Positions 1 through 64,000 of a stretch of DNA of 64,000 nt are shown here, piece after piece. The stretch covers positions 558,001-622,000 of the forward strand of contig NZ_LWHJ01000011.1 of assembly GCF_001652725.1 (NCBI RefSeq), in the 5' to 3' direction. Under the pieces are notes generated by a model. The model worked only from the letters and a program-made list of their open reading frames with translations, was not told the origin of the DNA and ran no database searches. Both the position numbers and the translations under genes were made by a program. The DNA comes from Pedobacter psychrophilus (GTDB taxonomy: Bacteria; Bacteroidota; Bacteroidia; Sphingobacteriales; Sphingobacteriaceae). The stretch's first letter is position 1. Every line of letters starts with the position of its first letter.

Positions 1-1527
1 CAAGAACTTTCATTGCAAGCCGCTAAAGAAGCTATAGTATTGCTTAAAAATAGCGATGCTCTACTTCCTTTAAATAAAAACATGAAGACCATAGCTGTAA
101 TTGGACCAAATGCCAATGATGAGGAAGTAATGCTGGCAAACTATAATGGTTTTCCAACTCAAACGATAACTCCTTTACAGGGAATAAAAAACAAAATCCC
201 TGGAGCAAAAGTATTATATGCTAAGGGATCTGCACATGCTGAAGGGGCACCAACTTTAGATATTATTTCATCAGCATATTTCTTTCAAGATGCATCAGGT
301 TTAAAACCAGGTCTTAACGCAAAATACTATAATAATATTAAATATAAAGGCGAACCTGTAATTAACCGTGTAGATGATAAAATTGACTTTAATTGGATGG
401 ACAAATCGCCAATTGATAACGTGAATGAAGAAGATTTTTCTGCAGTATGGTCGGGGTACATTAAAATACCGGTAAGCGGAGAAATCAATTTTAACATGTT
501 TGGAAGCGAAGAGTATGAGCTTTTAATTGACGGTAAAAGCCAATTTATTTTTTCAAGTATTTATAGCCCGGGTTATAAATCAGTTAATATGAAACTAAAA
601 GAAGGAGAATTTCACAAAATTGATATCAGGTATGCCAGTCGCGGAGCAAATGCACAATTGAGATTATCTTGGGATTTACCTCATCAAAATTTAAAAGAAG
701 AAGCCTTAAAAATTGCTCAACAAGCAGATGTAGTGATTATGTTTATGGGACTTTCCCCAAGATTGGAAGGGGAAGAAATGAATGTAAAATTAGATGGGTT
801 TGATGGTGGCGACAGAACAAAAATCAGTTTGCCTAAAGTACAACAAGACTTGATAAAAGAGGTTAAAGCTTTAGGAAAACCAGTTGTATTGGTATTATTA
901 AACGGAGGTGCTTTAGGTTTAAAATGGGAAAGTGAAAACTTACCAGCTATAGTTGAAGCATGGTATGGTGGACAAAAGGGAGGAGAAGCAATTGCAGATG
1001 TCCTTTTTGGAGATTATAATCCTTCTGGGAAATTACCTGTTACGTTTTATGCTTCGGTAGATGATTTGCCCGATTTCGATAACTACGATATGAAAGGCAG
1101 AACCTATAAATATTTTACTGGAATGCCGGTTTATAAATTTGGTTATGGCTTAAGTTATACTACGTTTGATTTTAGTAAATTAAATATTAACAAATCTTTA
1201 AATATAAACGAGGCTGTTAACCTTACTGTTGATGTTGAAAATAAGGGGAATACAGATGGAGATGAAGTAGTACAAGTTTATTTGAAGCATTTAAATCCAA
1301 AAATTCCTACGCCTATTATCGCCTTAAAAGCGTTCCAAAAAATTCATTTAAATAAAGGAGAGAAAAAGACGATTTCTTTCAATCTTAAACCATCAGATTT
1401 TTCTGTGATTGAGGATAATGGCGATGAGGTCATTAATGCAGGAAAATTTGAGATTTCTGTAGGAGGCGGACAACCTGGCGATAAGAATTCAAATGCAGTG
1501 ATAAAGAAAATAGCAATTAAAAAGTAA
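1..1527 (+). CDS. GH3 family glycosidase, C-terminal part (5' end outside window)
   Basis: The reading frame is open from base 1, so this is the C-terminal ~508 residues of a larger enzyme. The catalytic TIM barrel with the nucleophile Asp lies upstream of the window. Visible parts are the start of the GH3 C-terminal alpha/beta sandwich (AAKEAIVLLKN), an inserted PA14 domain at about residues 95-230 (starting near GLNAKYYNN), the rest of the sandwich with the LEGEEM...GGDR segment that holds the presumed acid/base Glu (near base 770), and a fibronectin III-like end domain. The LEGEEM pattern resembles Bacteroidota beta-xylosidase/beta-glucosidase members of GH3, but the substrate cannot be fixed from this half. 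It is a secreted or periplasmic exo-acting enzyme in this family. It is followed by a broken esterase and a GH2 gene on the same strand, which suggests a glycan-degrading operon. Confidence 0.9.
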   Translation, partial: QELSLQAAKEAIVLLKNSDALLPLNKNMKTIAVIGPNANDEEVMLANYNGFPTQTITPLQGIKNKIPGAKVLYAKGSAHAEGAPTLDIISSAYFFQDASGLKPGLNAKYYNNIKYKGEPVINRVDDKIDFNWMDKSPIDNVNEEDFSAVWSGYIKIPVSGEINFNMFGSEEYELLIDGKSQFIFSSIYSPGYKSVNMKLKEGEFHKIDIRYASRGANAQLRLSWDLPHQNLKEEALKIAQQADVVIMFMGLSPRLEGEEMNVKLDGFDGGDRTKISLPKVQQDLIKEVKALGKPVVLVLLNGGALGLKWESENLPAIVEAWYGGQKGGEAIADVLFGDYNPSGKLPVTFYASVDDLPDFDNYDMKGRTYKYFTGMPVYKFGYGLSYTTFDFSKLNINKSLNINEAVNLTVDVENKGNTDGDEVVQVYLKHLNPKIPTPIIALKAFQKIHLNKGEKKTISFNLKPSDFSVIEDNGDEVINAGKFEISVGGGQPGDKNSNAVIKKIAIKK

Positions 1528-1640
1528 TTGTTTAAGTTTTTAACAATAAGATGTTAAAATTGCCAAATAATCTTTGCCTAATGCAAGTATTATCAAATAA
1601 GAAATGTTACGCTGTATTCTATCAAAAAGCAAGCGAAAAT

Positions 1641-1860
1641 ATGCTTATCAGGCTGGCGTTTTTAGGAGATTCAATTACTTATAAACCATGTTGGCGGGAA
1701 ATGATTTGCGATTATTCAAAAGAGAATATTCAACTATGCCATTCATTTTAATACAGCCTGAATTACTTCTTTAGGGAGTATTCCATATTCCTTCAGAATA
1801 CAGCAAGTTGTATTAAATCCTGGAAAAGTAAATTTATTATTTTTGGACAGCGGTAAACGA
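1641..1860 (+). pseudogene. decayed SGNH/GDSL hydrolase fragment
   Basis: Between the GH3 and GH2 genes the DNA reads, in two frames, as consecutive pieces of one SGNH-hydrolase family. Frame A (1641-1751) gives RLAFLGDSITYKPCWREMIC, which has the GDS(I/L) block with the nucleophile Ser. Frame B, shifted by one base (about 1750-1860), gives ITSLGSIPYSFRIQQ followed by GKVNLLFLDSG. These match the second conserved blocks of the Bacteroidota esterases that start with a GGSITYNPGWRD-like motif. There is an in-frame TGA just before ITSLGS and a TAG at 1861. The rest of the protein, including the catalytic Asp/His block, is absent. I read this as a frameshifted, truncated relic of an esterase once encoded between the two glycosidases. 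The family match is from memory of the motif. Confidence 0.7.
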
Positions 1861-1995
1861 TAGAGCGAACGGAACCTAAAGTTTGTCTTAAATAAGATGT
1901 TTATATGGGGTTATACCCAAACCAAACATTTATTTTAAATATAAATGACATAATTGAAATTACATCAACTATTCAATCCAATCAATATACCATAT

Positions 1996-3807
1996 ATGAA
2001 TTTTCTTAAACTTAACTCAATCATTAAAACAGTTTTCCTTTTATTTCTTGTTGGTCTTTTTAAGCCAGTGTTTTCACAAGATTTAACCTTGGTAAACAAC
2101 ATTGATGGGCGATATAAAATAAGTTTAAACGGACATTGGCAAATACTGATTGACCCTTATGAAAACGGTTTTTATGACTATCGTTTAAAAGAAAGTGATA
2201 ATGGATATTTTAAAAATGCAAAACCTAAAACAAAGCAAGAACTTATTGAATACGATTTTGTGAAATCGGATTACCTGAACGTACCCGGAGATTGGAATTC
2301 ACAAAGAGAAAAATTGGAGTTGTATGAAGGTACTGTTTGGTATCAAAAAAGCTTTGACTACTCCGTAAAAAAAGACAAAAGACTTTTCCTTTATTTTGGG
2401 GCCTGCAATTATTACAGTATTGTTTATATAAACGGAAAAAAACTTGGAGAACATGAAGGTGGTTTTACTCCTTTTTGTTTTGAAGTTACTGGTAAAGTGA
2501 ATGAAAAAGAAAACAATATTGTTGTTAAGGTAGATAATAAAAGAAGGGCTGATGGAGTGCCAACTGTAAATACCGATTGGTATAATTACGGTGGAATTAC
2601 TCGAGACGTTTATTTAGCTGAAACTTCAGAAAATTTTATTCAAGATTATAAATTGAATTTAGAAAAAGGTGATTTTAAAGCCATCCATGTCTCTATAAAA
2701 TTGAATAAGGAAGAAGTTAAAAACTTAAAATTATCTATTCCGGAATTAAAAATAAATCAACAAATTGAAACTAAAAAAAATGGTGAAGTAAGTTTTACAA
2801 TTGAGTCAAAGCCAATATTATGGTCTCCAGAAAATCCTAAGCTATATGATGTTTATTTAATTAATGAAACCGATACTTTAAAAGATAGAATAGGCTTTAA
2901 AACTATTGAAACCAAAGGACAGGATATATTATTGAATGGTAAATCTGTATTTCTGAAAGGAATTTCCATACATGAAGAAATTCCACAAAGAGAAGGTAGG
3001 GCAAATGGGATAGAGGATGCTAAATTACTTTTAAGCTGGGCAAAAGAGTTAGGCTGTAATTATGTAAGGTTGGCTCATTACCCGCACAATGAAGCTATGT
3101 TAAGAATGGCTGACGAATTAGGTTTGATGGTTTGGTCAGAAATACCAGTTTATTGGACCATCCATTACGGAGATCCAAAGGTGCTAGTGAAAGCTAAAGA
3201 TCAATTGAATGCCATGATTACCCAAAATATAAACAGAGCTTCTATTATTATCTGGTCAATGGCTAATGAAACACCAGTTTCGGAGGACAGAAATAATTTC
3301 ATCAAGAGTTTATGTAGCTATACCCGTTCTTTAGATAATACTAGATTATTGTCTGCCGCCTTAGAGATAAGTCATAAAGATAATAACACAAATATATTAG
3401 ATGATGTATTAGGAGAATATTTAGATGTATTAGGTTGCAATGAATATCTAGGTTGGTATGAAGGTAAACCAGAAGACGCACTTACGAAGTCATGGAACAC
3501 AATTTATAATAAACCCATGGTAATTAGTGAATTTGGTGCAGGCGCCTTGTATGGTTTTCATGGAGATAAAGATGAAAGGTTTACAGAGGAATATCAAGAA
3601 AATGTATATATCAATCAATTGAAGATGTTGGATAAAATTCCTTTCTTAAGAGGAATGTCTCCTTGGATATTGGCGGATTTCAAATCACCACGTCGTCAAT
3701 TACATGGTATTCAGGATGGATGGAATCGTAAAGGATTATTGTCAGATAAAGGTTTAAAGAAAAAAGCATGGTTTACTTTAAAAAAATATTATCAAATTAA
3801 AAAATAA
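1996..3807 (+). CDS. GH2 family glycosidase, beta-glucuronidase-like
   Basis: Secreted GH2 retaining glycosidase of about 603 residues. The ATG at 1996 is preferred because it starts a good signal peptide (MNFLKLNSIIKTVFLLF... ending near VFSQ); an in-frame TTG at 1954 would add a polar stretch before it. An N-terminal sugar-binding beta sandwich holds WYQKSFDY and DVYLAET. A middle immunoglobulin-like domain and the TIM barrel follow. The likely acid/base is Glu425 in WSMANETP, and the nucleophile is Glu512 in VISEFGAGALYGFHG. Its short length and the EFGA.ALYGFHG signature are closest to beta-glucuronidases; beta-galactosidase activity is the alternative. A glucuronidase would suit the UxuA gene at 44-45 kb. 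It is convergent with the sensor-regulator downstream. Confidence 0.85.
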   Translation: MNFLKLNSIIKTVFLLFLVGLFKPVFSQDLTLVNNIDGRYKISLNGHWQILIDPYENGFYDYRLKESDNGYFKNAKPKTKQELIEYDFVKSDYLNVPGDWNSQREKLELYEGTVWYQKSFDYSVKKDKRLFLYFGACNYYSIVYINGKKLGEHEGGFTPFCFEVTGKVNEKENNIVVKVDNKRRADGVPTVNTDWYNYGGITRDVYLAETSENFIQDYKLNLEKGDFKAIHVSIKLNKEEVKNLKLSIPELKINQQIETKKNGEVSFTIESKPILWSPENPKLYDVYLINETDTLKDRIGFKTIETKGQDILLNGKSVFLKGISIHEEIPQREGRANGIEDAKLLLSWAKELGCNYVRLAHYPHNEAMLRMADELGLMVWSEIPVYWTIHYGDPKVLVKAKDQLNAMITQNINRASIIIWSMANETPVSEDRNNFIKSLCSYTRSLDNTRLLSAALEISHKDNNTNILDDVLGEYLDVLGCNEYLGWYEGKPEDALTKSWNTIYNKPMVISEFGAGALYGFHGDKDERFTEEYQENVYINQLKMLDKIPFLRGMSPWILADFKSPRRQLHGIQDGWNRKGLLSDKGLKKKAWFTLKKYYQIKK

Positions 3808-3925
3808 TATAACCCTTATTCAAAATATTTTCCTCAAATAGGGTGTAATTAATACTATAAGTTTTTTAGACTTATGGGTTAAATTATAATAAAAATTATT
3901 GTTTTATAAAATCAAATTCATTTTA

Positions 3926-3955
3926 CTCCAAATAAGATTTGAACCTTATTTGGAG
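3926..3955. terminator. perfect inverted repeat between convergent genes
   Basis: An 11-base perfect inverted repeat (CTCCAAATAAG, 8-base loop, CTTATTTGGAG) lies between the ends of the GH2 gene and the minus-strand sensor-regulator. Its place between convergent genes suggests a bidirectional terminator, although there is no strong T tract on either side. Confidence 0.5.
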
Positions 3956-3980
3956 CAATTAAATGATCAACTAATAAGTA

Positions 3981-6900
3981 TTAATTTAATTTGATTTTAC
4001 CCTCTAACTGCTGTTGAAACTTTGAAGGCGTCATTCCAAACTCTTTTTTAAATGCAGTAGTGAAATAGGAGTGTGATGATATACCAACTCGATACATTAC
4101 CTCTGTCACAGAAACATCTTCATTAGTCATAATCTCCATAGATTTTTTTAACCTAATGGTTCTAATGAATTCATTACTACTTTGACCCGTGATATCTTTT
4201 ATTTTCTTGTAGAGTTTACTTTTGCTCACCCCAATTTCTCTACTAACGTACTCAATGTTCAATTCAGGTTCTTCTAATTTGTCTTCAATAATTTTCAAAA
4301 GCTTATCCATAAAATCTTTATCTTTTGTTGAGTGAACTAAATCTCTTACTTCAACCTGATAATCCTTTAAATAACGCTCTTTAATTTTTTGTTGCTGATT
4401 AAACTGATTTTTAATGGTTTGTAATAATAAATCTATGCTCACAGGTTTACTAAAGTAATAATCAGCACCAGATTTAACACCTTGTAAACGGGATTCAAGT
4501 GCGTCTTTAGCGGTCAAAAGAATAAATGGAATATGGCTAGTTTCAAAGTCGTCTTTTATAAACCTACAAAAGTCTATTCCATCCATAATAGGCATCATCA
4601 CATCACTAATAATCAGCGTAGGAGAACCTTCCCTTGCTCTCTCAATTCCTTCTTGACCATCTTTGGCTTCAATAATATAATATTCTTTTTCAAGTATCTC
4701 TCTAAAAAAAGTTCTTAACTCATCATTATCATCAACAATTAATATACAGGGTCTTGTTTTATTTTCTGCTTTAGCACTATTAAATGACTGTGCATTTATT
4801 GGGAACTGTTGTAAATCTGATTTGAATTGTATACTTTCTATCTGTACTCCAATAACATCATTTTTGTATAGCCAAAGTTCATCTTTTTGATAATCCTTTT
4901 CATTGGAAGGAATTGCAATTATAATTTGAGTCCCTTTATTGAGTTCACTATAAACATGTATACTTCCCTTATGCAGAGATATTAAACTTTTAACAAAAGC
5001 CAATCCTATTCCTGTGCCCACATGTACATCCGAAACCCTGAAATAAGGTTGAAATAAATGTTGTAATGAGTTTTTAGGAATACCAATACCTGTGTCAGAT
5101 ATAATTACATATACATATTCTTTTCCATGAAATGGGTGCTCCATTTTCACATTCTCTTCAAATTGCGGATTGAACCCCTTAATGGTTGATGTTAATTGTA
5201 TATTGATTTTACCCTTATCAGGAGTATATTTAAAAGCATTATTTAAAATATTCAATATAATTTTTTCTAATATTTGTCTATCAAACCATGTATTCGAAAA
5301 TTCTCTCTCTTGAGAAAGTTTGAAATCAAAATGATGTAATATAGCTTGTGCTTTGAAATCTTCTATTATCTCCCTAATAAATGAGGAGAAATTTCCAGGC
5401 ATTACCTTTAATTTTAGTGCACCAGATTCAGCCTTTCTAAAATCCATTAGTTCACTGATAAGATTTAAAAGCCTATTTGCATTACGGTTAATGGTGTTGT
5501 AATGTCTCAGGAATAGTGAATTCTCTTTCATTTTAAAAATCTGTTCCAAAGTTCCCATGATTAGGGTAAGTGGGGTCCTAAATTCATGTGAAATGTTGGT
5601 AAAGAACTGTACTTGCAACTGATGCAGTTTTTCTTTATTTTCTTCGTGAATAATACGAAGTTCTTGCCTTCTTTTAAGATAGAGCATGGCAAATATACTT
5701 GCTGAAACAAGAATAAATCCTATTATTTTAAACCACCAAGTTAAATAAAATGGAGGGGTGATGATGATATTTACTGAAGTTGAATCAGTATTCCAAAGGC
5801 CTTCTGGAGTACTTGATTTAACATAAAATGTATATTTGCCCGGATCTAGGTTGGTATAGTTAGCTTTACGTTGATCGCCAACATAATTCCAGTCTTTATC
5901 AAACCCTTTTAATTTATAAGCATAGTTTGTTTTTTTAGGAGTTACGTAATTAAGAGCCGCATAATCAAAAGATATTACTGATTGATTATAATTTAAAACT
6001 ACACTTCTATTATCTTCTATATATTTTGCAATTGTTATCTTATCCTTACCTGAACTGATACTTTTATTAAATACAGAAAGATCTGTAATATAAATTGGAT
6101 AACTGTAGTTATATACTTTGATACTATCAGGATAAAAAGTATTAAATCCTTGAAAACCGCCAAAAAACAATTGTCCTTTACTAGACATGAAGGCAGAATT
6201 CTGGCAGAATTCCAAACCTTGCAATCCATCTACTCCAGTATATCTCTTTAAATATTTAGTTTCGGGATTAAACTCTATAATCCCATTAGTAGTACCTAAC
6301 CAAAGATTGCCTTTTGTATCTTCAATGATGGATTGAATTTGTTCTTTAACTAAGTATGGGTTTTTAGAATAAAGTGCGAATTCTTTCTTGTCTTTATTAA
6401 AAAGATAAAGACCAGTTTTACCAATCCAAAGCCTTTTTTTACTGTCTGTGTATATAGCTCTCACTGCATCCGTTAGATCTTTTTGTGAGCTATTAAAATA
6501 ATGGACAAAAGTTTTTTTATTATTTGTTAAACAATTTAAACCACCGTCAAGAGTGCCAAACCATACGTTATTTTCACTATCTTGATGTATACTTTCTACA
6601 TGTATTCCAGTAAATTTAGTTAGACCATCAGGTGAATTAATGATGCGTTTGAATTTATTAGTTTTAGGATCAAAAGTGTTTAATCCTCCATAAAATGTTC
6701 CTACCCAAAATATTCCACTTTTGTCTTCACAAATGATGTATGGATAATTTGAACTAATTGTGGTGTTATCATTAGAATCATGTAGAAAACGAGTGAAATT
6801 TTGGGTGCTTTCATTATAACGATTAAGACCACCTCCCCATGTGCCAACCCAGATAACCCCATTCCTATCTTTCATGAGATCTAGGATAGCATCAGATCCA

Positions 6901-8165
6901 ATACTATTGATGTCAGTTGAAGAATATCTCTTTTGATTAAAGATGCCTGCTTTCTCATTGAAAACATTAATGCCTCCACCATCACTACCTACCCAAATTT
7001 CCCCTTTATTCGTTTCAATAAATGCTCTAACATCATTATATGAAAGCGCACCTTTCCAAACACCTTTACTATAATTTACGAAATTTGTTGTTTTAGGAGA
7101 ATAGATATTAACACCACCATGATGAGTACCTACCCAAATGTTTCCTTGTGAATCTTCTAATAGGCATGAGGCTGTTTTGCTAGAAAACGACATAGGTTTT
7201 CGCTGATCATTTTCATATCTTAAAAACTGGTCTGCATTTTGAAACTTTAAGTTTAGCCCTCCATTTTCAGTACCTACCCAAATGTTCTTCTGTTTATCAA
7301 AAATTATACTTTTAACAACATTGTTCGATAAACTTTTATTATTGTATGGCTCATTTTGAAAATGTTTTAAGGAATTGGTATAGGGGTTAAGAATATAAAG
7401 TCCCTTTCCATTTGTTCCTATCCATATTTGCTTTTTATCATCCTTTTTTATTGTAATAATTCTATAACCGTCTAATTCTGCTAACGAAGGGCTAGAACTT
7501 TGTTTAATAAAGGATTCTTTTTTAAGGTTAAATTTTTTAACTCCGGCTCCATCCGTTCCCAAATAAAGATTATTAAACTCATCTTCATTAATGGTATTTA
7601 TTTTATCCTCTAAAGATTCTCTTTGGGCATATGGATTTTTAATGAATGATTTAAATCTTTTTTCTTTTTCATTATACTTATTTAAACCAAAATCTGTTCC
7701 TACCCAAATTGTTCCATCTCTATCTTCGTACAAAGCGTATACAATATTGCTGCTGATACTCCCTTTTACTTTAGGATCATGCATATATCTTGTAAAACTA
7801 TCCGTAAACCTGTCGTAAACATTCAAACCATAATTTGTTGCAATCCAAATTCTGTGTTTTTTGTCTTCTAAAATATAATTAATAAAATTGCTGCTTAAAC
7901 TAAATTGCTTTTGAGGTTCATTTTTGTAAACTGTGATATGATATCCATCATATCTATTCAATCCGTCTTCAGTACCTAACCATATATAGCCTTTACTATC
8001 CTGAAATATACTTGTGACATTGCTACTCGATAAGCCTTGCTCACGTGTAAGATATTTAAATTTTACTTTGTCCGTTTGAGAAAATCCTGATACAGGCAAT
8101 ATAAATATCAGGTAGACAACAAATAATTTAGATAAATGTGAAAAGTAGCTTAAATAAAAACTCAT
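3981..8165 (-). CDS. hybrid two-component sensor-regulator (HTCS)
   Basis: One-protein signalling system of 1394 residues in the inner membrane that senses a glycan fragment in the periplasm and activates nearby utilisation genes. After a signal sequence (residues 1-30) come many propeller repeats of the W(I/V)GT..GGLN type (about 35-700), a Y_Y_Y immunoglobulin-like domain (about 750-815), one membrane helix (about 805-830), a HisKA domain with His859 in ISHEFRTP, an ATPase domain (NILNNAFKYTP; DTGIGIP; GTGIGLAFV), a receiver domain with phospho-acceptor Asp about 1188 in ISDVMMP, and an AraC-type DNA-binding domain (about 1290-1394). All catalytic motifs look intact. It faces the GH3-GH2 genes, which are likely targets. 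Its ligand is unknown. Confidence 0.95.
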   Translation of the reverse strand: MSFYLSYFSHLSKLFVVYLIFILPVSGFSQTDKVKFKYLTREQGLSSSNVTSIFQDSKGYIWLGTEDGLNRYDGYHITVYKNEPQKQFSLSSNFINYILEDKKHRIWIATNYGLNVYDRFTDSFTRYMHDPKVKGSISSNIVYALYEDRDGTIWVGTDFGLNKYNEKEKRFKSFIKNPYAQRESLEDKINTINEDEFNNLYLGTDGAGVKKFNLKKESFIKQSSSPSLAELDGYRIITIKKDDKKQIWIGTNGKGLYILNPYTNSLKHFQNEPYNNKSLSNNVVKSIIFDKQKNIWVGTENGGLNLKFQNADQFLRYENDQRKPMSFSSKTASCLLEDSQGNIWVGTHHGGVNIYSPKTTNFVNYSKGVWKGALSYNDVRAFIETNKGEIWVGSDGGGINVFNEKAGIFNQKRYSSTDINSIGSDAILDLMKDRNGVIWVGTWGGGLNRYNESTQNFTRFLHDSNDNTTISSNYPYIICEDKSGIFWVGTFYGGLNTFDPKTNKFKRIINSPDGLTKFTGIHVESIHQDSENNVWFGTLDGGLNCLTNNKKTFVHYFNSSQKDLTDAVRAIYTDSKKRLWIGKTGLYLFNKDKKEFALYSKNPYLVKEQIQSIIEDTKGNLWLGTTNGIIEFNPETKYLKRYTGVDGLQGLEFCQNSAFMSSKGQLFFGGFQGFNTFYPDSIKVYNYSYPIYITDLSVFNKSISSGKDKITIAKYIEDNRSVVLNYNQSVISFDYAALNYVTPKKTNYAYKLKGFDKDWNYVGDQRKANYTNLDPGKYTFYVKSSTPEGLWNTDSTSVNIIITPPFYLTWWFKIIGFILVSASIFAMLYLKRRQELRIIHEENKEKLHQLQVQFFTNISHEFRTPLTLIMGTLEQIFKMKENSLFLRHYNTINRNANRLLNLISELMDFRKAESGALKLKVMPGNFSSFIREIIEDFKAQAILHHFDFKLSQEREFSNTWFDRQILEKIILNILNNAFKYTPDKGKINIQLTSTIKGFNPQFEENVKMEHPFHGKEYVYVIISDTGIGIPKNSLQHLFQPYFRVSDVHVGTGIGLAFVKSLISLHKGSIHVYSELNKGTQIIIAIPSNEKDYQKDELWLYKNDVIGVQIESIQFKSDLQQFPINAQSFNSAKAENKTRPCILIVDDNDELRTFFREILEKEYYIIEAKDGQEGIERAREGSPTLIISDVMMPIMDGIDFCRFIKDDFETSHIPFILLTAKDALESRLQGVKSGADYYFSKPVSIDLLLQTIKNQFNQQQKIKERYLKDYQVEVRDLVHSTKDKDFMDKLLKIIEDKLEEPELNIEYVSREIGVSKSKLYKKIKDITGQSSNEFIRTIRLKKSMEIMTNEDVSVTEVMYRVGISSHSYFTTAFKKEFGMTPSKFQQQLEGKIKLN

Positions 8166-8577
8166 TCGTTTAACCTTGGTTTTGTCAAATTTAAGCTAAT
8201 TAATTTTATCCTAAAATTCAAATCACAATAAGTTATCAAGTGGCTAAATGATTATCTAATTAATTATTGATTTTACTCTTAATAAATTAACTAATAATAT
8301 TCAACCTGACTTATGTCAAAGACTACAAGCAAACTATTGTTTTTCTAAATGGGTATATTAATCTATAGTTTTTATTTAATCTGAACTCATTTATTTATTT
8401 GAAAATACAGAATTGAGTAAAAGAAATACTTATTACAGCAAATCGATGGCGCCCACTATCTCTTTATTTGCATAGTAAACCAATTATTTAATAACCTATC
8501 AATTAATTAAAAGATTAATCAGAAATGATTAATCATTCGCATTTAATGCAATTAATTGATGAAAATCTAAATTTGCT
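8166..8577. other. 412 bp divergent spacer between HTCS and sigma factor genes
   Basis: AT-rich non-coding stretch between two divergently transcribed regulators. It should carry the promoters of both. No coding relic, riboswitch or strong hairpin was recognised. The only match to a Bacteroidota promoter box facing the HTCS gene is listed separately. Confidence 0.6.
8186..8222 (-). promoter_or_regulatory. possible Bacteroidota-type promoter of the HTCS gene
   Basis: On the minus strand, TAAATTTG (8193-8186) fits the -7 consensus TAnnTTTG, and TTTG (8222-8219) could be the -33 box. The spacer is 25 bases, longer than the usual ~19-22, and the leader before the ATG at 8165 would be very short. 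The call is tentative. Confidence 0.25.
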
Positions 8578-9144
8578 ATGTACTCAAATAAACCATGTGC
8601 TCAGTGTGAAGACGATCTTACAGAACAACTTAACAAAGGAAGTGAAAAAGCTTTTCAAGTGTTTTATGAAAGGTATCAAAATAGAATTTTCTATTTGGCA
8701 CTTAGATACTTAAAATGCGAAAGCCAAGCTGAAGAAGTGGTTCAGGAGGTTTTTATGAAACTTTGGTTACATCATTCAGAAATGCAAATAGGAAAACCTA
8801 TTGAAGCTTGGTTGTACACAGTTGGAAAACATAATATCTTAAATAGGATAAAAAAACAAGCCAATTTTTGGAAAGTACTTGATCAATTAAAAAAGAATCA
8901 TTCCTTTGAAGATAATTCAATGGAAGAAAAATTTCAATTTGCAGATTATGAATTGATTTTGAACAATACATTAAAATCCCTTTCAAATAAACAGTTAGTT
9001 GTTTATAACATGGCGAGAAAGGATAATCTATCATATCACCAGATATCCAAGAAATTAGATATTTCTCCATTAACCGTAAAAACTCATATGTCTAGGGCAC
9101 TTTGCCATATTCGGTCTGTTATTTTTCCATTAGTAATTGATTAA
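8578..9144 (+). CDS. ECF-type RNA polymerase sigma-70 factor
   Basis: Extracytoplasmic-function sigma factor of 188 residues, of the FecI-like type common in Bacteroidota. Region 2 covers about residues 20-90 (FQVFYERYQNRIF; QAEEVVQEVFMKLW), and region 4 covers about 125-180 with a helix-turn-helix (LSYHQISKKLDISPLTVKTH). The ATG at 8578 gives a normal family length. Such sigma factors usually sit beside an anti-sigma FecR and a SusC-like transporter. Neither follows here, since the next gene is a minus-strand IclR regulator, so its input and targets are unclear. Confidence 0.92.
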   Translation: MYSNKPCAQCEDDLTEQLNKGSEKAFQVFYERYQNRIFYLALRYLKCESQAEEVVQEVFMKLWLHHSEMQIGKPIEAWLYTVGKHNILNRIKKQANFWKVLDQLKKNHSFEDNSMEEKFQFADYELILNNTLKSLSNKQLVVYNMARKDNLSYHQISKKLDISPLTVKTHMSRALCHIRSVIFPLVID

Positions 9145-9537
9145 TTTTAATTCGTTTAAAAATAATTGCCAGCAACCTTAGTTATAAATAGAGAATAGCC
9201 ACTTTAATAGAAACAAAATAACCTTATATCCATTTACCATAAAAGCATCGAATAAAATTTTTAAAAGCATGAATTTCATTTGTAATTTTTGTTATTCCTT
9301 TTTTTAAAATAATCATAATATCGATTAGATTTAAGCGATGATGTTTGCTTCGATGATTATTATAAGAAATGAAAATTCCTCTATGGTTAAATTTTAGAAC
9401 TCTCATATTTACATTCCTTTGCCAATGATTTATATGAAAGTTCTTTTCTTATGAAATCTGAAAATATTGTAGAAACTTGTTCTTAACTAAATAAGCTGTT
9501 CTGTTAACATAAAATATAGTTTGCTTATTTGATGCAT
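9145..9537. other. 393 bp spacer between sigma factor and IclR genes
   Basis: AT-rich, without a convincing gene. A 60-codon minus-strand open frame (9224-9406) shows no recognisable family, no signal sequence and unremarkable composition. No anti-sigma (FecR) relic was recognised after the sigma gene. Confidence 0.55.
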
Positions 9538-10263
9538 TTAAATGGAGAGTATCTGAGCAGTAACTAAAGCCTTGTCGATCATGTTAATCCGCATTTTATC
9601 ATCAAATCTAAATGAGGGAAGAAAGATGCTAAAGCTGGCTATTGCCTTTTTATTTTGATATATGGGAACGGCGATCCCCACTACCTGTACGGTATCTTCA
9701 ATTAAAGCATACCCTTGTTTTTTAATTGCATTTATTTGTTCAAAAAAGCCAATCCGAGAAGCGGCCTGCGGCCAAACCTGTTTTGAAGGCAGCCCATATT
9801 GTTTTAAAAATAATTGCAGATCGTGATCATTTAAAAAAGCAATTAACAATCTCCCTGTTGAAGAGTCATAGGCTTGTTTTTCGTCAGGTGTTGTAGCTTG
9901 AATCAGTTGATTACTATTTTGCTTATGGATAACCTTTCTTATATCATTTTTTAAAATCGCGATAAGGCAATTTTCATTTAATTCCATAGTTATATTTTCA
10001 AGTATTGGCCTAGCTTTATTTAGCAAGTCATTAAATCCAATAGTCCCATTATTGATATCTGAAAGACGTTCCCCAATCAAGTATCCCTTTTCATTTTCTG
10101 GTTTTTTTAATAGCCCTCTGGTAACTAAAGTCTTAACGATATTAGCACAAGTTGCAGCATTTAAATTTAAATCTTTAGCTATGTTCCCCAATAGTTTAGG
10201 TCTGTAAATATCTTCTGCCACATATTCTAAAATATCGATGGATCGATGGATAACTTGAATCAT
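9538..10263 (-). CDS. IclR family transcriptional regulator of the L-fucose operon
   Basis: Regulator of 241 residues. An N-terminal winged helix-turn-helix occupies about residues 1-65 (IHRSIDILEYVAE; LGNIAKDLNLNAATCANIVKTL), and an IclR effector domain about 80-240 (YDSSTGRLLIAFL; GYALIEDTVQVVGIAVPI). It is divergent from the fucose operon with about 106 bases between the start codons, so it probably controls that operon and itself. Campylobacter jejuni also has an IclR-type regulator (FucR) beside its fucose genes, which supports this role. The effector, perhaps L-fucose or a pathway intermediate, is inferred. Whether it represses or activates cannot be seen. Confidence 0.9.
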   Translation of the reverse strand: MIQVIHRSIDILEYVAEDIYRPKLLGNIAKDLNLNAATCANIVKTLVTRGLLKKPENEKGYLIGERLSDINNGTIGFNDLLNKARPILENITMELNENCLIAILKNDIRKVIHKQNSNQLIQATTPDEKQAYDSSTGRLLIAFLNDHDLQLFLKQYGLPSKQVWPQAASRIGFFEQINAIKKQGYALIEDTVQVVGIAVPIYQNKKAIASFSIFLPSFRFDDKMRINMIDKALVTAQILSI

Positions 10264-10369
10264 ACATTTTTAAATATGTGGTAAATTCAGTAATTTATTC
10301 CATAATATAAAATTTTTGTTTTATATAAAAATGTTAGCTTACTTTGAAAACCATTATTTCCTTAACAAA

Positions 10370-11617
10370 ATGACAGAAAACAAAACCTCTAACAGGTTTG
10401 CATTTATCATGATTACCTCCCTTTTTTTTATGTGGGGTTTTGTGCATAATCTCGATCCGATTTTAATTCCACACCTCAAAAAAGCATTCAGCTTATCTAC
10501 ACTTCAAGCATCATTAGTAGATTCTGCTGTTTTCATCGCTTATTTTGTAATGGCGTTACCTGCAGGAGCAATCATGAAGAAATATGGTTATAAAGCTGGC
10601 ATATTAACGGGATTGGCACTTTTTGCTATCGGTTCTTATTTATTCATTCCATCTGCGAATACGCAATTATACACTTTCTTCCTTCTTTCTTTATTTGTAA
10701 TTGCCTGTGGTTTAACCATATTAGAAACAGCGGCAAATCCTTATGCTTCACTATTAGGCCCACCCGAAAAAGCAGTTCAACGTTTAAACTTAGCACAATC
10801 TTTTAATGGATTGGCTGCCACATTGGCTCCCATTATTGGGGCAAAAATTATTTTAACCAAAGGTTATTCTGATGCAGCTTTGAATGCGATGACAGCGTCT
10901 GCAAGGGATGTTGCTTTAGCCGCAGAAGCATCAAGTGTCAAAATGCCATATTTGGTTTTAGGAAGTATTATTTTATTAATTGCCATTATTTTTTATTTCA
11001 TGAAACTTCCCGAAATCAAAGAAGGAGATGGCGTAGCATCAGTAAGCAATGTTTTTCATGCCTTAAAGCATCGTCATTTAAGTTGGGCAGTAGCAGCACA
11101 GTTTTTTTATGTTGGTGCTCAGGTATGTGTATTTAGTTTTTTTATTCTTTATGCCACTAAAGCAGCTGGAATCAGCGAAATGGAAGCGGCAACTTATGCT
11201 GGTTTCGGAGTGGGTATGGCTTTTATGATTGGCCGTTTTGTTGGTACTTTCTTCATGAAATTTATACCACCTGTAAAGTTATTGATGATTTATAGTTTGA
11301 TATGTTCTGTATTATCAATTTTAGCGATTTTTATTACAGGTATCATAGCCGTTTATGTAATTATTGGGATTGCATTTTTCATGTCTATCATGTTCCCTAC
11401 TATTTTCTCTTTAGGAATTAAAGATTTAGGTGGTGACACCAAATTTGGAAGCAGTTTGATAATTATGGCAATTGTTGGGGGTGCATTACTGCCTCCGCTA
11501 TTTGGCTATATCAGTGATGTAACACAAAATATTCAAATGGGTTATATTGTGCCTTTGGCTTGTTTTGTCGTGATTTTCTTCTTTGGAATTACAGGTTATA
11601 AAGTTGTTAAATCGTAA
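10370..11617 (+). CDS. fucP: L-fucose:H+ symporter, MFS family
   Basis: Inner-membrane permease of about 415 residues with roughly 12 hydrophobic helices. The opening MITSLFFMWGFVHNLDPILI followed by PHLKKAF is the characteristic FucP/HMM sugar permease start, and TILETAANPYASLLGP matches the conserved loop of this family. The ATG at 10370 (MTENKTSN) gives the family start; an upstream ATG at 10331 and TTG at 10316 would add an atypical leader. It is the first gene of the operon, five bases before the mutarotase gene. FucP relatives can also carry L-galactose or other hexoses. The six pathway genes that follow make L-fucose the most likely substrate. Confidence 0.92.
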   Translation: MTENKTSNRFAFIMITSLFFMWGFVHNLDPILIPHLKKAFSLSTLQASLVDSAVFIAYFVMALPAGAIMKKYGYKAGILTGLALFAIGSYLFIPSANTQLYTFFLLSLFVIACGLTILETAANPYASLLGPPEKAVQRLNLAQSFNGLAATLAPIIGAKIILTKGYSDAALNAMTASARDVALAAEASSVKMPYLVLGSIILLIAIIFYFMKLPEIKEGDGVASVSNVFHALKHRHLSWAVAAQFFYVGAQVCVFSFFILYATKAAGISEMEAATYAGFGVGMAFMIGRFVGTFFMKFIPPVKLLMIYSLICSVLSILAIFITGIIAVYVIIGIAFFMSIMFPTIFSLGIKDLGGDTKFGSSLIIMAIVGGALLPPLFGYISDVTQNIQMGYIVPLACFVVIFFFGITGYKVVKS

Positions 11618-11622
11618 AAAAA

Positions 11623-11961
11623 ATGAGAAATTATATACTAGCACTAGATTTAAAAGAAGATATCCATCTTATCCATGAATATGATGAATGGCACAGAAAT
11701 GTTTGGCCCGAGATTTTAAAAAGTATCAAAGATTCTGGAATCCTTAAAATGGAAATTTTCAGATTCTATAACAGACTTTGCATGGTGATGGAAACCATTG
11801 ATGAATTTTCCTTCGAACACAAAGGCAAAATGGATGTGGAAAATGAAAAAGTGCAGGAATGGGAGAAATTGATGTGGACTTTCCAGCAGAAGATTCCCGG
11901 TTCAAAGCCTAAAGAAAAATGGGTTTTAATGCATAGCATATTTGAATTTAAAAGTAATTAA
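11623..11961 (+). CDS. L-fucose mutarotase (RhaM/DUF718 family)
   Basis: Cytoplasmic sugar mutarotase of 112 residues in the L-rhamnose mutarotase (DUF718) family. It interconverts anomers so that the following dehydrogenase gets the right form. The conserved EYDEWHRNVWPEI segment corresponds to the Y/H active-site region of this family, and KWVLMHSIFEF closes the fold. Automatic annotation would say rhamnose mutarotase, but the operon contains no rhamnose genes and every neighbour fits L-fucose oxidation. DUF718 proteins occur in the same place in other fucose oxidation loci. Its stop codon abuts the ATG of the next gene (TAAATG), so the two are probably translationally coupled. Confidence 0.85.
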   Translation: MRNYILALDLKEDIHLIHEYDEWHRNVWPEILKSIKDSGILKMEIFRFYNRLCMVMETIDEFSFEHKGKMDVENEKVQEWEKLMWTFQQKIPGSKPKEKWVLMHSIFEFKSN

Positions 11962-13596
11962 ATGGATTTTCTAAAGATAGACCTCAAAGATAATGTGCTG
12001 GTTGCCCTTCAAGATTTATCGGAAGGGAGAAAAATTAATTTCGAAAATAAAACCATCCTCATCAAAGAAAAAATCCCTGCAAAGCATAAATTCTTTATTG
12101 ATGATATGCATAAAGGAGATGAACTTTTGATGTACGGAGTTTTGGTAGGCAAATTACAAAATGATGTAAAATGCGGTCAGCGAATGACTGTAGAGAACAC
12201 CAAACATGCGGCTGACCCTTATGCTTACCGTGAAGTGGATTATAGATGGCATTCCCCAAATGTTGATGCTTTTAAGGACAGAACATTTAAAGGTTACCAC
12301 CGAAGAGATGGGCAAATGGGTACAGCCAATTATTGGTTGTTTATACCAACTGTTTTCTGTGAAAACAGAAACTTGGATGTAATTAAAGAGGCTTTACATG
12401 ATAGTTTAGGGTATTCAGTTACCGATAAATATAAATTATTTGCTAAAACTTTATTGGAGGAAATTAAGGAAGGTAATACCATTGATAACTTAAATGTTTC
12501 TGTTTCTAATTCAGCTAATAAAAGCAGATATTTTAAAAACGTTGACGGCATTAAGTTTCTAAATCACCAAGGTGGATGTGGAGGAACAAGACAAGATGCA
12601 GATACTTTGAGTAAATTATTAGTCGCTTATGCAGACCATCCAAATGTTGCGGGTATAACACTTTTAAGCCTAGGTTGCCAGCATTTGCAGGTACAAGATT
12701 TTTTGAACGATTTAAAAATACGCAACTCAAATTTTGATAAACCGCTTTACATTTTTGAGCAACAAAAAACACAAAGCGAAGAATATTTAATTCAGGAAGC
12801 GATAAAGAAAACCTTTTTAGGCTTAATAGAAATCAATAAGATTGAAAGAGCGCCAGCACCTTTATCTAAATTAACCATTGGAGTTAAATGTGGCGGTAGT
12901 GATGGCTTTAGCGGAATTTCTGCAAATCCTGCAGTAGGATATACTGCAGATTTAATAGTGGCTTTAGGAGGTAAGGTGTTATTGGCTGAGTTCCCGGAAT
13001 TATGCGGTGCAGAACAAAACATGATTGACCGCAGTGTGGATAAAGAGACGGCAGAAAAATTTATACGCCTGATGACGGATTATGATGCGCAAGCTCATGC
13101 TGTGGGCTCTGGATTTTACATGAACCCTTCACCAGGGAATATCAAAGATGGTTTAATTACTGATGCCATAAAAAGTACAGGTGCTGCAAAAAAAGGTGGC
13201 ACTTCTCCTGTTGTTGATGTTCTGGACTATACAGAACCTGCAAAAAAACCAGGTTTAAGTTTGGTTTGTACGCCCGGTAACGACGTAGAAGCCACTACTG
13301 GCAAGGCCGCAAGTGGCGCAACTCTAATTCTTTTTACTACAGGCTTAGGAACACCTACAGGAAATCCGGTTTGTCCAGTGATTAAAGTAGCAACTAATAC
13401 CACTTTAGCTACAAGGATGAGTGATATTATTGATATTGATACTGGCGGAGTGATTACCGGGGAAAAATCTATCGAACAGATGGGAAGTGAGATATTAGAA
13501 TATTGTATCAAGGCAGCAAGCGGAGAAAAAATCCCTAAAGCTGTATTATTGAATCAGGATGATTTTATTCCATGGAAAAGAGGGGTAAGTTTATAA
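11962..13596 (+). CDS. UxaA-family dehydratase, probable L-fuconate dehydratase
   Basis: Cytoplasmic sugar-acid dehydratase of 544 residues with both halves of the altronate dehydratase family: a small N-terminal SAF domain (about 1-85) and the large catalytic part, with NHQGGCGGTRQDADTL and GVKCGGSDGFSGISANP motifs. In a fucose operon it is expected to dehydrate L-fuconate to 2-keto-3-deoxy-L-fuconate. Xanthomonas uses an enolase-superfamily enzyme for this step, whereas Campylobacter jejuni has UxaA-type genes in its fucose locus, as here. D-altronate or L-galactonate remain possible substrates. The gene starts directly at the stop of the mutarotase gene. Confidence 0.85.
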   Translation: MDFLKIDLKDNVLVALQDLSEGRKINFENKTILIKEKIPAKHKFFIDDMHKGDELLMYGVLVGKLQNDVKCGQRMTVENTKHAADPYAYREVDYRWHSPNVDAFKDRTFKGYHRRDGQMGTANYWLFIPTVFCENRNLDVIKEALHDSLGYSVTDKYKLFAKTLLEEIKEGNTIDNLNVSVSNSANKSRYFKNVDGIKFLNHQGGCGGTRQDADTLSKLLVAYADHPNVAGITLLSLGCQHLQVQDFLNDLKIRNSNFDKPLYIFEQQKTQSEEYLIQEAIKKTFLGLIEINKIERAPAPLSKLTIGVKCGGSDGFSGISANPAVGYTADLIVALGGKVLLAEFPELCGAEQNMIDRSVDKETAEKFIRLMTDYDAQAHAVGSGFYMNPSPGNIKDGLITDAIKSTGAAKKGGTSPVVDVLDYTEPAKKPGLSLVCTPGNDVEATTGKAASGATLILFTTGLGTPTGNPVCPVIKVATNTTLATRMSDIIDIDTGGVITGEKSIEQMGSEILEYCIKAASGEKIPKAVLLNQDDFIPWKRGVSL

Positions 13597-13624
13597 ATCA
13601 ATTAATAAATCTAAAATATTAGAA

Positions 13625-14386
13625 GTGTTTAGTTTAAAAGGTAAAACGGCAGTAATTACAGGAGGAGGTAGTGGAATAGGCAAATCCATTGCTGAAATAT
13701 TTTCAAAGCAAGGAGCTGTAGTTCACATTATAGAACTTAACCTGCAATCCGCAAATGATACAGTTAATGGAATTAAGAAATACGGAGAAGCTTTTTCTCA
13801 CTCTTGTGATGTTTCCAAACAGCTGGAAGTGAAAACAGTTTTCGAGCGCATTGGCAAGGTTGATATTTTGGTGAATAATGCGGGGATTGCACATATCGGC
13901 AAAGCATCTACTACTGAAGAATCAGACTTCGATAAAGTTTATCAGGTAAATGTGAAAGGAGCGTATAATTGTCTTTATGCGGTCTTACCTCTTATGCAAA
14001 AGAAAGGTAGTGGTGTAATTTTAAATACAGCATCTATCGCATCATTGGTAGGGATTACAGATCGGTTTGCTTATTCTATGAGTAAAGGTGCAATTTACGC
14101 GATGAGTATGTCTGTTGCTAGAGATTATATGGCTGATGGAATTAGGTGTAATAGTATTTCGCCAGCGAGAATTCATACACCTTTTGTAGATGGTTTCATC
14201 GCCAAGAATTATCCTGATAATCATAAAGAGATTTTTGAAAAGTTATCCAAAAGTCAGCCTATTGGCAGAATGGGAAAACCAGAAGAGGTAGCTGCATTGG
14301 CTTTATATCTCTGTTCTGATGAGGCAGGATTTATTACAGGTTGTGATTACCCGATTGATGGTGGGTTTATTAAATTGAACAATTAG
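13625..14386 (+). CDS. SDR oxidoreductase, probable 2-keto-3-deoxy-L-fuconate dehydrogenase
   Basis: Classical short-chain dehydrogenase of 253 residues. The GTG at 13625 places MFSLKGKTAVIT at the usual distance from the nucleotide-binding TGGGSGIG. NNAG is present, as is the catalytic Ser (NTASIASLVG) with the Tyr-x3-Lys pair in YSMSKGA; the C-terminal GCDYPIDGG is typical. The acidic residue after beta-2 (HIIELN) suggests a preference for NAD. Between the dehydratase and the diketo-acid hydrolase, it fits oxidation of 2-keto-3-deoxy-L-fuconate to 2,4-diketo-3-deoxy-L-fuconate. The specific substrate is inferred from position. Confidence 0.82.
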   Translation: MFSLKGKTAVITGGGSGIGKSIAEIFSKQGAVVHIIELNLQSANDTVNGIKKYGEAFSHSCDVSKQLEVKTVFERIGKVDILVNNAGIAHIGKASTTEESDFDKVYQVNVKGAYNCLYAVLPLMQKKGSGVILNTASIASLVGITDRFAYSMSKGAIYAMSMSVARDYMADGIRCNSISPARIHTPFVDGFIAKNYPDNHKEIFEKLSKSQPIGRMGKPEEVAALALYLCSDEAGFITGCDYPIDGGFIKLNN

Positions 14387-14462
14387 AAAAACAAGATTTA
14401 AGAAACTAGTAATACCAAATACTTTTGTGTGATTAGTTAGGAAGAATTAAAAAGTTAGAAAC

Positions 14463-15320
14463 ATGAAATTAATAAGATACGGAAAAATAGGAGCAGAAAA
14501 GCCAGGAGTAGTTATTGATCATAAGAGATACGATACTTCTGCATTTGGAGAAGATTATAATGAAGCGTTTTTTGAACATGACGGATTAAATCGTTTAGCA
14601 AAGTTTATTAAAGAGAATAAAGCAAATTTATCTTTGATTGATGATATAGAGCGATTAGGTTGTCCATTTGCTCGTCCTTCCAAAATAGTTTGTATTGGAT
14701 TGAATTATGCAAAACACGCAAAAGAAACCAATGCACCAATCCCTAAAGAGCCTATCATATTTTTTAAATCCACTACTTCTGTAATTGGGCCGAACGATTC
14801 TATTATGCTTCCGAAGGATTCTCTAAAAACAGATTGGGAAGTTGAATTGGCATTTGTAATCGGTAAAAAAGCCAGCTACGTTTCTAAAGAAGAAGCTTTG
14901 GATTATGTTGCCGGTTATGTTTTACATAATGATGTAAGTGAACGAGCCTTTCAATTAGAAAGAGGTGGACAATGGGCAAAGGGGAAAGGTTGCGATACAT
15001 TTGCGCCGCTTGGTCCATGGTTGGTCACAAAAGACGAAATTGCTAATCCAAATAATTTACGTCTTTGGTTAAAACTGAATGGTAAAATGGTTCAGGATGG
15101 TAATACTGATGATTTTATTTTTGATATCGCTCATGTAGTTTCTTACTTAAGTGAATTTATGACACTTTTACCGGGAGATGTAATATCTACCGGCACACCG
15201 CATGGTGTAGGATTAGGATTTAATCCGCCAATTTATTTAAAAGAAGGAGATGTAATTGAACTAGGGATTGATGGTTTGGGAGAAGCAAAACAGGCAGTTA
15301 TAGCTTATGCAAAAAATTGA
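14463..15320 (+). CDS. FAH-family hydrolase, probable 2,4-diketo-3-deoxy-L-fuconate hydrolase
   Basis: Fumarylacetoacetate hydrolase superfamily enzyme of 285 residues. It has the short N-terminal domain and the catalytic domain with GLNYAKHAKE, the metal-binding DWEVELAFVIG and HNDVSERAFQ, and the closing STGTPHGVG. In the Xanthomonas-type fucose pathway such an enzyme cleaves 2,4-diketo-3-deoxy-L-fuconate to pyruvate and L-lactate. The lactate dehydrogenase three genes downstream supports exactly that. The 76-base gap before it holds no visible structure. Its last 14 bases overlap the next gene, indicating tight coupling. Confidence 0.88.
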   Translation: MKLIRYGKIGAEKPGVVIDHKRYDTSAFGEDYNEAFFEHDGLNRLAKFIKENKANLSLIDDIERLGCPFARPSKIVCIGLNYAKHAKETNAPIPKEPIIFFKSTTSVIGPNDSIMLPKDSLKTDWEVELAFVIGKKASYVSKEEALDYVAGYVLHNDVSERAFQLERGGQWAKGKGCDTFAPLGPWLVTKDEIANPNNLRLWLKLNGKMVQDGNTDDFIFDIAHVVSYLSEFMTLLPGDVISTGTPHGVGLGFNPPIYLKEGDVIELGIDGLGEAKQAVIAYAKN

Positions 15321-16140
15321 TACACATCAGCATTTCTGGAAATATAACCCAATAAATCATAGTTGGATAAATGAGGGGATGACACTGCTGAAGAATGATT
15401 TTACGCCTGATGATTTATTTCCGCTTCTAGAAAAAACGGGATTTGATGGTTGTATCGCTGTTCAGGTTGATGAAGATGAGGCTGATAATGATTTTTTATT
15501 ATCCATAGCAAATCAGAATGAATTTGTAAAAGGTGTAATAGGCTGGGTTGATCTATTAAATGATAATATAGAAGCAAGGTTAAACCATTATCAGCAGTTT
15601 AATAAACTCAAAGGTTTTAGATATATGCTGCAAGGAAAGGAGCCCAGAGATTTGATGCTGAGCAAAGACTTTACAAATGGAGTTGGGTTATTAAATAAGT
15701 ATAATTTTATATATGAAATTTTAATCCTTAGCGACCAATTACCATATGTTAACGAATTGGTTTCAAAGTTTCCTGAACAACCATTTGTTATAAATCATTT
15801 GGCAAAGCCGATGATAAAGTATGGTAAAATTAAACAATGGAGTAAAGAAATTAAAGCAATTGCGAAACACGAAAATATATCTTGTAAAGTATCAGGAATG
15901 GTGACTGAAGCCGATTGGAAAAATTGGAATTATCATGATTTTAATCCTTATTTAGATGTTGTGTTCAATGCTTTTGGAGCAGATAGGCTGATGTTTGGTT
16001 CTGATTGGCCAGTTTGCAATTTAGCAGGTGGATACCATAAGGTTTATGAAATTATGGAAAGATATACCTTACAATTAAGTGCAACCGAACAAGAAAAATT
16101 TTGGGGAGGAAATGCTTTAGCATTTTATCAAATAAAATAA
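15307..16140 (+). CDS. amidohydrolase, probable L-fucono-1,5-lactonase
   Basis: Amidohydrolase_2-type enzyme of 277 residues. The metal or substrate-binding HQHFW motif stands right at the N-terminus (DTHQHFWKY), followed by QVDEDEADNDFLL, INHLAKP, and FGSDWPVC with the catalytic Asp near the C-terminal end. This is the set expected for COG3618 sugar lactonases. It should open the lactone made by L-fucose dehydrogenase to L-fuconate. It starts inside the 3' end of the hydrolase gene and ends two bases before the dehydrogenase gene, consistent with one mRNA. Confidence 0.87.
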   Translation: MQKIDTHQHFWKYNPINHSWINEGMTLLKNDFTPDDLFPLLEKTGFDGCIAVQVDEDEADNDFLLSIANQNEFVKGVIGWVDLLNDNIEARLNHYQQFNKLKGFRYMLQGKEPRDLMLSKDFTNGVGLLNKYNFIYEILILSDQLPYVNELVSKFPEQPFVINHLAKPMIKYGKIKQWSKEIKAIAKHENISCKVSGMVTEADWKNWNYHDFNPYLDVVFNAFGADRLMFGSDWPVCNLAGGYHKVYEIMERYTLQLSATEQEKFWGGNALAFYQIK

Positions 16141-16142
16141 TT

Positions 16143-16931
16143 ATGGATTTAAAATTAAACGATAAAGTAATAATTGTAACAGGTGGCGCCAAAGGTATCG
16201 GATTGGGAATTGTTGAAGCATTAGCTGCTGAAGGTGCAATTCCGGTAATCGTGGGTAGAAAGTATACTGATAACCAAAAGGAAGTAGATAGAATTAAAAA
16301 GCTAGGATATAAGGCATTTGCGGTGGAGGCTGAATTGACCAAACCCGAAGAATGCGAAAAAGCTGTTAAAGAGGTAATCAAAGAATTTGGGAGGATACAA
16401 GGAATAGTGAACAATGCAGGTTTAAATGATGGTGTTGGATTAGAAAATGGTACCTATGAAGGATTTATAGAAAGTCTGCATCGAAACTTAGTTCACTATT
16501 ATCTAATTGTTCATCATGCTTTGCCCGAGCTGATTAAATCTAAAGGAGCAATCGTAAATATAAGTTCTAAAACGGGAGAAACAGGGCAAGGAAATACTTC
16601 TGCTTATGCGGCTGCTAATGGAGGAAGAAACGCATTGACCAGAGAATGGGCGGTAGAATTATTGAAATACAATATACGTGTAAATGCTGTTGTTGTTGCC
16701 GAATGTTGGACTCCTCAATACGAAAAATGGATAACCACCTTACCAAATCCAGAAGAGAAATTAAAAGAAATTACGTCAAAAATTCCGTTAGAAAATAGGA
16801 TGACCACGGCTCAAGAAATTGCCGATACAGTTGCCTTTCTTTTAAGTGAAAAATCCAGTCATACAACCGGTCAGATTTTATATGTTGATGGAGGTTATGT
16901 TCATTTAGACAGAGCATTAGCAAATGCTTAA
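16143..16931 (+). CDS. SDR oxidoreductase, probable L-fucose dehydrogenase with Asn in place of the catalytic Lys
   Basis: Short-chain dehydrogenase of 262 residues. The ATG at 16143 gives MDLKLNDKVIIVTGG, the usual start before the TGGAKGIG nucleotide-binding loop. NNAGLNDGVGL, RNLVHYY, IVNISSKTGETGQG and the ending YVDGGYVHLDRALA closely resemble known L-fucose (L-galactose) dehydrogenases from Burkholderia and Xanthomonas as I remember them. It would oxidise L-fucose to L-fuconolactone with NAD(P). Oddity: the normal Tyr-x3-Lys pair reads Tyr155-Ala-Ala-Ala-Asn159, so the lysine is replaced by asparagine, while Ser and Tyr remain. The rest of the fold is well conserved, so this may be a lineage-specific active-site variant rather than a dead enzyme. 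Confidence 0.85.
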   Translation: MDLKLNDKVIIVTGGAKGIGLGIVEALAAEGAIPVIVGRKYTDNQKEVDRIKKLGYKAFAVEAELTKPEECEKAVKEVIKEFGRIQGIVNNAGLNDGVGLENGTYEGFIESLHRNLVHYYLIVHHALPELIKSKGAIVNISSKTGETGQGNTSAYAAANGGRNALTREWAVELLKYNIRVNAVVVAECWTPQYEKWITTLPNPEEKLKEITSKIPLENRMTTAQEIADTVAFLLSEKSSHTTGQILYVDGGYVHLDRALANA

Positions 16932-16996
16932 ATCGGAAAAACAGGAACGGTATTTTACATCTACTTAAAAGAAGGAAAAATAAAAAATCAATATTT

Positions 16997-18157
16997 ATGT
17001 CACAAGAATTCAACACTAAATATCCTTCTATTGATGATTTAAGGAATAAAGCGCAAAGGAAAATCCCAAAATTTGCTTTTGAATATTTAGACGGAGGTTG
17101 TAATGAAGATGTTAATCTTCACAGGAACGTTTCGGAACTTAGGGAAGTTCAGCTAAAACCTCAATATATAAAAGAATTCAATGGATTAAGTCTTAAAACA
17201 AGATTACTTGGAATAGAGTATGATGCTCCTTTTGGAATAGCGCCCATTGGATTACAAGGTCTAATATGGCCAAATTCTCCAGAAATTTTGGCAAAGGCAG
17301 CTTTTAAACATAATATACCTTTTATTTTAAGTACTGTAACTACTACCAGCATAGAGCGAGCCAGCGAGTTAACTGAAGGCAAAGCATGGTTCCAATTATA
17401 TCATCCTACAGAAAATCGTTTAAGAAATGATATTATCAAAAGAGCAGCAGCTGCGGAATGCCCCGTTCTTGTAATCCTGTGTGATGTTCCTAGTTTTGGT
17501 TTTAGACCCAGGGATATACGTAATGGATTGGCAATGCCACCAAAAATGTCTGTTAGAAATATTTTGCAAGTAATGGGTAAACCTAGCTGGGCAATAAATA
17601 CTTTAAAATACGGACAACCAAATTTTGCAAATTTAAAACCGTACATGCCTAAAGGTTTAGATTTAAAACAATTAGGTCAATTTATGGACGCTACGTTTTC
17701 CGGAAGGTTAAATGAAGATAAAATAAAAGCCATTCGCGATCAATGGAAAGGTAAATTAGTACTAAAAGGAGTTGCTTCAGAAATTGATGCACAGAAAGCT
17801 ATCCGTTTGGGGATTGACGGAATTATTGTTTCCAATCATGGCGGAAGACAATTAGATTCGGGAGAATCATCTATAAAGCCCTTAACTAGAATCGCAGAAA
17901 AGTTTGGTAATCAAATTGAAGTGATGATGGATAGCGGTATCCGTTCTGGTTCCGATGTAGCAAGAGCTCTTGCGAGCGGCGCTAAATTTACTTTTATGGG
18001 GAGATCTTTTATGTATGGAACTGCAGCCTTAGGAAATGCTGGAGGTAATCATACTATTACTCTTCTAAAAAAAGAATTACATCAAATTATGGAGCAACTT
18101 TGCTGTGAAAGATTGGAAGATTTACCAAGTCATTTAATTAAAGAAAAATACAATTAA
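16997..18157 (+). CDS. lldD: FMN-dependent alpha-hydroxy acid dehydrogenase, probable L-lactate dehydrogenase
   Basis: FMN-dependent 2-hydroxyacid dehydrogenase of 386 residues with a TIM barrel. Visible family blocks are FEYLDGGCNED near the N-terminus, PIGLQGLIWPNSPEILAKAA, WFQLY, the catalytic His with substrate Arg in SNHGGRQLDSGE, and the FMN phosphate-binding DSGIRSGSDVARAL and MGRSFMYG. As the last gene of the fucose operon it most likely oxidises the L-lactate released by the diketo-acid hydrolase to pyruvate, passing electrons to the respiratory chain. Other L-2-hydroxy acids are possible in this family. Confidence 0.88.
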   Translation: MSQEFNTKYPSIDDLRNKAQRKIPKFAFEYLDGGCNEDVNLHRNVSELREVQLKPQYIKEFNGLSLKTRLLGIEYDAPFGIAPIGLQGLIWPNSPEILAKAAFKHNIPFILSTVTTTSIERASELTEGKAWFQLYHPTENRLRNDIIKRAAAAECPVLVILCDVPSFGFRPRDIRNGLAMPPKMSVRNILQVMGKPSWAINTLKYGQPNFANLKPYMPKGLDLKQLGQFMDATFSGRLNEDKIKAIRDQWKGKLVLKGVASEIDAQKAIRLGIDGIIVSNHGGRQLDSGESSIKPLTRIAEKFGNQIEVMMDSGIRSGSDVARALASGAKFTFMGRSFMYGTAALGNAGGNHTITLLKKELHQIMEQLCCERLEDLPSHLIKEKYN

Positions 18158-18789
18158 ACCTAATTAATATAATTAATCGATTACCTCAATCTATTTAAAA
18201 ATTTAATCAACTAATTATACTTTTTCGTTGATTAATAATTCAATATTAGAATTACCAGAAATTAGCAATAAATTAGTTTTGTGCCATATCCTCGCTTACC
18301 TTGAATTCAGTATTTTCGCATAAAGCTGGGTCATTTTATACTATTGGGTATTTAGCATTATCAATATAGCCTCTGTACTACGCTTCATTATTTAAATATT
18401 AAAGAATGAATATATGTATATAAGATTTTGAGTATACTTCAGTAAAGTTTTGAAAATAAAAATTGTTTAAAAGAAATAGAATCTTTATTTTTGAACAAAT
18501 AGGTATAAACTTAATGTGAGTAAAACAGTGAGTAGCTATTGTAACGTTCATTCAACTTATTGATATATAAATATTTGCGGAAGGATTTAAACGTCCTGCC
18601 ATCCCGACTTTTAGGCTACAAAAAGTAACTAAAACCCTTTAAATTGTATGATTTAAGGGGTTTTTGTTTTAAGCTAATTTTTGTTTTGAAGCAAATGCAA
18701 TGTGGATTTGGACCATTTGTCTTTCATTTTTAATTATAAAAACAGCATTTTTGAATTAGTTGCTGCCAAATTAAACCACTTAAATTATC
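18158..18789. other. 632 bp spacer after the fucose operon
   Basis: Mostly AT-rich and without an intact gene. On the minus strand about 18230-18390 reads like protein sequence broken by stops and a frame change (for example GYIDNAKYPIV, then NDPALCENTEFKVSEDMAQ), which may be a coding relic; I cannot name the family. At 18577-18620 is a motif (GGAAGGATTTAAACGTCC followed by TGCCATCCCGAC) partly shared with the spacer at 22370-22490. A clear hairpin with T tract follows at 18631. Confidence 0.45.
18631..18665 (+). terminator. rho-independent terminator
   Basis: Stem AAAACCCTTTAAAT / ATTTAAGGGGTTTT (14 pairs, one G-T) with a 6-base loop, ending in a T run. It lies upstream of the esterase operon and may end transcription coming from the fucose operon or from a short transcript in the spacer. 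Confidence 0.7.
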
Positions 18790-20184
18790 ATGCGAAAAAT
18801 AACCCTATGCGCTGTACTTGTTTTCTATTTTTTTAACGGAATTGCTGCTATAAAACTTCCTGCTTTGGTAGGTAATAACATGGTTTTACAGCAACAAACG
18901 GAGGTAAAAATTTGGGGTTGGGCAAAAGCAGGAAGTAAGATTTCTATTTCGCCTACTTGGGAAACTAAAACTTATACCACCAATACCGCAAAAAATGGAA
19001 CTTGGCAAACTGTTATAAAAACACCAATTCCGGGTGGACCATATCAGATAAAATTAAGTGGGGACGGCGATTTAAAATTAAGTAATATTCTAATTGGCGA
19101 AGTTTGGGTTTGTTCTGGTCAGTCTAATATGGAAATGGCTATGCGTGGAAATTCATCACCTATTCTAAATGCCAATCAGATTATTTTAGATGCAGATCAT
19201 CCTAACATTAGGCTTTTTAAGGTAAAATCCACCAGTTCTATTTCTCCATTGGATGATGTTAAAGGTCAATGGGATCAATCAAGATCGGCTACAGCCAGAG
19301 AATTTAGTGCCATTGGTTATCAATTTGCCGAGATTTTAAACAAAAAATTAAATGTTCCTATCGGGATGATCATGTCTACAGTTGGCGGAACCATGGTAGA
19401 AGCTTGGATGAGTAATACAGCTTTATCGGCATTTCCTCAGATGAAAATTCCATCAACTTTAGAGGGTAACAATTATCCGCATAGAGAACCTACTGCACTT
19501 TTTAATTCGATGGTTGCACCGCTTTTAAAATATAACATTAGAGGGATTATCTGGTTGCAAGGAGAAAGTAACCGACATGAGTCCGAACTTTATGAGCAAC
19601 TTTTCCCTGCAATGGTTAGCGATTGGCGTAAACAATGGGGAATTGGCGAGTTCCCTTTTTATTACGGTCAAATTGCCCCTTATGGCTCTACCGATACCAC
19701 GAGAAGCGGAGCAAGATTACGTGAGGCTCAATTAAATGATATGGATATCATCCCAAATAGTGGAATGGCCGTTTTGTTAGATGTAGGTATGGAAAACGAT
19801 ATCCATTTTATGGATAAAACCATTCCGGCGCAACGCTTGGCTTATTGGGCTTTGGGAAAAACTTATGGAATTCCCGGCATCGCTTATCAATCTCCAAAAT
19901 ATAAATCGATGAAAATTGAGGGTAATAAAGCAATTTTAATTTTTGATTATGCACCTTATTTAACCAGTTATAGAAAACCATTAACATTGTTTGAAGTAGC
20001 TGGAGAAGATAAAGTTTTTCATCAGGCGAAAGCCACTATAGAGAAAAACACAGTAACGGTTACTAGCGAAGACGTTAAAAAACCTGTTGCCGTAAGATAT
20101 GCTTATAAAGAGTGGGTAATGGGAGAGTTGTATAATAACGATGGTTTGCCAGCATCTTCTTTCCGTACTGATGACTGGAAATAG
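18790..20184 (+). CDS. sialate O-acetylesterase-type carbohydrate esterase
   Basis: Secreted SGNH-fold carbohydrate O-acetylesterase of 464 residues (SIAE family). A signal peptide (MRKITLCAVLVFYFFNGIAA) is followed by a small beta domain starting LPALVGNNMVLQQ. The catalytic Ser112 sits in VCSGQSNMEM, and the catalytic Asp/His are likely in ENDIHFMDK (His339). The ending DGLPASSFRTDDW is typical. SIAE homologues in polysaccharide-utilisation loci remove acetyl groups from many glycans, so no sialic acid is implied. It is the first of three esterase genes with gaps of 4 and -1 bases, so they form an operon. The first esterase domain of the protein at 29040-32276 is a paralogue. Confidence 0.9.
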   Translation: MRKITLCAVLVFYFFNGIAAIKLPALVGNNMVLQQQTEVKIWGWAKAGSKISISPTWETKTYTTNTAKNGTWQTVIKTPIPGGPYQIKLSGDGDLKLSNILIGEVWVCSGQSNMEMAMRGNSSPILNANQIILDADHPNIRLFKVKSTSSISPLDDVKGQWDQSRSATAREFSAIGYQFAEILNKKLNVPIGMIMSTVGGTMVEAWMSNTALSAFPQMKIPSTLEGNNYPHREPTALFNSMVAPLLKYNIRGIIWLQGESNRHESELYEQLFPAMVSDWRKQWGIGEFPFYYGQIAPYGSTDTTRSGARLREAQLNDMDIIPNSGMAVLLDVGMENDIHFMDKTIPAQRLAYWALGKTYGIPGIAYQSPKYKSMKIEGNKAILIFDYAPYLTSYRKPLTLFEVAGEDKVFHQAKATIEKNTVTVTSEDVKKPVAVRYAYKEWVMGELYNNDGLPASSFRTDDWK

Positions 20185-20188
20185 TAAA

Positions 20189-21034
20189 ATGAAAAGATTT
20201 GTTTTGATTTTTTGTTTGCTGATAGGATCAAAAGTTTATGCTCAAAAGCCTATTACTTTAAAGCTTTGGCCAAATGAAATACCTAATCAAAAAGGAAATA
20301 GGGTAGCATTTAAATCTACTTTAGATAGTAGCAAAAACTTGATTAAAATTACCGAGGTTACAGATCCTTTAATTGAGATTTACTCGCCTAAGGTTAAAAC
20401 AAATAAAGCTGCAATTATCATTAGCCCTGGCGGCGGGCAAAAATTTTTAGCTTGGAATTTAGAAGGTACAGAGATTGCAAGTTGGTTAACAAATTTAGGC
20501 TATACTGCCGTTGTTTTGCAATACAGGGTACCAAATAATCAAATTGGTTCGGTTAAAGATTTGCAAAGAGCTATTAAAACCATGCGTTTTAATGCAGCTA
20601 AATTTAATATTGATACCAATAAAATTGGAGTGATAGGATTTTCTGCTGGTGGTAATTTAAGTGCAAGAGCTGCTACTAATTTTAAGTTAAAAACAGAAGA
20701 CGTAACTGATGAAATAGATAAATTATCTAGCCGGCCAGATTTTGCTTTATTGATTTATCCAGGTTCAATGTCAACAGGAGTAGACCGACATTTAATTGCA
20801 GGAATCCCTGTAGATATAGATACTCCACCTGTTTTTATTTTTGTAGCTAGCGATGATCCATATAATATTCCCTTTAGCATGGGCTTGGAATTAAGGAAAA
20901 ACAAAATCCCTTTCGAGTTTCATATTACTCCCAAAGGAGGTCATGGTTATGGGCTTAGAAAAGGAAATCCAGCTGCAGAAGCTTGGCCTTCTCTAGCTCA
21001 AAATTGGCTAAATTCTATATTAAATCTAAATTGA
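20189..21034 (+). CDS. secreted alpha/beta-hydrolase esterase
   Basis: Alpha/beta-hydrolase of 281 residues, read from the ATG at 20189. That start gives a clean signal peptide (MKRFVLIFCLLIGSKVYAQ) and a 4-base gap from the previous gene. An oxyanion-type SPGGG turn precedes the nucleophile elbow GFSAGG with Ser152; the Asp is probably in VASDDPYN and the His in KGGHGYGL. The fold and motifs fit the COG0657 group, which includes xylan and pectin acetylesterases. The role is probably deacylation of the same glycan as its two operon partners. The exact substrate is unknown. Confidence 0.85.
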   Translation: MKRFVLIFCLLIGSKVYAQKPITLKLWPNEIPNQKGNRVAFKSTLDSSKNLIKITEVTDPLIEIYSPKVKTNKAAIIISPGGGQKFLAWNLEGTEIASWLTNLGYTAVVLQYRVPNNQIGSVKDLQRAIKTMRFNAAKFNIDTNKIGVIGFSAGGNLSARAATNFKLKTEDVTDEIDKLSSRPDFALLIYPGSMSTGVDRHLIAGIPVDIDTPPVFIFVASDDPYNIPFSMGLELRKNKIPFEFHITPKGGHGYGLRKGNPAAEAWPSLAQNWLNSILNLN

Positions 21035-22308
21035 TGCGCCTAATCTCAAAATTTAAACTTTCATTTTTTTTAGTTCTATTTTTTTTGCTTACGCTGATGT
21101 TAACTAACCTGAAAGCTCAAACTTTAGTTGAAAAAGAAGTTCCAGTATATACCTTGCCATCTTTAACAATCTTAAATAATGGACAAGAAATTAAAACTGC
21201 TAAAGTTTGGGAAAACAAAAGAAGGGATGAAATTATAGCGCTTTTAAAAAATGAAATGTATGGTACAATGCCAGAGAAACCAAAAAGAATGGCTTTTAAG
21301 GTTTTTGATGTTGATAGTAATGCATTAAATGGCAAGGCAACCAGAAAGCAAGTAAGGGTAATTTTTGATAAGAAAGTAGATAGTGTTTTTATGGATATCC
21401 TCATTTATATCCCCAATAAATCAAGGCAACCTGTTCCATTAATTTTAGGATTAAATTTTGCAGGTAATCAAGAAGCACTTAATGATCCAAAAATTAAAAT
21501 TACTGAAAGTTGGGTTGCTAAAAAATCAAAAGGAGCAATCAATAATAAAGCTTCGGAAGCGTCAAGAGGATATTCTACAGATGTTTTTCCCATAGAGCGC
21601 ATGATTGATGAAGGTTATGCGGCTGCAACAATTTATGCTGGAGATATTAATCCAGACTATTTTAACCTAACTAATGCGGTCCAATCGCTGTATCTTAAAT
21701 TACAAAATCGAAAAGATAATTTTAGCACCATTGGTGCTTGGGCTTGGGGTTTAAGCAGGGCAATGGATTATTTTGAAAAAGATAATCAGATTGATGAAAA
21801 AAGAGTCGTTTTAACTGGTTTATCACGATTAGGAAAAGCAGCTTTGTGGGCTGGTGCACTAGATCAGCGTTTTGCAATTGTAATTAGTACCGAGTCTGGG
21901 AAAGGCGGCGATGCACTATTTAAAAGAGAATTTGGTGAATCTGTAGATCGTATTATAAAAGTATTCCCTCAATGGTTTTGCGCTAATTTTAATAAGTATG
22001 CCAATAATGTAGCTCAAATGCAGTTTGACCAACATATGGTTTTAGCTTTAGTTGCCCCAAGACCGCTTTATATTGGCACTGCACAAGAAGATTTAAATGA
22101 GGATCCAAAAGGAGAATTTTTATCGTTAAAAGCAGCAGAACCTATTTATAAACTATATGGATTTAAAGGTTTGCCAATTAATGAATTTCCAAAGGTCAAC
22201 TCTCCCGTACATAACGAAAAAATGGGGTTCCATTTAAGAGAAGGTAAACACGGCATTACTGCTTATGATTGGGATAACTACTTTGTTTTTATTAAAAGTA
22301 GATTATAA
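21034..22308 (+). CDS. CE15-like glucuronoyl esterase
   Basis: Secreted esterase of 424 residues. The ATG at 21034 overlaps the previous stop by one base (TGATG) and begins a signal peptide ending near LKAQ. The nucleophile elbow GLSRLGKA (Ser264) followed by LWAGALDQRFA and STESGKGG, then FPQWFCANFNKYANN, APRPLYIGTAQEDL and the His406 in KHGITAYDW, are the blocks of bacterial CE15 enzymes. These cleave esters of (4-O-methyl-)glucuronic acid. This implies that the target glycan carries esterified glucuronate, in line with the GH2 beta-glucuronidase-like gene and UxuA in this window. Activity on a different uronate ester is possible. Confidence 0.85.
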   Translation: MRLISKFKLSFFLVLFFLLTLMLTNLKAQTLVEKEVPVYTLPSLTILNNGQEIKTAKVWENKRRDEIIALLKNEMYGTMPEKPKRMAFKVFDVDSNALNGKATRKQVRVIFDKKVDSVFMDILIYIPNKSRQPVPLILGLNFAGNQEALNDPKIKITESWVAKKSKGAINNKASEASRGYSTDVFPIERMIDEGYAAATIYAGDINPDYFNLTNAVQSLYLKLQNRKDNFSTIGAWAWGLSRAMDYFEKDNQIDEKRVVLTGLSRLGKAALWAGALDQRFAIVISTESGKGGDALFKREFGESVDRIIKVFPQWFCANFNKYANNVAQMQFDQHMVLALVAPRPLYIGTAQEDLNEDPKGEFLSLKAAEPIYKLYGFKGLPINEFPKVNSPVHNEKMGFHLREGKHGITAYDWDNYFVFIKSRL

Positions 22309-22402
22309 ACTTGTTAAAGATTTTCTTTTAATTATCTATTTATCATTGATTTAATACGTTTATCTATATATTTTTTGCGTTAACGATTGAAGCGACATCC
22401 CA

Positions 22403-22426
22403 GCCAGTAGTCTGGCAAGCTTTTTT
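22403..22426 (+). terminator. hairpin with T tract after the esterase operon
   Basis: GCCAG-TAGT-CTGGC hairpin followed after four bases by six Ts, about 95 bases past the CE15-like stop. The stem is short. It also lies inside a motif reminiscent of a dispersed intergenic element. Confidence 0.4.
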
Positions 22427-22563
22427 GGATTTTCTGACAAAAAGATATAGTGGAAAGCGTGTGAAAACGTCCAAATAACAATATTAATAGATTGATAAAA
22501 TAATTTGACTTTAAATATTTACTTTGCTTTTTAGCTAACTCAACCTTTTATAATTCTTTTTCT

Positions 22564-25500
22564 GTGAAAATAATTTTTAAACCAATTTTTTGTTTCTTAT
22601 TGATTTTCTTTTTGGGAGGGAGAATTTTTGGACAAATTCAATCCATTAATTTTAAACATTTAACCATAAATGAAGGTCTTTCACAAAACACTATTTATTG
22701 CACTTTTCAGGATAAAAAAGGATTTATTTGGGTAGGCACAGAAGATGGCTTAAACCGATTTGATGGTGTAGATTGGCTTATTTTTAAGCATGAACTTAGT
22801 AACAAACATAGTTTATCTAACAATCAGGTAAATGATATTGCACAAGCCGAGGATGGTAAATTAATTATTGCAACTGCCGATGGTTTAAATGTTTATGATC
22901 CTGCAAAAGATATTTTTAATAGGGTAAATTTACATACTTCTAAGGGGCAAATCAATGAGTTTGTAAGCTCAGTATTTAAAGATAGTAAAGGGAGGTTTTG
23001 GATAGGAAGTAGAGATGGTTTAAAATTATTAAATCAAGAAAAAACAGCCATCCAAAAATCATTTAGTTTTAATCCAAATAAAGGCGGTTTAAATCCTGAA
23101 AAAATCCTGAATACTTTTGAATCAAACAATGGGCAACTTTGGGTAAATACTGGTACAGGCTTAAAATTATTCAATTTAAAATCGCTTCAATTTGAAAATT
23201 TACCTAAAGAAATTGCTAATAATAAGGTTTTAAATGAAGGCAATATTAGGGTAATCAAACAGGATAATATCAATAATTTTTGGTTTGGTACAGAAGCTAA
23301 TGGTCTATTTTATTATGATGTTGCCAAACAAACCATCATCAACTATAGAAATAATCCAGTTGCAAATAGTATTGCTTCTAATGTGGTTAGAGATGTTTTC
23401 TTTTACTCACCAACAGAAATTTGGATAGGCACAAGAGATGGTTTAAGTATTTTGAACTTAGAAACACAGCGTTTTAATAATTATGTGTATGATAAGTATA
23501 ACCCTAATAGTTTATCCCATAATTCTGTCCGCAATTTTTTAAGGGATAATGCGGGAAGTATTTGGTTAGGAACGTTTGCCGGAGGATTAAATATTTTTTA
23601 TGAGAGTAGTAGAAACTTCAATTATTTAGGAGAAAAATTAGGGAATGATTTAGGTTTAAACCACAGGGTTGTAAGTGCAATAAACCAGGAACCTGATGGA
23701 GGTTTATGGGTTGGGACCGAGGGCGGAGGTCTAAATTACATTGATAGGGCAAAAAATATCAGTCGTTTTTATCCAATTATTAACTTGGCAAATAACGGTA
23801 GCAATATTGTGAAGTGTTTGGTTGATGATGGTAAGGGGAAAATTTGGTTGGGTACGTATAATGGAATCAGTATTTTTGATAAAAAATCTCAAACATTTAG
23901 TGGTTTATTTAAATCAAGTTCTGATTTAAACTCTTCACAAAACTATCAAATTCATGATTTAGTTTTAGACGGCAATATCAGTTATATTGCAACTAACGGT
24001 AAGGGATTGATTATCCAATCACCTACAGAAACACAAGAATTAACCTATAATCAGAAAGACAATTCTACCATCAGTTCTAATAATTTAACCACTTTATTAA
24101 AGTTGGGGAATAGCTTATGGATTGGTTCTCAACGTGGATTAAATAAATATAACATTAACCAAAAAACATTTACAAGGTATTTAAATGAAGAAAATGATTT
24201 GAATTCGCTTTCTGCCAATTCAATTTTATGTTTATATAACGATAAAGAAGATAATTTATGGGTAGGAACAGAAGGTGGAGGAATAAATTTTTACGATAGT
24301 AAAAACAATAAATTTAAAGCCATTACTACAGCCAATGGCTTATCTAACAACGTAATACATAGTTTAATACAAGATAACGATGGTTTTTTATGGGCAAGTA
24401 CAAATAAAGGGATTTCAAAAATAAATATCCAAGCTTATCTAAAAGATTCTAAAAAAGTTTCAGTTATAAATTACAATGTTTCTGATGGTTTACAAAGTAA
24501 TCAGTTTTCTAATGAAGCAGTTGCAAAAGGAATAAACGGAGAATTGCTTTTTGGTGGAATTAATGGTATTACTTCTTTTTTCCCTGCTAAAATTAAGGCC
24601 AATGAATTTAAACCGAGAGTGGTTTTAACAGATTTTTTTATCCGTAATAAAGAGGTTTCCATTAACACCGAGGATTCTCCTTTAATCAATCAAATAGAAG
24701 AGACTGATGAGTTAACCCTAAGTTATGATCAAGCCTATTTTACTATAAAGTATGCTGCGTTAAACTTCATAAATCCAGAAAAAAATAATTATGCCTTTAA
24801 GTTAGAAGGTTTTAATGACGAGGATTGGAACGAGGTTGGTAATCAGAGGACGGCAACTTATACCAATTTAAGTCCGGGAAATTACGTTTTTAAGGTTAAG
24901 GCTTCTAATAACGATGGAGTTTGGAATGACCAGATAAGGACTTTAAAAATTAAGATTTTACCTCCTTTTTGGAAAACTTGGTGGGCTTATTTATTATACT
25001 TATCTATCATTGCGGGACTTTTATATTTGTATTATATATATTCTATAAGAACTGCTAAACTTAAAAACGAACTTGCTTTTGAGCATCAAAGTCATGAAAA
25101 GGATCAAGAATTAGCCCAACGTAAACTTGCCTTTTTTACCAATATTTCTCATGAGATTAAAACACCATTAACATTGATACTGGCTCCGGTAGAAAAACTT
25201 ATTGAATTGAACGCTGGGAACAATTTAGTTCAGAATCAGTTGGCTTTAATGCAAAGAAATGGTGAACGATTAGTTCGTTTAATTAACCAATTGCTAGACT
25301 TTAGAAAATTTGAAAGTGGTAAAATTAGGTTAAGAGCCGCTGAAGGTAATATGGTGAGATTTGTAAAGGAAGTTACCATGGCTTTTGATTCTTATGCAAA
25401 ATATTTAAAGATCAATTTGGTGGTTGATGTACAATCTAATAGCATTAAAACTTATTTTGATAGGGATAATTTCGAGAAGATAATTTACAACTTACTTTCT

Positions 25501-26730
25501 AATGCTTTAAAATTTACACCAGAAGGCGGGACAGTTAGGGTAGGAGTTAGGCAAGATATTAAAGATGATGGGGAAGGGTTTGTTTGCATTTTTGTAGAGG
25601 ATAATGGAAAAGGAATCCCAGAAAATTATATCGATAAAATATTTGATGAATTTGATCATAGCAATAATGATGACGATAATCCTTTAGGGACGGGAATTGG
25701 GCTTGCATTTACCAAAGCTTTAGTTCAACTTCATCATGGAAATATTACCGTACAAAGTGAAGAAACCACACGAATCAATAAAGGTTTTACGAAATTTACG
25801 GTTAAGATTCCTCTTGGTAGAAAGCATCTTTCTGAAGATGAGATTATAGAAAATTACAAAACCAGTGAAGATATTAAGCTTTATAGTTTAGATGAGGGAA
25901 ACATTGGCAATAGCGTAATTATTGAAGAAAAGAAACAGAAGTTTTTAGCAGACGCAGGGGATGAAGCTCCAATTATGTTAATTGTAGAAGATAATGCAGA
26001 AGTCCGTGATTTTTTAAAGGAACATTTCGAAAAATCTTTTAATGTACATACTGCCGAAAACGGGAAAATAGGTTTAGAAAAATCTTTAGAATTGATACCT
26101 GACATTATAATTAGCGATGTAATGATGCCTGAAATGACAGGTACAAAACTTTGTAACGAGATAAAATCTAATCAGGCAACTAGTCATATTCCAGTGATTT
26201 TACTTACTGCCCGTACTCCTTTAATCTTTAAGATAGAAGGCCTAGAAACTGGTGCCGACGATTATATCACGAAACCTTTCAGCATGAAAGTTGTGGAAAC
26301 AAGGGTTTGGAATTTACTAGAATTACGTAGACAATTACGTGAGCGTTATCGTAAAGAAATTTCTTTAGAACCTAAAAACATTGCTCTTAGTTCACCTGAT
26401 GAACGTTTTATAGAAAAGGTAATGAAGTTTATTGAAGACAATATTGGCGAACCCACCTTAAATGTAGAGGCTCTAGGAAAGGAAGTTGGAATGAGTAGGG
26501 TAACACTTTATCGTAAAATTAAAGGCTTAACCAATCAAACCACCATTGAGATTATCAGAAACGTCCGTATAAAAAGAGCCGCACAGTTATTAGAAACCAA
26601 ACATTATAATGTGAGTGAAGTGGCTTATATGGTTGGCTTTACTGATTTAGATTATTTTAGAAAATGTTTTAAAGAGCAGTTTAAAAAAACCCCTAAAGAT
26701 TACGGAAATTCTAAAGAAAAGGAAGTGTAA
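22564..26730 (+). CDS. hybrid two-component sensor-regulator (HTCS), second copy
   Basis: Membrane sensor-regulator of 1388 residues. The first codon is GTG; no in-frame ATG lies nearby that keeps the signal peptide (MKIIFKPIFCFLLIFFLGG). Order of parts: propeller repeats (WVGTEDGLNRFDG and many more, about 30-690), Y_Y_Y domain (about 745-805), membrane helix (about 807-830), HisKA with His863 in NISHEIKTP, ATPase (LLSNALKFTP; DNGKGIP; GTGIGLAF), receiver with Asp1185 in ISDVMMPEM, and an AraC-type DNA-binding domain (about 1285-1380). It lies downstream of the esterase operon and close to the SusCD genes, which are likely targets. It is a distant paralogue of the HTCS at 3981-8165, with different sensor blades. 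Confidence 0.95.
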   Translation: MKIIFKPIFCFLLIFFLGGRIFGQIQSINFKHLTINEGLSQNTIYCTFQDKKGFIWVGTEDGLNRFDGVDWLIFKHELSNKHSLSNNQVNDIAQAEDGKLIIATADGLNVYDPAKDIFNRVNLHTSKGQINEFVSSVFKDSKGRFWIGSRDGLKLLNQEKTAIQKSFSFNPNKGGLNPEKILNTFESNNGQLWVNTGTGLKLFNLKSLQFENLPKEIANNKVLNEGNIRVIKQDNINNFWFGTEANGLFYYDVAKQTIINYRNNPVANSIASNVVRDVFFYSPTEIWIGTRDGLSILNLETQRFNNYVYDKYNPNSLSHNSVRNFLRDNAGSIWLGTFAGGLNIFYESSRNFNYLGEKLGNDLGLNHRVVSAINQEPDGGLWVGTEGGGLNYIDRAKNISRFYPIINLANNGSNIVKCLVDDGKGKIWLGTYNGISIFDKKSQTFSGLFKSSSDLNSSQNYQIHDLVLDGNISYIATNGKGLIIQSPTETQELTYNQKDNSTISSNNLTTLLKLGNSLWIGSQRGLNKYNINQKTFTRYLNEENDLNSLSANSILCLYNDKEDNLWVGTEGGGINFYDSKNNKFKAITTANGLSNNVIHSLIQDNDGFLWASTNKGISKINIQAYLKDSKKVSVINYNVSDGLQSNQFSNEAVAKGINGELLFGGINGITSFFPAKIKANEFKPRVVLTDFFIRNKEVSINTEDSPLINQIEETDELTLSYDQAYFTIKYAALNFINPEKNNYAFKLEGFNDEDWNEVGNQRTATYTNLSPGNYVFKVKASNNDGVWNDQIRTLKIKILPPFWKTWWAYLLYLSIIAGLLYLYYIYSIRTAKLKNELAFEHQSHEKDQELAQRKLAFFTNISHEIKTPLTLILAPVEKLIELNAGNNLVQNQLALMQRNGERLVRLINQLLDFRKFESGKIRLRAAEGNMVRFVKEVTMAFDSYAKYLKINLVVDVQSNSIKTYFDRDNFEKIIYNLLSNALKFTPEGGTVRVGVRQDIKDDGEGFVCIFVEDNGKGIPENYIDKIFDEFDHSNNDDDNPLGTGIGLAFTKALVQLHHGNITVQSEETTRINKGFTKFTVKIPLGRKHLSEDEIIENYKTSEDIKLYSLDEGNIGNSVIIEEKKQKFLADAGDEAPIMLIVEDNAEVRDFLKEHFEKSFNVHTAENGKIGLEKSLELIPDIIISDVMMPEMTGTKLCNEIKSNQATSHIPVILLTARTPLIFKIEGLETGADDYITKPFSMKVVETRVWNLLELRRQLRERYRKEISLEPKNIALSSPDERFIEKVMKFIEDNIGEPTLNVEALGKEVGMSRVTLYRKIKGLTNQTTIEIIRNVRIKRAAQLLETKHYNVSEVAYMVGFTDLDYFRKCFKEQFKKTPKDYGNSKEKEV

Positions 26731-26764
26731 ATTTTAATTTTCATGATTCTAAGGATTAAAATTG

Positions 26765-27230
26765 TCTGAATATTAGTTTTCAGGAATATAGGATTCTCAA
26801 GAATAACCTATCAAACATAGATTAGTGAAATATTCTTTCCATTAAGATTAGTATTTATTGGTGTAATTAGTGGCAAAAAGTCTGAATCTTGATTTTCAGG
26901 ATTACAGCATTTTCAAGATTAGACTTATCAAACGTAGATTAGTGAAATATTCTTTCCATCTGGATTAGAGTTTATTAGTGCAATTAGTGGCAAAATATCT
27001 GAATCTTGATTTTCAGGATTATAGGATTTTCAAGATTAGACTTATCAAACGTAGATTAGTGAAATATTCTTTCCATTAAGATTAGGGTTTATTAGTGCAA
27101 TTAGTGGCAAAATATCTGAATCTTGATGTTCAGGATACAGGATTTTCAAGATTAGACTTATCAAACATAGATTAGTGAGATATTATTTCCATTCAAATTT
27201 GCGTTTATTTCGAGCTATTAGTGGCAAAAC
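26765..27230. repeat. four tandem copies of a ~117 bp intergenic repeat
   Basis: Four head-to-tail units start at 26765, 26881, 26998 and 27115, with lengths 116, 117, 117 and 116. Each begins TCTGAAT and ends ATTAGTGGCAAAA. Each of units 2 and 3 contains the inverted pair AATCTTGA ... TCAAGATT about 20 bases apart, while units 1 and 4 are more diverged. No long open frame crosses them. They fill the space between the HTCS gene and the terminator at 27241. Confidence 0.92.
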
Positions 27231-27240
27231 TAAAACAAAA

Positions 27241-27268
27241 AAAAACGCCCCATTTGGGGCGTTTTTTA
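27241..27268. terminator. strong bidirectional terminator
   Basis: AAAAACGCCCC-ATTT-GGGGCGTTTTT: an 11-pair stem with A and T tracts on the two sides. It can stop the minus-strand gene that ends at 27290 and any readthrough from the HTCS gene and the repeats. Confidence 0.9.
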
Positions 27269-27289
27269 TATAATCTCAACGAACTAAAT

Positions 27290-28963
27290 CTATTGAAAAA
27301 TAAACTTTTTAGTTAAAGTCTCACCTGCAAAGGTTAAAGAAGCAATGTGTAAACCAGCACCAGCATTCTGACTGCTTAAGTTAATTTGGTTACTCCCAAC
27401 TTGTAAGCTAACATTTTGTTTAGCAACAACTTTTCCACCAGCATCATAAACATTTAACACACCTTCTCCACTTTTATTAGAGAAAACGTTTACATTAATT
27501 TGTCCACTTGCTTTGTTGGCATAAACAGAAATTGCAGCTGCTTGTCCGTTGACAGTGACTACAACTGGACCAAACTCTTCACTTTTTCCGTTATTATCAA
27601 CTTGATTCAATTTGTAATAATTAGCACCAGTAACTGCATTTTTATCTAAAAAAGAATAATTTAAGGCAACGTCAGAATTTCCATTACCAGCAACTTCACC
27701 AATTTTAGAAAACTGAGTTCCATCTGTAGAACGCAAAATATCAAAATGGTTATTGTCTTTTTCTGATGAAGTAGTCCAGCTTAGTTGTGCACCATTTAAA
27801 GTGCTTTTTCCTGTGAAAGAAGAAAGTTTGATTGGTAATACAATATGTGGAATGGTAGATGCGTCAGTACCTGGTGTAAAAGCAATTCCTTTAAAAAGTG
27901 TATTAGCTGGCGCAGTGGCTAATGTAGTTAAAGTAGTATTAGCATCAGAAATAGTTTTATTAGAACTTAATGTATCTCTAAAAGCAACTATACTAGCGTT
28001 AGTGTTTGCATATACAAAAACTGTATCCCCAATAATTCTACCTGTTATCCCTTTTACACTTAATGCTGCAGTTGCAACTGATGCCGTAACTGTTCCTTTT
28101 AATTCCCAAATTGCAGAAGGCATAGCCAAGGGATTATATCTCCATTTCTCAATTTTACCTGTATCATCATTTGTAGCATAAATAAGATTAGGATCACCAG
28201 CGCCAACAGTTGATTTTAATAATACAATTTGATTTGGAAAAGTAGGTAAAGTACTCATTCCGGGCAGTGCTACTGGTGTGGTATTTGCATTATTTACAAC
28301 AGTACTTTTAGGTAATTTATTAGCATCAGATGCTGAGGTTATAGTGCCAACGTGGGCTCCAGCACTACTATTAGTTGTTTCATACAATTGTCCATTATAA
28401 ATATTAACACTTCTAAATGCTGTTACTGTAGAATGCACACCTGTAGATGCAGTTTGTGTATTAATGTCAATATACCTTACTCCCGCACCTGATGAAGCTA
28501 GCCAAAAACCAGTTCCGTCTATAGTAATTGCACAACGTGGATTACCTAAGGTAGCAGTAGTACTATAGGTAGTTGTATTTATTGCCCCGTTTGCATTAAT
28601 TAGACCTAATGTCCTATTATTATTTCCACTAAGAGTTATTCCAGCATTAACTGCATAACCAAATGCTGTTAAATAGGTCCCATTTGGAGATAATGTAAGT
28701 AATCCTTCATTGCCAGTTGCAGTGTTTCCTGTTAACTGTTGGTTGGCGCCAGAAACTGTTGTTGGTAATGCTAAAGTAAATGTAGGTGTAGTTTGAAGAG
28801 GTCCTGTAACTTTAAATTCTTTTAAGATAACCGGAACAGCATTGGCATCTAAAGGATCTGTTTCATTACCATATTGTGAAACCACTAACCTATTGGCAGT
28901 AAATTGCGCAAATGCGCCAAATGCAAAGGCGATTAAGCCTGTTGTAAGTAATGTTTTTCTCAT
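27290..28963 (-). CDS. T9SS cargo protein of unknown function
   Basis: Secreted protein of 557 residues. Signal peptide MRKTLLTTGLIAFAFGAFAQ is followed by a Thr/Ala/Asn-rich region (about 22-375) with short beta-strand-like repeats (LLTLSPNGTYLTAFGYA; AITIDGTGFWLASS; YIDINTQ) that could form a beta-propeller. Then comes the IKLSSFTGKSTLNGAQLSWTTSSEKDNNHF-type fibronectin-like module (about 378-470) and a type IX sorting tail (about 480-557, ending LTKKFIFQ). No catalytic motif was recognised. A surface or extracellular role is inferred from the tail. It is separated from the next minus gene by 76 bases. Confidence 0.75.
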   Translation of the reverse strand: MRKTLLTTGLIAFAFGAFAQFTANRLVVSQYGNETDPLDANAVPVILKEFKVTGPLQTTPTFTLALPTTVSGANQQLTGNTATGNEGLLTLSPNGTYLTAFGYAVNAGITLSGNNNRTLGLINANGAINTTTYSTTATLGNPRCAITIDGTGFWLASSGAGVRYIDINTQTASTGVHSTVTAFRSVNIYNGQLYETTNSSAGAHVGTITSASDANKLPKSTVVNNANTTPVALPGMSTLPTFPNQIVLLKSTVGAGDPNLIYATNDDTGKIEKWRYNPLAMPSAIWELKGTVTASVATAALSVKGITGRIIGDTVFVYANTNASIVAFRDTLSSNKTISDANTTLTTLATAPANTLFKGIAFTPGTDASTIPHIVLPIKLSSFTGKSTLNGAQLSWTTSSEKDNNHFDILRSTDGTQFSKIGEVAGNGNSDVALNYSFLDKNAVTGANYYKLNQVDNNGKSEEFGPVVVTVNGQAAAISVYANKASGQINVNVFSNKSGEGVLNVYDAGGKVVAKQNVSLQVGSNQINLSSQNAGAGLHIASLTFAGETLTKKFIFQ

Positions 28964-29039
28964 CGTGTTTTTGTTTTTAGTGAATAATAATTGGTTGTTA
29001 TTTATAAATAGGGCGGGATTTTCCCGACCATTGGTTGTA

Positions 29040-32000
29040 CTAGTTTTTCAAGAATTTACTTTCTCCTATTAATTTATTGGTATTCGCATCGTTAACTCTT
29101 AAAATGTAAACTCCTGTTTTCAATTCTTGGATATCTTGTTGTATCAATTCATCCTCAGAAAAACTTAATTGTTTCATCAATTTGCCTTGAAGATTATATA
29201 TGGCTACTTTAACTTGAGTATTCTGCGCTGCTTTTAAATTGACAAATATTTTCTCTTTTGTAGGATTAGGATAAATCATAATGGCAAAATCATTTCCATT
29301 ATCCAACAAGTCAAAGGTTAATGCTACCACATCTGAAATTGAAATTTTTCCGTCTAAATCATATTGAACTAGCCTATAATAGTTTACACCGTTATTTGGA
29401 TTTTTTTCCGTAAAAGAATAGTTATTTAAAGCTGAGGAAGTTCCTTTGCCTTTAACAGTTGCAATGTTTGAAAATAGTTTTCCATCTGTAGAACGTTCCA
29501 ACTCAAAACGGTCATTATTTAATTCTGAAGCAGTAGTCCATTGAATTAATGCCCCTTCTGTTTTTTTGGTTGCAGTAAATTTGGTTAATGTTACTGGTAG
29601 AGTAGTCAAAACGCCTTTCATTGCATCTGCATATCTTTGACCTAGGATAACAGCAGAAGCAGTATTAAAATGCGTAATATCTCCTATGTCTGTTAATCCA
29701 GCAGAAGAAACTAATGCTGTAAAAGGAACATCTGCATTAACTCCGGGCATTACAGCTAAAATGTTACCATATTTAGTAGGGTTTGCTGCATATCGCCCCA
29801 TCTCTCCAAAAACAAATGGTAATTTAGGTTGATTGAAAGTTGTCCGGAAATTACTGATTAAAGCCTTAATATCTGTAACCCAAGAGCTGGCCCTACTGTT
29901 ATCCGCTTCTCCTTGATGAAATAATATTCCTTTTAAAACTCCTTTGGTTTGCGCTGCTAAAACGTATTTAACAGATTCATCATAAATACTTTTATTGGTG
30001 CGTGTATTGGTAACTCCAGGAGCGAAAACTGATATACTTTGACCACCTATTGCTGTGGGTATTAAACCAATAGTAACATTAGGGTCTGCATTTTCTAGCA
30101 TCTTAACTGCAAAGGATATTCCGGGTCCAACTTGGGCTTCGCCTGGCTCTAATTCGCCATGTAATGGATTGGTTGCTTTAACCCAAGTTCCATCTAGCTT
30201 TAACATCTTAATCCGAGGATTAGGAACGTAAGTATCCTGAGATAATGAACCCCTACCGCTCATGTTAGATTGTCCCGTCAATAAATAAACGTGGAAATTA
30301 CTATCTACATCAATGTCATAGTTTTTTGTACGAAAAGAAGATGCTGGCAAATCATCTCCATTAAATAAATTACCCACTACAAAGTTTGAGAATGCATATC
30401 GTACAAAAGCAGGATTTAATACTTGAGCAGGATTAGTGGCAACAACCTCAATTTGATTTGTTAAATTATTAATCACGGCTGTAGCAGGAACAAAAACTTT
30501 ATCGCCTCCAGCTATTTCAAAAAGTGAAGTGGCATTTCCTTTAATTTTTAAGCCGGTAGCATAATTAAAAGAAAGCGTTGCTTTATTTCCTAAAAACGAA
30601 ATCGATTTAAATTCAGGACCTAAATATGGAATATTAGTAAATCCATAAGTTTTATTTAAAGCAATAAATGATAAACGATTTGCTGGAGTTGTTTTATCCG
30701 CATAATGAATTTCGTTAGCCTCTCCAACTTCCATTGGTAAACTAATTCCTGTGTTTGGAATAGATTTATAAGAATCATATAATACCTCACGCATTATAGC
30801 TCCACCAAATGGAACTGAATAATTATTTGGTGCTATTTGGACAAAATAGAATGGAAGATTTGTGTCATTCCATTTACTTCTATAATCAGTAATCATTGCG
30901 GGAAACAACCGCTTGTATAAATCTGGTTCTTGCCTATTACTTTCTCCCTGATACCATATAAAACCTTTAATTCCGTAACCAGCCACAGGACTTACCATTC
31001 CATTATATACAGAAGTGGGTGTTGCTTTATCATTATCTAAAGTAATTGGGACTGTAACTTCAGGAAACGGCTTTAAGCTCTCTTTACTCATTAAAGATTG
31101 AATAGGAATTCCACCAACAGCAGTAACAATTACGCCTACAGGAACATTTAATTTAGCTTTTAATGCTAATGCGTATTGATAAGCAATAGCACTAAAAAAT
31201 TCGGCATTTGTAGGATTCGCTTCATTCCAAGTTCCGGTTAGGTTTGTTTTTGGATCAATAGATAAAGTAGTAGGAAGTGTAAACATCCTTAAGTCCGGAT
31301 CATTTGCAGCGTTAATAAGGGCTTGTCCATTTGCAATTGGAGAGGTAACTGGATTACTACCAAAACCTTTTAACCTCATTTCCATATTTGACTGACCAGC
31401 GCAAAACCAAACCTCTCCAAGTTTTATATTATTGATAGTTTTAGAATGGCCATCTTCATCTTTTGCCTCTATAGAATAGCTTATGCCATTTGCAACTGGT
31501 GTAGCAACATTAATCCTCCACATTCCATTTATGTCAGTAATGCCTGTGTAGGCAGTGTTATTCCAGGAAGGAGTTACTGTAATTTGTGTACCGATACCAG
31601 CAAAGCCAAATAGAGGAGTCGCAGTTTTTTGTTGCTGGATAATGGCATAATCACTAAAAAGATTGTTGAAAGTTACAGGTACTGTATTGGTTGATGGAGA
31701 TGGGGTATCACTGATTACCAATTCAGGTTTATTTGTAGCGTCTTCTTTCTTATTAAAAACTATAGTCTTATCAGAATTTGAAGGATCACTTAATCCAAAA
31801 CTTACAATAGTATTTGTAGCTAAAAGGGTTTTAAAATAATTTGTTACATCCCATTCATAGTAAACACCGCTTGCCGTAATATTTACTGATGCTAAAGCGG
31901 TATTAAGGGCTGGGCGGTTATTATAATTTAAAGTAGATTCTACCCAGTTTTCTGAGGTACTTGATACCACAACGTTAGAACTTGAACTTGCTGGATAGGA

Positions 32001-32276
32001 ATTAACAAACATTCTAAATTTGGCAGATTTAACATCCGCAACAGCGGTGGTACCTAAATCAAATTTGACATACCCAATCCTTGTTTGCCCAGATGGTGAA
32101 CCTTTTATTTGAAAAGTAGTACTGCCGTAGTTATTTGTTGCCCCGCCTTGCCAAACAGATGCATCAGCTATTGGATTAAGTGTAGTGATGATTTGTGCAA
32201 TTCCCGTAAAGGAGCAAAGCATGTAGATTAAAGTTAATAAGGCAGTATAAGCTAGCTTAGTAAATGTTTTGATCAT
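29040..32276 (-). CDS. two-domain carbohydrate esterase with DNRLRE/CBM96-like module and T9SS tail
   Basis: Large secreted protein of 1078 residues with an unusual order of modules. After the signal peptide comes a DNRLRE/CBM96-like beta sandwich (about 30-190; ADASVWQGG, YVKFDLGT, WDVTNYFK). A full SIAE-type SGNH esterase follows (about 200-650; Ser296 in CAGQSNMEM, NEIHYADK, ending DLPASSFRTKNYD). Directly after it is a second, CE6-like SGNH esterase (about 660-900; Ser670 in LTGQSNMSGRG, His in DITHFN). Last are a fibronectin-like module and a type IX sorting tail. Both active sites look intact. It probably removes two kinds of acetyl group from the same glycan at the cell surface. It is divergent from the SusC gene. 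Related single-domain esterases are at 18790 (first half) and 54194 (second half). Confidence 0.9.
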   Translation of the reverse strand: MIKTFTKLAYTALLTLIYMLCSFTGIAQIITTLNPIADASVWQGGATNNYGSTTFQIKGSPSGQTRIGYVKFDLGTTAVADVKSAKFRMFVNSYPASSSSNVVVSSTSENWVESTLNYNNRPALNTALASVNITASGVYYEWDVTNYFKTLLATNTIVSFGLSDPSNSDKTIVFNKKEDATNKPELVISDTPSPSTNTVPVTFNNLFSDYAIIQQQKTATPLFGFAGIGTQITVTPSWNNTAYTGITDINGMWRINVATPVANGISYSIEAKDEDGHSKTINNIKLGEVWFCAGQSNMEMRLKGFGSNPVTSPIANGQALINAANDPDLRMFTLPTTLSIDPKTNLTGTWNEANPTNAEFFSAIAYQYALALKAKLNVPVGVIVTAVGGIPIQSLMSKESLKPFPEVTVPITLDNDKATPTSVYNGMVSPVAGYGIKGFIWYQGESNRQEPDLYKRLFPAMITDYRSKWNDTNLPFYFVQIAPNNYSVPFGGAIMREVLYDSYKSIPNTGISLPMEVGEANEIHYADKTTPANRLSFIALNKTYGFTNIPYLGPEFKSISFLGNKATLSFNYATGLKIKGNATSLFEIAGGDKVFVPATAVINNLTNQIEVVATNPAQVLNPAFVRYAFSNFVVGNLFNGDDLPASSFRTKNYDIDVDSNFHVYLLTGQSNMSGRGSLSQDTYVPNPRIKMLKLDGTWVKATNPLHGELEPGEAQVGPGISFAVKMLENADPNVTIGLIPTAIGGQSISVFAPGVTNTRTNKSIYDESVKYVLAAQTKGVLKGILFHQGEADNSRASSWVTDIKALISNFRTTFNQPKLPFVFGEMGRYAANPTKYGNILAVMPGVNADVPFTALVSSAGLTDIGDITHFNTASAVILGQRYADAMKGVLTTLPVTLTKFTATKKTEGALIQWTTASELNNDRFELERSTDGKLFSNIATVKGKGTSSALNNYSFTEKNPNNGVNYYRLVQYDLDGKISISDVVALTFDLLDNGNDFAIMIYPNPTKEKIFVNLKAAQNTQVKVAIYNLQGKLMKQLSFSEDELIQQDIQELKTGVYILRVNDANTNKLIGESKFLKN

Positions 32277-32655
32277 ATCTTAATTTGGTTAAATGATCAA
32301 ACTGAATCATTTAGAAATGTGTCAGTTTGAAAAAATAGTTGCTATATGCAACATGTAATTGGTATGCACTAAACTAGTTGCAATCAACGTATCAATTGCA
32401 GGGCATATCTTTCTTATCAACAGGGGTATTATAACAGTTTAAGAAAGAAATAAATCATGTTTGAGTGAGAGCGAAATTTTAATTATTCATTTCCCTTTAT
32501 AAACAAGAAAGATTTAAAGGGTTTATTTGAATAAAATAACCTGTGCTGTTTATATATAAAACCCTCATATTTGATACAACTGATTATACGAATGCCTTAT
32601 CCACCAAAAGGAATGGTATTCTAAAAGATTAACTAACCAATTAACTAAATTATTT
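32277..32655. promoter_or_regulatory. 379 bp divergent control region between double esterase and SusC
   Basis: Non-coding region that should hold both promoters. It contains an 8-base inverted repeat CAAACTGA / TCAGTTTG (32298-32305 and 32322-32329), a small palindrome GTTGC-TATAT-GCAAC (32338-32352), and two further TTGCA boxes near 32386 and 32398. These are candidate binding sites for the nearby HTCS. The nearest promoter-like box before SusC is CATATTTG (32566-32573), one mismatch from TAnnTTTG and without a clear -33 partner. Confidence 0.4.
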
Positions 32656-35600
32656 ATGAGTTTATTTTTCCAAAATTTGCGCTTAAAGCGCTTGTTGGGT
32701 TTATCTCTTTTAATTGCATTAATTTCTATTGACAGCCTAATGGCGCAAGAAATGGTAATTATGGGAGTTGTAAAAGACGTTGGAGGCGAAACATTGCCAG
32801 GCGTTAGTGTGAAAGTAAAGGGTGGGAGCTCTTCCTCTCAAACAGGAATTAATGGAGCTTACACCATCAAAGTGCCAAATAAAGAATCAATCTTAATTTT
32901 CTCTTTTGTTGGTTTTACTGATATTGAAAAAAGTGTCTCTTTAGGTACTGTAATAAATGTAACTCTTGAAGAAAAATTAAGTAGCCTTAATGAAGTAGTA
33001 GTTGTAGGTTATGGAACGCAAAAGAGAAGTGAAGTAACGGGTTCTATTGGGTCTATTAAAGCAGACCAGATTGATCAATTTTCTGGCGGATCTTTAAATA
33101 CCAGTTTACAGGGTAAAATTGCAGGTTTACAAATTACAACTGAATCCGGAGAGCCTGGTTCGGGAGCAACTTTTAATCTTAGGGGAGTTTCTTCAATTAA
33201 TGGTGATAGCTCTCCTTTGATAATCATTGATGGTGTACCTGTTAATAACGATACTTATTCATCTGCTTCAGATGGTGCAGGTTTTAGCCCATTAGCAGAT
33301 ATAAATCCTTCGGATATTGCTTCTATTGAAGTTTTGAAAGATGCGGCAACAGCATCAATTTACGGCTCAAGAGCTTCTAATGGCGTTGTTTTAATAACCA
33401 CCAAAACTGGGGCAGGTACAGTTCCAACTATTAACTTTTCTATAAATAGCAGTATAGTAGGCATTTCTCGTAAAATTGGAATTTTAAATGGCCCTCAATT
33501 TAGAGATGCGTTTATCGAATCTATTTTCAATGCATCTGCTGCTGGTATTTCTACATCAAAAGTTTCTGTGATAGATTCATTGCATCCTTATTATAGCCAA
33601 ACTCAAAATTGGCAAGATATCATGTATAGAAATTCTTTACAATATAAAGCTGATTTAAGTGTGAGTGGGGCTTCTAAAGATAAAAACATGAATTATTTTA
33701 TAAGCGTGGGCTATAAAGATTTAAAACCTGTAATAGTTGAAACTGGTTATAAACAATTTACAAGTGCAGCAAGGGTTAATTATAATATTACCGATAAAAT
33801 AAAGGGATCTACAAATTTTAACATCTCTAATTATACTTATGATAGATTAAATACTGGTGGTGGAACAGGAAGTGTAATTTTTAGATATTTAATTACTTTG
33901 CCAGTTTATAATCCTTATGATCCTATAACTGGTCAAATCATTCCATTATTTGAAGGCACAAAAATAAGTCCTTTGGCACAAGCTATTTATACTGAAAATG
34001 CAATTAACAGATCGCGTTTATATGGAAAGCAAGAATTGACCTTTAACATTATTAAAGGTTTAGATTTTAAAACAAGCGTGGGTTTAGATTACAGTAATAC
34101 AGAAACTAATTATTTCACTCCGTCTATTTTCCAAACGGATGGTAAAAATGTTTACACAGATTATCGCCCTGTGGTAAATAATTCCTTTACAAATAATAAC
34201 ACGCTAACCTATCAACGTACTTTCAATAAAAATCATAATGTAAATATTTTATTGGGTCAAGAATATCAAACTTATAAATCTAGTAGTTATAATTTTAGAG
34301 GAACAGATTTTATAGATGATAACATTACCAGTTTAGCAGGTGCTGGAAATATCACCTCATTTGGGCATGGCGAGAGTGAAAATAGACTATTATCTTTTTT
34401 TACCCGCTTAAATTATAACTATAAATCTAAATACATTGTTTCTTTATTAATGAGACAAGATGGTTCTTCAAGATTTTCTGCAGATAACAGACTAGCATAT
34501 TTTCCATCTATATCTACAGGATGGAGATTTACAGAAGAAGCTTTCTTTAAAAATAAAAACTTTTTAACCGATGGTAAATTAAGGATTGGATATGGTATTA
34601 CAGGTAACCAAGGTATTGGAGATTTTGCGGCAATAGGGGCATTCACTAAACAAAGCACCTATTTAGGTCAGTCATCTATTGTACAATCTGCTTTGGATAA
34701 TCCAAATTTAAAGTGGGAAACTACCAAGCAATTGGATATTGGTACAGATTTGCAATTCTTTAAAGGACGGGTAAATCTAACTGTAGACTATTATTCAAAA
34801 AATTCAGAAGATCTATTGTTCAATGTCCAAGTTCCAAGTCAAACCGGTTTTGGTTCAATTCCTTATAACTTTGGTAGTTTGGAAAACCATGGTTTTGATT
34901 TTCAATTAGATGGGATAGTATTGCAAAAAGCAGTTACGTGGAATAGCATCATCACCTTTGGTTTAAACAGAAATAAGGTAACATCATTACCAAATGGCGA
35001 TGATTATCGTCCAAATAGCACAAGTTTAGCAAGGGTTGGTGTTCCTGTTGGTGTTTTCTATGGCTATAAATCACTTGGTGTTTATGCAAAAGATGCTGAT
35101 AATGTATATAAAACTGATGCTAATGGTGCTGCAATACCTTATCGTAAAGGTTCTGCAAATGGTGCTATTTATAAAGGTGGAGATGAAATTTATGAGGATT
35201 TAAATGGTGATGGAGTAATCAACAATTTGGATTTACAAGTTATTGGTAATCCAACTCCAAGTTATTTTGGAGGATGGCAAAACACTTTTACTTATAAGAA
35301 CTGGAACTTTAGCGCATTTTTTAACTACACCATAGGAAATGATGTGTTTAATTCTATCAGAAGAGCACAAGATGGTTACCAATTTGACGCTAATTTCTCC
35401 ACAGACCAACTAAGAAGATGGAGAACACAAGGTGATGTAACGGATATACCTAGGTTAGTAAAAACGGATCCAATGGAAAATTACGCTATATCTTCACGAT
35501 TTGTTGAAGATGCATCTTTCATTAGACTTCAAACTGTTAGTTTAGGATATAACCTTCCTAGTAAACTAACATCAAGATTAGGCATTAAAGGTGCAAATAT

Positions 35601-35751
35601 AGGTGTAAGTGGTCAAAATTTAATTACATGGGGTTCTTATTCAGGATATGATCCTGAAGTAAGTTCTGGTGGTACATTATCAGCAGGAGTTGATAATGGC
35701 TCATTCCCAAAATTGCGTTTCTATAATTTATCTTTAAACGTTAAACTATAA
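32656..35751 (+). CDS. susC: SusC/RagA-type TonB-dependent outer-membrane transporter
   Basis: Outer-membrane glycan importer of 1031 residues. Signal peptide (about 1-30), a carboxypeptidase-like regulatory domain (about 33-108; GVVKDVGGETLPGVSVKVKG), then the TonB-box/plug region with NEVVVVGYGTQKRSEVTGS, the SusC signature LQGKIAGLQI, GVSSINGDSSPLIIIDGVPV and SIEVLKDAATASIYGSRASNG (about 110-250), followed by the beta barrel ending in LSLNVKL. It is intact and full length. The SusD gene starts two bases after its stop. Together they import oligosaccharides released by the surface enzymes of the neighbourhood. The substrate cannot be read from sequence. Confidence 0.97.
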   Translation: MSLFFQNLRLKRLLGLSLLIALISIDSLMAQEMVIMGVVKDVGGETLPGVSVKVKGGSSSSQTGINGAYTIKVPNKESILIFSFVGFTDIEKSVSLGTVINVTLEEKLSSLNEVVVVGYGTQKRSEVTGSIGSIKADQIDQFSGGSLNTSLQGKIAGLQITTESGEPGSGATFNLRGVSSINGDSSPLIIIDGVPVNNDTYSSASDGAGFSPLADINPSDIASIEVLKDAATASIYGSRASNGVVLITTKTGAGTVPTINFSINSSIVGISRKIGILNGPQFRDAFIESIFNASAAGISTSKVSVIDSLHPYYSQTQNWQDIMYRNSLQYKADLSVSGASKDKNMNYFISVGYKDLKPVIVETGYKQFTSAARVNYNITDKIKGSTNFNISNYTYDRLNTGGGTGSVIFRYLITLPVYNPYDPITGQIIPLFEGTKISPLAQAIYTENAINRSRLYGKQELTFNIIKGLDFKTSVGLDYSNTETNYFTPSIFQTDGKNVYTDYRPVVNNSFTNNNTLTYQRTFNKNHNVNILLGQEYQTYKSSSYNFRGTDFIDDNITSLAGAGNITSFGHGESENRLLSFFTRLNYNYKSKYIVSLLMRQDGSSRFSADNRLAYFPSISTGWRFTEEAFFKNKNFLTDGKLRIGYGITGNQGIGDFAAIGAFTKQSTYLGQSSIVQSALDNPNLKWETTKQLDIGTDLQFFKGRVNLTVDYYSKNSEDLLFNVQVPSQTGFGSIPYNFGSLENHGFDFQLDGIVLQKAVTWNSIITFGLNRNKVTSLPNGDDYRPNSTSLARVGVPVGVFYGYKSLGVYAKDADNVYKTDANGAAIPYRKGSANGAIYKGGDEIYEDLNGDGVINNLDLQVIGNPTPSYFGGWQNTFTYKNWNFSAFFNYTIGNDVFNSIRRAQDGYQFDANFSTDQLRRWRTQGDVTDIPRLVKTDPMENYAISSRFVEDASFIRLQTVSLGYNLPSKLTSRLGIKGANIGVSGQNLITWGSYSGYDPEVSSGGTLSAGVDNGSFPKLRFYNLSLNVKL

Positions 35752-35753
35752 TC

Positions 35754-37337
35754 ATGAAAAATATAAGATATAATTTAAATTTTAGCGTCGGGGCATTAAT
35801 CCTATTAACATTAGGAATGTCTTCATGTAAAAAAATATTGGATGTAGAACCAACCACACAATATGCGTTAGGAAATTATTTCCAATCAACCAAACAAGCA
35901 GATGCAGCATTATTAGGTGCATATCATCAATTGCAAATAGCAACTAATCAAGAATTTATTTACTATGGCGAAGGAAGGGCAGATAATGTAATAAGGGGAG
36001 CTGGTTCTATAACTAGTAATACTTTAGGTGTTCTCAACAATACATTAGATGGCAATTTAAGCTATGCCCAATGGGATTCTTATTATTCTGTTATAAAACA
36101 GGCAAACTTAATATTAAAAAATGTACCATTAATGAGAACAAAAGGTATTTTAATTGCAGATGCTGATTATAATAGAATATTAGGACAAGCTTATGGCTTA
36201 AGAGCATTATGTTATTTGAACATCGTTAAGATTTGGGGTGATGCGCCATTGGTTACCCAACCAATAGAGGATGTTAAAGATATAAATGATTTAAAAACTC
36301 CTAGAGTTGATAAACAATTAATTTATAATTTAATTTCAGCTGATTTAAAAAAGGCAGTTCCATTAACTCCGACTACAAATGCAACTAATGATTTAACCAG
36401 GGGTAAATTAACTAAAGCAGCTATATATTCCATCCAAACTGATTATTACATGTGGCGCAATATGCCAGATAGTGCTTTAATTTCATCTGGTTTAATAATA
36501 AAGCCAGCAGATGGAACACCAGTTTCTAGTACTTACAGTTTAGTAGAATTATATAATGCTACAGCAAATTATAGTTTTGCAAATACGTCTATTGATGATT
36601 CACCATATTCGAAAATGTTTGTTGATGGTTTATCTACTGAATCTATCTTTGAGGTTGTTTTTAGTTTTGATGAAGAAAATACTTCTAACATCTTTGGTAT
36701 TTACGGTAATAATAATGCTCAGTTTTATGCTAATTCAGAATTTAGCTCATCATTTGGTAACGATTTGAGAGGAATTGCAAACTTTAAAAATGATGTTCAA
36801 ATTTACAAACAATTTCCTAAAGGAACATTTGACCAAACAACCCAAAATGATAAGAATGTGATTTTATATCGTTTAGCGGATATCATGTTATTAAGAGCAG
36901 AGGCTTTAAATACAAAAGGTGATAGAAACGGAGCTTGGACATTGATTAAAAAAATAAGGGAGAGAGCCTATGGACCTGTAGAAGTACAAACTACTATCCC
37001 CAATCCTAACCCTGCTTTACCACCAACTTTTGTGATCAATAATCCAAATACTCGTAACAGTATATCATCCGGGCCAACCAGTGAAACTGCAAAGGCTAGT
37101 TTTTTTGCTGCAAGTTTAAATGAAGCAGAAGATATTATTTTAAACGAACGAAGAAAAGAGTTGGCATTTGAGGGAAAACGCTGGTTTGATTTGGTTAGAA
37201 CAGGACGTGTTTTCACAACAATAAACCCTACAACACTAAAACCATTGGTAGTAAATGCTGAAAATATTTTATGGCCTATTGGCTTAGATGTAATCAGACA
37301 AAATACCAACATTATACAAAACGAATATTATAAATAA
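35754..37337 (+). CDS. susD: SusD/RagB-type surface glycan-binding lipoprotein
   Basis: Lipoprotein of 527 residues that forms the lid of the SusC transporter. The signal peptide ends in a lipobox (GMSSC, Cys24 or so) followed by KKILDVEPTTQYALGNYFQS, the usual SusD start. The tetratricopeptide-like helices include YGLRALCYLNIVKIWGDAPLV, and the C-terminal RagB part has LADIMLLRAEALN, NERRKELAFEGKRWFDLVRTG and the closing LWPIGLDVI. It is adjacent to SusC and to the lipoprotein gene at 37339 (one base gap), forming a three-gene operon. Confidence 0.96.
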   Translation: MKNIRYNLNFSVGALILLTLGMSSCKKILDVEPTTQYALGNYFQSTKQADAALLGAYHQLQIATNQEFIYYGEGRADNVIRGAGSITSNTLGVLNNTLDGNLSYAQWDSYYSVIKQANLILKNVPLMRTKGILIADADYNRILGQAYGLRALCYLNIVKIWGDAPLVTQPIEDVKDINDLKTPRVDKQLIYNLISADLKKAVPLTPTTNATNDLTRGKLTKAAIYSIQTDYYMWRNMPDSALISSGLIIKPADGTPVSSTYSLVELYNATANYSFANTSIDDSPYSKMFVDGLSTESIFEVVFSFDEENTSNIFGIYGNNNAQFYANSEFSSSFGNDLRGIANFKNDVQIYKQFPKGTFDQTTQNDKNVILYRLADIMLLRAEALNTKGDRNGAWTLIKKIRERAYGPVEVQTTIPNPNPALPPTFVINNPNTRNSISSGPTSETAKASFFAASLNEAEDIILNERRKELAFEGKRWFDLVRTGRVFTTINPTTLKPLVVNAENILWPIGLDVIRQNTNIIQNEYYK

Positions 37338-37338
37338 G

Positions 37339-38850
37339 ATGATGAGTAATTTAAAACTATTTAAAGCAGGTGTAATAGTTGCATTTGTATTTTTATCATT
37401 TGAGTCTTGTAAAAAGTTTGAAGTACTTAGTAATATAGACCCTGATATTGTTACTGCAGGAGAAAACCTAAAAGCTCAGACTGTTTGGGAGTTTATATCT
37501 AGTAGGAGCACCAATAGATCTATAGACACACTAAAATCATTAAATCTTTATGCAGCTGCTATTGAAAGGGTTGGATTAAAAGATTTGTTAAACGGTGAAG
37601 GAGATTTCACTGTTATTGCTCCACGCAATGAGGCCATGAAATCACTAGCATTAGAATTGGGTTATCCTACTATTGATGCAGTACCATCTGCCCTCTTAAA
37701 AAATTATTTTCTAGATAATATCATCTCTAAAAGAGTAAAATCTTTTGATTTAGAAATTAGTAAATTCCAAGTGGTCGAAACTTTAAATGGGGATAGCTTA
37801 TCATTTGTGAGGCAGCCATCTTCTACAGATCAATATGTGTTTAATTTGTACAATTCTCCAACTTTTTCAACAGCTTTAGTAAAAGTTCGCTCTCAAAATT
37901 TAGAATGCAAAAATGGTGTAGTACATGTTGTAGATGCTATCACTAGTTTTAGACCTAAATTTTTGCCTGCAGAGGCAGGAAAAGCTGCAGGTGATACAAT
38001 AATAGTAGCCAAAGATGCCTATTTGAACAATGGAAGTTCTGCATTAAAGGGCACCAATTATGGAAGTTTAGATTATATGTGGATTAAAAAAAATAATGAT
38101 GCTAATATAACACGTAGATCAATCACTCAATTTCCCGTTAAAGCAGCATCTTTTCCAGAGCCTATTTCTAGTGCAACCTTAGGATTGTTTGTTACGAGAA
38201 GCGATAATCCGGGTGGGACTGTATCTGTTTATAGAGATCAACAGGTAGATTGGGGTGAAAATACTGTAAATTGGGCAAATTCACCCGTTCCTGGTACAGC
38301 ACCTTTATCAAGTGCAGAAATTAGACCATTTGTTACAAAAGGATGGTTTTATTTTGATGTAAGTACTGCTTATAAAACTGCTTTAGCCAATGGAGACCAA
38401 TATATTAACTTAGGCATAAACACAGCCGTAAATGCATTGTTTCAGTTTGCAACAAAAGAAACTAGAGATAGTAATTTAATACTTGGCGGATACAAAGCAT
38501 TTTTAGTTTTAACCCCGCCTGCTTCTACATTATTAGTTAATCCCGTTAATACGGGTTTAAGTGTTGATTTAGTGAAAGGCTATAAAAAAATCACTATTTC
38601 TGAACTTAGCTTTGGCGGAACTACCAATAATAACATTACTTATACTATTACCTCTAAACCACAAAATGGATTTTTAGTTGTTAATGGTCTTGTTAGCCCT
38701 AGCTTTACACAAGCACAAATAGAAAAAGGTGCTGTTAAATATTTATATTCTGGAACTGCAGCAGGAACAGACAGTTTTACAGTAGTGGCTAAGGATTTTA
38801 AGAATGGAACATTCCCAACTCCACAAGTTGTTAATATTCAGATTCAATAA
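37339..38850 (+). CDS. surface lipoprotein with fasciclin, DNRLRE/CBM96-like and cadherin-like modules
   Basis: Lipoprotein of 503 residues with lipobox ESC near residue 23. It occupies the place where SusE/SusF-like surface glycan-binding proteins are usually found. Modules: a fasciclin domain (about 45-205; NGEGDFTVIAPRNEAMK and NGVVHVVDAIT), a DNRLRE/CBM96-like sandwich (about 220-390; AYLNNGSSALKGTNYG, WGENTVNWANSPVPG, GWFYFDVSTAYKTAL) and a C-terminal CSPG/cadherin-like repeat (about 420-503; YTITSKPQNGFLVVNG, GAVKYLYSG). It probably binds the target glycan at the surface; the fasciclin domain may add adhesion. The operon ends at the terminator at 38870. Confidence 0.85.
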   Translation: MMSNLKLFKAGVIVAFVFLSFESCKKFEVLSNIDPDIVTAGENLKAQTVWEFISSRSTNRSIDTLKSLNLYAAAIERVGLKDLLNGEGDFTVIAPRNEAMKSLALELGYPTIDAVPSALLKNYFLDNIISKRVKSFDLEISKFQVVETLNGDSLSFVRQPSSTDQYVFNLYNSPTFSTALVKVRSQNLECKNGVVHVVDAITSFRPKFLPAEAGKAAGDTIIVAKDAYLNNGSSALKGTNYGSLDYMWIKKNNDANITRRSITQFPVKAASFPEPISSATLGLFVTRSDNPGGTVSVYRDQQVDWGENTVNWANSPVPGTAPLSSAEIRPFVTKGWFYFDVSTAYKTALANGDQYINLGINTAVNALFQFATKETRDSNLILGGYKAFLVLTPPASTLLVNPVNTGLSVDLVKGYKKITISELSFGGTTNNNITYTITSKPQNGFLVVNGLVSPSFTQAQIEKGAVKYLYSGTAAGTDSFTVVAKDFKNGTFPTPQVVNIQIQ

Positions 38851-38869
38851 TTAGGTTACTATTTATTTT

Positions 38870-38903
38870 AAAGGGCTTTTGATATTATCAAAAGCCCTTT
38901 TTT
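38870..38903 (+). terminator. terminator of the SusCD operon
   Basis: Stem AAAGGGCTTTTGA / TCAAAAGCCCTTT (13 pairs) with loop TATTA and a following T run, 20 bases after the stop of the fasciclin lipoprotein gene. Confidence 0.9.
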
Positions 38904-39100
38904 GTTTTATAAACAATTAAGATTTAATAAGTTATTTTATGAAAAGATTTTAATTAATCTGTAATTAACCTAGCTACAATTCAAAATCAATCCATTTAAT
39001 TAATAATGATATTTAAATAGAAAGGTATGGTAACTGTTAAAGAGAAAAATTCTGTTCTATTGCTATATTTAAATCACAAAATATGTTTGTGTTAAACGTA

Positions 39101-39130
39101 AAAAAAGCCATTTCAACAAAGTAATGGCTT
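39101..39130 (-). terminator. terminator of the agarase-like gene on the minus strand
   Basis: Stem AAGCCATT / AATGGCTT with a 10-base loop and, read on the minus strand, a run of Ts. It lies about 20 bases past the stop at 39151. Confidence 0.75.
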
Positions 39131-39150
39131 CTGAAAATCAATTATTATAA

Positions 39151-41421
39151 CTATTGAATTAATAATTTTTCTCTTTTAAAACCTCCATTTCCACTAAACT
39201 CAACAACGTAAACTCCATTTGTAAGTCTAGAGTTTAAGTTTATTTTAAAGATATTTTTATTGCTATTTGTTAAAACATATTGCTGATAAACCATTCTTCC
39301 TGAAAAATCATATATAGTAATCTTACCGTTTTTCCCTTTAAAATCACTGATTTGAATGTTTAAATAATCGGATGCAGGATTTGGGAATATTTGCATTGCA
39401 AATTGTGAGGCTTTTTTTACACCATCATTTACTGCTGTAGTTACATCTAAAGTTTGCTCATTAAAAATCAGAAAACGTCTTAGCTCATAAATATCCTGGG
39501 CAATTTTAGTAAAGGATATTTTCATGGGTTGCCAAAACTCATTACTGGTATTTATTAAACCTTTGTTGTTTTTTGCCGGATCATCGTTTAATTTAAAATA
39601 TTGAAACCCTACATTCCATTTTCTTTTAAGCATTTCCATGGTATAATGCTCATAAAAATCTGCTCTATCTTGTTGGGTTTTTACGGTAAATCCAGCTCCA
39701 GAATCGTTTGGTAATCCAGAATCATCTGCCTGGGCGTAAAACTCTGTAACCATAAATGGTTTACCGGTATATTGTTCCCAAACATCATATCTTGCATCTA
39801 ATTGAGCTTTGCTCCAAACATTATAATTATTAACAGAAAGTACATCTACATATTTCCCAGCAGCTTCAAATTGGTATCGATTAGCTAAATCCTGATGTAA
39901 CCTGCTCCCAATAAACAAATGATTTGGATCTCTTGCTTTTATTGCATCACGACAAATTTTATAATAACGGTCTGCAACCTGGCCTGGCCACTCAGCTTGA
40001 TCTGCAGAATTTGTAGCCGTTAAAATACCACCATGTCTGCTTTTCATCCAAGCTACAACAGCTTGATAATTTGCATTTACATCCGCAACAGCTTGGCCAC
40101 CATAATTAGTAACATCTAACCATTTATCAACCAATTTACTATTAAAAGGATTTGCAATTGGCAATTCATTATCAGAGAAATAACCCAATAAATTCTTATC
40201 TACAATCCTGTCTGCTGTAATTTGACTGTTAACCTGATCTGTACAGTAAGTTACAAAATCTGCATCAAAAACCGGAGTTATGTTATTATCATACAACGTT
40301 TTTCGCAAAGCGGATGTTGTGCGAAAAGTATAACCTAGGTTTAATCTCACACAATAAGGCATACTCGTATAACTTTCATCAGAAAAATTACCGATCGTAT
40401 TTGCAAAGATATTTTTAATGAGATTGATAGGGTTTGCACCATTACTTTGAGGAACAATAGTATTAATACCTATTGAATAGAATTTATATCCAGCCGGATC
40501 AATAAGATACCAAACGTTTCTTGCGTCTTTATACGTGGCGAAATATCCATTCGTATTTCCAACAAAATCTGTAGAAGCGCCGCCATATTCATCCAATTTT
40601 TGAGTTCTGGTGACCCCATCTAAAATATTGGTTGCATAGGTTGTGGTATTATTAGAAAGTATAATGTTTTTTGTGCTGATTTTGTAACCTGTAAAAGCCG
40701 ATGGAGGAGTTGTTCCATCTGTTGCCACAAAAATATTGTCAATAGCAAAACTTGGTTGTTCTCCAGTAGTTCCGCTCACTAATTTTAGAGTCCAACGCAA
40801 TTGTAATATTGCTTGTCCATTACATTCTGCAGGTAGTAAGAAGCTGGATTTTATTAAGTCAACACCATTTGTTCCACTAGTTTGAACGGTATTTCCATTT
40901 TGAACACTATTTCCTAAACTTTTAAAGTCACCGCTAGATCCAACTCTGTATTGAATAATTAGTCCGTTAATGATATTATTTGTACTGGTACCAAAAGTAT
41001 TTCTAATGATCATCCCATCAAAAGATACCCTCAGCTTTTCTGCTGCAGTAACTTTACTGCTATTAAGAGCTAATGCAATTGCAAAAGTATTAGAGCTATT
41101 GCATGCTAGACCTATTTTGCCTTTAAAATCATAAATTCCTGCATTGGTTTCTGCGGCAGAGCCATTTGTAGTTAATTGCCTATTTGCTAAAGGGGCATCT
41201 AGTCTTCCATCTGTGGTTGGTGCATTTGTAGCAACTACCCAACCCTGTATCCCAACAGGATAATTTACTGTAGCACTACCATCAAAATCATTAAAATTTT
41301 GAGAATAAGGAAGAGTTTGCGGTAAAGGTTGTGTTTGTGCAATTGATCGAAAACTTATTGAACAAATTGAAATAGCTAATATAAACCAATGCTTTAAGTG
41401 TCTAGAGTAGAGTGTTTTCAT
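39151..41421 (-). CDS. agarase-like (GH50-related, clan GH-A) glycosidase, T9SS cargo, copy 1
   Basis: Secreted enzyme of 756 residues. Signal peptide (about 1-28), an N-terminal jelly-roll module (about 35-235; LPYSQNFNDFDG, PSFAIDNIFV), and a TIM-barrel catalytic domain (about 245-655) that starts YLIDPAGYKFYSIGINT. Likely acid/base is Glu419 in GYFSDNELP and likely nucleophile Glu560 in MVTEFYAQADDSGLP. The barrel resembles GH50 and agarase-annotated proteins, so an endo- or exo-beta-galactanase activity is likely but unproven. A type IX sorting tail ends in REKLLIQ. It has its own terminator and is a close paralogue of the next gene, with long identical stretches around the active site. 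Confidence 0.8.
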   Translation of the reverse strand: MKTLYSRHLKHWFILAISICSISFRSIAQTQPLPQTLPYSQNFNDFDGSATVNYPVGIQGWVVATNAPTTDGRLDAPLANRQLTTNGSAAETNAGIYDFKGKIGLACNSSNTFAIALALNSSKVTAAEKLRVSFDGMIIRNTFGTSTNNIINGLIIQYRVGSSGDFKSLGNSVQNGNTVQTSGTNGVDLIKSSFLLPAECNGQAILQLRWTLKLVSGTTGEQPSFAIDNIFVATDGTTPPSAFTGYKISTKNIILSNNTTTYATNILDGVTRTQKLDEYGGASTDFVGNTNGYFATYKDARNVWYLIDPAGYKFYSIGINTIVPQSNGANPINLIKNIFANTIGNFSDESYTSMPYCVRLNLGYTFRTTSALRKTLYDNNITPVFDADFVTYCTDQVNSQITADRIVDKNLLGYFSDNELPIANPFNSKLVDKWLDVTNYGGQAVADVNANYQAVVAWMKSRHGGILTATNSADQAEWPGQVADRYYKICRDAIKARDPNHLFIGSRLHQDLANRYQFEAAGKYVDVLSVNNYNVWSKAQLDARYDVWEQYTGKPFMVTEFYAQADDSGLPNDSGAGFTVKTQQDRADFYEHYTMEMLKRKWNVGFQYFKLNDDPAKNNKGLINTSNEFWQPMKISFTKIAQDIYELRRFLIFNEQTLDVTTAVNDGVKKASQFAMQIFPNPASDYLNIQISDFKGKNGKITIYDFSGRMVYQQYVLTNSNKNIFKINLNSRLTNGVYVVEFSGNGGFKREKLLIQ

Positions 41422-41574
41422 GATTTAAATAAATATTAATAATTGGTTCACAAAACATGAAATGAATCTATAGGTTAATCCATTTAATAACTGCAATATA
41501 AAATATAGCACAACTGTTAATACCTGTCATTTATCTCGTTATTATATGGTAAATGATGCACCTGATAAAATAAA

Positions 41575-41607
41575 AAGGGCTACTGTTTTTGTAAAACAAT
41601 AACCCTT
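41575..41607 (-). terminator. terminator of agarase-like copy 2
   Basis: On the minus strand a 15-pair stem (AAGGGTTATTGTTTT / AAAACAGTAGCCCTT, two G-T pairs) is followed by TTTTTATTTT. It lies 20 bases past the stop at 41627. Confidence 0.8.
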
Positions 41608-41626
41608 ACCAATTAACCAAATCAAA

Positions 41627-44182
41627 TTATAAAACAATTATCTTTTCTCTTTTTGTTAAACCTTCTCCAATGAATTCTAAAATGTATTCTCCTGCTTTGA
41701 GTTTTGATTTAATATTTAATTGATGAGAATTATTAGTTGCAGAAACATTAATTAATTCTTGATGAACCATTTTGCCTGTTAAATCATACATGGTAATTTT
41801 TGCTGATTTTCCTTCAAAATTATCAAACCGAATGTTGATGTCATCTTTAGAAGGATTTGGAAAAATAGTTAAAGACAATTCTTTATTCAATTTAAAGTTT
41901 ACAACTCTTATCCCTTGTTCTTTAAACTTACCGTCAAAATCATACTGAATTAATTTATAATAATTTGCGCCGGTTTCTGGAGTATTATCATAAGTTACAT
42001 AACTAGCGTTTTGCAAGCTATTTCCTTTACCTTTTACAGTATAAATAGTTTTAAAATTAACGCCATCGGTAGATCTTTCAATCTCAAACCTATCGTTATT
42101 TGTTTCTACTAAAGTTTCCCAGTCTAAACGTACCTTCTCACCATCAGCTTTAGCGGTAAAGCTTTTTAAGGTAATAGGCAAAGTTTGCTCATTAAAAATC
42201 AAAAATCTTCTTAATTCATAAATATCTTGAGCAATTTTAGTAAAGGAGATCTTCATAGGAGACCAAAATATTGGATCTTCACCAACTGGGTTTAATAAAC
42301 CTTTGTTAGCACTGCCACCAACGGCAGATGCATCGTCATCATTTAATTTAAAGTATTGAAAACCTACGTTCCATTTTCTCTTTAACATTTCCATGGTATA
42401 ATGCTCAAAAAAATCTGCTCTATCCTGTTGCGTTTTAACATTAAAACCAGCACCAACGCTATTTGTTAAGCCAGAATCATCTGCCATGGCATAAAATTCT
42501 GTAACCATAAACGGTTTGTCAGTATATTGTTCCCAAACATTATATCTGGCATCTAATTGAGATGTGGTCCAAACGTTGTAATTATTTACAGAAAGCACAT
42601 CAACATATCTACCAGCAGCTTCAAACTGATATCTATTGGATAGATCTTGATGTAACCTACTTCCTATGTACAAATGATTGGCATCTTTTGCTTTAATGGC
42701 ATCTCTACAAACTTTATAATATCTATCTGCTACAAAACCAGGAAATTCTGCTTGATCAGCTGTATTAGGTGTTCTTATAGTTCCTCCATTTCTTCCTTTT
42801 ATCCAGTTAACTGCTGCATTGTAGTTTGCATTTGTATTGGCAATAGACTGCCCACCGTAGTTGTTCACATCTAACCACTTATTAATTAATTTGCTGCTAA
42901 AAGGATTCGCTAGTGGAACTTCGTTATCAGAAAAATAACCAAGTAAGTTTTTATCAATAATCCTATCAGCAGTAATAAGCAAATTTGCTTGTGAAGTACA
43001 ATACGTTTCAAAATCTGCATCAAAAACTGGTAGAATACCAGCGTCATATAGTGTTGTATTTAGTGCAGAGCTCAAACGATAAGTATATCCAAAATTTAAC
43101 CTAACACAATAGGGCATGTTAGTAATAGATTCGTCAGAGAAATTGCCTAATGTATTTGAATATAAGCTTTTGATGGTTTCAACGGCATCAACTCCAGCTT
43201 GAGGAATTACGGTATTAATGCCTATTGAGTAAAATTTATATCCAGCTGGATCTACCAAATGCCATACATCTCTGCTGTCTTTATAAGTTCTGAAAAAGCC
43301 GGTTGTTACACTTATAAAATCTGTTGCCGCACCTCCATAACTGCTTAAAGCTTGAGTGCGGGTAACACCATTTAATGTATTTGTAGCATAAGTTGGAGTA
43401 TTACCGGATAAAGTAATGTTTTTTGTGCTTATTGTATAACCTGTAAAAGGAACAACAGGTGCAGTTACAGGAGTTTCTCCAAATACAGAAATATTATCAA
43501 CTGCAAAACTTGGGCGATTACCCGCACTTCCAGAGATGTTTCTATGGGTCCATCTTAGTTGTAGAACAGCTTGATTACTACATTCTATAGGCAATAGAAA
43601 GCTTGAATTTACAACATCAATTGCTGCTGTTCCCGTTGTTTGTTTGGTGGTACCATTTTTTGCACTGTTACCGACGTTGGTGAAAATACCTGTTTGCCCA
43701 ATTCTATATTGTAAAATTAATCCAGCTAATATATTTGCTAAAGCAGTATTATCATAAATGTTTCTGATAACAGAACCATCAAAATTTACCCTTACTCTGT
43801 CTTGGCCAGTAACAGATGTGGTATTTAAGGCAAGAGCAAATCCTATTGTAGTTCCATTATTACAGACTGTTCCAATTTTTCCATTAAAATCATAAACTCC
43901 AGTACTACTGCTTGCCGCACTACCGTTTGTAGTTAATGCCCTATCAGAAGCTGGTGAATTAAATCTTCCTGGTGTATTAGGGACAGATGCTGCTATTTGC
44001 CAACCCTGTATCCCTGCTGGGTAAACAACACTTGAGGAACCATCAAAACTATTAAAATTTTGATTATAAGGAAGCGACTGAGGTGCCGGTTGTGTTTGTG
44101 CTTTTAATTGATAGCCAGCTAAAGAAAATAAGGCAGCAGCCAACAATATTTTAATTCTTTTTTTTTTGTAAAATGTAGTCAT
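41627..44182 (-). CDS. agarase-like (GH50-related, clan GH-A) glycosidase, T9SS cargo, copy 2
   Basis: Paralogue of the gene at 39151, 851 residues. Signal peptide, jelly-roll module (about 35-235; LPYNQNFNSFDG; PSFAVDNISV), then the TIM barrel starting HLVDPAGYKFYSIGINT, with Glu421 in YFSDNEVP and Glu562 in MVTEFYAMADDSGL. Unlike copy 1 it has an extra fibronectin-like module (about 675-770; FTAKADGEKVRLDWETLVET) before the type IX sorting tail (about 775-851). The two look like a tandem duplication followed by divergence of the C-terminal region. Substrate probably a galactose-containing glycan, by family resemblance only. Confidence 0.8.
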   Translation of the reverse strand: MTTFYKKKRIKILLAAALFSLAGYQLKAQTQPAPQSLPYNQNFNSFDGSSSVVYPAGIQGWQIAASVPNTPGRFNSPASDRALTTNGSAASSSTGVYDFNGKIGTVCNNGTTIGFALALNTTSVTGQDRVRVNFDGSVIRNIYDNTALANILAGLILQYRIGQTGIFTNVGNSAKNGTTKQTTGTAAIDVVNSSFLLPIECSNQAVLQLRWTHRNISGSAGNRPSFAVDNISVFGETPVTAPVVPFTGYTISTKNITLSGNTPTYATNTLNGVTRTQALSSYGGAATDFISVTTGFFRTYKDSRDVWHLVDPAGYKFYSIGINTVIPQAGVDAVETIKSLYSNTLGNFSDESITNMPYCVRLNFGYTYRLSSALNTTLYDAGILPVFDADFETYCTSQANLLITADRIIDKNLLGYFSDNEVPLANPFSSKLINKWLDVNNYGGQSIANTNANYNAAVNWIKGRNGGTIRTPNTADQAEFPGFVADRYYKVCRDAIKAKDANHLYIGSRLHQDLSNRYQFEAAGRYVDVLSVNNYNVWTTSQLDARYNVWEQYTDKPFMVTEFYAMADDSGLTNSVGAGFNVKTQQDRADFFEHYTMEMLKRKWNVGFQYFKLNDDDASAVGGSANKGLLNPVGEDPIFWSPMKISFTKIAQDIYELRRFLIFNEQTLPITLKSFTAKADGEKVRLDWETLVETNNDRFEIERSTDGVNFKTIYTVKGKGNSLQNASYVTYDNTPETGANYYKLIQYDFDGKFKEQGIRVVNFKLNKELSLTIFPNPSKDDINIRFDNFEGKSAKITMYDLTGKMVHQELINVSATNNSHQLNIKSKLKAGEYILEFIGEGLTKREKIIVL

Positions 44183-44335
44183 TCGGTTTAAATAAATTGG
44201 TTAAAATTTTATCAATGTCTTATATAGATTTCCGAGAAAAGCCTTTATAAGAATATTACTAAATTAAATAGAACCATATTCTTAAAGACCAGTCATTTAT
44301 CACTTTGATGGGGGGAGGATGTTGCAATAAAACAA

Positions 44336-44364
44336 AAAAAGCCATCCAATTATGGATAGCCTTT
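44336..44364 (-). terminator. terminator of the uxuA operon
   Basis: On the minus strand a stem AAGGCTATCCA / TGGATGGCTTT (two G-T pairs) with a 4-base loop is followed by a T run. It lies 23 bases beyond the uxuA stop and closes the four-gene minus-strand operon. Confidence 0.8.
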
Positions 44365-44386
44365 ACTATTATTAAATTGACAATAA

Positions 44387-45580
44387 TTAATATCCTCTAA
44401 TTCCCATCTCCAATCCCCGCAACTCCGCCAAACCTTTTAATCTCCCAATTACTGAATAACCTGGGTAAGTATTTCTATGAATATCATCTAAAATCAAATG
44501 TCCGTGATCTGGGCGCATTGGGATGTTGACGATTCCCTTACCTGATGTTGCTCTTTTTTCTTGCTCAGTTATCACCGCTTTCATTATCGCATACATGCTG
44601 TTGCTTCCTTCTAAATGTGGAGCTTCATAAAAACTGCCATTTTCTTCACGTTGCACATTACGTAAATGCCAGAAATGTATTTTATGTCCTAATCTTTCAA
44701 TCATTGCTGGTAAATCATTTGCTGGGTTTGCGCCTAATGAACCAGTACAAAAAGTTATTCCGTTACAATCAGAATCTACTGCATCAACAATAAACTGCAA
44801 ATCCTCCTCATTACAAACAATACGTGGCAAACCTAAAATAGGGTAAGGTGGATCATCCGGATGGATACACATCTTAATTCCTTCTTCCTCTGCGGTTGGG
44901 ATAATTCCCTTTAAAAAGTAAGCTAAATTTTCCCGCAATTCTTTCTTACCAACATTTGCATATTTATCTAAATGCTCATAAAACTCAGGAATGGTAAAAA
45001 CTTCATCCGTACCCGGCAAACCTGTCATAATAGTTTCAGTTAATGTTTTAACTTCATCTTTAGATAAAGTGCTTAAATATATTTTGGCTTTGTTTTGTAC
45101 CTCTTCACTAAACTCGTTAAAAGCTTCTTTACGTTCTAAAATATATAAATCAAAAGCAGCTAAAGCAATTGCATCATAACGCAAAGCTTCTGCTTTATCT
45201 TTAAGTGTATATCTTAAATGGGTCCTTGTCCAATCTAAAACGGGCATAAAATTATAGCAAACTACTTTTATTCCAGCTTTAGCAAGATTTTTAAGCGTTG
45301 TTTTATAAATTTCTATATAATTATCTCGTTCTGAGGTACCGGTTTTTATACTTTCGTGGATATTAACACTTTCCACTATAGACCATTTTAATCCAGCGTT
45401 CTCGATCATTTCTTTTCGGTCTAAAATGTCTGCATCTGTCCAAACATCCCCGCAAGGGATTTGATGTAAAGCGGTAACAACTCCGGTTGCGCCAGTTTGT
45501 AAAATATCTGCTAGTGTTACTTCATCGGCAGGGCCAAACCATCTAAAAGTTTGTTCTAATTTTTGATGATACGTATCCAT
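44387..45580 (-). CDS. uxuA: D-mannonate dehydratase
   Basis: Cytoplasmic enzyme of 397 residues that dehydrates D-mannonate to 2-keto-3-deoxy-D-gluconate in glucuronate catabolism. Family blocks seen are TFRWFGPADEVTL at the N-terminus, GATGVVTALHQIPCGDVW, VVCYNFMPVLDWTRT, MCIHPDDPPYPILGLPRIV, FCTGSLGANPANDLP, HFWHLRNVQRE and MRPDHGHLILDD. These contain the His/Cys/Asp residues expected for metal binding. It is the last gene of an operon with two GH2 enzymes and a GH86-like enzyme (gap four bases), which indicates that these release D-glucuronate. The uxaC and uxuB partners are not in the window. Confidence 0.96.
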   Translation of the reverse strand: MDTYHQKLEQTFRWFGPADEVTLADILQTGATGVVTALHQIPCGDVWTDADILDRKEMIENAGLKWSIVESVNIHESIKTGTSERDNYIEIYKTTLKNLAKAGIKVVCYNFMPVLDWTRTHLRYTLKDKAEALRYDAIALAAFDLYILERKEAFNEFSEEVQNKAKIYLSTLSKDEVKTLTETIMTGLPGTDEVFTIPEFYEHLDKYANVGKKELRENLAYFLKGIIPTAEEEGIKMCIHPDDPPYPILGLPRIVCNEEDLQFIVDAVDSDCNGITFCTGSLGANPANDLPAMIERLGHKIHFWHLRNVQREENGSFYEAPHLEGSNSMYAIMKAVITEQEKRATSGKGIVNIPMRPDHGHLILDDIHRNTYPGYSVIGRLKGLAELRGLEMGIRGY

Positions 45581-45584
45581 ATTA

Positions 45585-48272
45585 TTAATAAATTCTTCTC
45601 AATTGTAAACCATTTAAAATCGGTTTACTTTTTAATTTTTCAAAATCAACAGTTACTCCAATTCCATTTTTAACATTTAAACTGATTTTTGTAGCATAAG
45701 CAACTTCTGGAACCAATTCATTTTTTGTACCTAATTGGTCAATCAATTGGCTGCCATTTACATAAACGTTAAAACTTCTTTCAGTCAGTTTATCGTTCTC
45801 TGCCGCATTCCCTAAATTGTAGGCCAATCCTTCTTTTTCTTTATCTGATAAAAGTTCGGCAAAATGAAGTGTAAGTTCATATTTTCCATCAGGCACATCT
45901 AATTTAAATTGCTTAATGTCTTCACGTTGGGTGGCATAAATGGCATCGTAATCTGTGCCTAAAATGTTTTTATCGGTACCAAAACTTTGTCTTCCACTAT
46001 TCTTCATTTTAAAGATATCACCACCAATGTATCCCCAACTTCCTGTAGAATAAGCTTGTTCTGGTAACCAAACTTGTTGTAAAGTTTTATCAGTGTAAAA
46101 ACGATAATCGCCTAAACTCACATTTAATTCTGTAAATTCTTTAAGGTTAGATTTTAACTTTTGTGGGATGATGATATATTTTATCTCCGCAAAATCAACC
46201 ACTTCTTTTCCATCTACAAAAGATACGGCTTCTAGCTGATTGATACCATCTTTAAAAGCAACGTTAAATTTAGCAATGTTAAAATCCGTTTTAACTGAAG
46301 GCATAACTTTGCCGTTTACTTTTAAGCTTACTTCTGGTTGGTTGCTATAAATTTCAACCATCTCGTTGTGAACCAACGCAGTTTCACTATCAGAAATGCC
46401 ACTTCTTAAATTACGAAGTCTGGAACCAACTTTCATGAAAGGAGTTTTTAATAAATGGGATTGATAAAAATAATATTGGTCTTTTGGCTCACGATCTGTT
46501 GTCATGATGCCTTTATTATTGATGTGCGGATCTGTATCTGTTCGTTGTTCAGAATTAAAATCTGCTAAATTCCAAATGGCGCTTCCTGCAACAAACGGAC
46601 GTTCTAACATCGCTTTTAAGTAAAATTGATGATAAAGGTTAGAGTGTTCTTGTGATTTATCAAAACGAATTGGATTTGGATTGTTGATATGCGGATCAAC
46701 ATCGGCACCATATTCTGTGATAATAACCGGTTTATTTGTTAATTCTTTATGGTGATTATCTAAATATCCTGCAAAGTCTTCAATTTTCCCACTGTACCAA
46801 CCTTGATAAAGGTTCCATCCCACGATCATTGGAATTTGAGTTAAACCGACTCTTTTATAAAGATCTAATGCTCCGTGATTTGGAATCATAGTATATCGGG
46901 AAGGATCTTCCTTACGAGTTAAATCTTCTATTTCTTGAGCTAGCTTTGCAATTTCTTTAAAATAAGTTTCTTGCTTTTCGCTGCCTTTATCATATTTAGG
47001 TCTTAGCAAAACCTCATTCATATAAGCCCAAATAATTACGCTAGGATGGTTATAATTCTGACGAATCATCTCCATCATCATCATTTTGCAATTATCGGCG
47101 AAAACGGGAGATTCTGTAATGGCATTTACAATTGGAATTTCTACGGAGGTTAAAATCCCTAATCTATCACACGCTTCTAAAATTTCAGGATCTTGCGGAT
47201 AATGAGAAATACGTAAAAAATTGCCGCCCATATCTTTCAATAGTTGCATATCTCTAATATGCAAAGCATCTGGAAGTGCATTTCCTAAGCCTTTAAAATC
47301 TTGATGACGATTTGTACCTATCAGTTTGATGTGGTTTCCATTTAAGAAAAAACCTTTATCGGCATCAAAGCTAAACCATCTAAAACCTAAAGAATTACTA
47401 ACTTCATCTAAAACATCGCCCGTTTTTGCATCTTTAATCTGTGAGATAACACGGTATAAATAAGGGCTTTCTGGCGACCATAAATTAGGATTTTTTATGG
47501 TTGCAAAAGATTGTTGAAAATCTTGGTTCTGTTGTCCTGCAGTTTTAATTTTATCGGTTTTTTCTGCTATTTTTTTACCGTTATCATCAAAAATCTGGCT
47601 GTAAACAATTAAATTTTGGCTGGCTTTATTTCCATTAGTTAAAATCCCTTTTATCAATACCGAGGCTTCCTGGTTGTTAACTTTTGGTGTAGAAATAAAA
47701 ATTCCTTTAGAGGCATAATTATCCATATTGAAATGGATTTTATTTGCTGCCACTAAATAAATATCACGATAAACACCTCCATAAAAAGTAAAATCAGCAG
47801 AAAGAGGAGGAATATCTTCGTTATGTTGGTTGTTTACTTTTATGCTAAATGTGTTGGATTTATCAAATTTTATAGCCTCTGTTATCGGGACACTGAAAAA
47901 ATTATAACCACCAATATGGGTTCCTACAGATTTTCCATTGATGAAAACTTCGGTAACTTGTGAAGCACCTTCAAAATAAATGTAAACGTCTTTATCCTTA
48001 AAAGAAGATGGAATGAAAATGTCTTTTTGATACCAACCAATTCCTCGGTAATAACCTGGCTCGTCATCTGTAACATCAATTGCATTCCATGTATGTGGAA
48101 TATTTACTTTTTCCCAATTTATTTTATCATTGTTTTTATTTGGGAAACCATCAATTTCTCCTTTATAAAAATTCCAATTGGTATTAATGGTTTTTTTGAT
48201 TCTTTCTTGTGCTTTTAAGCTGATGATTGTGATTATAAAGCATAGGCATAAAGCCGATATTTTTTTTAACAT
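45585..48272 (-). CDS. GH2 family glycosidase with malectin-like C-terminal domain, copy A
   Basis: Secreted GH2 enzyme of 895 residues. Signal peptide (about 1-21), sugar-binding domain (WNFYKGEIDG; VNIPHTWNA; WYQKDIFIP), immunoglobulin-like domain, TIM barrel (about 305-600) with acid/base Glu420 in YMNEVLL and nucleophile Glu520 in IITEYGAD, a second immunoglobulin-like region, and a C-terminal malectin/CBM57-like domain (about 735-895; NVSLGDYRFYTD; YELTLHFAELLS; LNGLQLRRIY). Beta-galactosidase is the default prediction; beta-glucuronidase is possible because uxuA is in the same operon. It is a paralogue of the GH2 at 51287. Gaps of four and five bases to its neighbours show co-transcription. 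Confidence 0.88.
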   Translation of the reverse strand: MLKKISALCLCFIITIISLKAQERIKKTINTNWNFYKGEIDGFPNKNNDKINWEKVNIPHTWNAIDVTDDEPGYYRGIGWYQKDIFIPSSFKDKDVYIYFEGASQVTEVFINGKSVGTHIGGYNFFSVPITEAIKFDKSNTFSIKVNNQHNEDIPPLSADFTFYGGVYRDIYLVAANKIHFNMDNYASKGIFISTPKVNNQEASVLIKGILTNGNKASQNLIVYSQIFDDNGKKIAEKTDKIKTAGQQNQDFQQSFATIKNPNLWSPESPYLYRVISQIKDAKTGDVLDEVSNSLGFRWFSFDADKGFFLNGNHIKLIGTNRHQDFKGLGNALPDALHIRDMQLLKDMGGNFLRISHYPQDPEILEACDRLGILTSVEIPIVNAITESPVFADNCKMMMMEMIRQNYNHPSVIIWAYMNEVLLRPKYDKGSEKQETYFKEIAKLAQEIEDLTRKEDPSRYTMIPNHGALDLYKRVGLTQIPMIVGWNLYQGWYSGKIEDFAGYLDNHHKELTNKPVIITEYGADVDPHINNPNPIRFDKSQEHSNLYHQFYLKAMLERPFVAGSAIWNLADFNSEQRTDTDPHINNKGIMTTDREPKDQYYFYQSHLLKTPFMKVGSRLRNLRSGISDSETALVHNEMVEIYSNQPEVSLKVNGKVMPSVKTDFNIAKFNVAFKDGINQLEAVSFVDGKEVVDFAEIKYIIIPQKLKSNLKEFTELNVSLGDYRFYTDKTLQQVWLPEQAYSTGSWGYIGGDIFKMKNSGRQSFGTDKNILGTDYDAIYATQREDIKQFKLDVPDGKYELTLHFAELLSDKEKEGLAYNLGNAAENDKLTERSFNVYVNGSQLIDQLGTKNELVPEVAYATKISLNVKNGIGVTVDFEKLKSKPILNGLQLRRIY

Positions 48273-48277
48273 GTTAA

Positions 48278-51265
48278 TTATTTATTTATCCAATAAATTA
48301 ATTGAGCTGGGTTTTTTCCTTCTTTTGTTCCAATGGAAATGCTTCTGTTTTTGTCTTCATCATCTCCGGCGTGGCGAGTTTCCCTTATTAAAACAAAAGT
48401 ATAATTATTTGCAGGATGGTTTTTTAAAACTTCGGTTACATCTAAATAATGCGTTCTATCGGTTCCATCAAAGCTTAATTCGCCAGCTACAAAAGCCTTT
48501 GTGCCAACTTGTGTTAATAAAGCTTCCGTTATATCTAATAAAGGTGCATTATCCCAATTGATTTTATTCTCATCAAAAGTTTGATTTGGGATTGCATAAA
48601 CATGAATTCTAAAAGTAGTATCTGTTGACGCTTTTCCATAAACAGATAATACCATTTGCTTAACATTTTTAGTATCCTCACCAATATTAAAGTTTAAATA
48701 AGCTACTTTATTTTTTGCAGGATCGGCAGCATTTAAAGCAATTTGCAATGTTTTATCCTTACTATAATTCTTAGTTCTATCAATTCCACCGCCTACATTG
48801 GCATCATTATTTACATTGGCAATTTTCTTTGATAAAACATTACCAGCAGGAATGGTCAATAAAACTACACTTTGTGCAGGTAAACTTATCTCTACACTTT
48901 TATCAGTTGCAACTGATGAAACTTGTGAAGCTTCGCCATATAAATTTGGACTAACTGTTTGGGCAATTACCGGATTGCCAGCTGTAATATTTAAATCTGC
49001 TAGGTTTATTTTTAGGTTATAATCAAAACCATCTCTTTGTACCAACCACATATAGTAGTTACCAGATTTTTCATCATAAGAAGTGTAGTGATCAAATTTG
49101 GTTTCATCAGCGTTACTGGTAGTTTGTAATAGCGGGCGTTCATCTTTAAAACCAGTTGCAAAAAGTCTTAATACTTCACCGGTTCTATGCAAACCTGAAA
49201 CATCATAATCATCGGATTTAAAATCCTTAACGTCTTGGGCAAAAACTTTTATTTCCCTTAGTTTAATAATTCCTGCATCAGTGCTAATAAATCTTATTTT
49301 ATCGGTTTTAACCTGATTTTTAAAGGTGATAAAGTAGCGTACATATTTAGAATCTTTGATGTTTGCACCTGGAATATTTTGCCATTTATTATTGGACCAA
49401 TATTGCAATTGCCAGTCTTTAACTCTATCAGGACCTGTATAAACACCAAATGAAGAACCAGAATAAATACTCATGCTGCCAATTGATTGTACACTACCAA
49501 AATCTATATCAATTGTTTTAGATGTGGATGTAGAATCAGAATACCAGGTAGAAATATCAGATTTGTTTCCGTCTGTAATAAATTTTAGCTCGTTTTCATT
49601 GCCATCTTTGCTACTCACTTTAGCGTTAAGAGCTAAATTTTTGTAAGCATCTTCTACAATTCTTTGTCCTTGCCAGGTTAAATGATGTCCGGATTTAATT
49701 CCTTGCATATATGTTGATGATACGGTATTTGCGAACTTAAATGCCCACATGCCATAAGTATGGTTTTTAAGATTGTTTGAATAAATGCCAGCCCACTCGG
49801 TAAAAACCGAGGGAGAATCATAAGTTTCTTGTTTATCGATTAATAAAGAATTCATCCACCTGCCAATCTCTGTGTAAACGATAGGCAAACTATCATGTAA
49901 AGGATGATTTTCTTTAATGATATCGTTAATATCTGAGGTACGGGTTGCATATCCAGAAGCTGGCTGATTGTAAGAATGGGTACTAAAAATATCAAATAAA
50001 TCTTTATCCATTTTTTTGCCATCATAACCATCACGGATATGACTCACCACATAAGCCCACCAATCAGTATTATAGCCGGCAGTTATTGGAGCAACAAATT
50101 TTGGTGTTAAAGTTTTGTCGTACTTTTTATTTACATCTTCAACGGCACATTTTACAGCGTCAGAGGCAATTTGTAATCCTATCATCCAGTTTGGTAGTTT
50201 CATTGGACCAGATTCTTTATGATTTGGTTCGTTTTGCATGGCAAACATCGCTGTATTTCCTTTTTTTGCCGCGTAATAGGCTAGGGCATAAAAGCGTTGC
50301 CAATGTTCCCATTTATCTTTCCAATTGTCTTCAAATTTTCTTTCGTTAATTTGTAAAACAGCTTCAATCTTCAATTTTTTTAATTCATCTAAAGCATAGC
50401 CAAAATTCATTTTATTACCGCTTTCGTCTACCTCAACTTCATATCTGTGTATTAGTGCATCCCAATTTATAAAATCATTTTTTTCAGGGGATGAACGTAA
50501 TTGAGCTTTTAAAGCTTCAAAATCCTGAAGTTTGTTTACCTCATTTTTTTGGTTAAAATCTTTTATTGGGGCATACTCTGATAAACTTGTCCAAACTCTT
50601 AAAGAATTTACTTGAGAATAACCTAACCATGCAGATACATTGCTTCCCGGCATAAAGTAACCTTGGTTATAGCCAACATATTTAAAACTTTTACCAATGT
50701 TTTTATTTGTTACGGTTACTATTGCATTTTGTGGTTTACCAGTTTTAAGTTTTAATGAACTTGCAGATGCTTGTCCTGTCACCAAACTTCCGTTAACTTC
50801 AATTTCTGAAATGGCGATAGAAGATGCATTTTTGCTTTCAATCCTTACCATAAAAGTTACCAGATTTGGATTGATAGGGTAGGTAATGATTGTTTTATTT
50901 TTATCTAAAGTTGGGGTTGCATTTATTGGTGTCCAATTAGAATCATCCCAATATTGAACCGTGATATCCTTTCTTAATTTTTCAGCTTCGCCCGGTAATA
51001 CATAAATTACAATTTTGCTAATTTTATTGTATTTGTGTAAGTCTATTTCAATAAAATGAGGAGCGCTACTTTTACTTTCTGTTTGCCAATAGTTTGCAGC
51101 ATTTTTAATGCCATCAACAGCTTTTGAAGCAATGTTATTACCATCTACAGAACTTACTTTTACTTGTTTGTTTAAAGCTACGTTTTCAGTTTGGGCGTTA
51201 ACAATAATTGGTGTACTTGCAATTAAAAAGGTAATGTATAGGCTAATTTTAATTTTTGTTATCAT
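48278..51265 (-). CDS. GH86-like (agarase/porphyranase-type) multidomain glycosidase
   Basis: Secreted protein of 995 residues. Signal peptide (about 1-24), F5/8-type-C/CBM32-like domain (about 27-155; VALNKQVKVSS), a clan GH-A catalytic domain (about 175-545) with likely acid/base Glu346 in FAMQNEPNH and nucleophile Glu466 in IVYTEIGRW, a second F5/8-type-C domain (about 547-680; LALNAKVSSKDG), a beta domain, and a C-terminal DNRLRE/CBM96-like module (about 815-995; YLNFNIGEDTK, INWDNAPLL). The catalytic part reminds me of GH86 beta-agarases and porphyranases, but the family call needs a profile search. No type IX tail is visible. It sits between two GH2 genes, suggesting it makes the oligosaccharides they trim. 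Confidence 0.72.
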   Translation of the reverse strand: MITKIKISLYITFLIASTPIIVNAQTENVALNKQVKVSSVDGNNIASKAVDGIKNAANYWQTESKSSAPHFIEIDLHKYNKISKIVIYVLPGEAEKLRKDITVQYWDDSNWTPINATPTLDKNKTIITYPINPNLVTFMVRIESKNASSIAISEIEVNGSLVTGQASASSLKLKTGKPQNAIVTVTNKNIGKSFKYVGYNQGYFMPGSNVSAWLGYSQVNSLRVWTSLSEYAPIKDFNQKNEVNKLQDFEALKAQLRSSPEKNDFINWDALIHRYEVEVDESGNKMNFGYALDELKKLKIEAVLQINERKFEDNWKDKWEHWQRFYALAYYAAKKGNTAMFAMQNEPNHKESGPMKLPNWMIGLQIASDAVKCAVEDVNKKYDKTLTPKFVAPITAGYNTDWWAYVVSHIRDGYDGKKMDKDLFDIFSTHSYNQPASGYATRTSDINDIIKENHPLHDSLPIVYTEIGRWMNSLLIDKQETYDSPSVFTEWAGIYSNNLKNHTYGMWAFKFANTVSSTYMQGIKSGHHLTWQGQRIVEDAYKNLALNAKVSSKDGNENELKFITDGNKSDISTWYSDSTSTSKTIDIDFGSVQSIGSMSIYSGSSFGVYTGPDRVKDWQLQYWSNNKWQNIPGANIKDSKYVRYFITFKNQVKTDKIRFISTDAGIIKLREIKVFAQDVKDFKSDDYDVSGLHRTGEVLRLFATGFKDERPLLQTTSNADETKFDHYTSYDEKSGNYYMWLVQRDGFDYNLKINLADLNITAGNPVIAQTVSPNLYGEASQVSSVATDKSVEISLPAQSVVLLTIPAGNVLSKKIANVNNDANVGGGIDRTKNYSKDKTLQIALNAADPAKNKVAYLNFNIGEDTKNVKQMVLSVYGKASTDTTFRIHVYAIPNQTFDENKINWDNAPLLDITEALLTQVGTKAFVAGELSFDGTDRTHYLDVTEVLKNHPANNYTFVLIRETRHAGDDEDKNRSISIGTKEGKNPAQLIYWINK

Positions 51266-51286
51266 GTTTTTGGTATTGATTTTAAC

Positions 51287-53896
51287 TTAATCTTTTGCAT
51301 TTAAGTTATCTGTATTTGATATTACTTTTTGTACTGATAATTCACTTAAAATAGTTTTACCTTTTGCGGCAGTAAAAGTCAAATTTATTCCTTCATTGTT
51401 TTTCACTTTGACGTTAAACGTTTTTTGATAGGATTTAAATTCACCTATTTGTTTGTTTAATTCCAGGTTGTTGATTATTTCTTTATCATTGGCTTTTACG
51501 CTAAAAACTCGATCTACTTCGTTGGTAGATTCTTGTTCTACAAATCCTAAAGTAAGTTCATAATTTCCATCCGAAACATCTATTTTATATCCTTGTAAAT
51601 CCTCTAAAGAAGAATAAAATAACGGAACATCGCTAGTCCCTCTAATTACTTTTTTCAAATTCATTGTAATTGGGTTGCCACCAATGTACCCAAACTCTCC
51701 TTTTTTGTAAGCTTGGTCTTCTAACCAAATTTGTCCTTGCTTATCTAAATATTGCGTATTTGCTCCAATATTTATGGCAATGGATTTAAAGCTTTTAGCA
51801 TCTATTTCTCTTGATCTCAAATTAATAATTAGCGTATCTTTTATCAAATTATTACCATCATAACCAAATGCTTCTATAAAGTTTTCACCGTACTTTAATG
51901 GCAACTCATAAACCGCTTTCTTAATATCATTTAAAGATTTTGTGCCTTGTTTTTTACCGTTAAGATTTAACGATACATTTTTTAAATTGCTGTAAATGGT
52001 GATTTCAGCTTTTTCGTTTTCGTTACCCGCTCTTTGTGTCCACTCACTAGATGCAATATGAACCATTGGTTTTGTAGACCAATTTGCTTGATATAAATAA
52101 TAAACATCCTTTGGGGTACGATTAAAGTTTACTAATCCTTTTTGATTTGTATTGATTATCGTTCCTCCAATATTAGGTTGAGAAAAATCGAACTGATTCC
52201 AAACTGCTGTACCAGAAAGATATGGCATTTGCTTAAACTGGCGCAAATATTCTTCATGATAATATCTGGTATATTGACTACTAAAATCTAATCTTTGTGG
52301 TTTGGAAGTGTTTAATCTAGCATCGCTACCTGCACCATACTCACTCACAAATAAAATTTGATTAGGATATTGTTTATGTCTTTCATCCAAATAACCTTTT
52401 AATTCGGTTACTTTTCCACCGTACCAACCTGCATAAATATTATAGGCGCTTATTTGGGCAATTTGTGAAAGCTTAAATTCATCATATTCTTTACTTTGGT
52501 GCATGGCTATTACACTATATCTACTAGGGTCGGTAACCTTAACCAAGCTATCTAAAGAAATTGCGTATTGATGTAATACTTTGATATAATCTTTTTCATT
52601 AGCGTGTTCTGTAACTCTTTCGGCATTTTTACCCCATAATAAAATCTCATTCATAGATCCCCAAATTATAATAGAAGGATGATTAAATCCTTGGTTGATC
52701 ATTTCTTTAGCCATATTTTCTGCATTGGCTAAAAACTCTGGAACGGGATTCATATAATTTACCACAGGTATTTCTTCCCAAATCAGTATTCCTAAACTAT
52801 CGGCTAAAGCCAAAACCCTGGGAGATTGGGGATAATGTGCCAAACGGATAAAATTAGCCCCCATATCTTTTATCATTTGTATATCTCTCAAATGATCTTG
52901 GTTGCTTAAGGCATCACCTTTTCCCTCCATATCTTGGTGACGATTTGTGCCTTTTAAAATATATTTTGCTCCGTTTAAACTAAAGCCAGTTGCAGCACTA
53001 AAATTAAACCATTTAAAACCTAAAGGATTTGTAATCGAGGCAACCTCTTTTCCATCAATCTTTAAATTACTTTTAATATGGTAAAGTGTAGGTGTTTCCG
53101 GGCTCCATAAATTTGGATTTTGAATATCGCTGTTTAAGCTAATGGTTGTAGTTTCATTACTTTGAAGCGTAAAATCTTTGGTCAATGATTTTATAGGCTC
53201 ATTTTTATCATTGTAAATCTGATGGGTAAGCGTAATGTTTTTTGATTGAGTAGCACTGTTTTTGATACTTGCATCAATGGATACTACTGCACTTTGTTTA
53301 TTAACCTGAGGCGTTTTAATTTTAATTCCACTACTTGCATATAGGCCATAAAAATTCACTTCATTGGCAAATATCAATTTAACAGGGCGATAAATGCCAC
53401 CATAACTAGCATAACCAATAGAAAGTGGTGGTATAAATGAATCTTGAGTATTATCAACCTTTACGGCGATGGTGTTTTTGCCTATGTTTAAAAATCCCGT
53501 AATATCAAAAGTAAATGCAGTATATCCTCCTTTATGGCAACCAACAAAAGCACCGTTAACATAAACATCAGCAGTTTGATAAACACCATCAAAATATAAG
53601 GAAGCTTTTTGGTTGAGTTGTGAGTTAGAGATATCGATGTTTTTCCGATACCAAGCAATTCCTCTTGCGTAGGTTAAATCATCATCAAAAACATCTTTAG
53701 CATTCCAGGTATGGGGTACATTTACCGTTGACCAAGCTTGGTCATTAAAATCTTTGGTCTCCGCAAAATCTGTTCCTCCGTATTGAAATTTCCAGTTTTT
53801 ATCTAATGATATTGAATTATTTGTTTGGGCAAATACAGTTGCAGAAATAAAAAAACAATACAATAAAAAACCCAAAGGTTTAAAAATGTTTAACAT
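51287..53896 (-). CDS. GH2 family glycosidase with malectin-like C-terminal domain, copy B
   Basis: Secreted GH2 enzyme of 869 residues, first gene of the minus-strand operon. Signal peptide (about 1-23), sugar-binding domain (WKFQYGGTDFAETKD; VNVPHTWNAKDVFDD), TIM barrel with acid/base Glu417 in WGSMNEILL and nucleophile Glu519 in FVSEYGAGSD, and a C-terminal malectin/CBM57-like domain (about 710-855; IAINIGANTQYLD; YELTLGFVEQES). It has the same architecture as the GH2 at 45585 but differs along the length, so it probably acts on a different linkage of the same glycan. The 21-base gap to the GH86-like gene supports one operon. Confidence 0.88.
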   Translation of the reverse strand: MLNIFKPLGFLLYCFFISATVFAQTNNSISLDKNWKFQYGGTDFAETKDFNDQAWSTVNVPHTWNAKDVFDDDLTYARGIAWYRKNIDISNSQLNQKASLYFDGVYQTADVYVNGAFVGCHKGGYTAFTFDITGFLNIGKNTIAVKVDNTQDSFIPPLSIGYASYGGIYRPVKLIFANEVNFYGLYASSGIKIKTPQVNKQSAVVSIDASIKNSATQSKNITLTHQIYNDKNEPIKSLTKDFTLQSNETTTISLNSDIQNPNLWSPETPTLYHIKSNLKIDGKEVASITNPLGFKWFNFSAATGFSLNGAKYILKGTNRHQDMEGKGDALSNQDHLRDIQMIKDMGANFIRLAHYPQSPRVLALADSLGILIWEEIPVVNYMNPVPEFLANAENMAKEMINQGFNHPSIIIWGSMNEILLWGKNAERVTEHANEKDYIKVLHQYAISLDSLVKVTDPSRYSVIAMHQSKEYDEFKLSQIAQISAYNIYAGWYGGKVTELKGYLDERHKQYPNQILFVSEYGAGSDARLNTSKPQRLDFSSQYTRYYHEEYLRQFKQMPYLSGTAVWNQFDFSQPNIGGTIINTNQKGLVNFNRTPKDVYYLYQANWSTKPMVHIASSEWTQRAGNENEKAEITIYSNLKNVSLNLNGKKQGTKSLNDIKKAVYELPLKYGENFIEAFGYDGNNLIKDTLIINLRSREIDAKSFKSIAINIGANTQYLDKQGQIWLEDQAYKKGEFGYIGGNPITMNLKKVIRGTSDVPLFYSSLEDLQGYKIDVSDGNYELTLGFVEQESTNEVDRVFSVKANDKEIINNLELNKQIGEFKSYQKTFNVKVKNNEGINLTFTAAKGKTILSELSVQKVISNTDNLNAKD

Positions 53897-54146
53897 CTAA
53901 TTGATAAGGTTTATTAATTAATATTGGGTTCAGCTAAATTAGGGCATATACATGAATAACTTACGGTGCATAAGTTGCAAAAAGGCTTGTTAAATGTTGC
54001 CTTAATTATAAATCTACTAACTAACTAAATCCTCTAGTTATTATAAAAATTTCATTATAAGTAGGTTATAAAATTTAAAATTTTATTGTTTAAAAATCAT
54101 GTTTAATTGGGAGAAACAACTGTGTTATAAAAATATTGTAAAATGA

Positions 54147-54154
54147 TATATTTG
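54147..54154 (+). promoter_or_regulatory. TAnnTTTG -7 box before the CE6-like gene
   Basis: TATATTTG matches the Bacteroidota -7 consensus exactly and lies 40 bases before the ATG at 54194. No well-spaced TTG (-33) partner is visible. Confidence 0.4.
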
Positions 54155-54193
54155 AATTATCCTTTTTAACAAATTCATTAATCCCTAAATTAG

Positions 54194-55012
54194 ATGAAAA
54201 AACATTTCGTATCCATTTCATTATCTATTATTATCGCTTTTTTTGGTCTAATATTATTTTCATGCTCTAGCAAAAAAAAATCTATTTCCGCAGAAAATGC
54301 AATCTCTAATAAAGGATTAGAAATATATATATTAATGGGTCAATCTAATATGGCAGGAAGAGGACCGTTAATTCCAGAAGATAGCATCATTAAAAATAAA
54401 AATGTTTTGATGTTTACCAAAGATTTAAAATGGGTTGCAGCAAAAAATCCTTTACATTTTGATAAACCAGGAGTTACCGCAGTTGGGCCAGGCTTATCTT
54501 TTGGATTAGCGATGCAAGAGGCTCATAAATCCGCTATAATTGGATTGGTTCCTACGGCAGTTGGTGGAACTGCAATTAATTCATGGACAGTTGGAGGATA
54601 TGATAAAGCCACGAAAAAATATCCTTGGGATGATGCTGAAAAAAGAATTATTGAGGCCATGAAGTATGGTACTATCAAAGGTGTTTTATGGCATCAAGGA
54701 GAAAGCGATAGCAAAGCGGAAAATGCAGCTGTCTATCTTCCCAAACTTGAGGATTTAATCAAAAGAGTAAGAAAATTAGTAGGGAATGATAAATTGCCCT
54801 TTGTAGTTGGGCAGTTGGGAAGATACAATCCATCTTACGATAACATCAATAAAGAAACCGCAAAATTACCTGCTTTAGTTCCTTTTACGGCAATCGCCAC
54901 CTCTGAAGGTTTAACCGATAAAGGTGATAATACCCATTTCGATAGATCATCAGCAATTATTTTTGGTCAAAGATTTGCCAAACAGATGATAGAATTACAA
55001 AAAGTAAATTAA
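54194..55012 (+). CDS. CE6-like SGNH carbohydrate acetylesterase, lipoprotein
   Basis: Esterase of 272 residues. The N-terminal signal ends in a lipobox (LFSC, followed by SSKKKS), so it is anchored to a membrane, probably the outer membrane. The SGNH core has Ser51 in MGQSNMAGRG, VPTAVGGTAINSW, GVLWHQGESDS and the catalytic His248 in DNTHFDRSS. It belongs to the SASA/CE6-type acetylesterases. It is close to the second esterase domain of the protein at 29040-32276, so the same activity exists both free and fused. It is monocistronic and convergent with the isomerase gene. Confidence 0.88.
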   Translation: MKKHFVSISLSIIIAFFGLILFSCSSKKKSISAENAISNKGLEIYILMGQSNMAGRGPLIPEDSIIKNKNVLMFTKDLKWVAAKNPLHFDKPGVTAVGPGLSFGLAMQEAHKSAIIGLVPTAVGGTAINSWTVGGYDKATKKYPWDDAEKRIIEAMKYGTIKGVLWHQGESDSKAENAAVYLPKLEDLIKRVRKLVGNDKLPFVVGQLGRYNPSYDNINKETAKLPALVPFTAIATSEGLTDKGDNTHFDRSSAIIFGQRFAKQMIELQKVN

Positions 55013-55108
55013 AACTGCTATATGAAAGATAAGCAGCTAATGATTGAATTTTGCTAACTTATTGTTATTTATCTCAAAATTTTGAAAAGTGTAATGATCT
55101 TAAATAAC

Positions 55109-56083
55109 TTATCTAATAAAAGTTTCTAATAATTTAAATCCATTATTAGTTGTCATCAAAATTTTGTCTGTAGTAGCAGGGATAAGAATGCAATCACCCA
55201 TTTGTACAGGAATTTCTTCTATTCCGTATTTTAAAATATAAGAACCTTCTAAACAGATATGAATAACAAAACTATCTAAATTGCTATAATCCTTAACTAC
55301 CTCTTTGGTAAATTCTAAAATATTTTTTGTAAAGTAATTACAATCTACCAACTCCACCGATTGGTTTAAAGTAGGTTGATAGTTAGTCTTATAATCTTTA
55401 TGAAATGTAAAATCAATAGCGTCTAATGCTTCTTCAACATGAAGTTCTCTTTTATTCCCTTTATCATCTACACGATCAAAATCAAAAATACGATAGGTAA
55501 TATCTGACGTTTGTTGGATTTCTGCAATCAATAATCCTTTACCAATAGTATGTACTCTACCAGCTGGTAAAAAGAAAACATCACCAGCTTTAGCTTCTTC
55601 TTTATTAAGAATGTCGGTAAGTTCACCCGAATTAAATTTTTTGAGATAAGTTTCCTTATCCATTTCTTGGTTAAAACCAGAAATAAGTGTTGCGCCTTCA
55701 TCCGCTTGAATTACGTACCACATTTCTGTTTTTCCTTTCGAATGATGGCGTTTTTCTGCCAACTCATCATTAGGATGTACCTGAATGGAAAGGTCTTCAT
55801 TGGCATCTATAAATTTGATCAATAAAGGAAATTCATCTCCAAAACGCTCGTAATTCTTTTTACCAATTAAATTTCCTTTTTCTGTTGCTAATAAATCTGC
55901 CAAAGAAGTACCGCTTAAAATTCCGTTTGCAATGATAGAAACATCAGATTTTACACCAGAAATTTCCCAAGTTTCACCACAATTTGGTAGTGGATCAAAA
56001 TCTTTTCCTAAAAAGGTTTTGATTTTTTCTCCCCCCCAGATTTTATCTTTAAAAATGGTCTTAAACTTTAATGGATATAGCAT
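55109..56083 (-). CDS. manA: mannose-6-phosphate isomerase, class I
   Basis: Cytoplasmic cupin-fold enzyme of 324 residues interconverting fructose-6-phosphate and mannose-6-phosphate. The zinc-binding residues are seen in SIQVHPND (Gln, His), KTEMWYV (Glu) and PAGRVHTIG (His); KDKIWGG near the start is typical of the short Bacteroidota/Firmicutes form. It leads to GDP-mannose and its derivatives (including GDP-fucose), so it suits the exopolysaccharide genes that lie upstream on the same strand. The 43-base gap to the sugar transferase gene makes co-transcription likely. Confidence 0.93.
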   Translation of the reverse strand: MLYPLKFKTIFKDKIWGGEKIKTFLGKDFDPLPNCGETWEISGVKSDVSIIANGILSGTSLADLLATEKGNLIGKKNYERFGDEFPLLIKFIDANEDLSIQVHPNDELAEKRHHSKGKTEMWYVIQADEGATLISGFNQEMDKETYLKKFNSGELTDILNKEEAKAGDVFFLPAGRVHTIGKGLLIAEIQQTSDITYRIFDFDRVDDKGNKRELHVEEALDAIDFTFHKDYKTNYQPTLNQSVELVDCNYFTKNILEFTKEVVKDYSNLDSFVIHICLEGSYILKYGIEEIPVQMGDCILIPATTDKILMTTNNGFKLLETFIR

Positions 56084-56126
56084 GATATGGTTATGTATTT
56101 GAATTTAATTATTAGCAAAAGTTATG

Positions 56127-57518
56127 CTAAAAAGCGTTTTTGTCTCCTTTTATAGTAACTAAAACTGTTTTAATAATTATTTTTAGGTCAAGCCAGATGC
56201 TCCAATTTTCTATATACCAAACATCGTATTCAATCCTTTTAATCAATTGCTCTTCCTGTTTAATTTCTCCCCTAAAACCATTTACTTGGGCATAGCCTGT
56301 TACGCCAGGTTTTTGATAATGGCGAATCATGTATTTCATAATGATTGCAGAATATTCTTCGGTATGTTTTAACATATGCGGACGAGGGCCTACAACAGAC
56401 ATATCTCCTTTTAAAACATTAAAAAATTGAGGCAGTTCATCAATTGATGATTTTCTTAAGAATTTCCCAAGTTTTGTGATTCTGTTATCTCCTTTGGTAA
56501 CTTGTTTTACATCAGAATCCTTATTTATTTTTAAGCTTCTAAATTTGATACATTTAAAAGGAATATTGTTTTTTCCTGATCTTTCTTGTAAGAAGAAAAC
56601 AGGGCCTTTAGAATCTAGCTTAATTAAAATTGCTATTATCGGCACCAGCCAACTTAATAAAAAAACAGCTACCAGTGCACTAAATACAATATCAAAAAGT
56701 CTTTTTTTAGCTTGTACTCCAAAATCTTCTAAAGGTTCAGACCTTAATGAAAGTATAGGAATATCATCAATATGATCAAAATAAACAGTTTTATTAACAA
56801 ATTCCCTAAAATCTGGGACAAACCTAAAACGCATACATAAGTTTTCTGCAGATTGAGCTATTTCATATATCTCAGGATAAATTTCTGGTGAAAGTGTAGA
56901 GTATATTTCGGTGACATGATGCTTAACGGCAAACTGCATACATTCTTCTACCTTTCCTAAATAACGGAAATCAGTATCATTATTTTCAGTTCTTGCTTTT
57001 TCAGAAAAGCAGCCTAGAACATCTAACGTTTTATTAGAATTTCTAAGTTTTGTGACTAAGTCGTAAGTGAAAGCATTGTTTCCTAAAATGATTATTTTAT
57101 TAAGCGCTCTTTTCTTTTTCCCAATATAAAGTGCTATTTGTAAAAAGATTAAGCGGCTTATGATTAAATAAAGCGCAAATGTGCCAAAACTGATGTAAAG
57201 GTATTGCCTATTAAATCTAAATCTTGTAAAAAATAAATAGATAAGAAGTAAAACTATAAATATGATAAAAGCCCGGGTTGTTCTTCGAGAAAATTTTCTA
57301 AAATTTAGTATTCTATCGTTAATATAAACCTCTGTTAAATAAGAACTTATGAGCCAAAAAATATTGGTCATAATAAAAAATACTACATGGCTAATATTAG
57401 CAGAATTGGTGTCGAAATTATAGTTTAAAAGTAGGACTAAATGCAAAATACACAAGAAGCCTAAATCTGTAAAAGCGAAAAATATCCTAAAAAAATTATC
57501 AAACCTACTATTCATCAA
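56127..57518 (-). CDS. exopolysaccharide polyprenyl-phosphate sugar-1-phosphate transferase
   Basis: Inner-membrane protein of 463 residues (WcaJ/WbaP-like) that starts each repeat unit by moving a sugar-1-phosphate onto undecaprenyl phosphate. Four N-terminal membrane helices (about 10-125), a CoA-binding-like Rossmann domain (about 140-250; IIILGNNAF), another hydrophobic segment (about 275-298), and the catalytic bacterial sugar transferase domain (about 270-463; KCIKFRSLK, SSIDELPQFFNVLKGDMS, VVGPRPHM, KPGVTGYAQVNG). All hallmark motifs are present. A second Met directly after the first is an alternative start. Confidence 0.94.
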   Translation of the reverse strand: MMNSRFDNFFRIFFAFTDLGFLCILHLVLLLNYNFDTNSANISHVVFFIMTNIFWLISSYLTEVYINDRILNFRKFSRRTTRAFIIFIVLLLIYLFFTRFRFNRQYLYISFGTFALYLIISRLIFLQIALYIGKKKRALNKIIILGNNAFTYDLVTKLRNSNKTLDVLGCFSEKARTENNDTDFRYLGKVEECMQFAVKHHVTEIYSTLSPEIYPEIYEIAQSAENLCMRFRFVPDFREFVNKTVYFDHIDDIPILSLRSEPLEDFGVQAKKRLFDIVFSALVAVFLLSWLVPIIAILIKLDSKGPVFFLQERSGKNNIPFKCIKFRSLKINKDSDVKQVTKGDNRITKLGKFLRKSSIDELPQFFNVLKGDMSVVGPRPHMLKHTEEYSAIIMKYMIRHYQKPGVTGYAQVNGFRGEIKQEEQLIKRIEYDVWYIENWSIWLDLKIIIKTVLVTIKGDKNAF

Positions 57519-57539
57519 CTCTAATGGTTAATTTTTTTA

Positions 57540-58265
57540 TTACTTACTAAACTTCAGTTTTAATATATCTAAAATAAAGACAGGGCCGTAATATAAATAC
57601 CTTCGCCACATTCTTTTTGGTTCTTTTAATAATCTTCCTAACCATTCTAATCCCAAATTAATCCAAATTTTACTGGGTCTTTTTACTGTACCGGCATAAA
57701 AATCAAATACTGCCCCAATGGTACAAATCAACTGAGCATCAATCTTGCTTTTATGTTCTGTTGCCCATTTTTCTTGTTTTGGAGCCGTCATCCCTACAAA
57801 AAGTACATCAGGTTTAAAATTATTAACCTTGGTTAACATTTCCTCATTTTCTTGTTCTGAAAATATTGCTTTATACGGTGGGGAAAATGTTTGAACTGTA
57901 ATGTTTGGATATTCTAATTTTAAGCGGTGTTCAATTTTATTTAATGTAATTTCTGATGAGCCAAGATAGAAACATCTGCCATGATTTTTATTCAATTTTT
58001 TTAAACAATATTCATGGATATCAGCGCCAGCTATCTTTTTGATTTTAATCTTGTTAAGAAATTTTACTGCGGCTACAATTGCAATTCCATCTGGTAATAA
58101 AACATCTGATTTTTGAAGCGCATTTTTAAACTCAAAATCATTTTGAGCTACGCAATATGAATATTGGTTAATGGTATTTACTAAGGTTTGATGGTGTGTT
58201 GGTAGATGATCTAAGCTTGTAGCATAAATATCAAATCCAAAACTTTTTATACTATTATTGGGCAT
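57540..58265 (-). CDS. WecG/TagA/CpsF-family glycosyltransferase
   Basis: Glycosyltransferase of 241 residues (GT26 type). Signature blocks are NDFEFKNALQKSDVLLPDGI, CFYLGSS, DVLFVGMTAPKQEKWA and CTIGAVFDFYAGTVKRP, with the usual C-terminal GLEWLGRLLKEPKRMWRRY. It is expected to add the second sugar to the lipid-linked primer made by the adjacent transferase. It overlaps the deacetylase gene by 11 bases. Confidence 0.93.
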   Translation of the reverse strand: MPNNSIKSFGFDIYATSLDHLPTHHQTLVNTINQYSYCVAQNDFEFKNALQKSDVLLPDGIAIVAAVKFLNKIKIKKIAGADIHEYCLKKLNKNHGRCFYLGSSEITLNKIEHRLKLEYPNITVQTFSPPYKAIFSEQENEEMLTKVNNFKPDVLFVGMTAPKQEKWATEHKSKIDAQLICTIGAVFDFYAGTVKRPSKIWINLGLEWLGRLLKEPKRMWRRYLYYGPVFILDILKLKFSK

Positions 58266-59172
58266 TAAATATCTTTTGTAATTCTATTCTTTGTTTGTAC
58301 TCGCCGGTGGCTTTAATTTTTTTTAAATTATCCCAAAGTGAGCCTAAGAAAAGTTTAATTTTTAAAAATAGCATTTTTTCATTATTTGAAACTCCTATTC
58401 TGGGAATTGCCATTTTATGATCACTTCTATTAAAGTTTTTTGCAATTGTTGTAAAAGTAAGTTTTACGTTGTTTTCAATTAAAAAGTTTTGTTCTCTTTC
58501 AGAAAAATCATAGTTAAAAATTCCGTTTGGATAAGAAAAACATTTAATAGGATGCCCCAAAAGTTCTGAAAGTTCTGTTAACGAGTTATTAATTTCATAA
58601 GCACTACTTTCATCGGTTTCATTTAGCAAAATTGGATGATTCATTGTATGCCCACCAATTGTTACTAATCCATTTTTGTCAACTTCCTTTAACTCCGCAA
58701 TACTCATGTTTTGGTAAGGCTTTAAAGGTGTTTTAGTTTGCGCTCTATAAATTGATAAAAACTGATGGATTTTTTCAATTTTAAAGGTTTTTAAAATGGT
58801 AAAAATATCATAATGTTCAAAATCTTTAACATTAGTATGTGTTTCTTTGGCAATAATGTTTTTTAAAGTGTGATCATGATAGCCCTCAACTTCTTGAAAC
58901 CAGAAATTGATTTGTTCTTTAAATATTTTAGGGGAGACATATAAAGAAGCAGGCACTTGATATTTTTTTAAAACGGGATAAATGGTATTATAAAAAGTTT
59001 GATCACCATCGTCTACCGTAATGTGGCAGGCGTTTTTTAGATTGATTTTACCATCATAATAAGCTATCAATTCATCCATAGAAACCATGTTATATTTAGA
59101 TTTAATCATGGCAATGGTTTTATCAAACCATTCTATATTATCAACCAAATGAAAGTTTAAAATTTTATTCAT
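58255..59172 (-). CDS. polysaccharide deacetylase family protein (NodB-like)
   Basis: Protein of 305 residues with a NodB-homology domain. Motif 1 is HITVDDGDQTFYN (DDG with metal-binding Asp) and motif 2 is GGHTMNHPILL (His..His). A later CFSYPNG block matches motif 3. No signal peptide is obvious, so it may act in the cytoplasm or on lipid-linked units. It probably removes N- or O-acetyl groups from the exopolysaccharide. Overlaps of 11 and 8 bases tie it to both neighbours. An alternative role in trimming imported sugars seems unlikely from position. Confidence 0.87.
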   Translation of the reverse strand: MNKILNFHLVDNIEWFDKTIAMIKSKYNMVSMDELIAYYDGKINLKNACHITVDDGDQTFYNTIYPVLKKYQVPASLYVSPKIFKEQINFWFQEVEGYHDHTLKNIIAKETHTNVKDFEHYDIFTILKTFKIEKIHQFLSIYRAQTKTPLKPYQNMSIAELKEVDKNGLVTIGGHTMNHPILLNETDESSAYEINNSLTELSELLGHPIKCFSYPNGIFNYDFSEREQNFLIENNVKLTFTTIAKNFNRSDHKMAIPRIGVSNNEKMLFLKIKLFLGSLWDNLKKIKATGEYKQRIELQKIFNAQ

Positions 59173-60241
59173 ATTGGTAAATCGAATTTAATTTTTTAAT
59201 ATAATTATCTGGATTATAATCTGTAAAAACGGTCTGCTTTGCCTTTTCTCCCAATTTTTTAAGTAAGGTAAGATTGTTATTTAGTTTTAAAATTGAATCT
59301 ACTATTGCTTGTGCAGATTTTGTTTCAATAAAAATACCGTTTTCTCCGCTTTCAATAACGTCTGGAATTGATCCCACATTTGTAACTATCGCAACTTGGG
59401 CATAAGACATTGCTTCTAATAAAGAAATTGGCAAACCTTCAAAAAAGGAAGGCAGTAAAAATGTATTGGTTTCTCTCAACAATTTATTTTTTTTATCTCC
59501 AAAAACAACTCCTTCAAAAATAAATTTTTCACCTAAAAGATTTCTAAATTTCGGCAAATATTCTTCCTCTTCTTGCCCTTTGCCTGCCATGTAAAACTCA
59601 AAATCAATTTGATGTTTTTCTTTAAGAATCTTAAAAGCATCAAATATAAAAGCTATTCCTTTATCTACACTAATCCTACCTAAAAATAATATTTTCAGTT
59701 TATTATTGGTTTGGTCAAACACTCTTTGATACAAATTTGCATCATCCAAATTTAGGCTATTGGGTAAAACAAAAACATTTCTACATTTAAACTTTTGTAT
59801 CAGGTTTTCTTTCTCATTATCGCCTAAAACAATCTTTGGGTTATTATCAGACAATGCATGTTTTATTAAAAAAGCTGCCCATTTTGGAATATCATTACTT
59901 TGGATATAGGAACCTCCATGGATATGAATTATCATTTTTACGTTTAGTAGTTTCGTTAAAATGATTAATGGACAATCTCTTATTATTGCTTTATTATCTA
60001 ATGGAAAGTTAAAATGAACTAATTTATCTTTTGTTTTGTTTAGCAATAAAATCCATTTAAAGTAACTTTTAATTATACCAATAATACGCCCCACACCTCC
60101 TTTTTCTTTATCTATTTTACCAATTTGAAAATGTAAATAGTTGTGTTTCTGATTTTTATCTATTATAAAATTAACAACAGAAGAAATGCCACTTACATTG
60201 TATTTAGGGTTTAAAGAAGGGGCGGTAATAATGATGTTCAT
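59165..60241 (-). CDS. GT4-type glycosyltransferase
   Basis: Retaining GT-B glycosyltransferase of 358 residues. The N-terminal domain carries IIIHGGSY-like and NSLNLDD segments; the C-terminal nucleotide-sugar domain has LKILFLGRISVDKGI, FYMAGKGQEEE and the E-x7-E motif in FFEGLPISLLEAMSYAQVAI. It probably adds one of the sugars of the repeat unit on the cytoplasmic face. It is the first gene of the minus-strand part of the locus and overlaps the next by eight bases. The donor sugar cannot be told from sequence. Confidence 0.92.
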   Translation of the reverse strand: MNIIITAPSLNPKYNVSGISSVVNFIIDKNQKHNYLHFQIGKIDKEKGGVGRIIGIIKSYFKWILLLNKTKDKLVHFNFPLDNKAIIRDCPLIILTKLLNVKMIIHIHGGSYIQSNDIPKWAAFLIKHALSDNNPKIVLGDNEKENLIQKFKCRNVFVLPNSLNLDDANLYQRVFDQTNNKLKILFLGRISVDKGIAFIFDAFKILKEKHQIDFEFYMAGKGQEEEEYLPKFRNLLGEKFIFEGVVFGDKKNKLLRETNTFLLPSFFEGLPISLLEAMSYAQVAIVTNVGSIPDVIESGENGIFIETKSAQAIVDSILKLNNNLTLLKKLGEKAKQTVFTDYNPDNYIKKLNSIYQYE

Positions 60242-60300
60242 AACTGCAATATGTTTAAAAGTATCTTCTTTTTATGAGTACGAATGAATTATTTTTATTT

Positions 60301-60334
60301 TTTGATATTATACCGTTTACAACATATATTTTTG
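60301..60334 (+). promoter_or_regulatory. Bacteroidota-type promoter of the export genes
   Basis: TTTG (60301-60304) as -33 box and TATTTTTG (60327-60334) as exact TAnnTTTG -7 box, with a 22-base spacer. The ATG of the Wza-like gene is 55 bases downstream. Confidence 0.5.
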
Positions 60335-60389
60335 TAATCCTTGTGGAATATTTACGTAAATAATAAATCTCAAAGCAGAAACCCCTTAA

Positions 60390-61184
60390 ATGATTATAAA
60401 AACAAGATTATTCTTTTTACTGATTTTATTTACCATTGTTACCTCTTGTGGAAATTATAAGCAAATACCATATTTTCAAAATTTAAAATTGAGTTCTCCA
60501 GTTAAAGAAAGTATTGATAACTATACTCCTGTAACTATCCAAAAAGATGATATTTTGGGAATTTATATAACAAGCAGTAGTGCAGCCGAATCTAATGCAC
60601 CATTTAATAACAAGCTTAACAGAATAAATGGTAATAATGAAGATTACACCAATACAAATCCAATAAATCCTTTCGAAGGTTACTTGGTAGATGATAAAGG
60701 AGAAATTCAGTTTCCTGTTTTAGGTACAATTAAGGTTGCTGGTCTTACTACCACACAACTTAGGCAGAGTTTGAAAGAAAAATTAACTAAATACCTGAAC
60801 ACACCTGTTGTAAATGCCAGAATTGTCAATTTTAAAATATCAGTTTTAGGAGATGTAGCTAAACCGGACGTTTACTCAGTTAAAAATGAACGAATTACTA
60901 TTTTAGAAGCATTATCCTTAGCTGGAGATTTAACTATTACCGCAAAAAGAAACGATGTTTTAATTATAAGAGAACAAAATGGCGAAAGACAATATGTTCC
61001 TGTTAATTTAAATTCTAAAGACTTATTCAAATCAGATTATTACTATTTAAAAAGTAACGATGTGATTTACGTACAGCCAAGCAAAACAAAATACGCACCT
61101 TATGATATTGGCTACCGTAATGCTACGTTAATTGTGGCTGCACTTTCTGTTGTTGCAATTGTTCTTTCTACCATTTATAGATAA
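60390..61184 (+). CDS. Wza-like polysaccharide export lipoprotein
   Basis: Outer-membrane export protein of 264 residues. The signal ends in a lipobox (VTSC at about Cys20, followed by GNYKQIPYFQ). A polysaccharide biosynthesis/export domain (about 45-140; GYLVDDKGEIQFPVLGTIKV) is followed by a SLBB domain (about 145-225; SVLGDVAKPDVYSV). A C-terminal hydrophobic segment (TLIVAALSVVAIVLSTIY) is unlike E. coli Wza but usual in Bacteroidota. It forms the channel with the chain-length protein encoded next; the stop and start codons overlap (TAATG). Confidence 0.93.
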   Translation: MIIKTRLFFLLILFTIVTSCGNYKQIPYFQNLKLSSPVKESIDNYTPVTIQKDDILGIYITSSSAAESNAPFNNKLNRINGNNEDYTNTNPINPFEGYLVDDKGEIQFPVLGTIKVAGLTTTQLRQSLKEKLTKYLNTPVVNARIVNFKISVLGDVAKPDVYSVKNERITILEALSLAGDLTITAKRNDVLIIREQNGERQYVPVNLNSKDLFKSDYYYLKSNDVIYVQPSKTKYAPYDIGYRNATLIVAALSVVAIVLSTIYR

Positions 61185-63562
61185 TGTTTCCAGACCATAA
61201 TAAATATCCTATTGTAAGGAGGTTTAACGAAGACGATTCTTTTAAACCAAGGGAAGTGGTAATGAAATATCTATACCACTGGCCTTTGTTTTTTATTTTT
61301 TTAGCTATATCATTATCCTTAGCCGTAGTTTATCTAAAAATCACCAAACCTGTTTATGATATTAAAGCTTCTTTATTAATAAAAGAAGACAATGTTAACA
61401 ACAGTAATCCAAGAACAGGAATAGCATTACAAGAGCTAGATTTAGCCACCCCAAATCGTTTAGTTGATAACGAAATTGAAGTGTTGAAGTCTAGAAGGTT
61501 AATGGTGCAATTAGTAGATACCCTTCAGCTATGGATGGATTACCAAACTGATAAAAAAATCGGAAAGGAAAATCTTTACGGAGTTAGTCCTGTTAAAATA
61601 AGTTTCACAAAGGTTGCGGAAAAAATTGAAGGAAATAATATCCTTATTTATATTAAGGATAGTCAAACTTATTATCTCACCCTAAAGGGAAAGGTTGCCA
61701 AACCATATAGATTTGGAAATTTAGTAACCAATAGCTTGGGAACTTTTGTAGTTAATAAAACCGATTTATATCAAAATTATATTGATAAAGGCATCCAGAT
61801 TTCTTTTAGCGATTTTGATAAAACCGTTAGCGCTTATCAAAAAGGAATAGAAGTTGCGCTGTTAAATAAGAAATCTCCAACGGTTGGTTTATCCTTAAGT
61901 GATGCGGTTATCCCAAGAGGGAAAGATATTTTAAATCAGTTAATACACATTTATAACGAGGCAACTTTAAACGAGAAGAATAGGATTACCAAAAGTACAA
62001 TGGATTTTATCGATTCTCGGTTATCTACCATTACAAAAGAATTAGCCACTGTAGAAAATGAAACCGAACAGTATAAAAAAAGCAGGGGATTAACAGATGT
62101 CACTTCAGAATCTAAAATTTATTTAGAAAATGCACAAGCTAACGATAGCAAATTAAATGATGTTAAGGTAAAATTGAACGTAGTTAACGGAATTGAAGAC
62201 TATATTAATTCTAGTGCTACCAACAAAAGAGCACCTTCTACTTTAGGAATTGATGATCCTGGATTAAATAGTATGATTGCCAGATTAAGTCAGTTAGAAT
62301 TAGATAGATCCAGATTATTGGCAACTACACCAGAATCCAATCCACTTTTTGGACCTTTAAACACTCAAATTGCTGAATTAAAGAATGCAGTAAGGATAAA
62401 TATTGGCAACGTAAAACTTACATTAGAAAACTCCCAACAAAAATTAGAATCATTTGATTCAAAGTTTAAATCTGATATTTCTAAAGTTCCTGGAGAAGAG
62501 CGACAGCTTTTAGAGATTTTAAGGCAAAAGAATGTTAAACAGGATTTGTTTTTATATCTCCTAAAGAAAAAAGAAGAAATATCTTTAAGCTATGCCTCTA
62601 CATTGGCAGATGCAAGAGTAATAGACAGTGCCTACGCAGGTCCAAAAAAATGGCCAAATACCATTTTGATTTTGGCTATAGCCATGATTGCTGGTTTAGG
62701 ATTGCCAATTGCCTTGTTGATAGGAAGAAGTTTATTTAATGATAAAGTTAATGGAAAATCAGGCATTAGCAAAGAAACTGAAATCCCAATACTAGGAGAT
62801 ATAAGAGAAGTAATAACCAATAATCCGCTTATCATCTTTGATCCTTATCAAATAGCTTCGGTAGAACAATTTAGATATTTGCGCACCAAATTGCTGGCAT
62901 TACATGGAGCTGCAAATAAAGGAAGGATTACATTAATAACATCAAGTATTGCAGAAGAAGGTAAAGGATTTATAAGTTCTAATCTTGGTTTAAGCTTAGC
63001 TGCATCTGGCAGAAAAGTAGTTTTAATAGATTTGGATTTGAGGAAAAACAAACTTGGTAATTTATTTGATATTGATGCTTCTCATACAGGTCTGATAGAT
63101 TACTTAGAGGGTAAAATCTTAAAAGAAGAAGTAATAAAAAAATCTGAAAAGCATTTTAATTTAGATATTATCACCAGTGGTTTAAAAGATGGCGAAGCTG
63201 CAAATCCAGAATTAATAGAAAAATATGAATTAGAGATATTGATGACTTGGCTTAAACAAAATTATGATGATATCTTAATTTATACGCCGCCAATTAGATT
63301 AGTTGCCGATGCCTTGATGCTCTCTAAATTTAGCACCGTTTTATTGTTCATCGTAAGAAGCAATCTTACTAAAAAGACTTACTTAAAATTTATAGACGGT
63401 GTTCAAAAAAACAATGAGTTTAATAAAGTTAATATTGTCTTAAATGGGGCAAAGCCAGAGGACGGAATTAGTGAGTATGGCAGAAAATATTATCCTAATG
63501 GAAAACAAAAACCTAACATTGGCTTCGGTAGAAAATTAAAATCTTTTTTTAAGAGATTTTAA
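61184..63562 (+). CDS. Wzc-like chain-length/tyrosine-kinase protein with degenerate kinase site
   Basis: Inner-membrane polysaccharide co-polymerase of 792 residues. Wzz-type N-terminal part with a membrane helix (about 32-55; PLFFIFLAISLSLAVVYL), long coiled-coil region (about 260-480), second helix (about 490-520) and a C-terminal BY-kinase domain (about 545-765). Walker A' is kept (LIDLDLRK, Asp616 and Asp618). Walker A reads IAEEGKGFIS: Gly595 follows Lys594 where Ser/Thr is normal. The Walker B segment reads ILIYTPP: Tyr700 replaces the usual Asp. The C-terminus has only a few tyrosines (EYGRKYYP). Autophosphorylation is therefore doubtful, while the chain-length role may persist. Confidence 0.9.
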   Translation: MFPDHNKYPIVRRFNEDDSFKPREVVMKYLYHWPLFFIFLAISLSLAVVYLKITKPVYDIKASLLIKEDNVNNSNPRTGIALQELDLATPNRLVDNEIEVLKSRRLMVQLVDTLQLWMDYQTDKKIGKENLYGVSPVKISFTKVAEKIEGNNILIYIKDSQTYYLTLKGKVAKPYRFGNLVTNSLGTFVVNKTDLYQNYIDKGIQISFSDFDKTVSAYQKGIEVALLNKKSPTVGLSLSDAVIPRGKDILNQLIHIYNEATLNEKNRITKSTMDFIDSRLSTITKELATVENETEQYKKSRGLTDVTSESKIYLENAQANDSKLNDVKVKLNVVNGIEDYINSSATNKRAPSTLGIDDPGLNSMIARLSQLELDRSRLLATTPESNPLFGPLNTQIAELKNAVRINIGNVKLTLENSQQKLESFDSKFKSDISKVPGEERQLLEILRQKNVKQDLFLYLLKKKEEISLSYASTLADARVIDSAYAGPKKWPNTILILAIAMIAGLGLPIALLIGRSLFNDKVNGKSGISKETEIPILGDIREVITNNPLIIFDPYQIASVEQFRYLRTKLLALHGAANKGRITLITSSIAEEGKGFISSNLGLSLAASGRKVVLIDLDLRKNKLGNLFDIDASHTGLIDYLEGKILKEEVIKKSEKHFNLDIITSGLKDGEAANPELIEKYELEILMTWLKQNYDDILIYTPPIRLVADALMLSKFSTVLLFIVRSNLTKKTYLKFIDGVQKNNEFNKVNIVLNGAKPEDGISEYGRKYYPNGKQKPNIGFGRKLKSFFKRF

Positions 63563-63598
63563 ATTATCCCTGTACTAATAATTTTATAAAAAATTGAT

Positions 63599-64000
63599 TT
63601 GAAAGAGGTAATCTTAGGCTTAGTACCGTATATCACACTGTTGCTTTTCTTTTATGTGATACTTAAAAGCAAGCAACCTCCAAAAGATTATTTATTATTT
63701 ATTCTATATTTTTATCCTATCATTTATTCTGCTGATGCTAATTATAGCGTTTTTCAGATGATTAGCTATTCTTATTTTTTTTACTCATTACGTAATGATA
63801 AGCCTTTATTCAGTAATGGAAATTTACTTCTTACCTTATATGTAGTCATTATCATTTTTTTGAGCGCATTAAATTCAGAATTTGTATCTAATGCTATTTT
63901 AGGATTATTAAAGTTTTTACCCATCATTATTTATATCCAGGTTTTAATTACAGAATGTTTAAAGGAAGAAGAGTTTTTCTACCGAATCATATCGGCACTT
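63599..64000 (+). CDS. polytopic membrane protein, 5' part (possible Wzy-type polymerase)
   Basis: An open frame begins after a stop at 63587 and runs off the window. The first usable start is the TTG at 63599; no ATG is near the beginning. The 134 residues seen are very hydrophobic (LGLVPYITLLLFFYVIL; YLLFILYFYPIIYS; LLLTLYVVIIIFL; LLKFLPIIIYIQVLI), giving about four or five membrane helices. Following Wza and Wzc homologues, it could be the O-antigen/exopolysaccharide polymerase (Wzy) or ligase. No diagnostic motif is visible in this part. Confidence 0.65.
   Translation, partial: MKEVILGLVPYITLLLFFYVILKSKQPPKDYLLFILYFYPIIYSADANYSVFQMISYSYFFYSLRNDKPLFSNGNLLLTLYVVIIIFLSALNSEFVSNAILGLLKFLPIIIYIQVLITECLKEEEFFYRIISAL

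Follow-up and report, generated by a model that had tools for sequence, protein, structure and literature searches.

Tannerella forsythia NanS, to go by the title of its description, reportedly carries two acetylesterase modules of different regiospecificity in one polypeptide. In this comparison, which is by title alone, it shares with the protein described here the two acetylesterase modules in a single chain, but differs in that NanS acts on sialic acids. Multicatalytic CE6-CE1 esterases have been characterised in Bacteroides ovatus and Flavobacterium johnsoniae (PMC7110780), as has Fll4 of Flavimarina with one CE6 and two CE1 domains (PMC12247016), and according to the accessible portions of both articles their domains were assayed singly. 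For the B. ovatus enzyme the same portions report a benefit of the fusion; with the F. johnsoniae enzyme on beechwood none was seen (PMC7110780). Like our protein, these are fused carbohydrate esterases that include a CE6 domain and are encoded in PULs, but the partner domain, as described in those portions, is the alpha/beta-hydrolase CE1 in their case and a second SGNH domain of the CE20 type in ours. For CE20, the available text describes XacXaeA, Fl8CE20_II, PpCE20_II and mammalian SIAE with an SGNH core, flanking beta-sandwiches and an oxyanion-hole Gln, in which they are like the domain reported here; the first three hold an inserted ancillary domain that our domain, like SIAE, does without, and a water-mediated triad is given for the two full structures among them (PMC12313940).

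A fusion of CE20 and CE6-like domains was not seen in the open-access literature that we searched. Double acetylesterases are already known; the pairing of CE20 with a CE6-like domain is new as far as our searches reach, and what our analysis adds to the observation of the architecture is the history of the fusion.

Domain architecture of the fused protein

The window analysed here is a stretch of 64,000 nucleotides from Pedobacter psychrophilus. The original prediction assigned to positions 29040-32276 a single polypeptide with two different SGNH esterase domains, a DNRLRE module and a T9SS tail. The reading frame is as claimed and encodes 1078 aa on the minus strand, with an ATG start and no internal stop (Table 1), and profile searches with Pfam and NCBIfam recovered the two different SASA-type domains together with the CBM96/DNRLRE module and the tail. 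Pfam placed CBM96 at aa 31-189 (1.6e-32; 113 bits against a curated cut-off of 26) and Por_Secre_tail at aa 1001-1068 (1.5e-14), while NCBIfam matched DNRLRE_dom and TIGR04183, so that the T9SS sorting domain lies above the cut-offs of both PF18962 (54.4 bits, cut-off 27) and TIGR04183 (48.8 bits, cut-off 23). The Pfam SASA family spans both the CE20 and the CE6-like domain (5.9e-70 for the whole protein in two stretches, the best being aa 661-886). The founding member of CBM96 binds alginate, according to the accessible part of its description (PMC9971899).

Table 1. Features of the fused gene and of related genes in the window (positions are those of the window).
Feature	Position	Strand	Basis or remark
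Whole ORF, fused double esterase	29040..32276	-	1078 aa
Signal-peptide-like N-terminus, aa 1-28	32193..32276	-	by eye from the translation
CBM96/DNRLRE module, aa 31-189	31710..32186	-	Pfam, NCBIfam
CE20-type domain, aa 200-654: SGNH core with flanking beta-sandwiches, without inserted ancillary domain	30315..31679	-	homology, tree, model
Ser296, CE20 nucleophile (GQSNM)	31389..31391	-	same in 87/87 rows
His524, CE20 catalytic His	30705..30707	-	same in 87/87 rows
Fusion junction, aa 652-660 (NYDIDVDSN): homology to gene A stops, homology to gene B begins	30297..30323	-
CE6-like SASA domain, aa 657-889	29610..30308	-	Pfam, homology, tree, model
Ser670, CE6-like nucleophile	30267..30269	-	same in 21/21 rows
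Asp866-x-x-His869 motif	29670..29681	-	Asp and His each same in 21/21 rows
C-terminal region, aa 890-1078, including T9SS type A sorting domain (1001-1068)	29043..29609	-	Pfam, NCBIfam
SusC, SusD and fasciclin-CBM96 protein of the same PUL, divergent	32656..38850	+
Hybrid two-component regulator (HTCS)	22564..26730	+	homologue adjoins the GH136-CE6-like gene in G269
Single-domain CE20 relative, not parent	18790..20184	+
Single-domain CE6-like relative, not parent	54194..55012	+

The first esterase region (about aa 200-654) aligns with the CE20 structures 9ega (phmmer, 4e-70), 9h4u and 7kmm and with mammalian SIAE (8f9o-r). About ten residues (409-419) stand where 9h4u has about 187 (219-407), and the CE20 half is therefore of the type without the inserted ancillary domain. 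Its AlphaFold2 model (mean pLDDT 92.9, from a 35-sequence alignment) was closest in fold to 7kmm (TM 0.87/0.93, aligned over 463 columns) and has beta-strands at both ends, corresponding to the N- and C-terminal beta-sandwiches of CE20. The second region (aa 661-886) aligns with 1zmb and 2apj, and its model (mean pLDDT 92.8, from a 20-sequence alignment) best matched 1zmb (TM 0.85/0.71), with TM values of 0.80-0.83 against 2apj. A confident fold tells nothing about activity.

Relation to a tandem gene pair in Pedobacter

The closest relatives found of each half are two adjacent genes in Pedobacter sp. A84_bin7_2 (locus L068, NZ_JAVHXT010000013.1), which, unlike the window gene, encode one protein each, that of the second gene carrying a GH136-like beta-helix. 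Residues 3-654 of the fused protein match gene A (CBM96, CE20 and T9SS tail) at 55% identity, and residues 657-1078 match the next gene, B (CBM96, GH136-like beta-helix of about 508 aa, CE6-like domain and T9SS tail), at 63%. The two genes lie 8 nt apart, the start of gene B being set at the methionine of MIMIF, and the parts homologous to the fused protein are separated by 2705 nt. The CBM96 module of the fused protein is nearer to that of gene A (48%) than to that of gene B (37%), whereas in the C-terminal region the order is reversed, with 52% to gene B's tail and 35% to gene A's.

For the trees, the CE20 and CE6-like domains were aligned separately; a joint alignment of full-length and single-domain proteins placed CE6-like rows on the CE20 domain. 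In the CE20 tree, the window half and gene A are sisters with an SH-aLRT of 100 (quick method, no bootstrap). The CE6-like tree likewise joins the window half and gene B (100/97), followed by a GH136-CE6-like protein from another genome, G269 (95/85), and the row outside those three is a protein of 458 aa (L055) on a long branch and without a beta-helix label. The single-domain relatives that the original prediction had pointed out within the window do exist: the one at 18790 shares 42% with the CE20 half and the one at 54194 shares 43% with the CE6-like half. As parents of the fusion they were ruled out, both trees putting the halves with the genes of A84_bin7_2.

The G269 homologue of the beta-helix matches 7v6m (1.2e-41) and 6kqs (1.3e-21), and the domain resembles lacto-N-biosidase-type enzymes; the NCBIfam LnbX model matches gene B at 8e-19, but with 67 bits against a cut-off of 2500. 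We class the beta-helices of gene B and of the G269 protein as GH136-like. A search of the P. psychrophilus genome for the beta-helix of gene B gave no matches. On this sample of three loci, the sequences suggest that the link between the beta-helix and the CE6-like domain would be older than the window protein, which would have lost the beta-helix.

We posit that the window protein is probably best read as a T9SS-secreted, PUL-encoded double O-deacetylase whose gene arose from a tandem pair by in-frame deletion. In this event gene A would have lost its tail and gene B its signal, CBM96 and beta-helix, and what was left would have met at the domain boundaries, with just a few residues as linker. 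The two-gene state itself was observed at one locus, that of A84_bin7_2, whose SusC (35%) and SusD (24%) are distant from those of the window, and for this reason we infer it for the ancestor of the window locus. A decayed fragment in another genome of the genus (L067, 5846-6223; G012:C44:95842-96225) is 57-58% identical to aa 213-342 of the window protein and 48% to gene A, is flanked by stops and is probably the relic of a CE20 gene.

All genome sets searched for further fused copies contained one genome per species. With the full-length query, no other fused copy appeared among the matches listed for 60 relatives (at most 12 candidates scored per genome) or in 18 genomes of the genus, the own genome being included in both sets. 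A query of 215 aa across the junction (at most seven candidates scored per genome) gave 473 bits in the own genome; among the matches listed, the best other one reached 99.9 bits in 399 genomes of the family, with one side covered, and 90.2 bits in 395 genomes of the phylum, again including the own. These lists were sorted, and a good spanning match would rank high. A few weaker matches cross the junction (for example in G123, G325 and G144), with internal stop codons and therefore no open fused frames. When genome contigs were scanned with six short patterns, the two genes of A84_bin7_2 were the sole match to nearly the full query among the best 80 of 213 loci. Among the 1497 distinct ORFs with a length of 150 aa or more from the window and the collected loci, some of them cut at locus ends, both domains occurred only in the window ORF. 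Surveys with PF03629 in 38 relatives and in 60 genomes of the class, each including the own, found two full SASA copies in uncut rows only in the window frame, the remaining paired rows being halves of a single domain. Among the matches listed for plasmids, 74 records were hit, in none of which a single place spanned 80% of the query.

The joined frame might also be an assembly error, with the organism possessing two genes as in A84_bin7_2. Our searches of these one-genome-per-species sets brought up no second assembly carrying the fusion, and an error that dropped DNA would equally account for the missing beta-helix. Nevertheless, the reading frame continues across the join, which falls at domain boundaries, and the longest word common to both 100-nt flanks in A84_bin7_2 is 6 nt, so that there is no repeat on which the assembly could have collapsed. 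Composition is not abruptly different on the two sides (GC 0.35 and 0.39, GC3 0.20 and 0.24), and the genome is 99.92% complete. We regard an assembly error as very improbable.

Active sites of the two halves

Conservation was assessed in 87 CE20 rows (from 135 matching ORFs, after exclusion of those that scored below 255 bits or aligned over a short span) and in 21 CE6-like rows (from 43, with the bit limit at 100); the latter name is given by fold and motifs, and the aligned rows include no characterised CE6 sequence. The nucleophiles Ser296 and Ser670 had been numbered correctly in the original prediction and proved invariant, and its statement that both halves keep their nucleophile and His motifs was upheld by the alignments. 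In the CE20 set, Ser296, Gln443 and His524 occur in 87/87 rows and Gly388 in 83/87, with Gly388 and Gln443 as the oxyanion residues and His524 as the His of block V. Ser670, Gln788, Asp866 and His869 are the same in all 21 CE6-like rows, Gln788 standing within the SGNH fold in place of Asn, as the literature available to us in part describes for CE6.

The anchor position of the CE20 half, two residues before the His, is Glu522 in a column that is variable (the commonest residue, Asn, occurs in 31/87), and a dyad is therefore to be expected. The ancillary domain and water-mediated triad of the other CE20 subtype, whose anchor is Asp or Asn, were not found in this half. Glu522 in place of the anchor Asp was considered as a sign of inactivity and dropped, the column varying among CE20 domains without the insert.

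At other positions the CE20 half has changed more than its nearest relative, deviating at 8 of 82 columns conserved to at least 90%, against 2 of 82 in gene A. Gln499Leu and Asp516Glu fall where the other 86/86 rows have Gln and Asp, and Trp395Leu where Trp is conserved to 98%; with changes at family-invariant positions, activity of this half cannot be assumed. The CE6-like half and gene B are alike in this respect (5 of 60 and 5 of 59 conserved columns). It may thus be that the fusion was followed by loss or alteration of esterase activity in the CE20 half, which would then serve as a scaffold or binding part, with the CE6-like half alone deacetylating. The relative-rate test would agree with such a loss: it gave an excess of changes in the window CE20 domain with two of five outgroups (p 0.005 and 0.03), while p was 0.07-0.27 with the remaining ones. 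However, the catalytic Ser296, Gly388, Gln443 and His524 are retained, the structure model is confident, and the window domain, third of 87 by number of deviations and level with two other rows, is not unique. In addition, a dN of 0.31 suggests continued constraint, although dN/dS is not usable as a measure, dS being saturated or undefined. We consider a loss of CE20 activity rather unlikely.

Branch lengths exceed those of the A84_bin7_2 counterparts in both halves (CE20, 0.47 against 0.21; CE6-like, 0.36 against 0.11), which is suggestive of acceleration. Faster evolution of both halves after the fusion was not upheld by the Tajima tests, which were significant with 2/5 outgroups for the CE20 half and 0/4 for the CE6-like half.

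The surrounding locus and possible function

The gene lies between the HTCS (22564) and the divergent SusC/SusD pair (32656), with a gene for a T9SS-tailed protein (27290-28963) on its downstream side. The window locus also encodes GH3, GH2, a GH50-like protein, a CE15-type gene and UxuA. In G269, the GH136-CE6-like gene is found between homologues of the window HTCS (49%) and SusC (66%, cut at the locus end), and this PUL also holds homologues of SusD (53%), the fasciclin-CBM96 protein (42%), GH2 (57%) and the CE15-type gene (44%). Single-domain CE6-like and CE20 genes are adjacent there, an arrangement suggestive of joint use of the two activities.

Several further features of the window were observed. 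The fasciclin-CBM96-cadherin-like protein after SusD (37339-38850; G269 homologue 42%) is probably a surface glycan-binding protein. Adjacent genes at 39151-41421 and 41627-44182 encode proteins with T9SS tails and an N-terminal module in common with the G269 GH136-CE6-like protein; the second resembles the glycoside hydrolase 5t3b and agarases, and we take its family to be GH50. Genes at 10316-18157 (MFS transporter, galactarate/altronate-type dehydratase, two SDRs, FAA hydrolase, amidohydrolase and FMN dehydrogenase) presumably form a non-phosphorylative L-fucose-type pathway. Glycosyltransferase, polysaccharide-export and Wzz-like genes at 55109-63562 make up an exopolysaccharide cluster beside the degradation locus.

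Alternatively, both domains may attack the same acetyl esters and so be redundant, and their fusion would be neutral. The own genome holds three other CE20-type genes and one other CE6-like gene, and neither activity would therefore otherwise be missing. Yet the two domains are only about 25% identical and differ in their block V motifs, and the neighbouring single-domain genes in G269 suggest complementary use, which makes redundancy unlikely in our view. Removal of two classes of acetyl ester by a double esterase, as originally predicted, is plausible from the sequence. In the double O-deacetylase that we favour, CBM96 would anchor the enzyme on a putative acid-sugar polymer, the CE20 domain, with a Ser-His mechanism, would take off O-acetyl groups, and the CE6-like domain would use a Ser-His-Asp triad to take acetyl groups off other positions. 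Once deacetylated, the polymer could be cut by the GH2 and GH50-like enzymes that the locus encodes. As a more tentative suggestion, one deletion between adjacent T9SS esterase genes may have exchanged a GH136-type glycosidase partner for a second SGNH esterase; the short linker would fix the distance between the active sites, and neighbouring acetyls of two kinds might be stripped from one residue or disaccharide.

CE6-like SASA domains take varied partners, namely CE20 here and GH115 (G090, by Pfam), GH28 (G169, by Pfam) and GH136-like (G269) elsewhere; in these last three proteins, encoded at L150 (2200-5025), L151 (2624-4951) and L148 (3782-6991), the CE6-like domain is the C-terminal partner. 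CE20 domains without the ancillary insert, in turn, are found in multidomain proteins with a T9SS tail. If our reading is true, the window protein would be a natural snapshot of the birth of a double enzyme. Domain fusion in PUL enzymes can be put to a direct test here, since relatives of both pre-fusion proteins exist and fused and unfused forms can therefore be compared for synergy.
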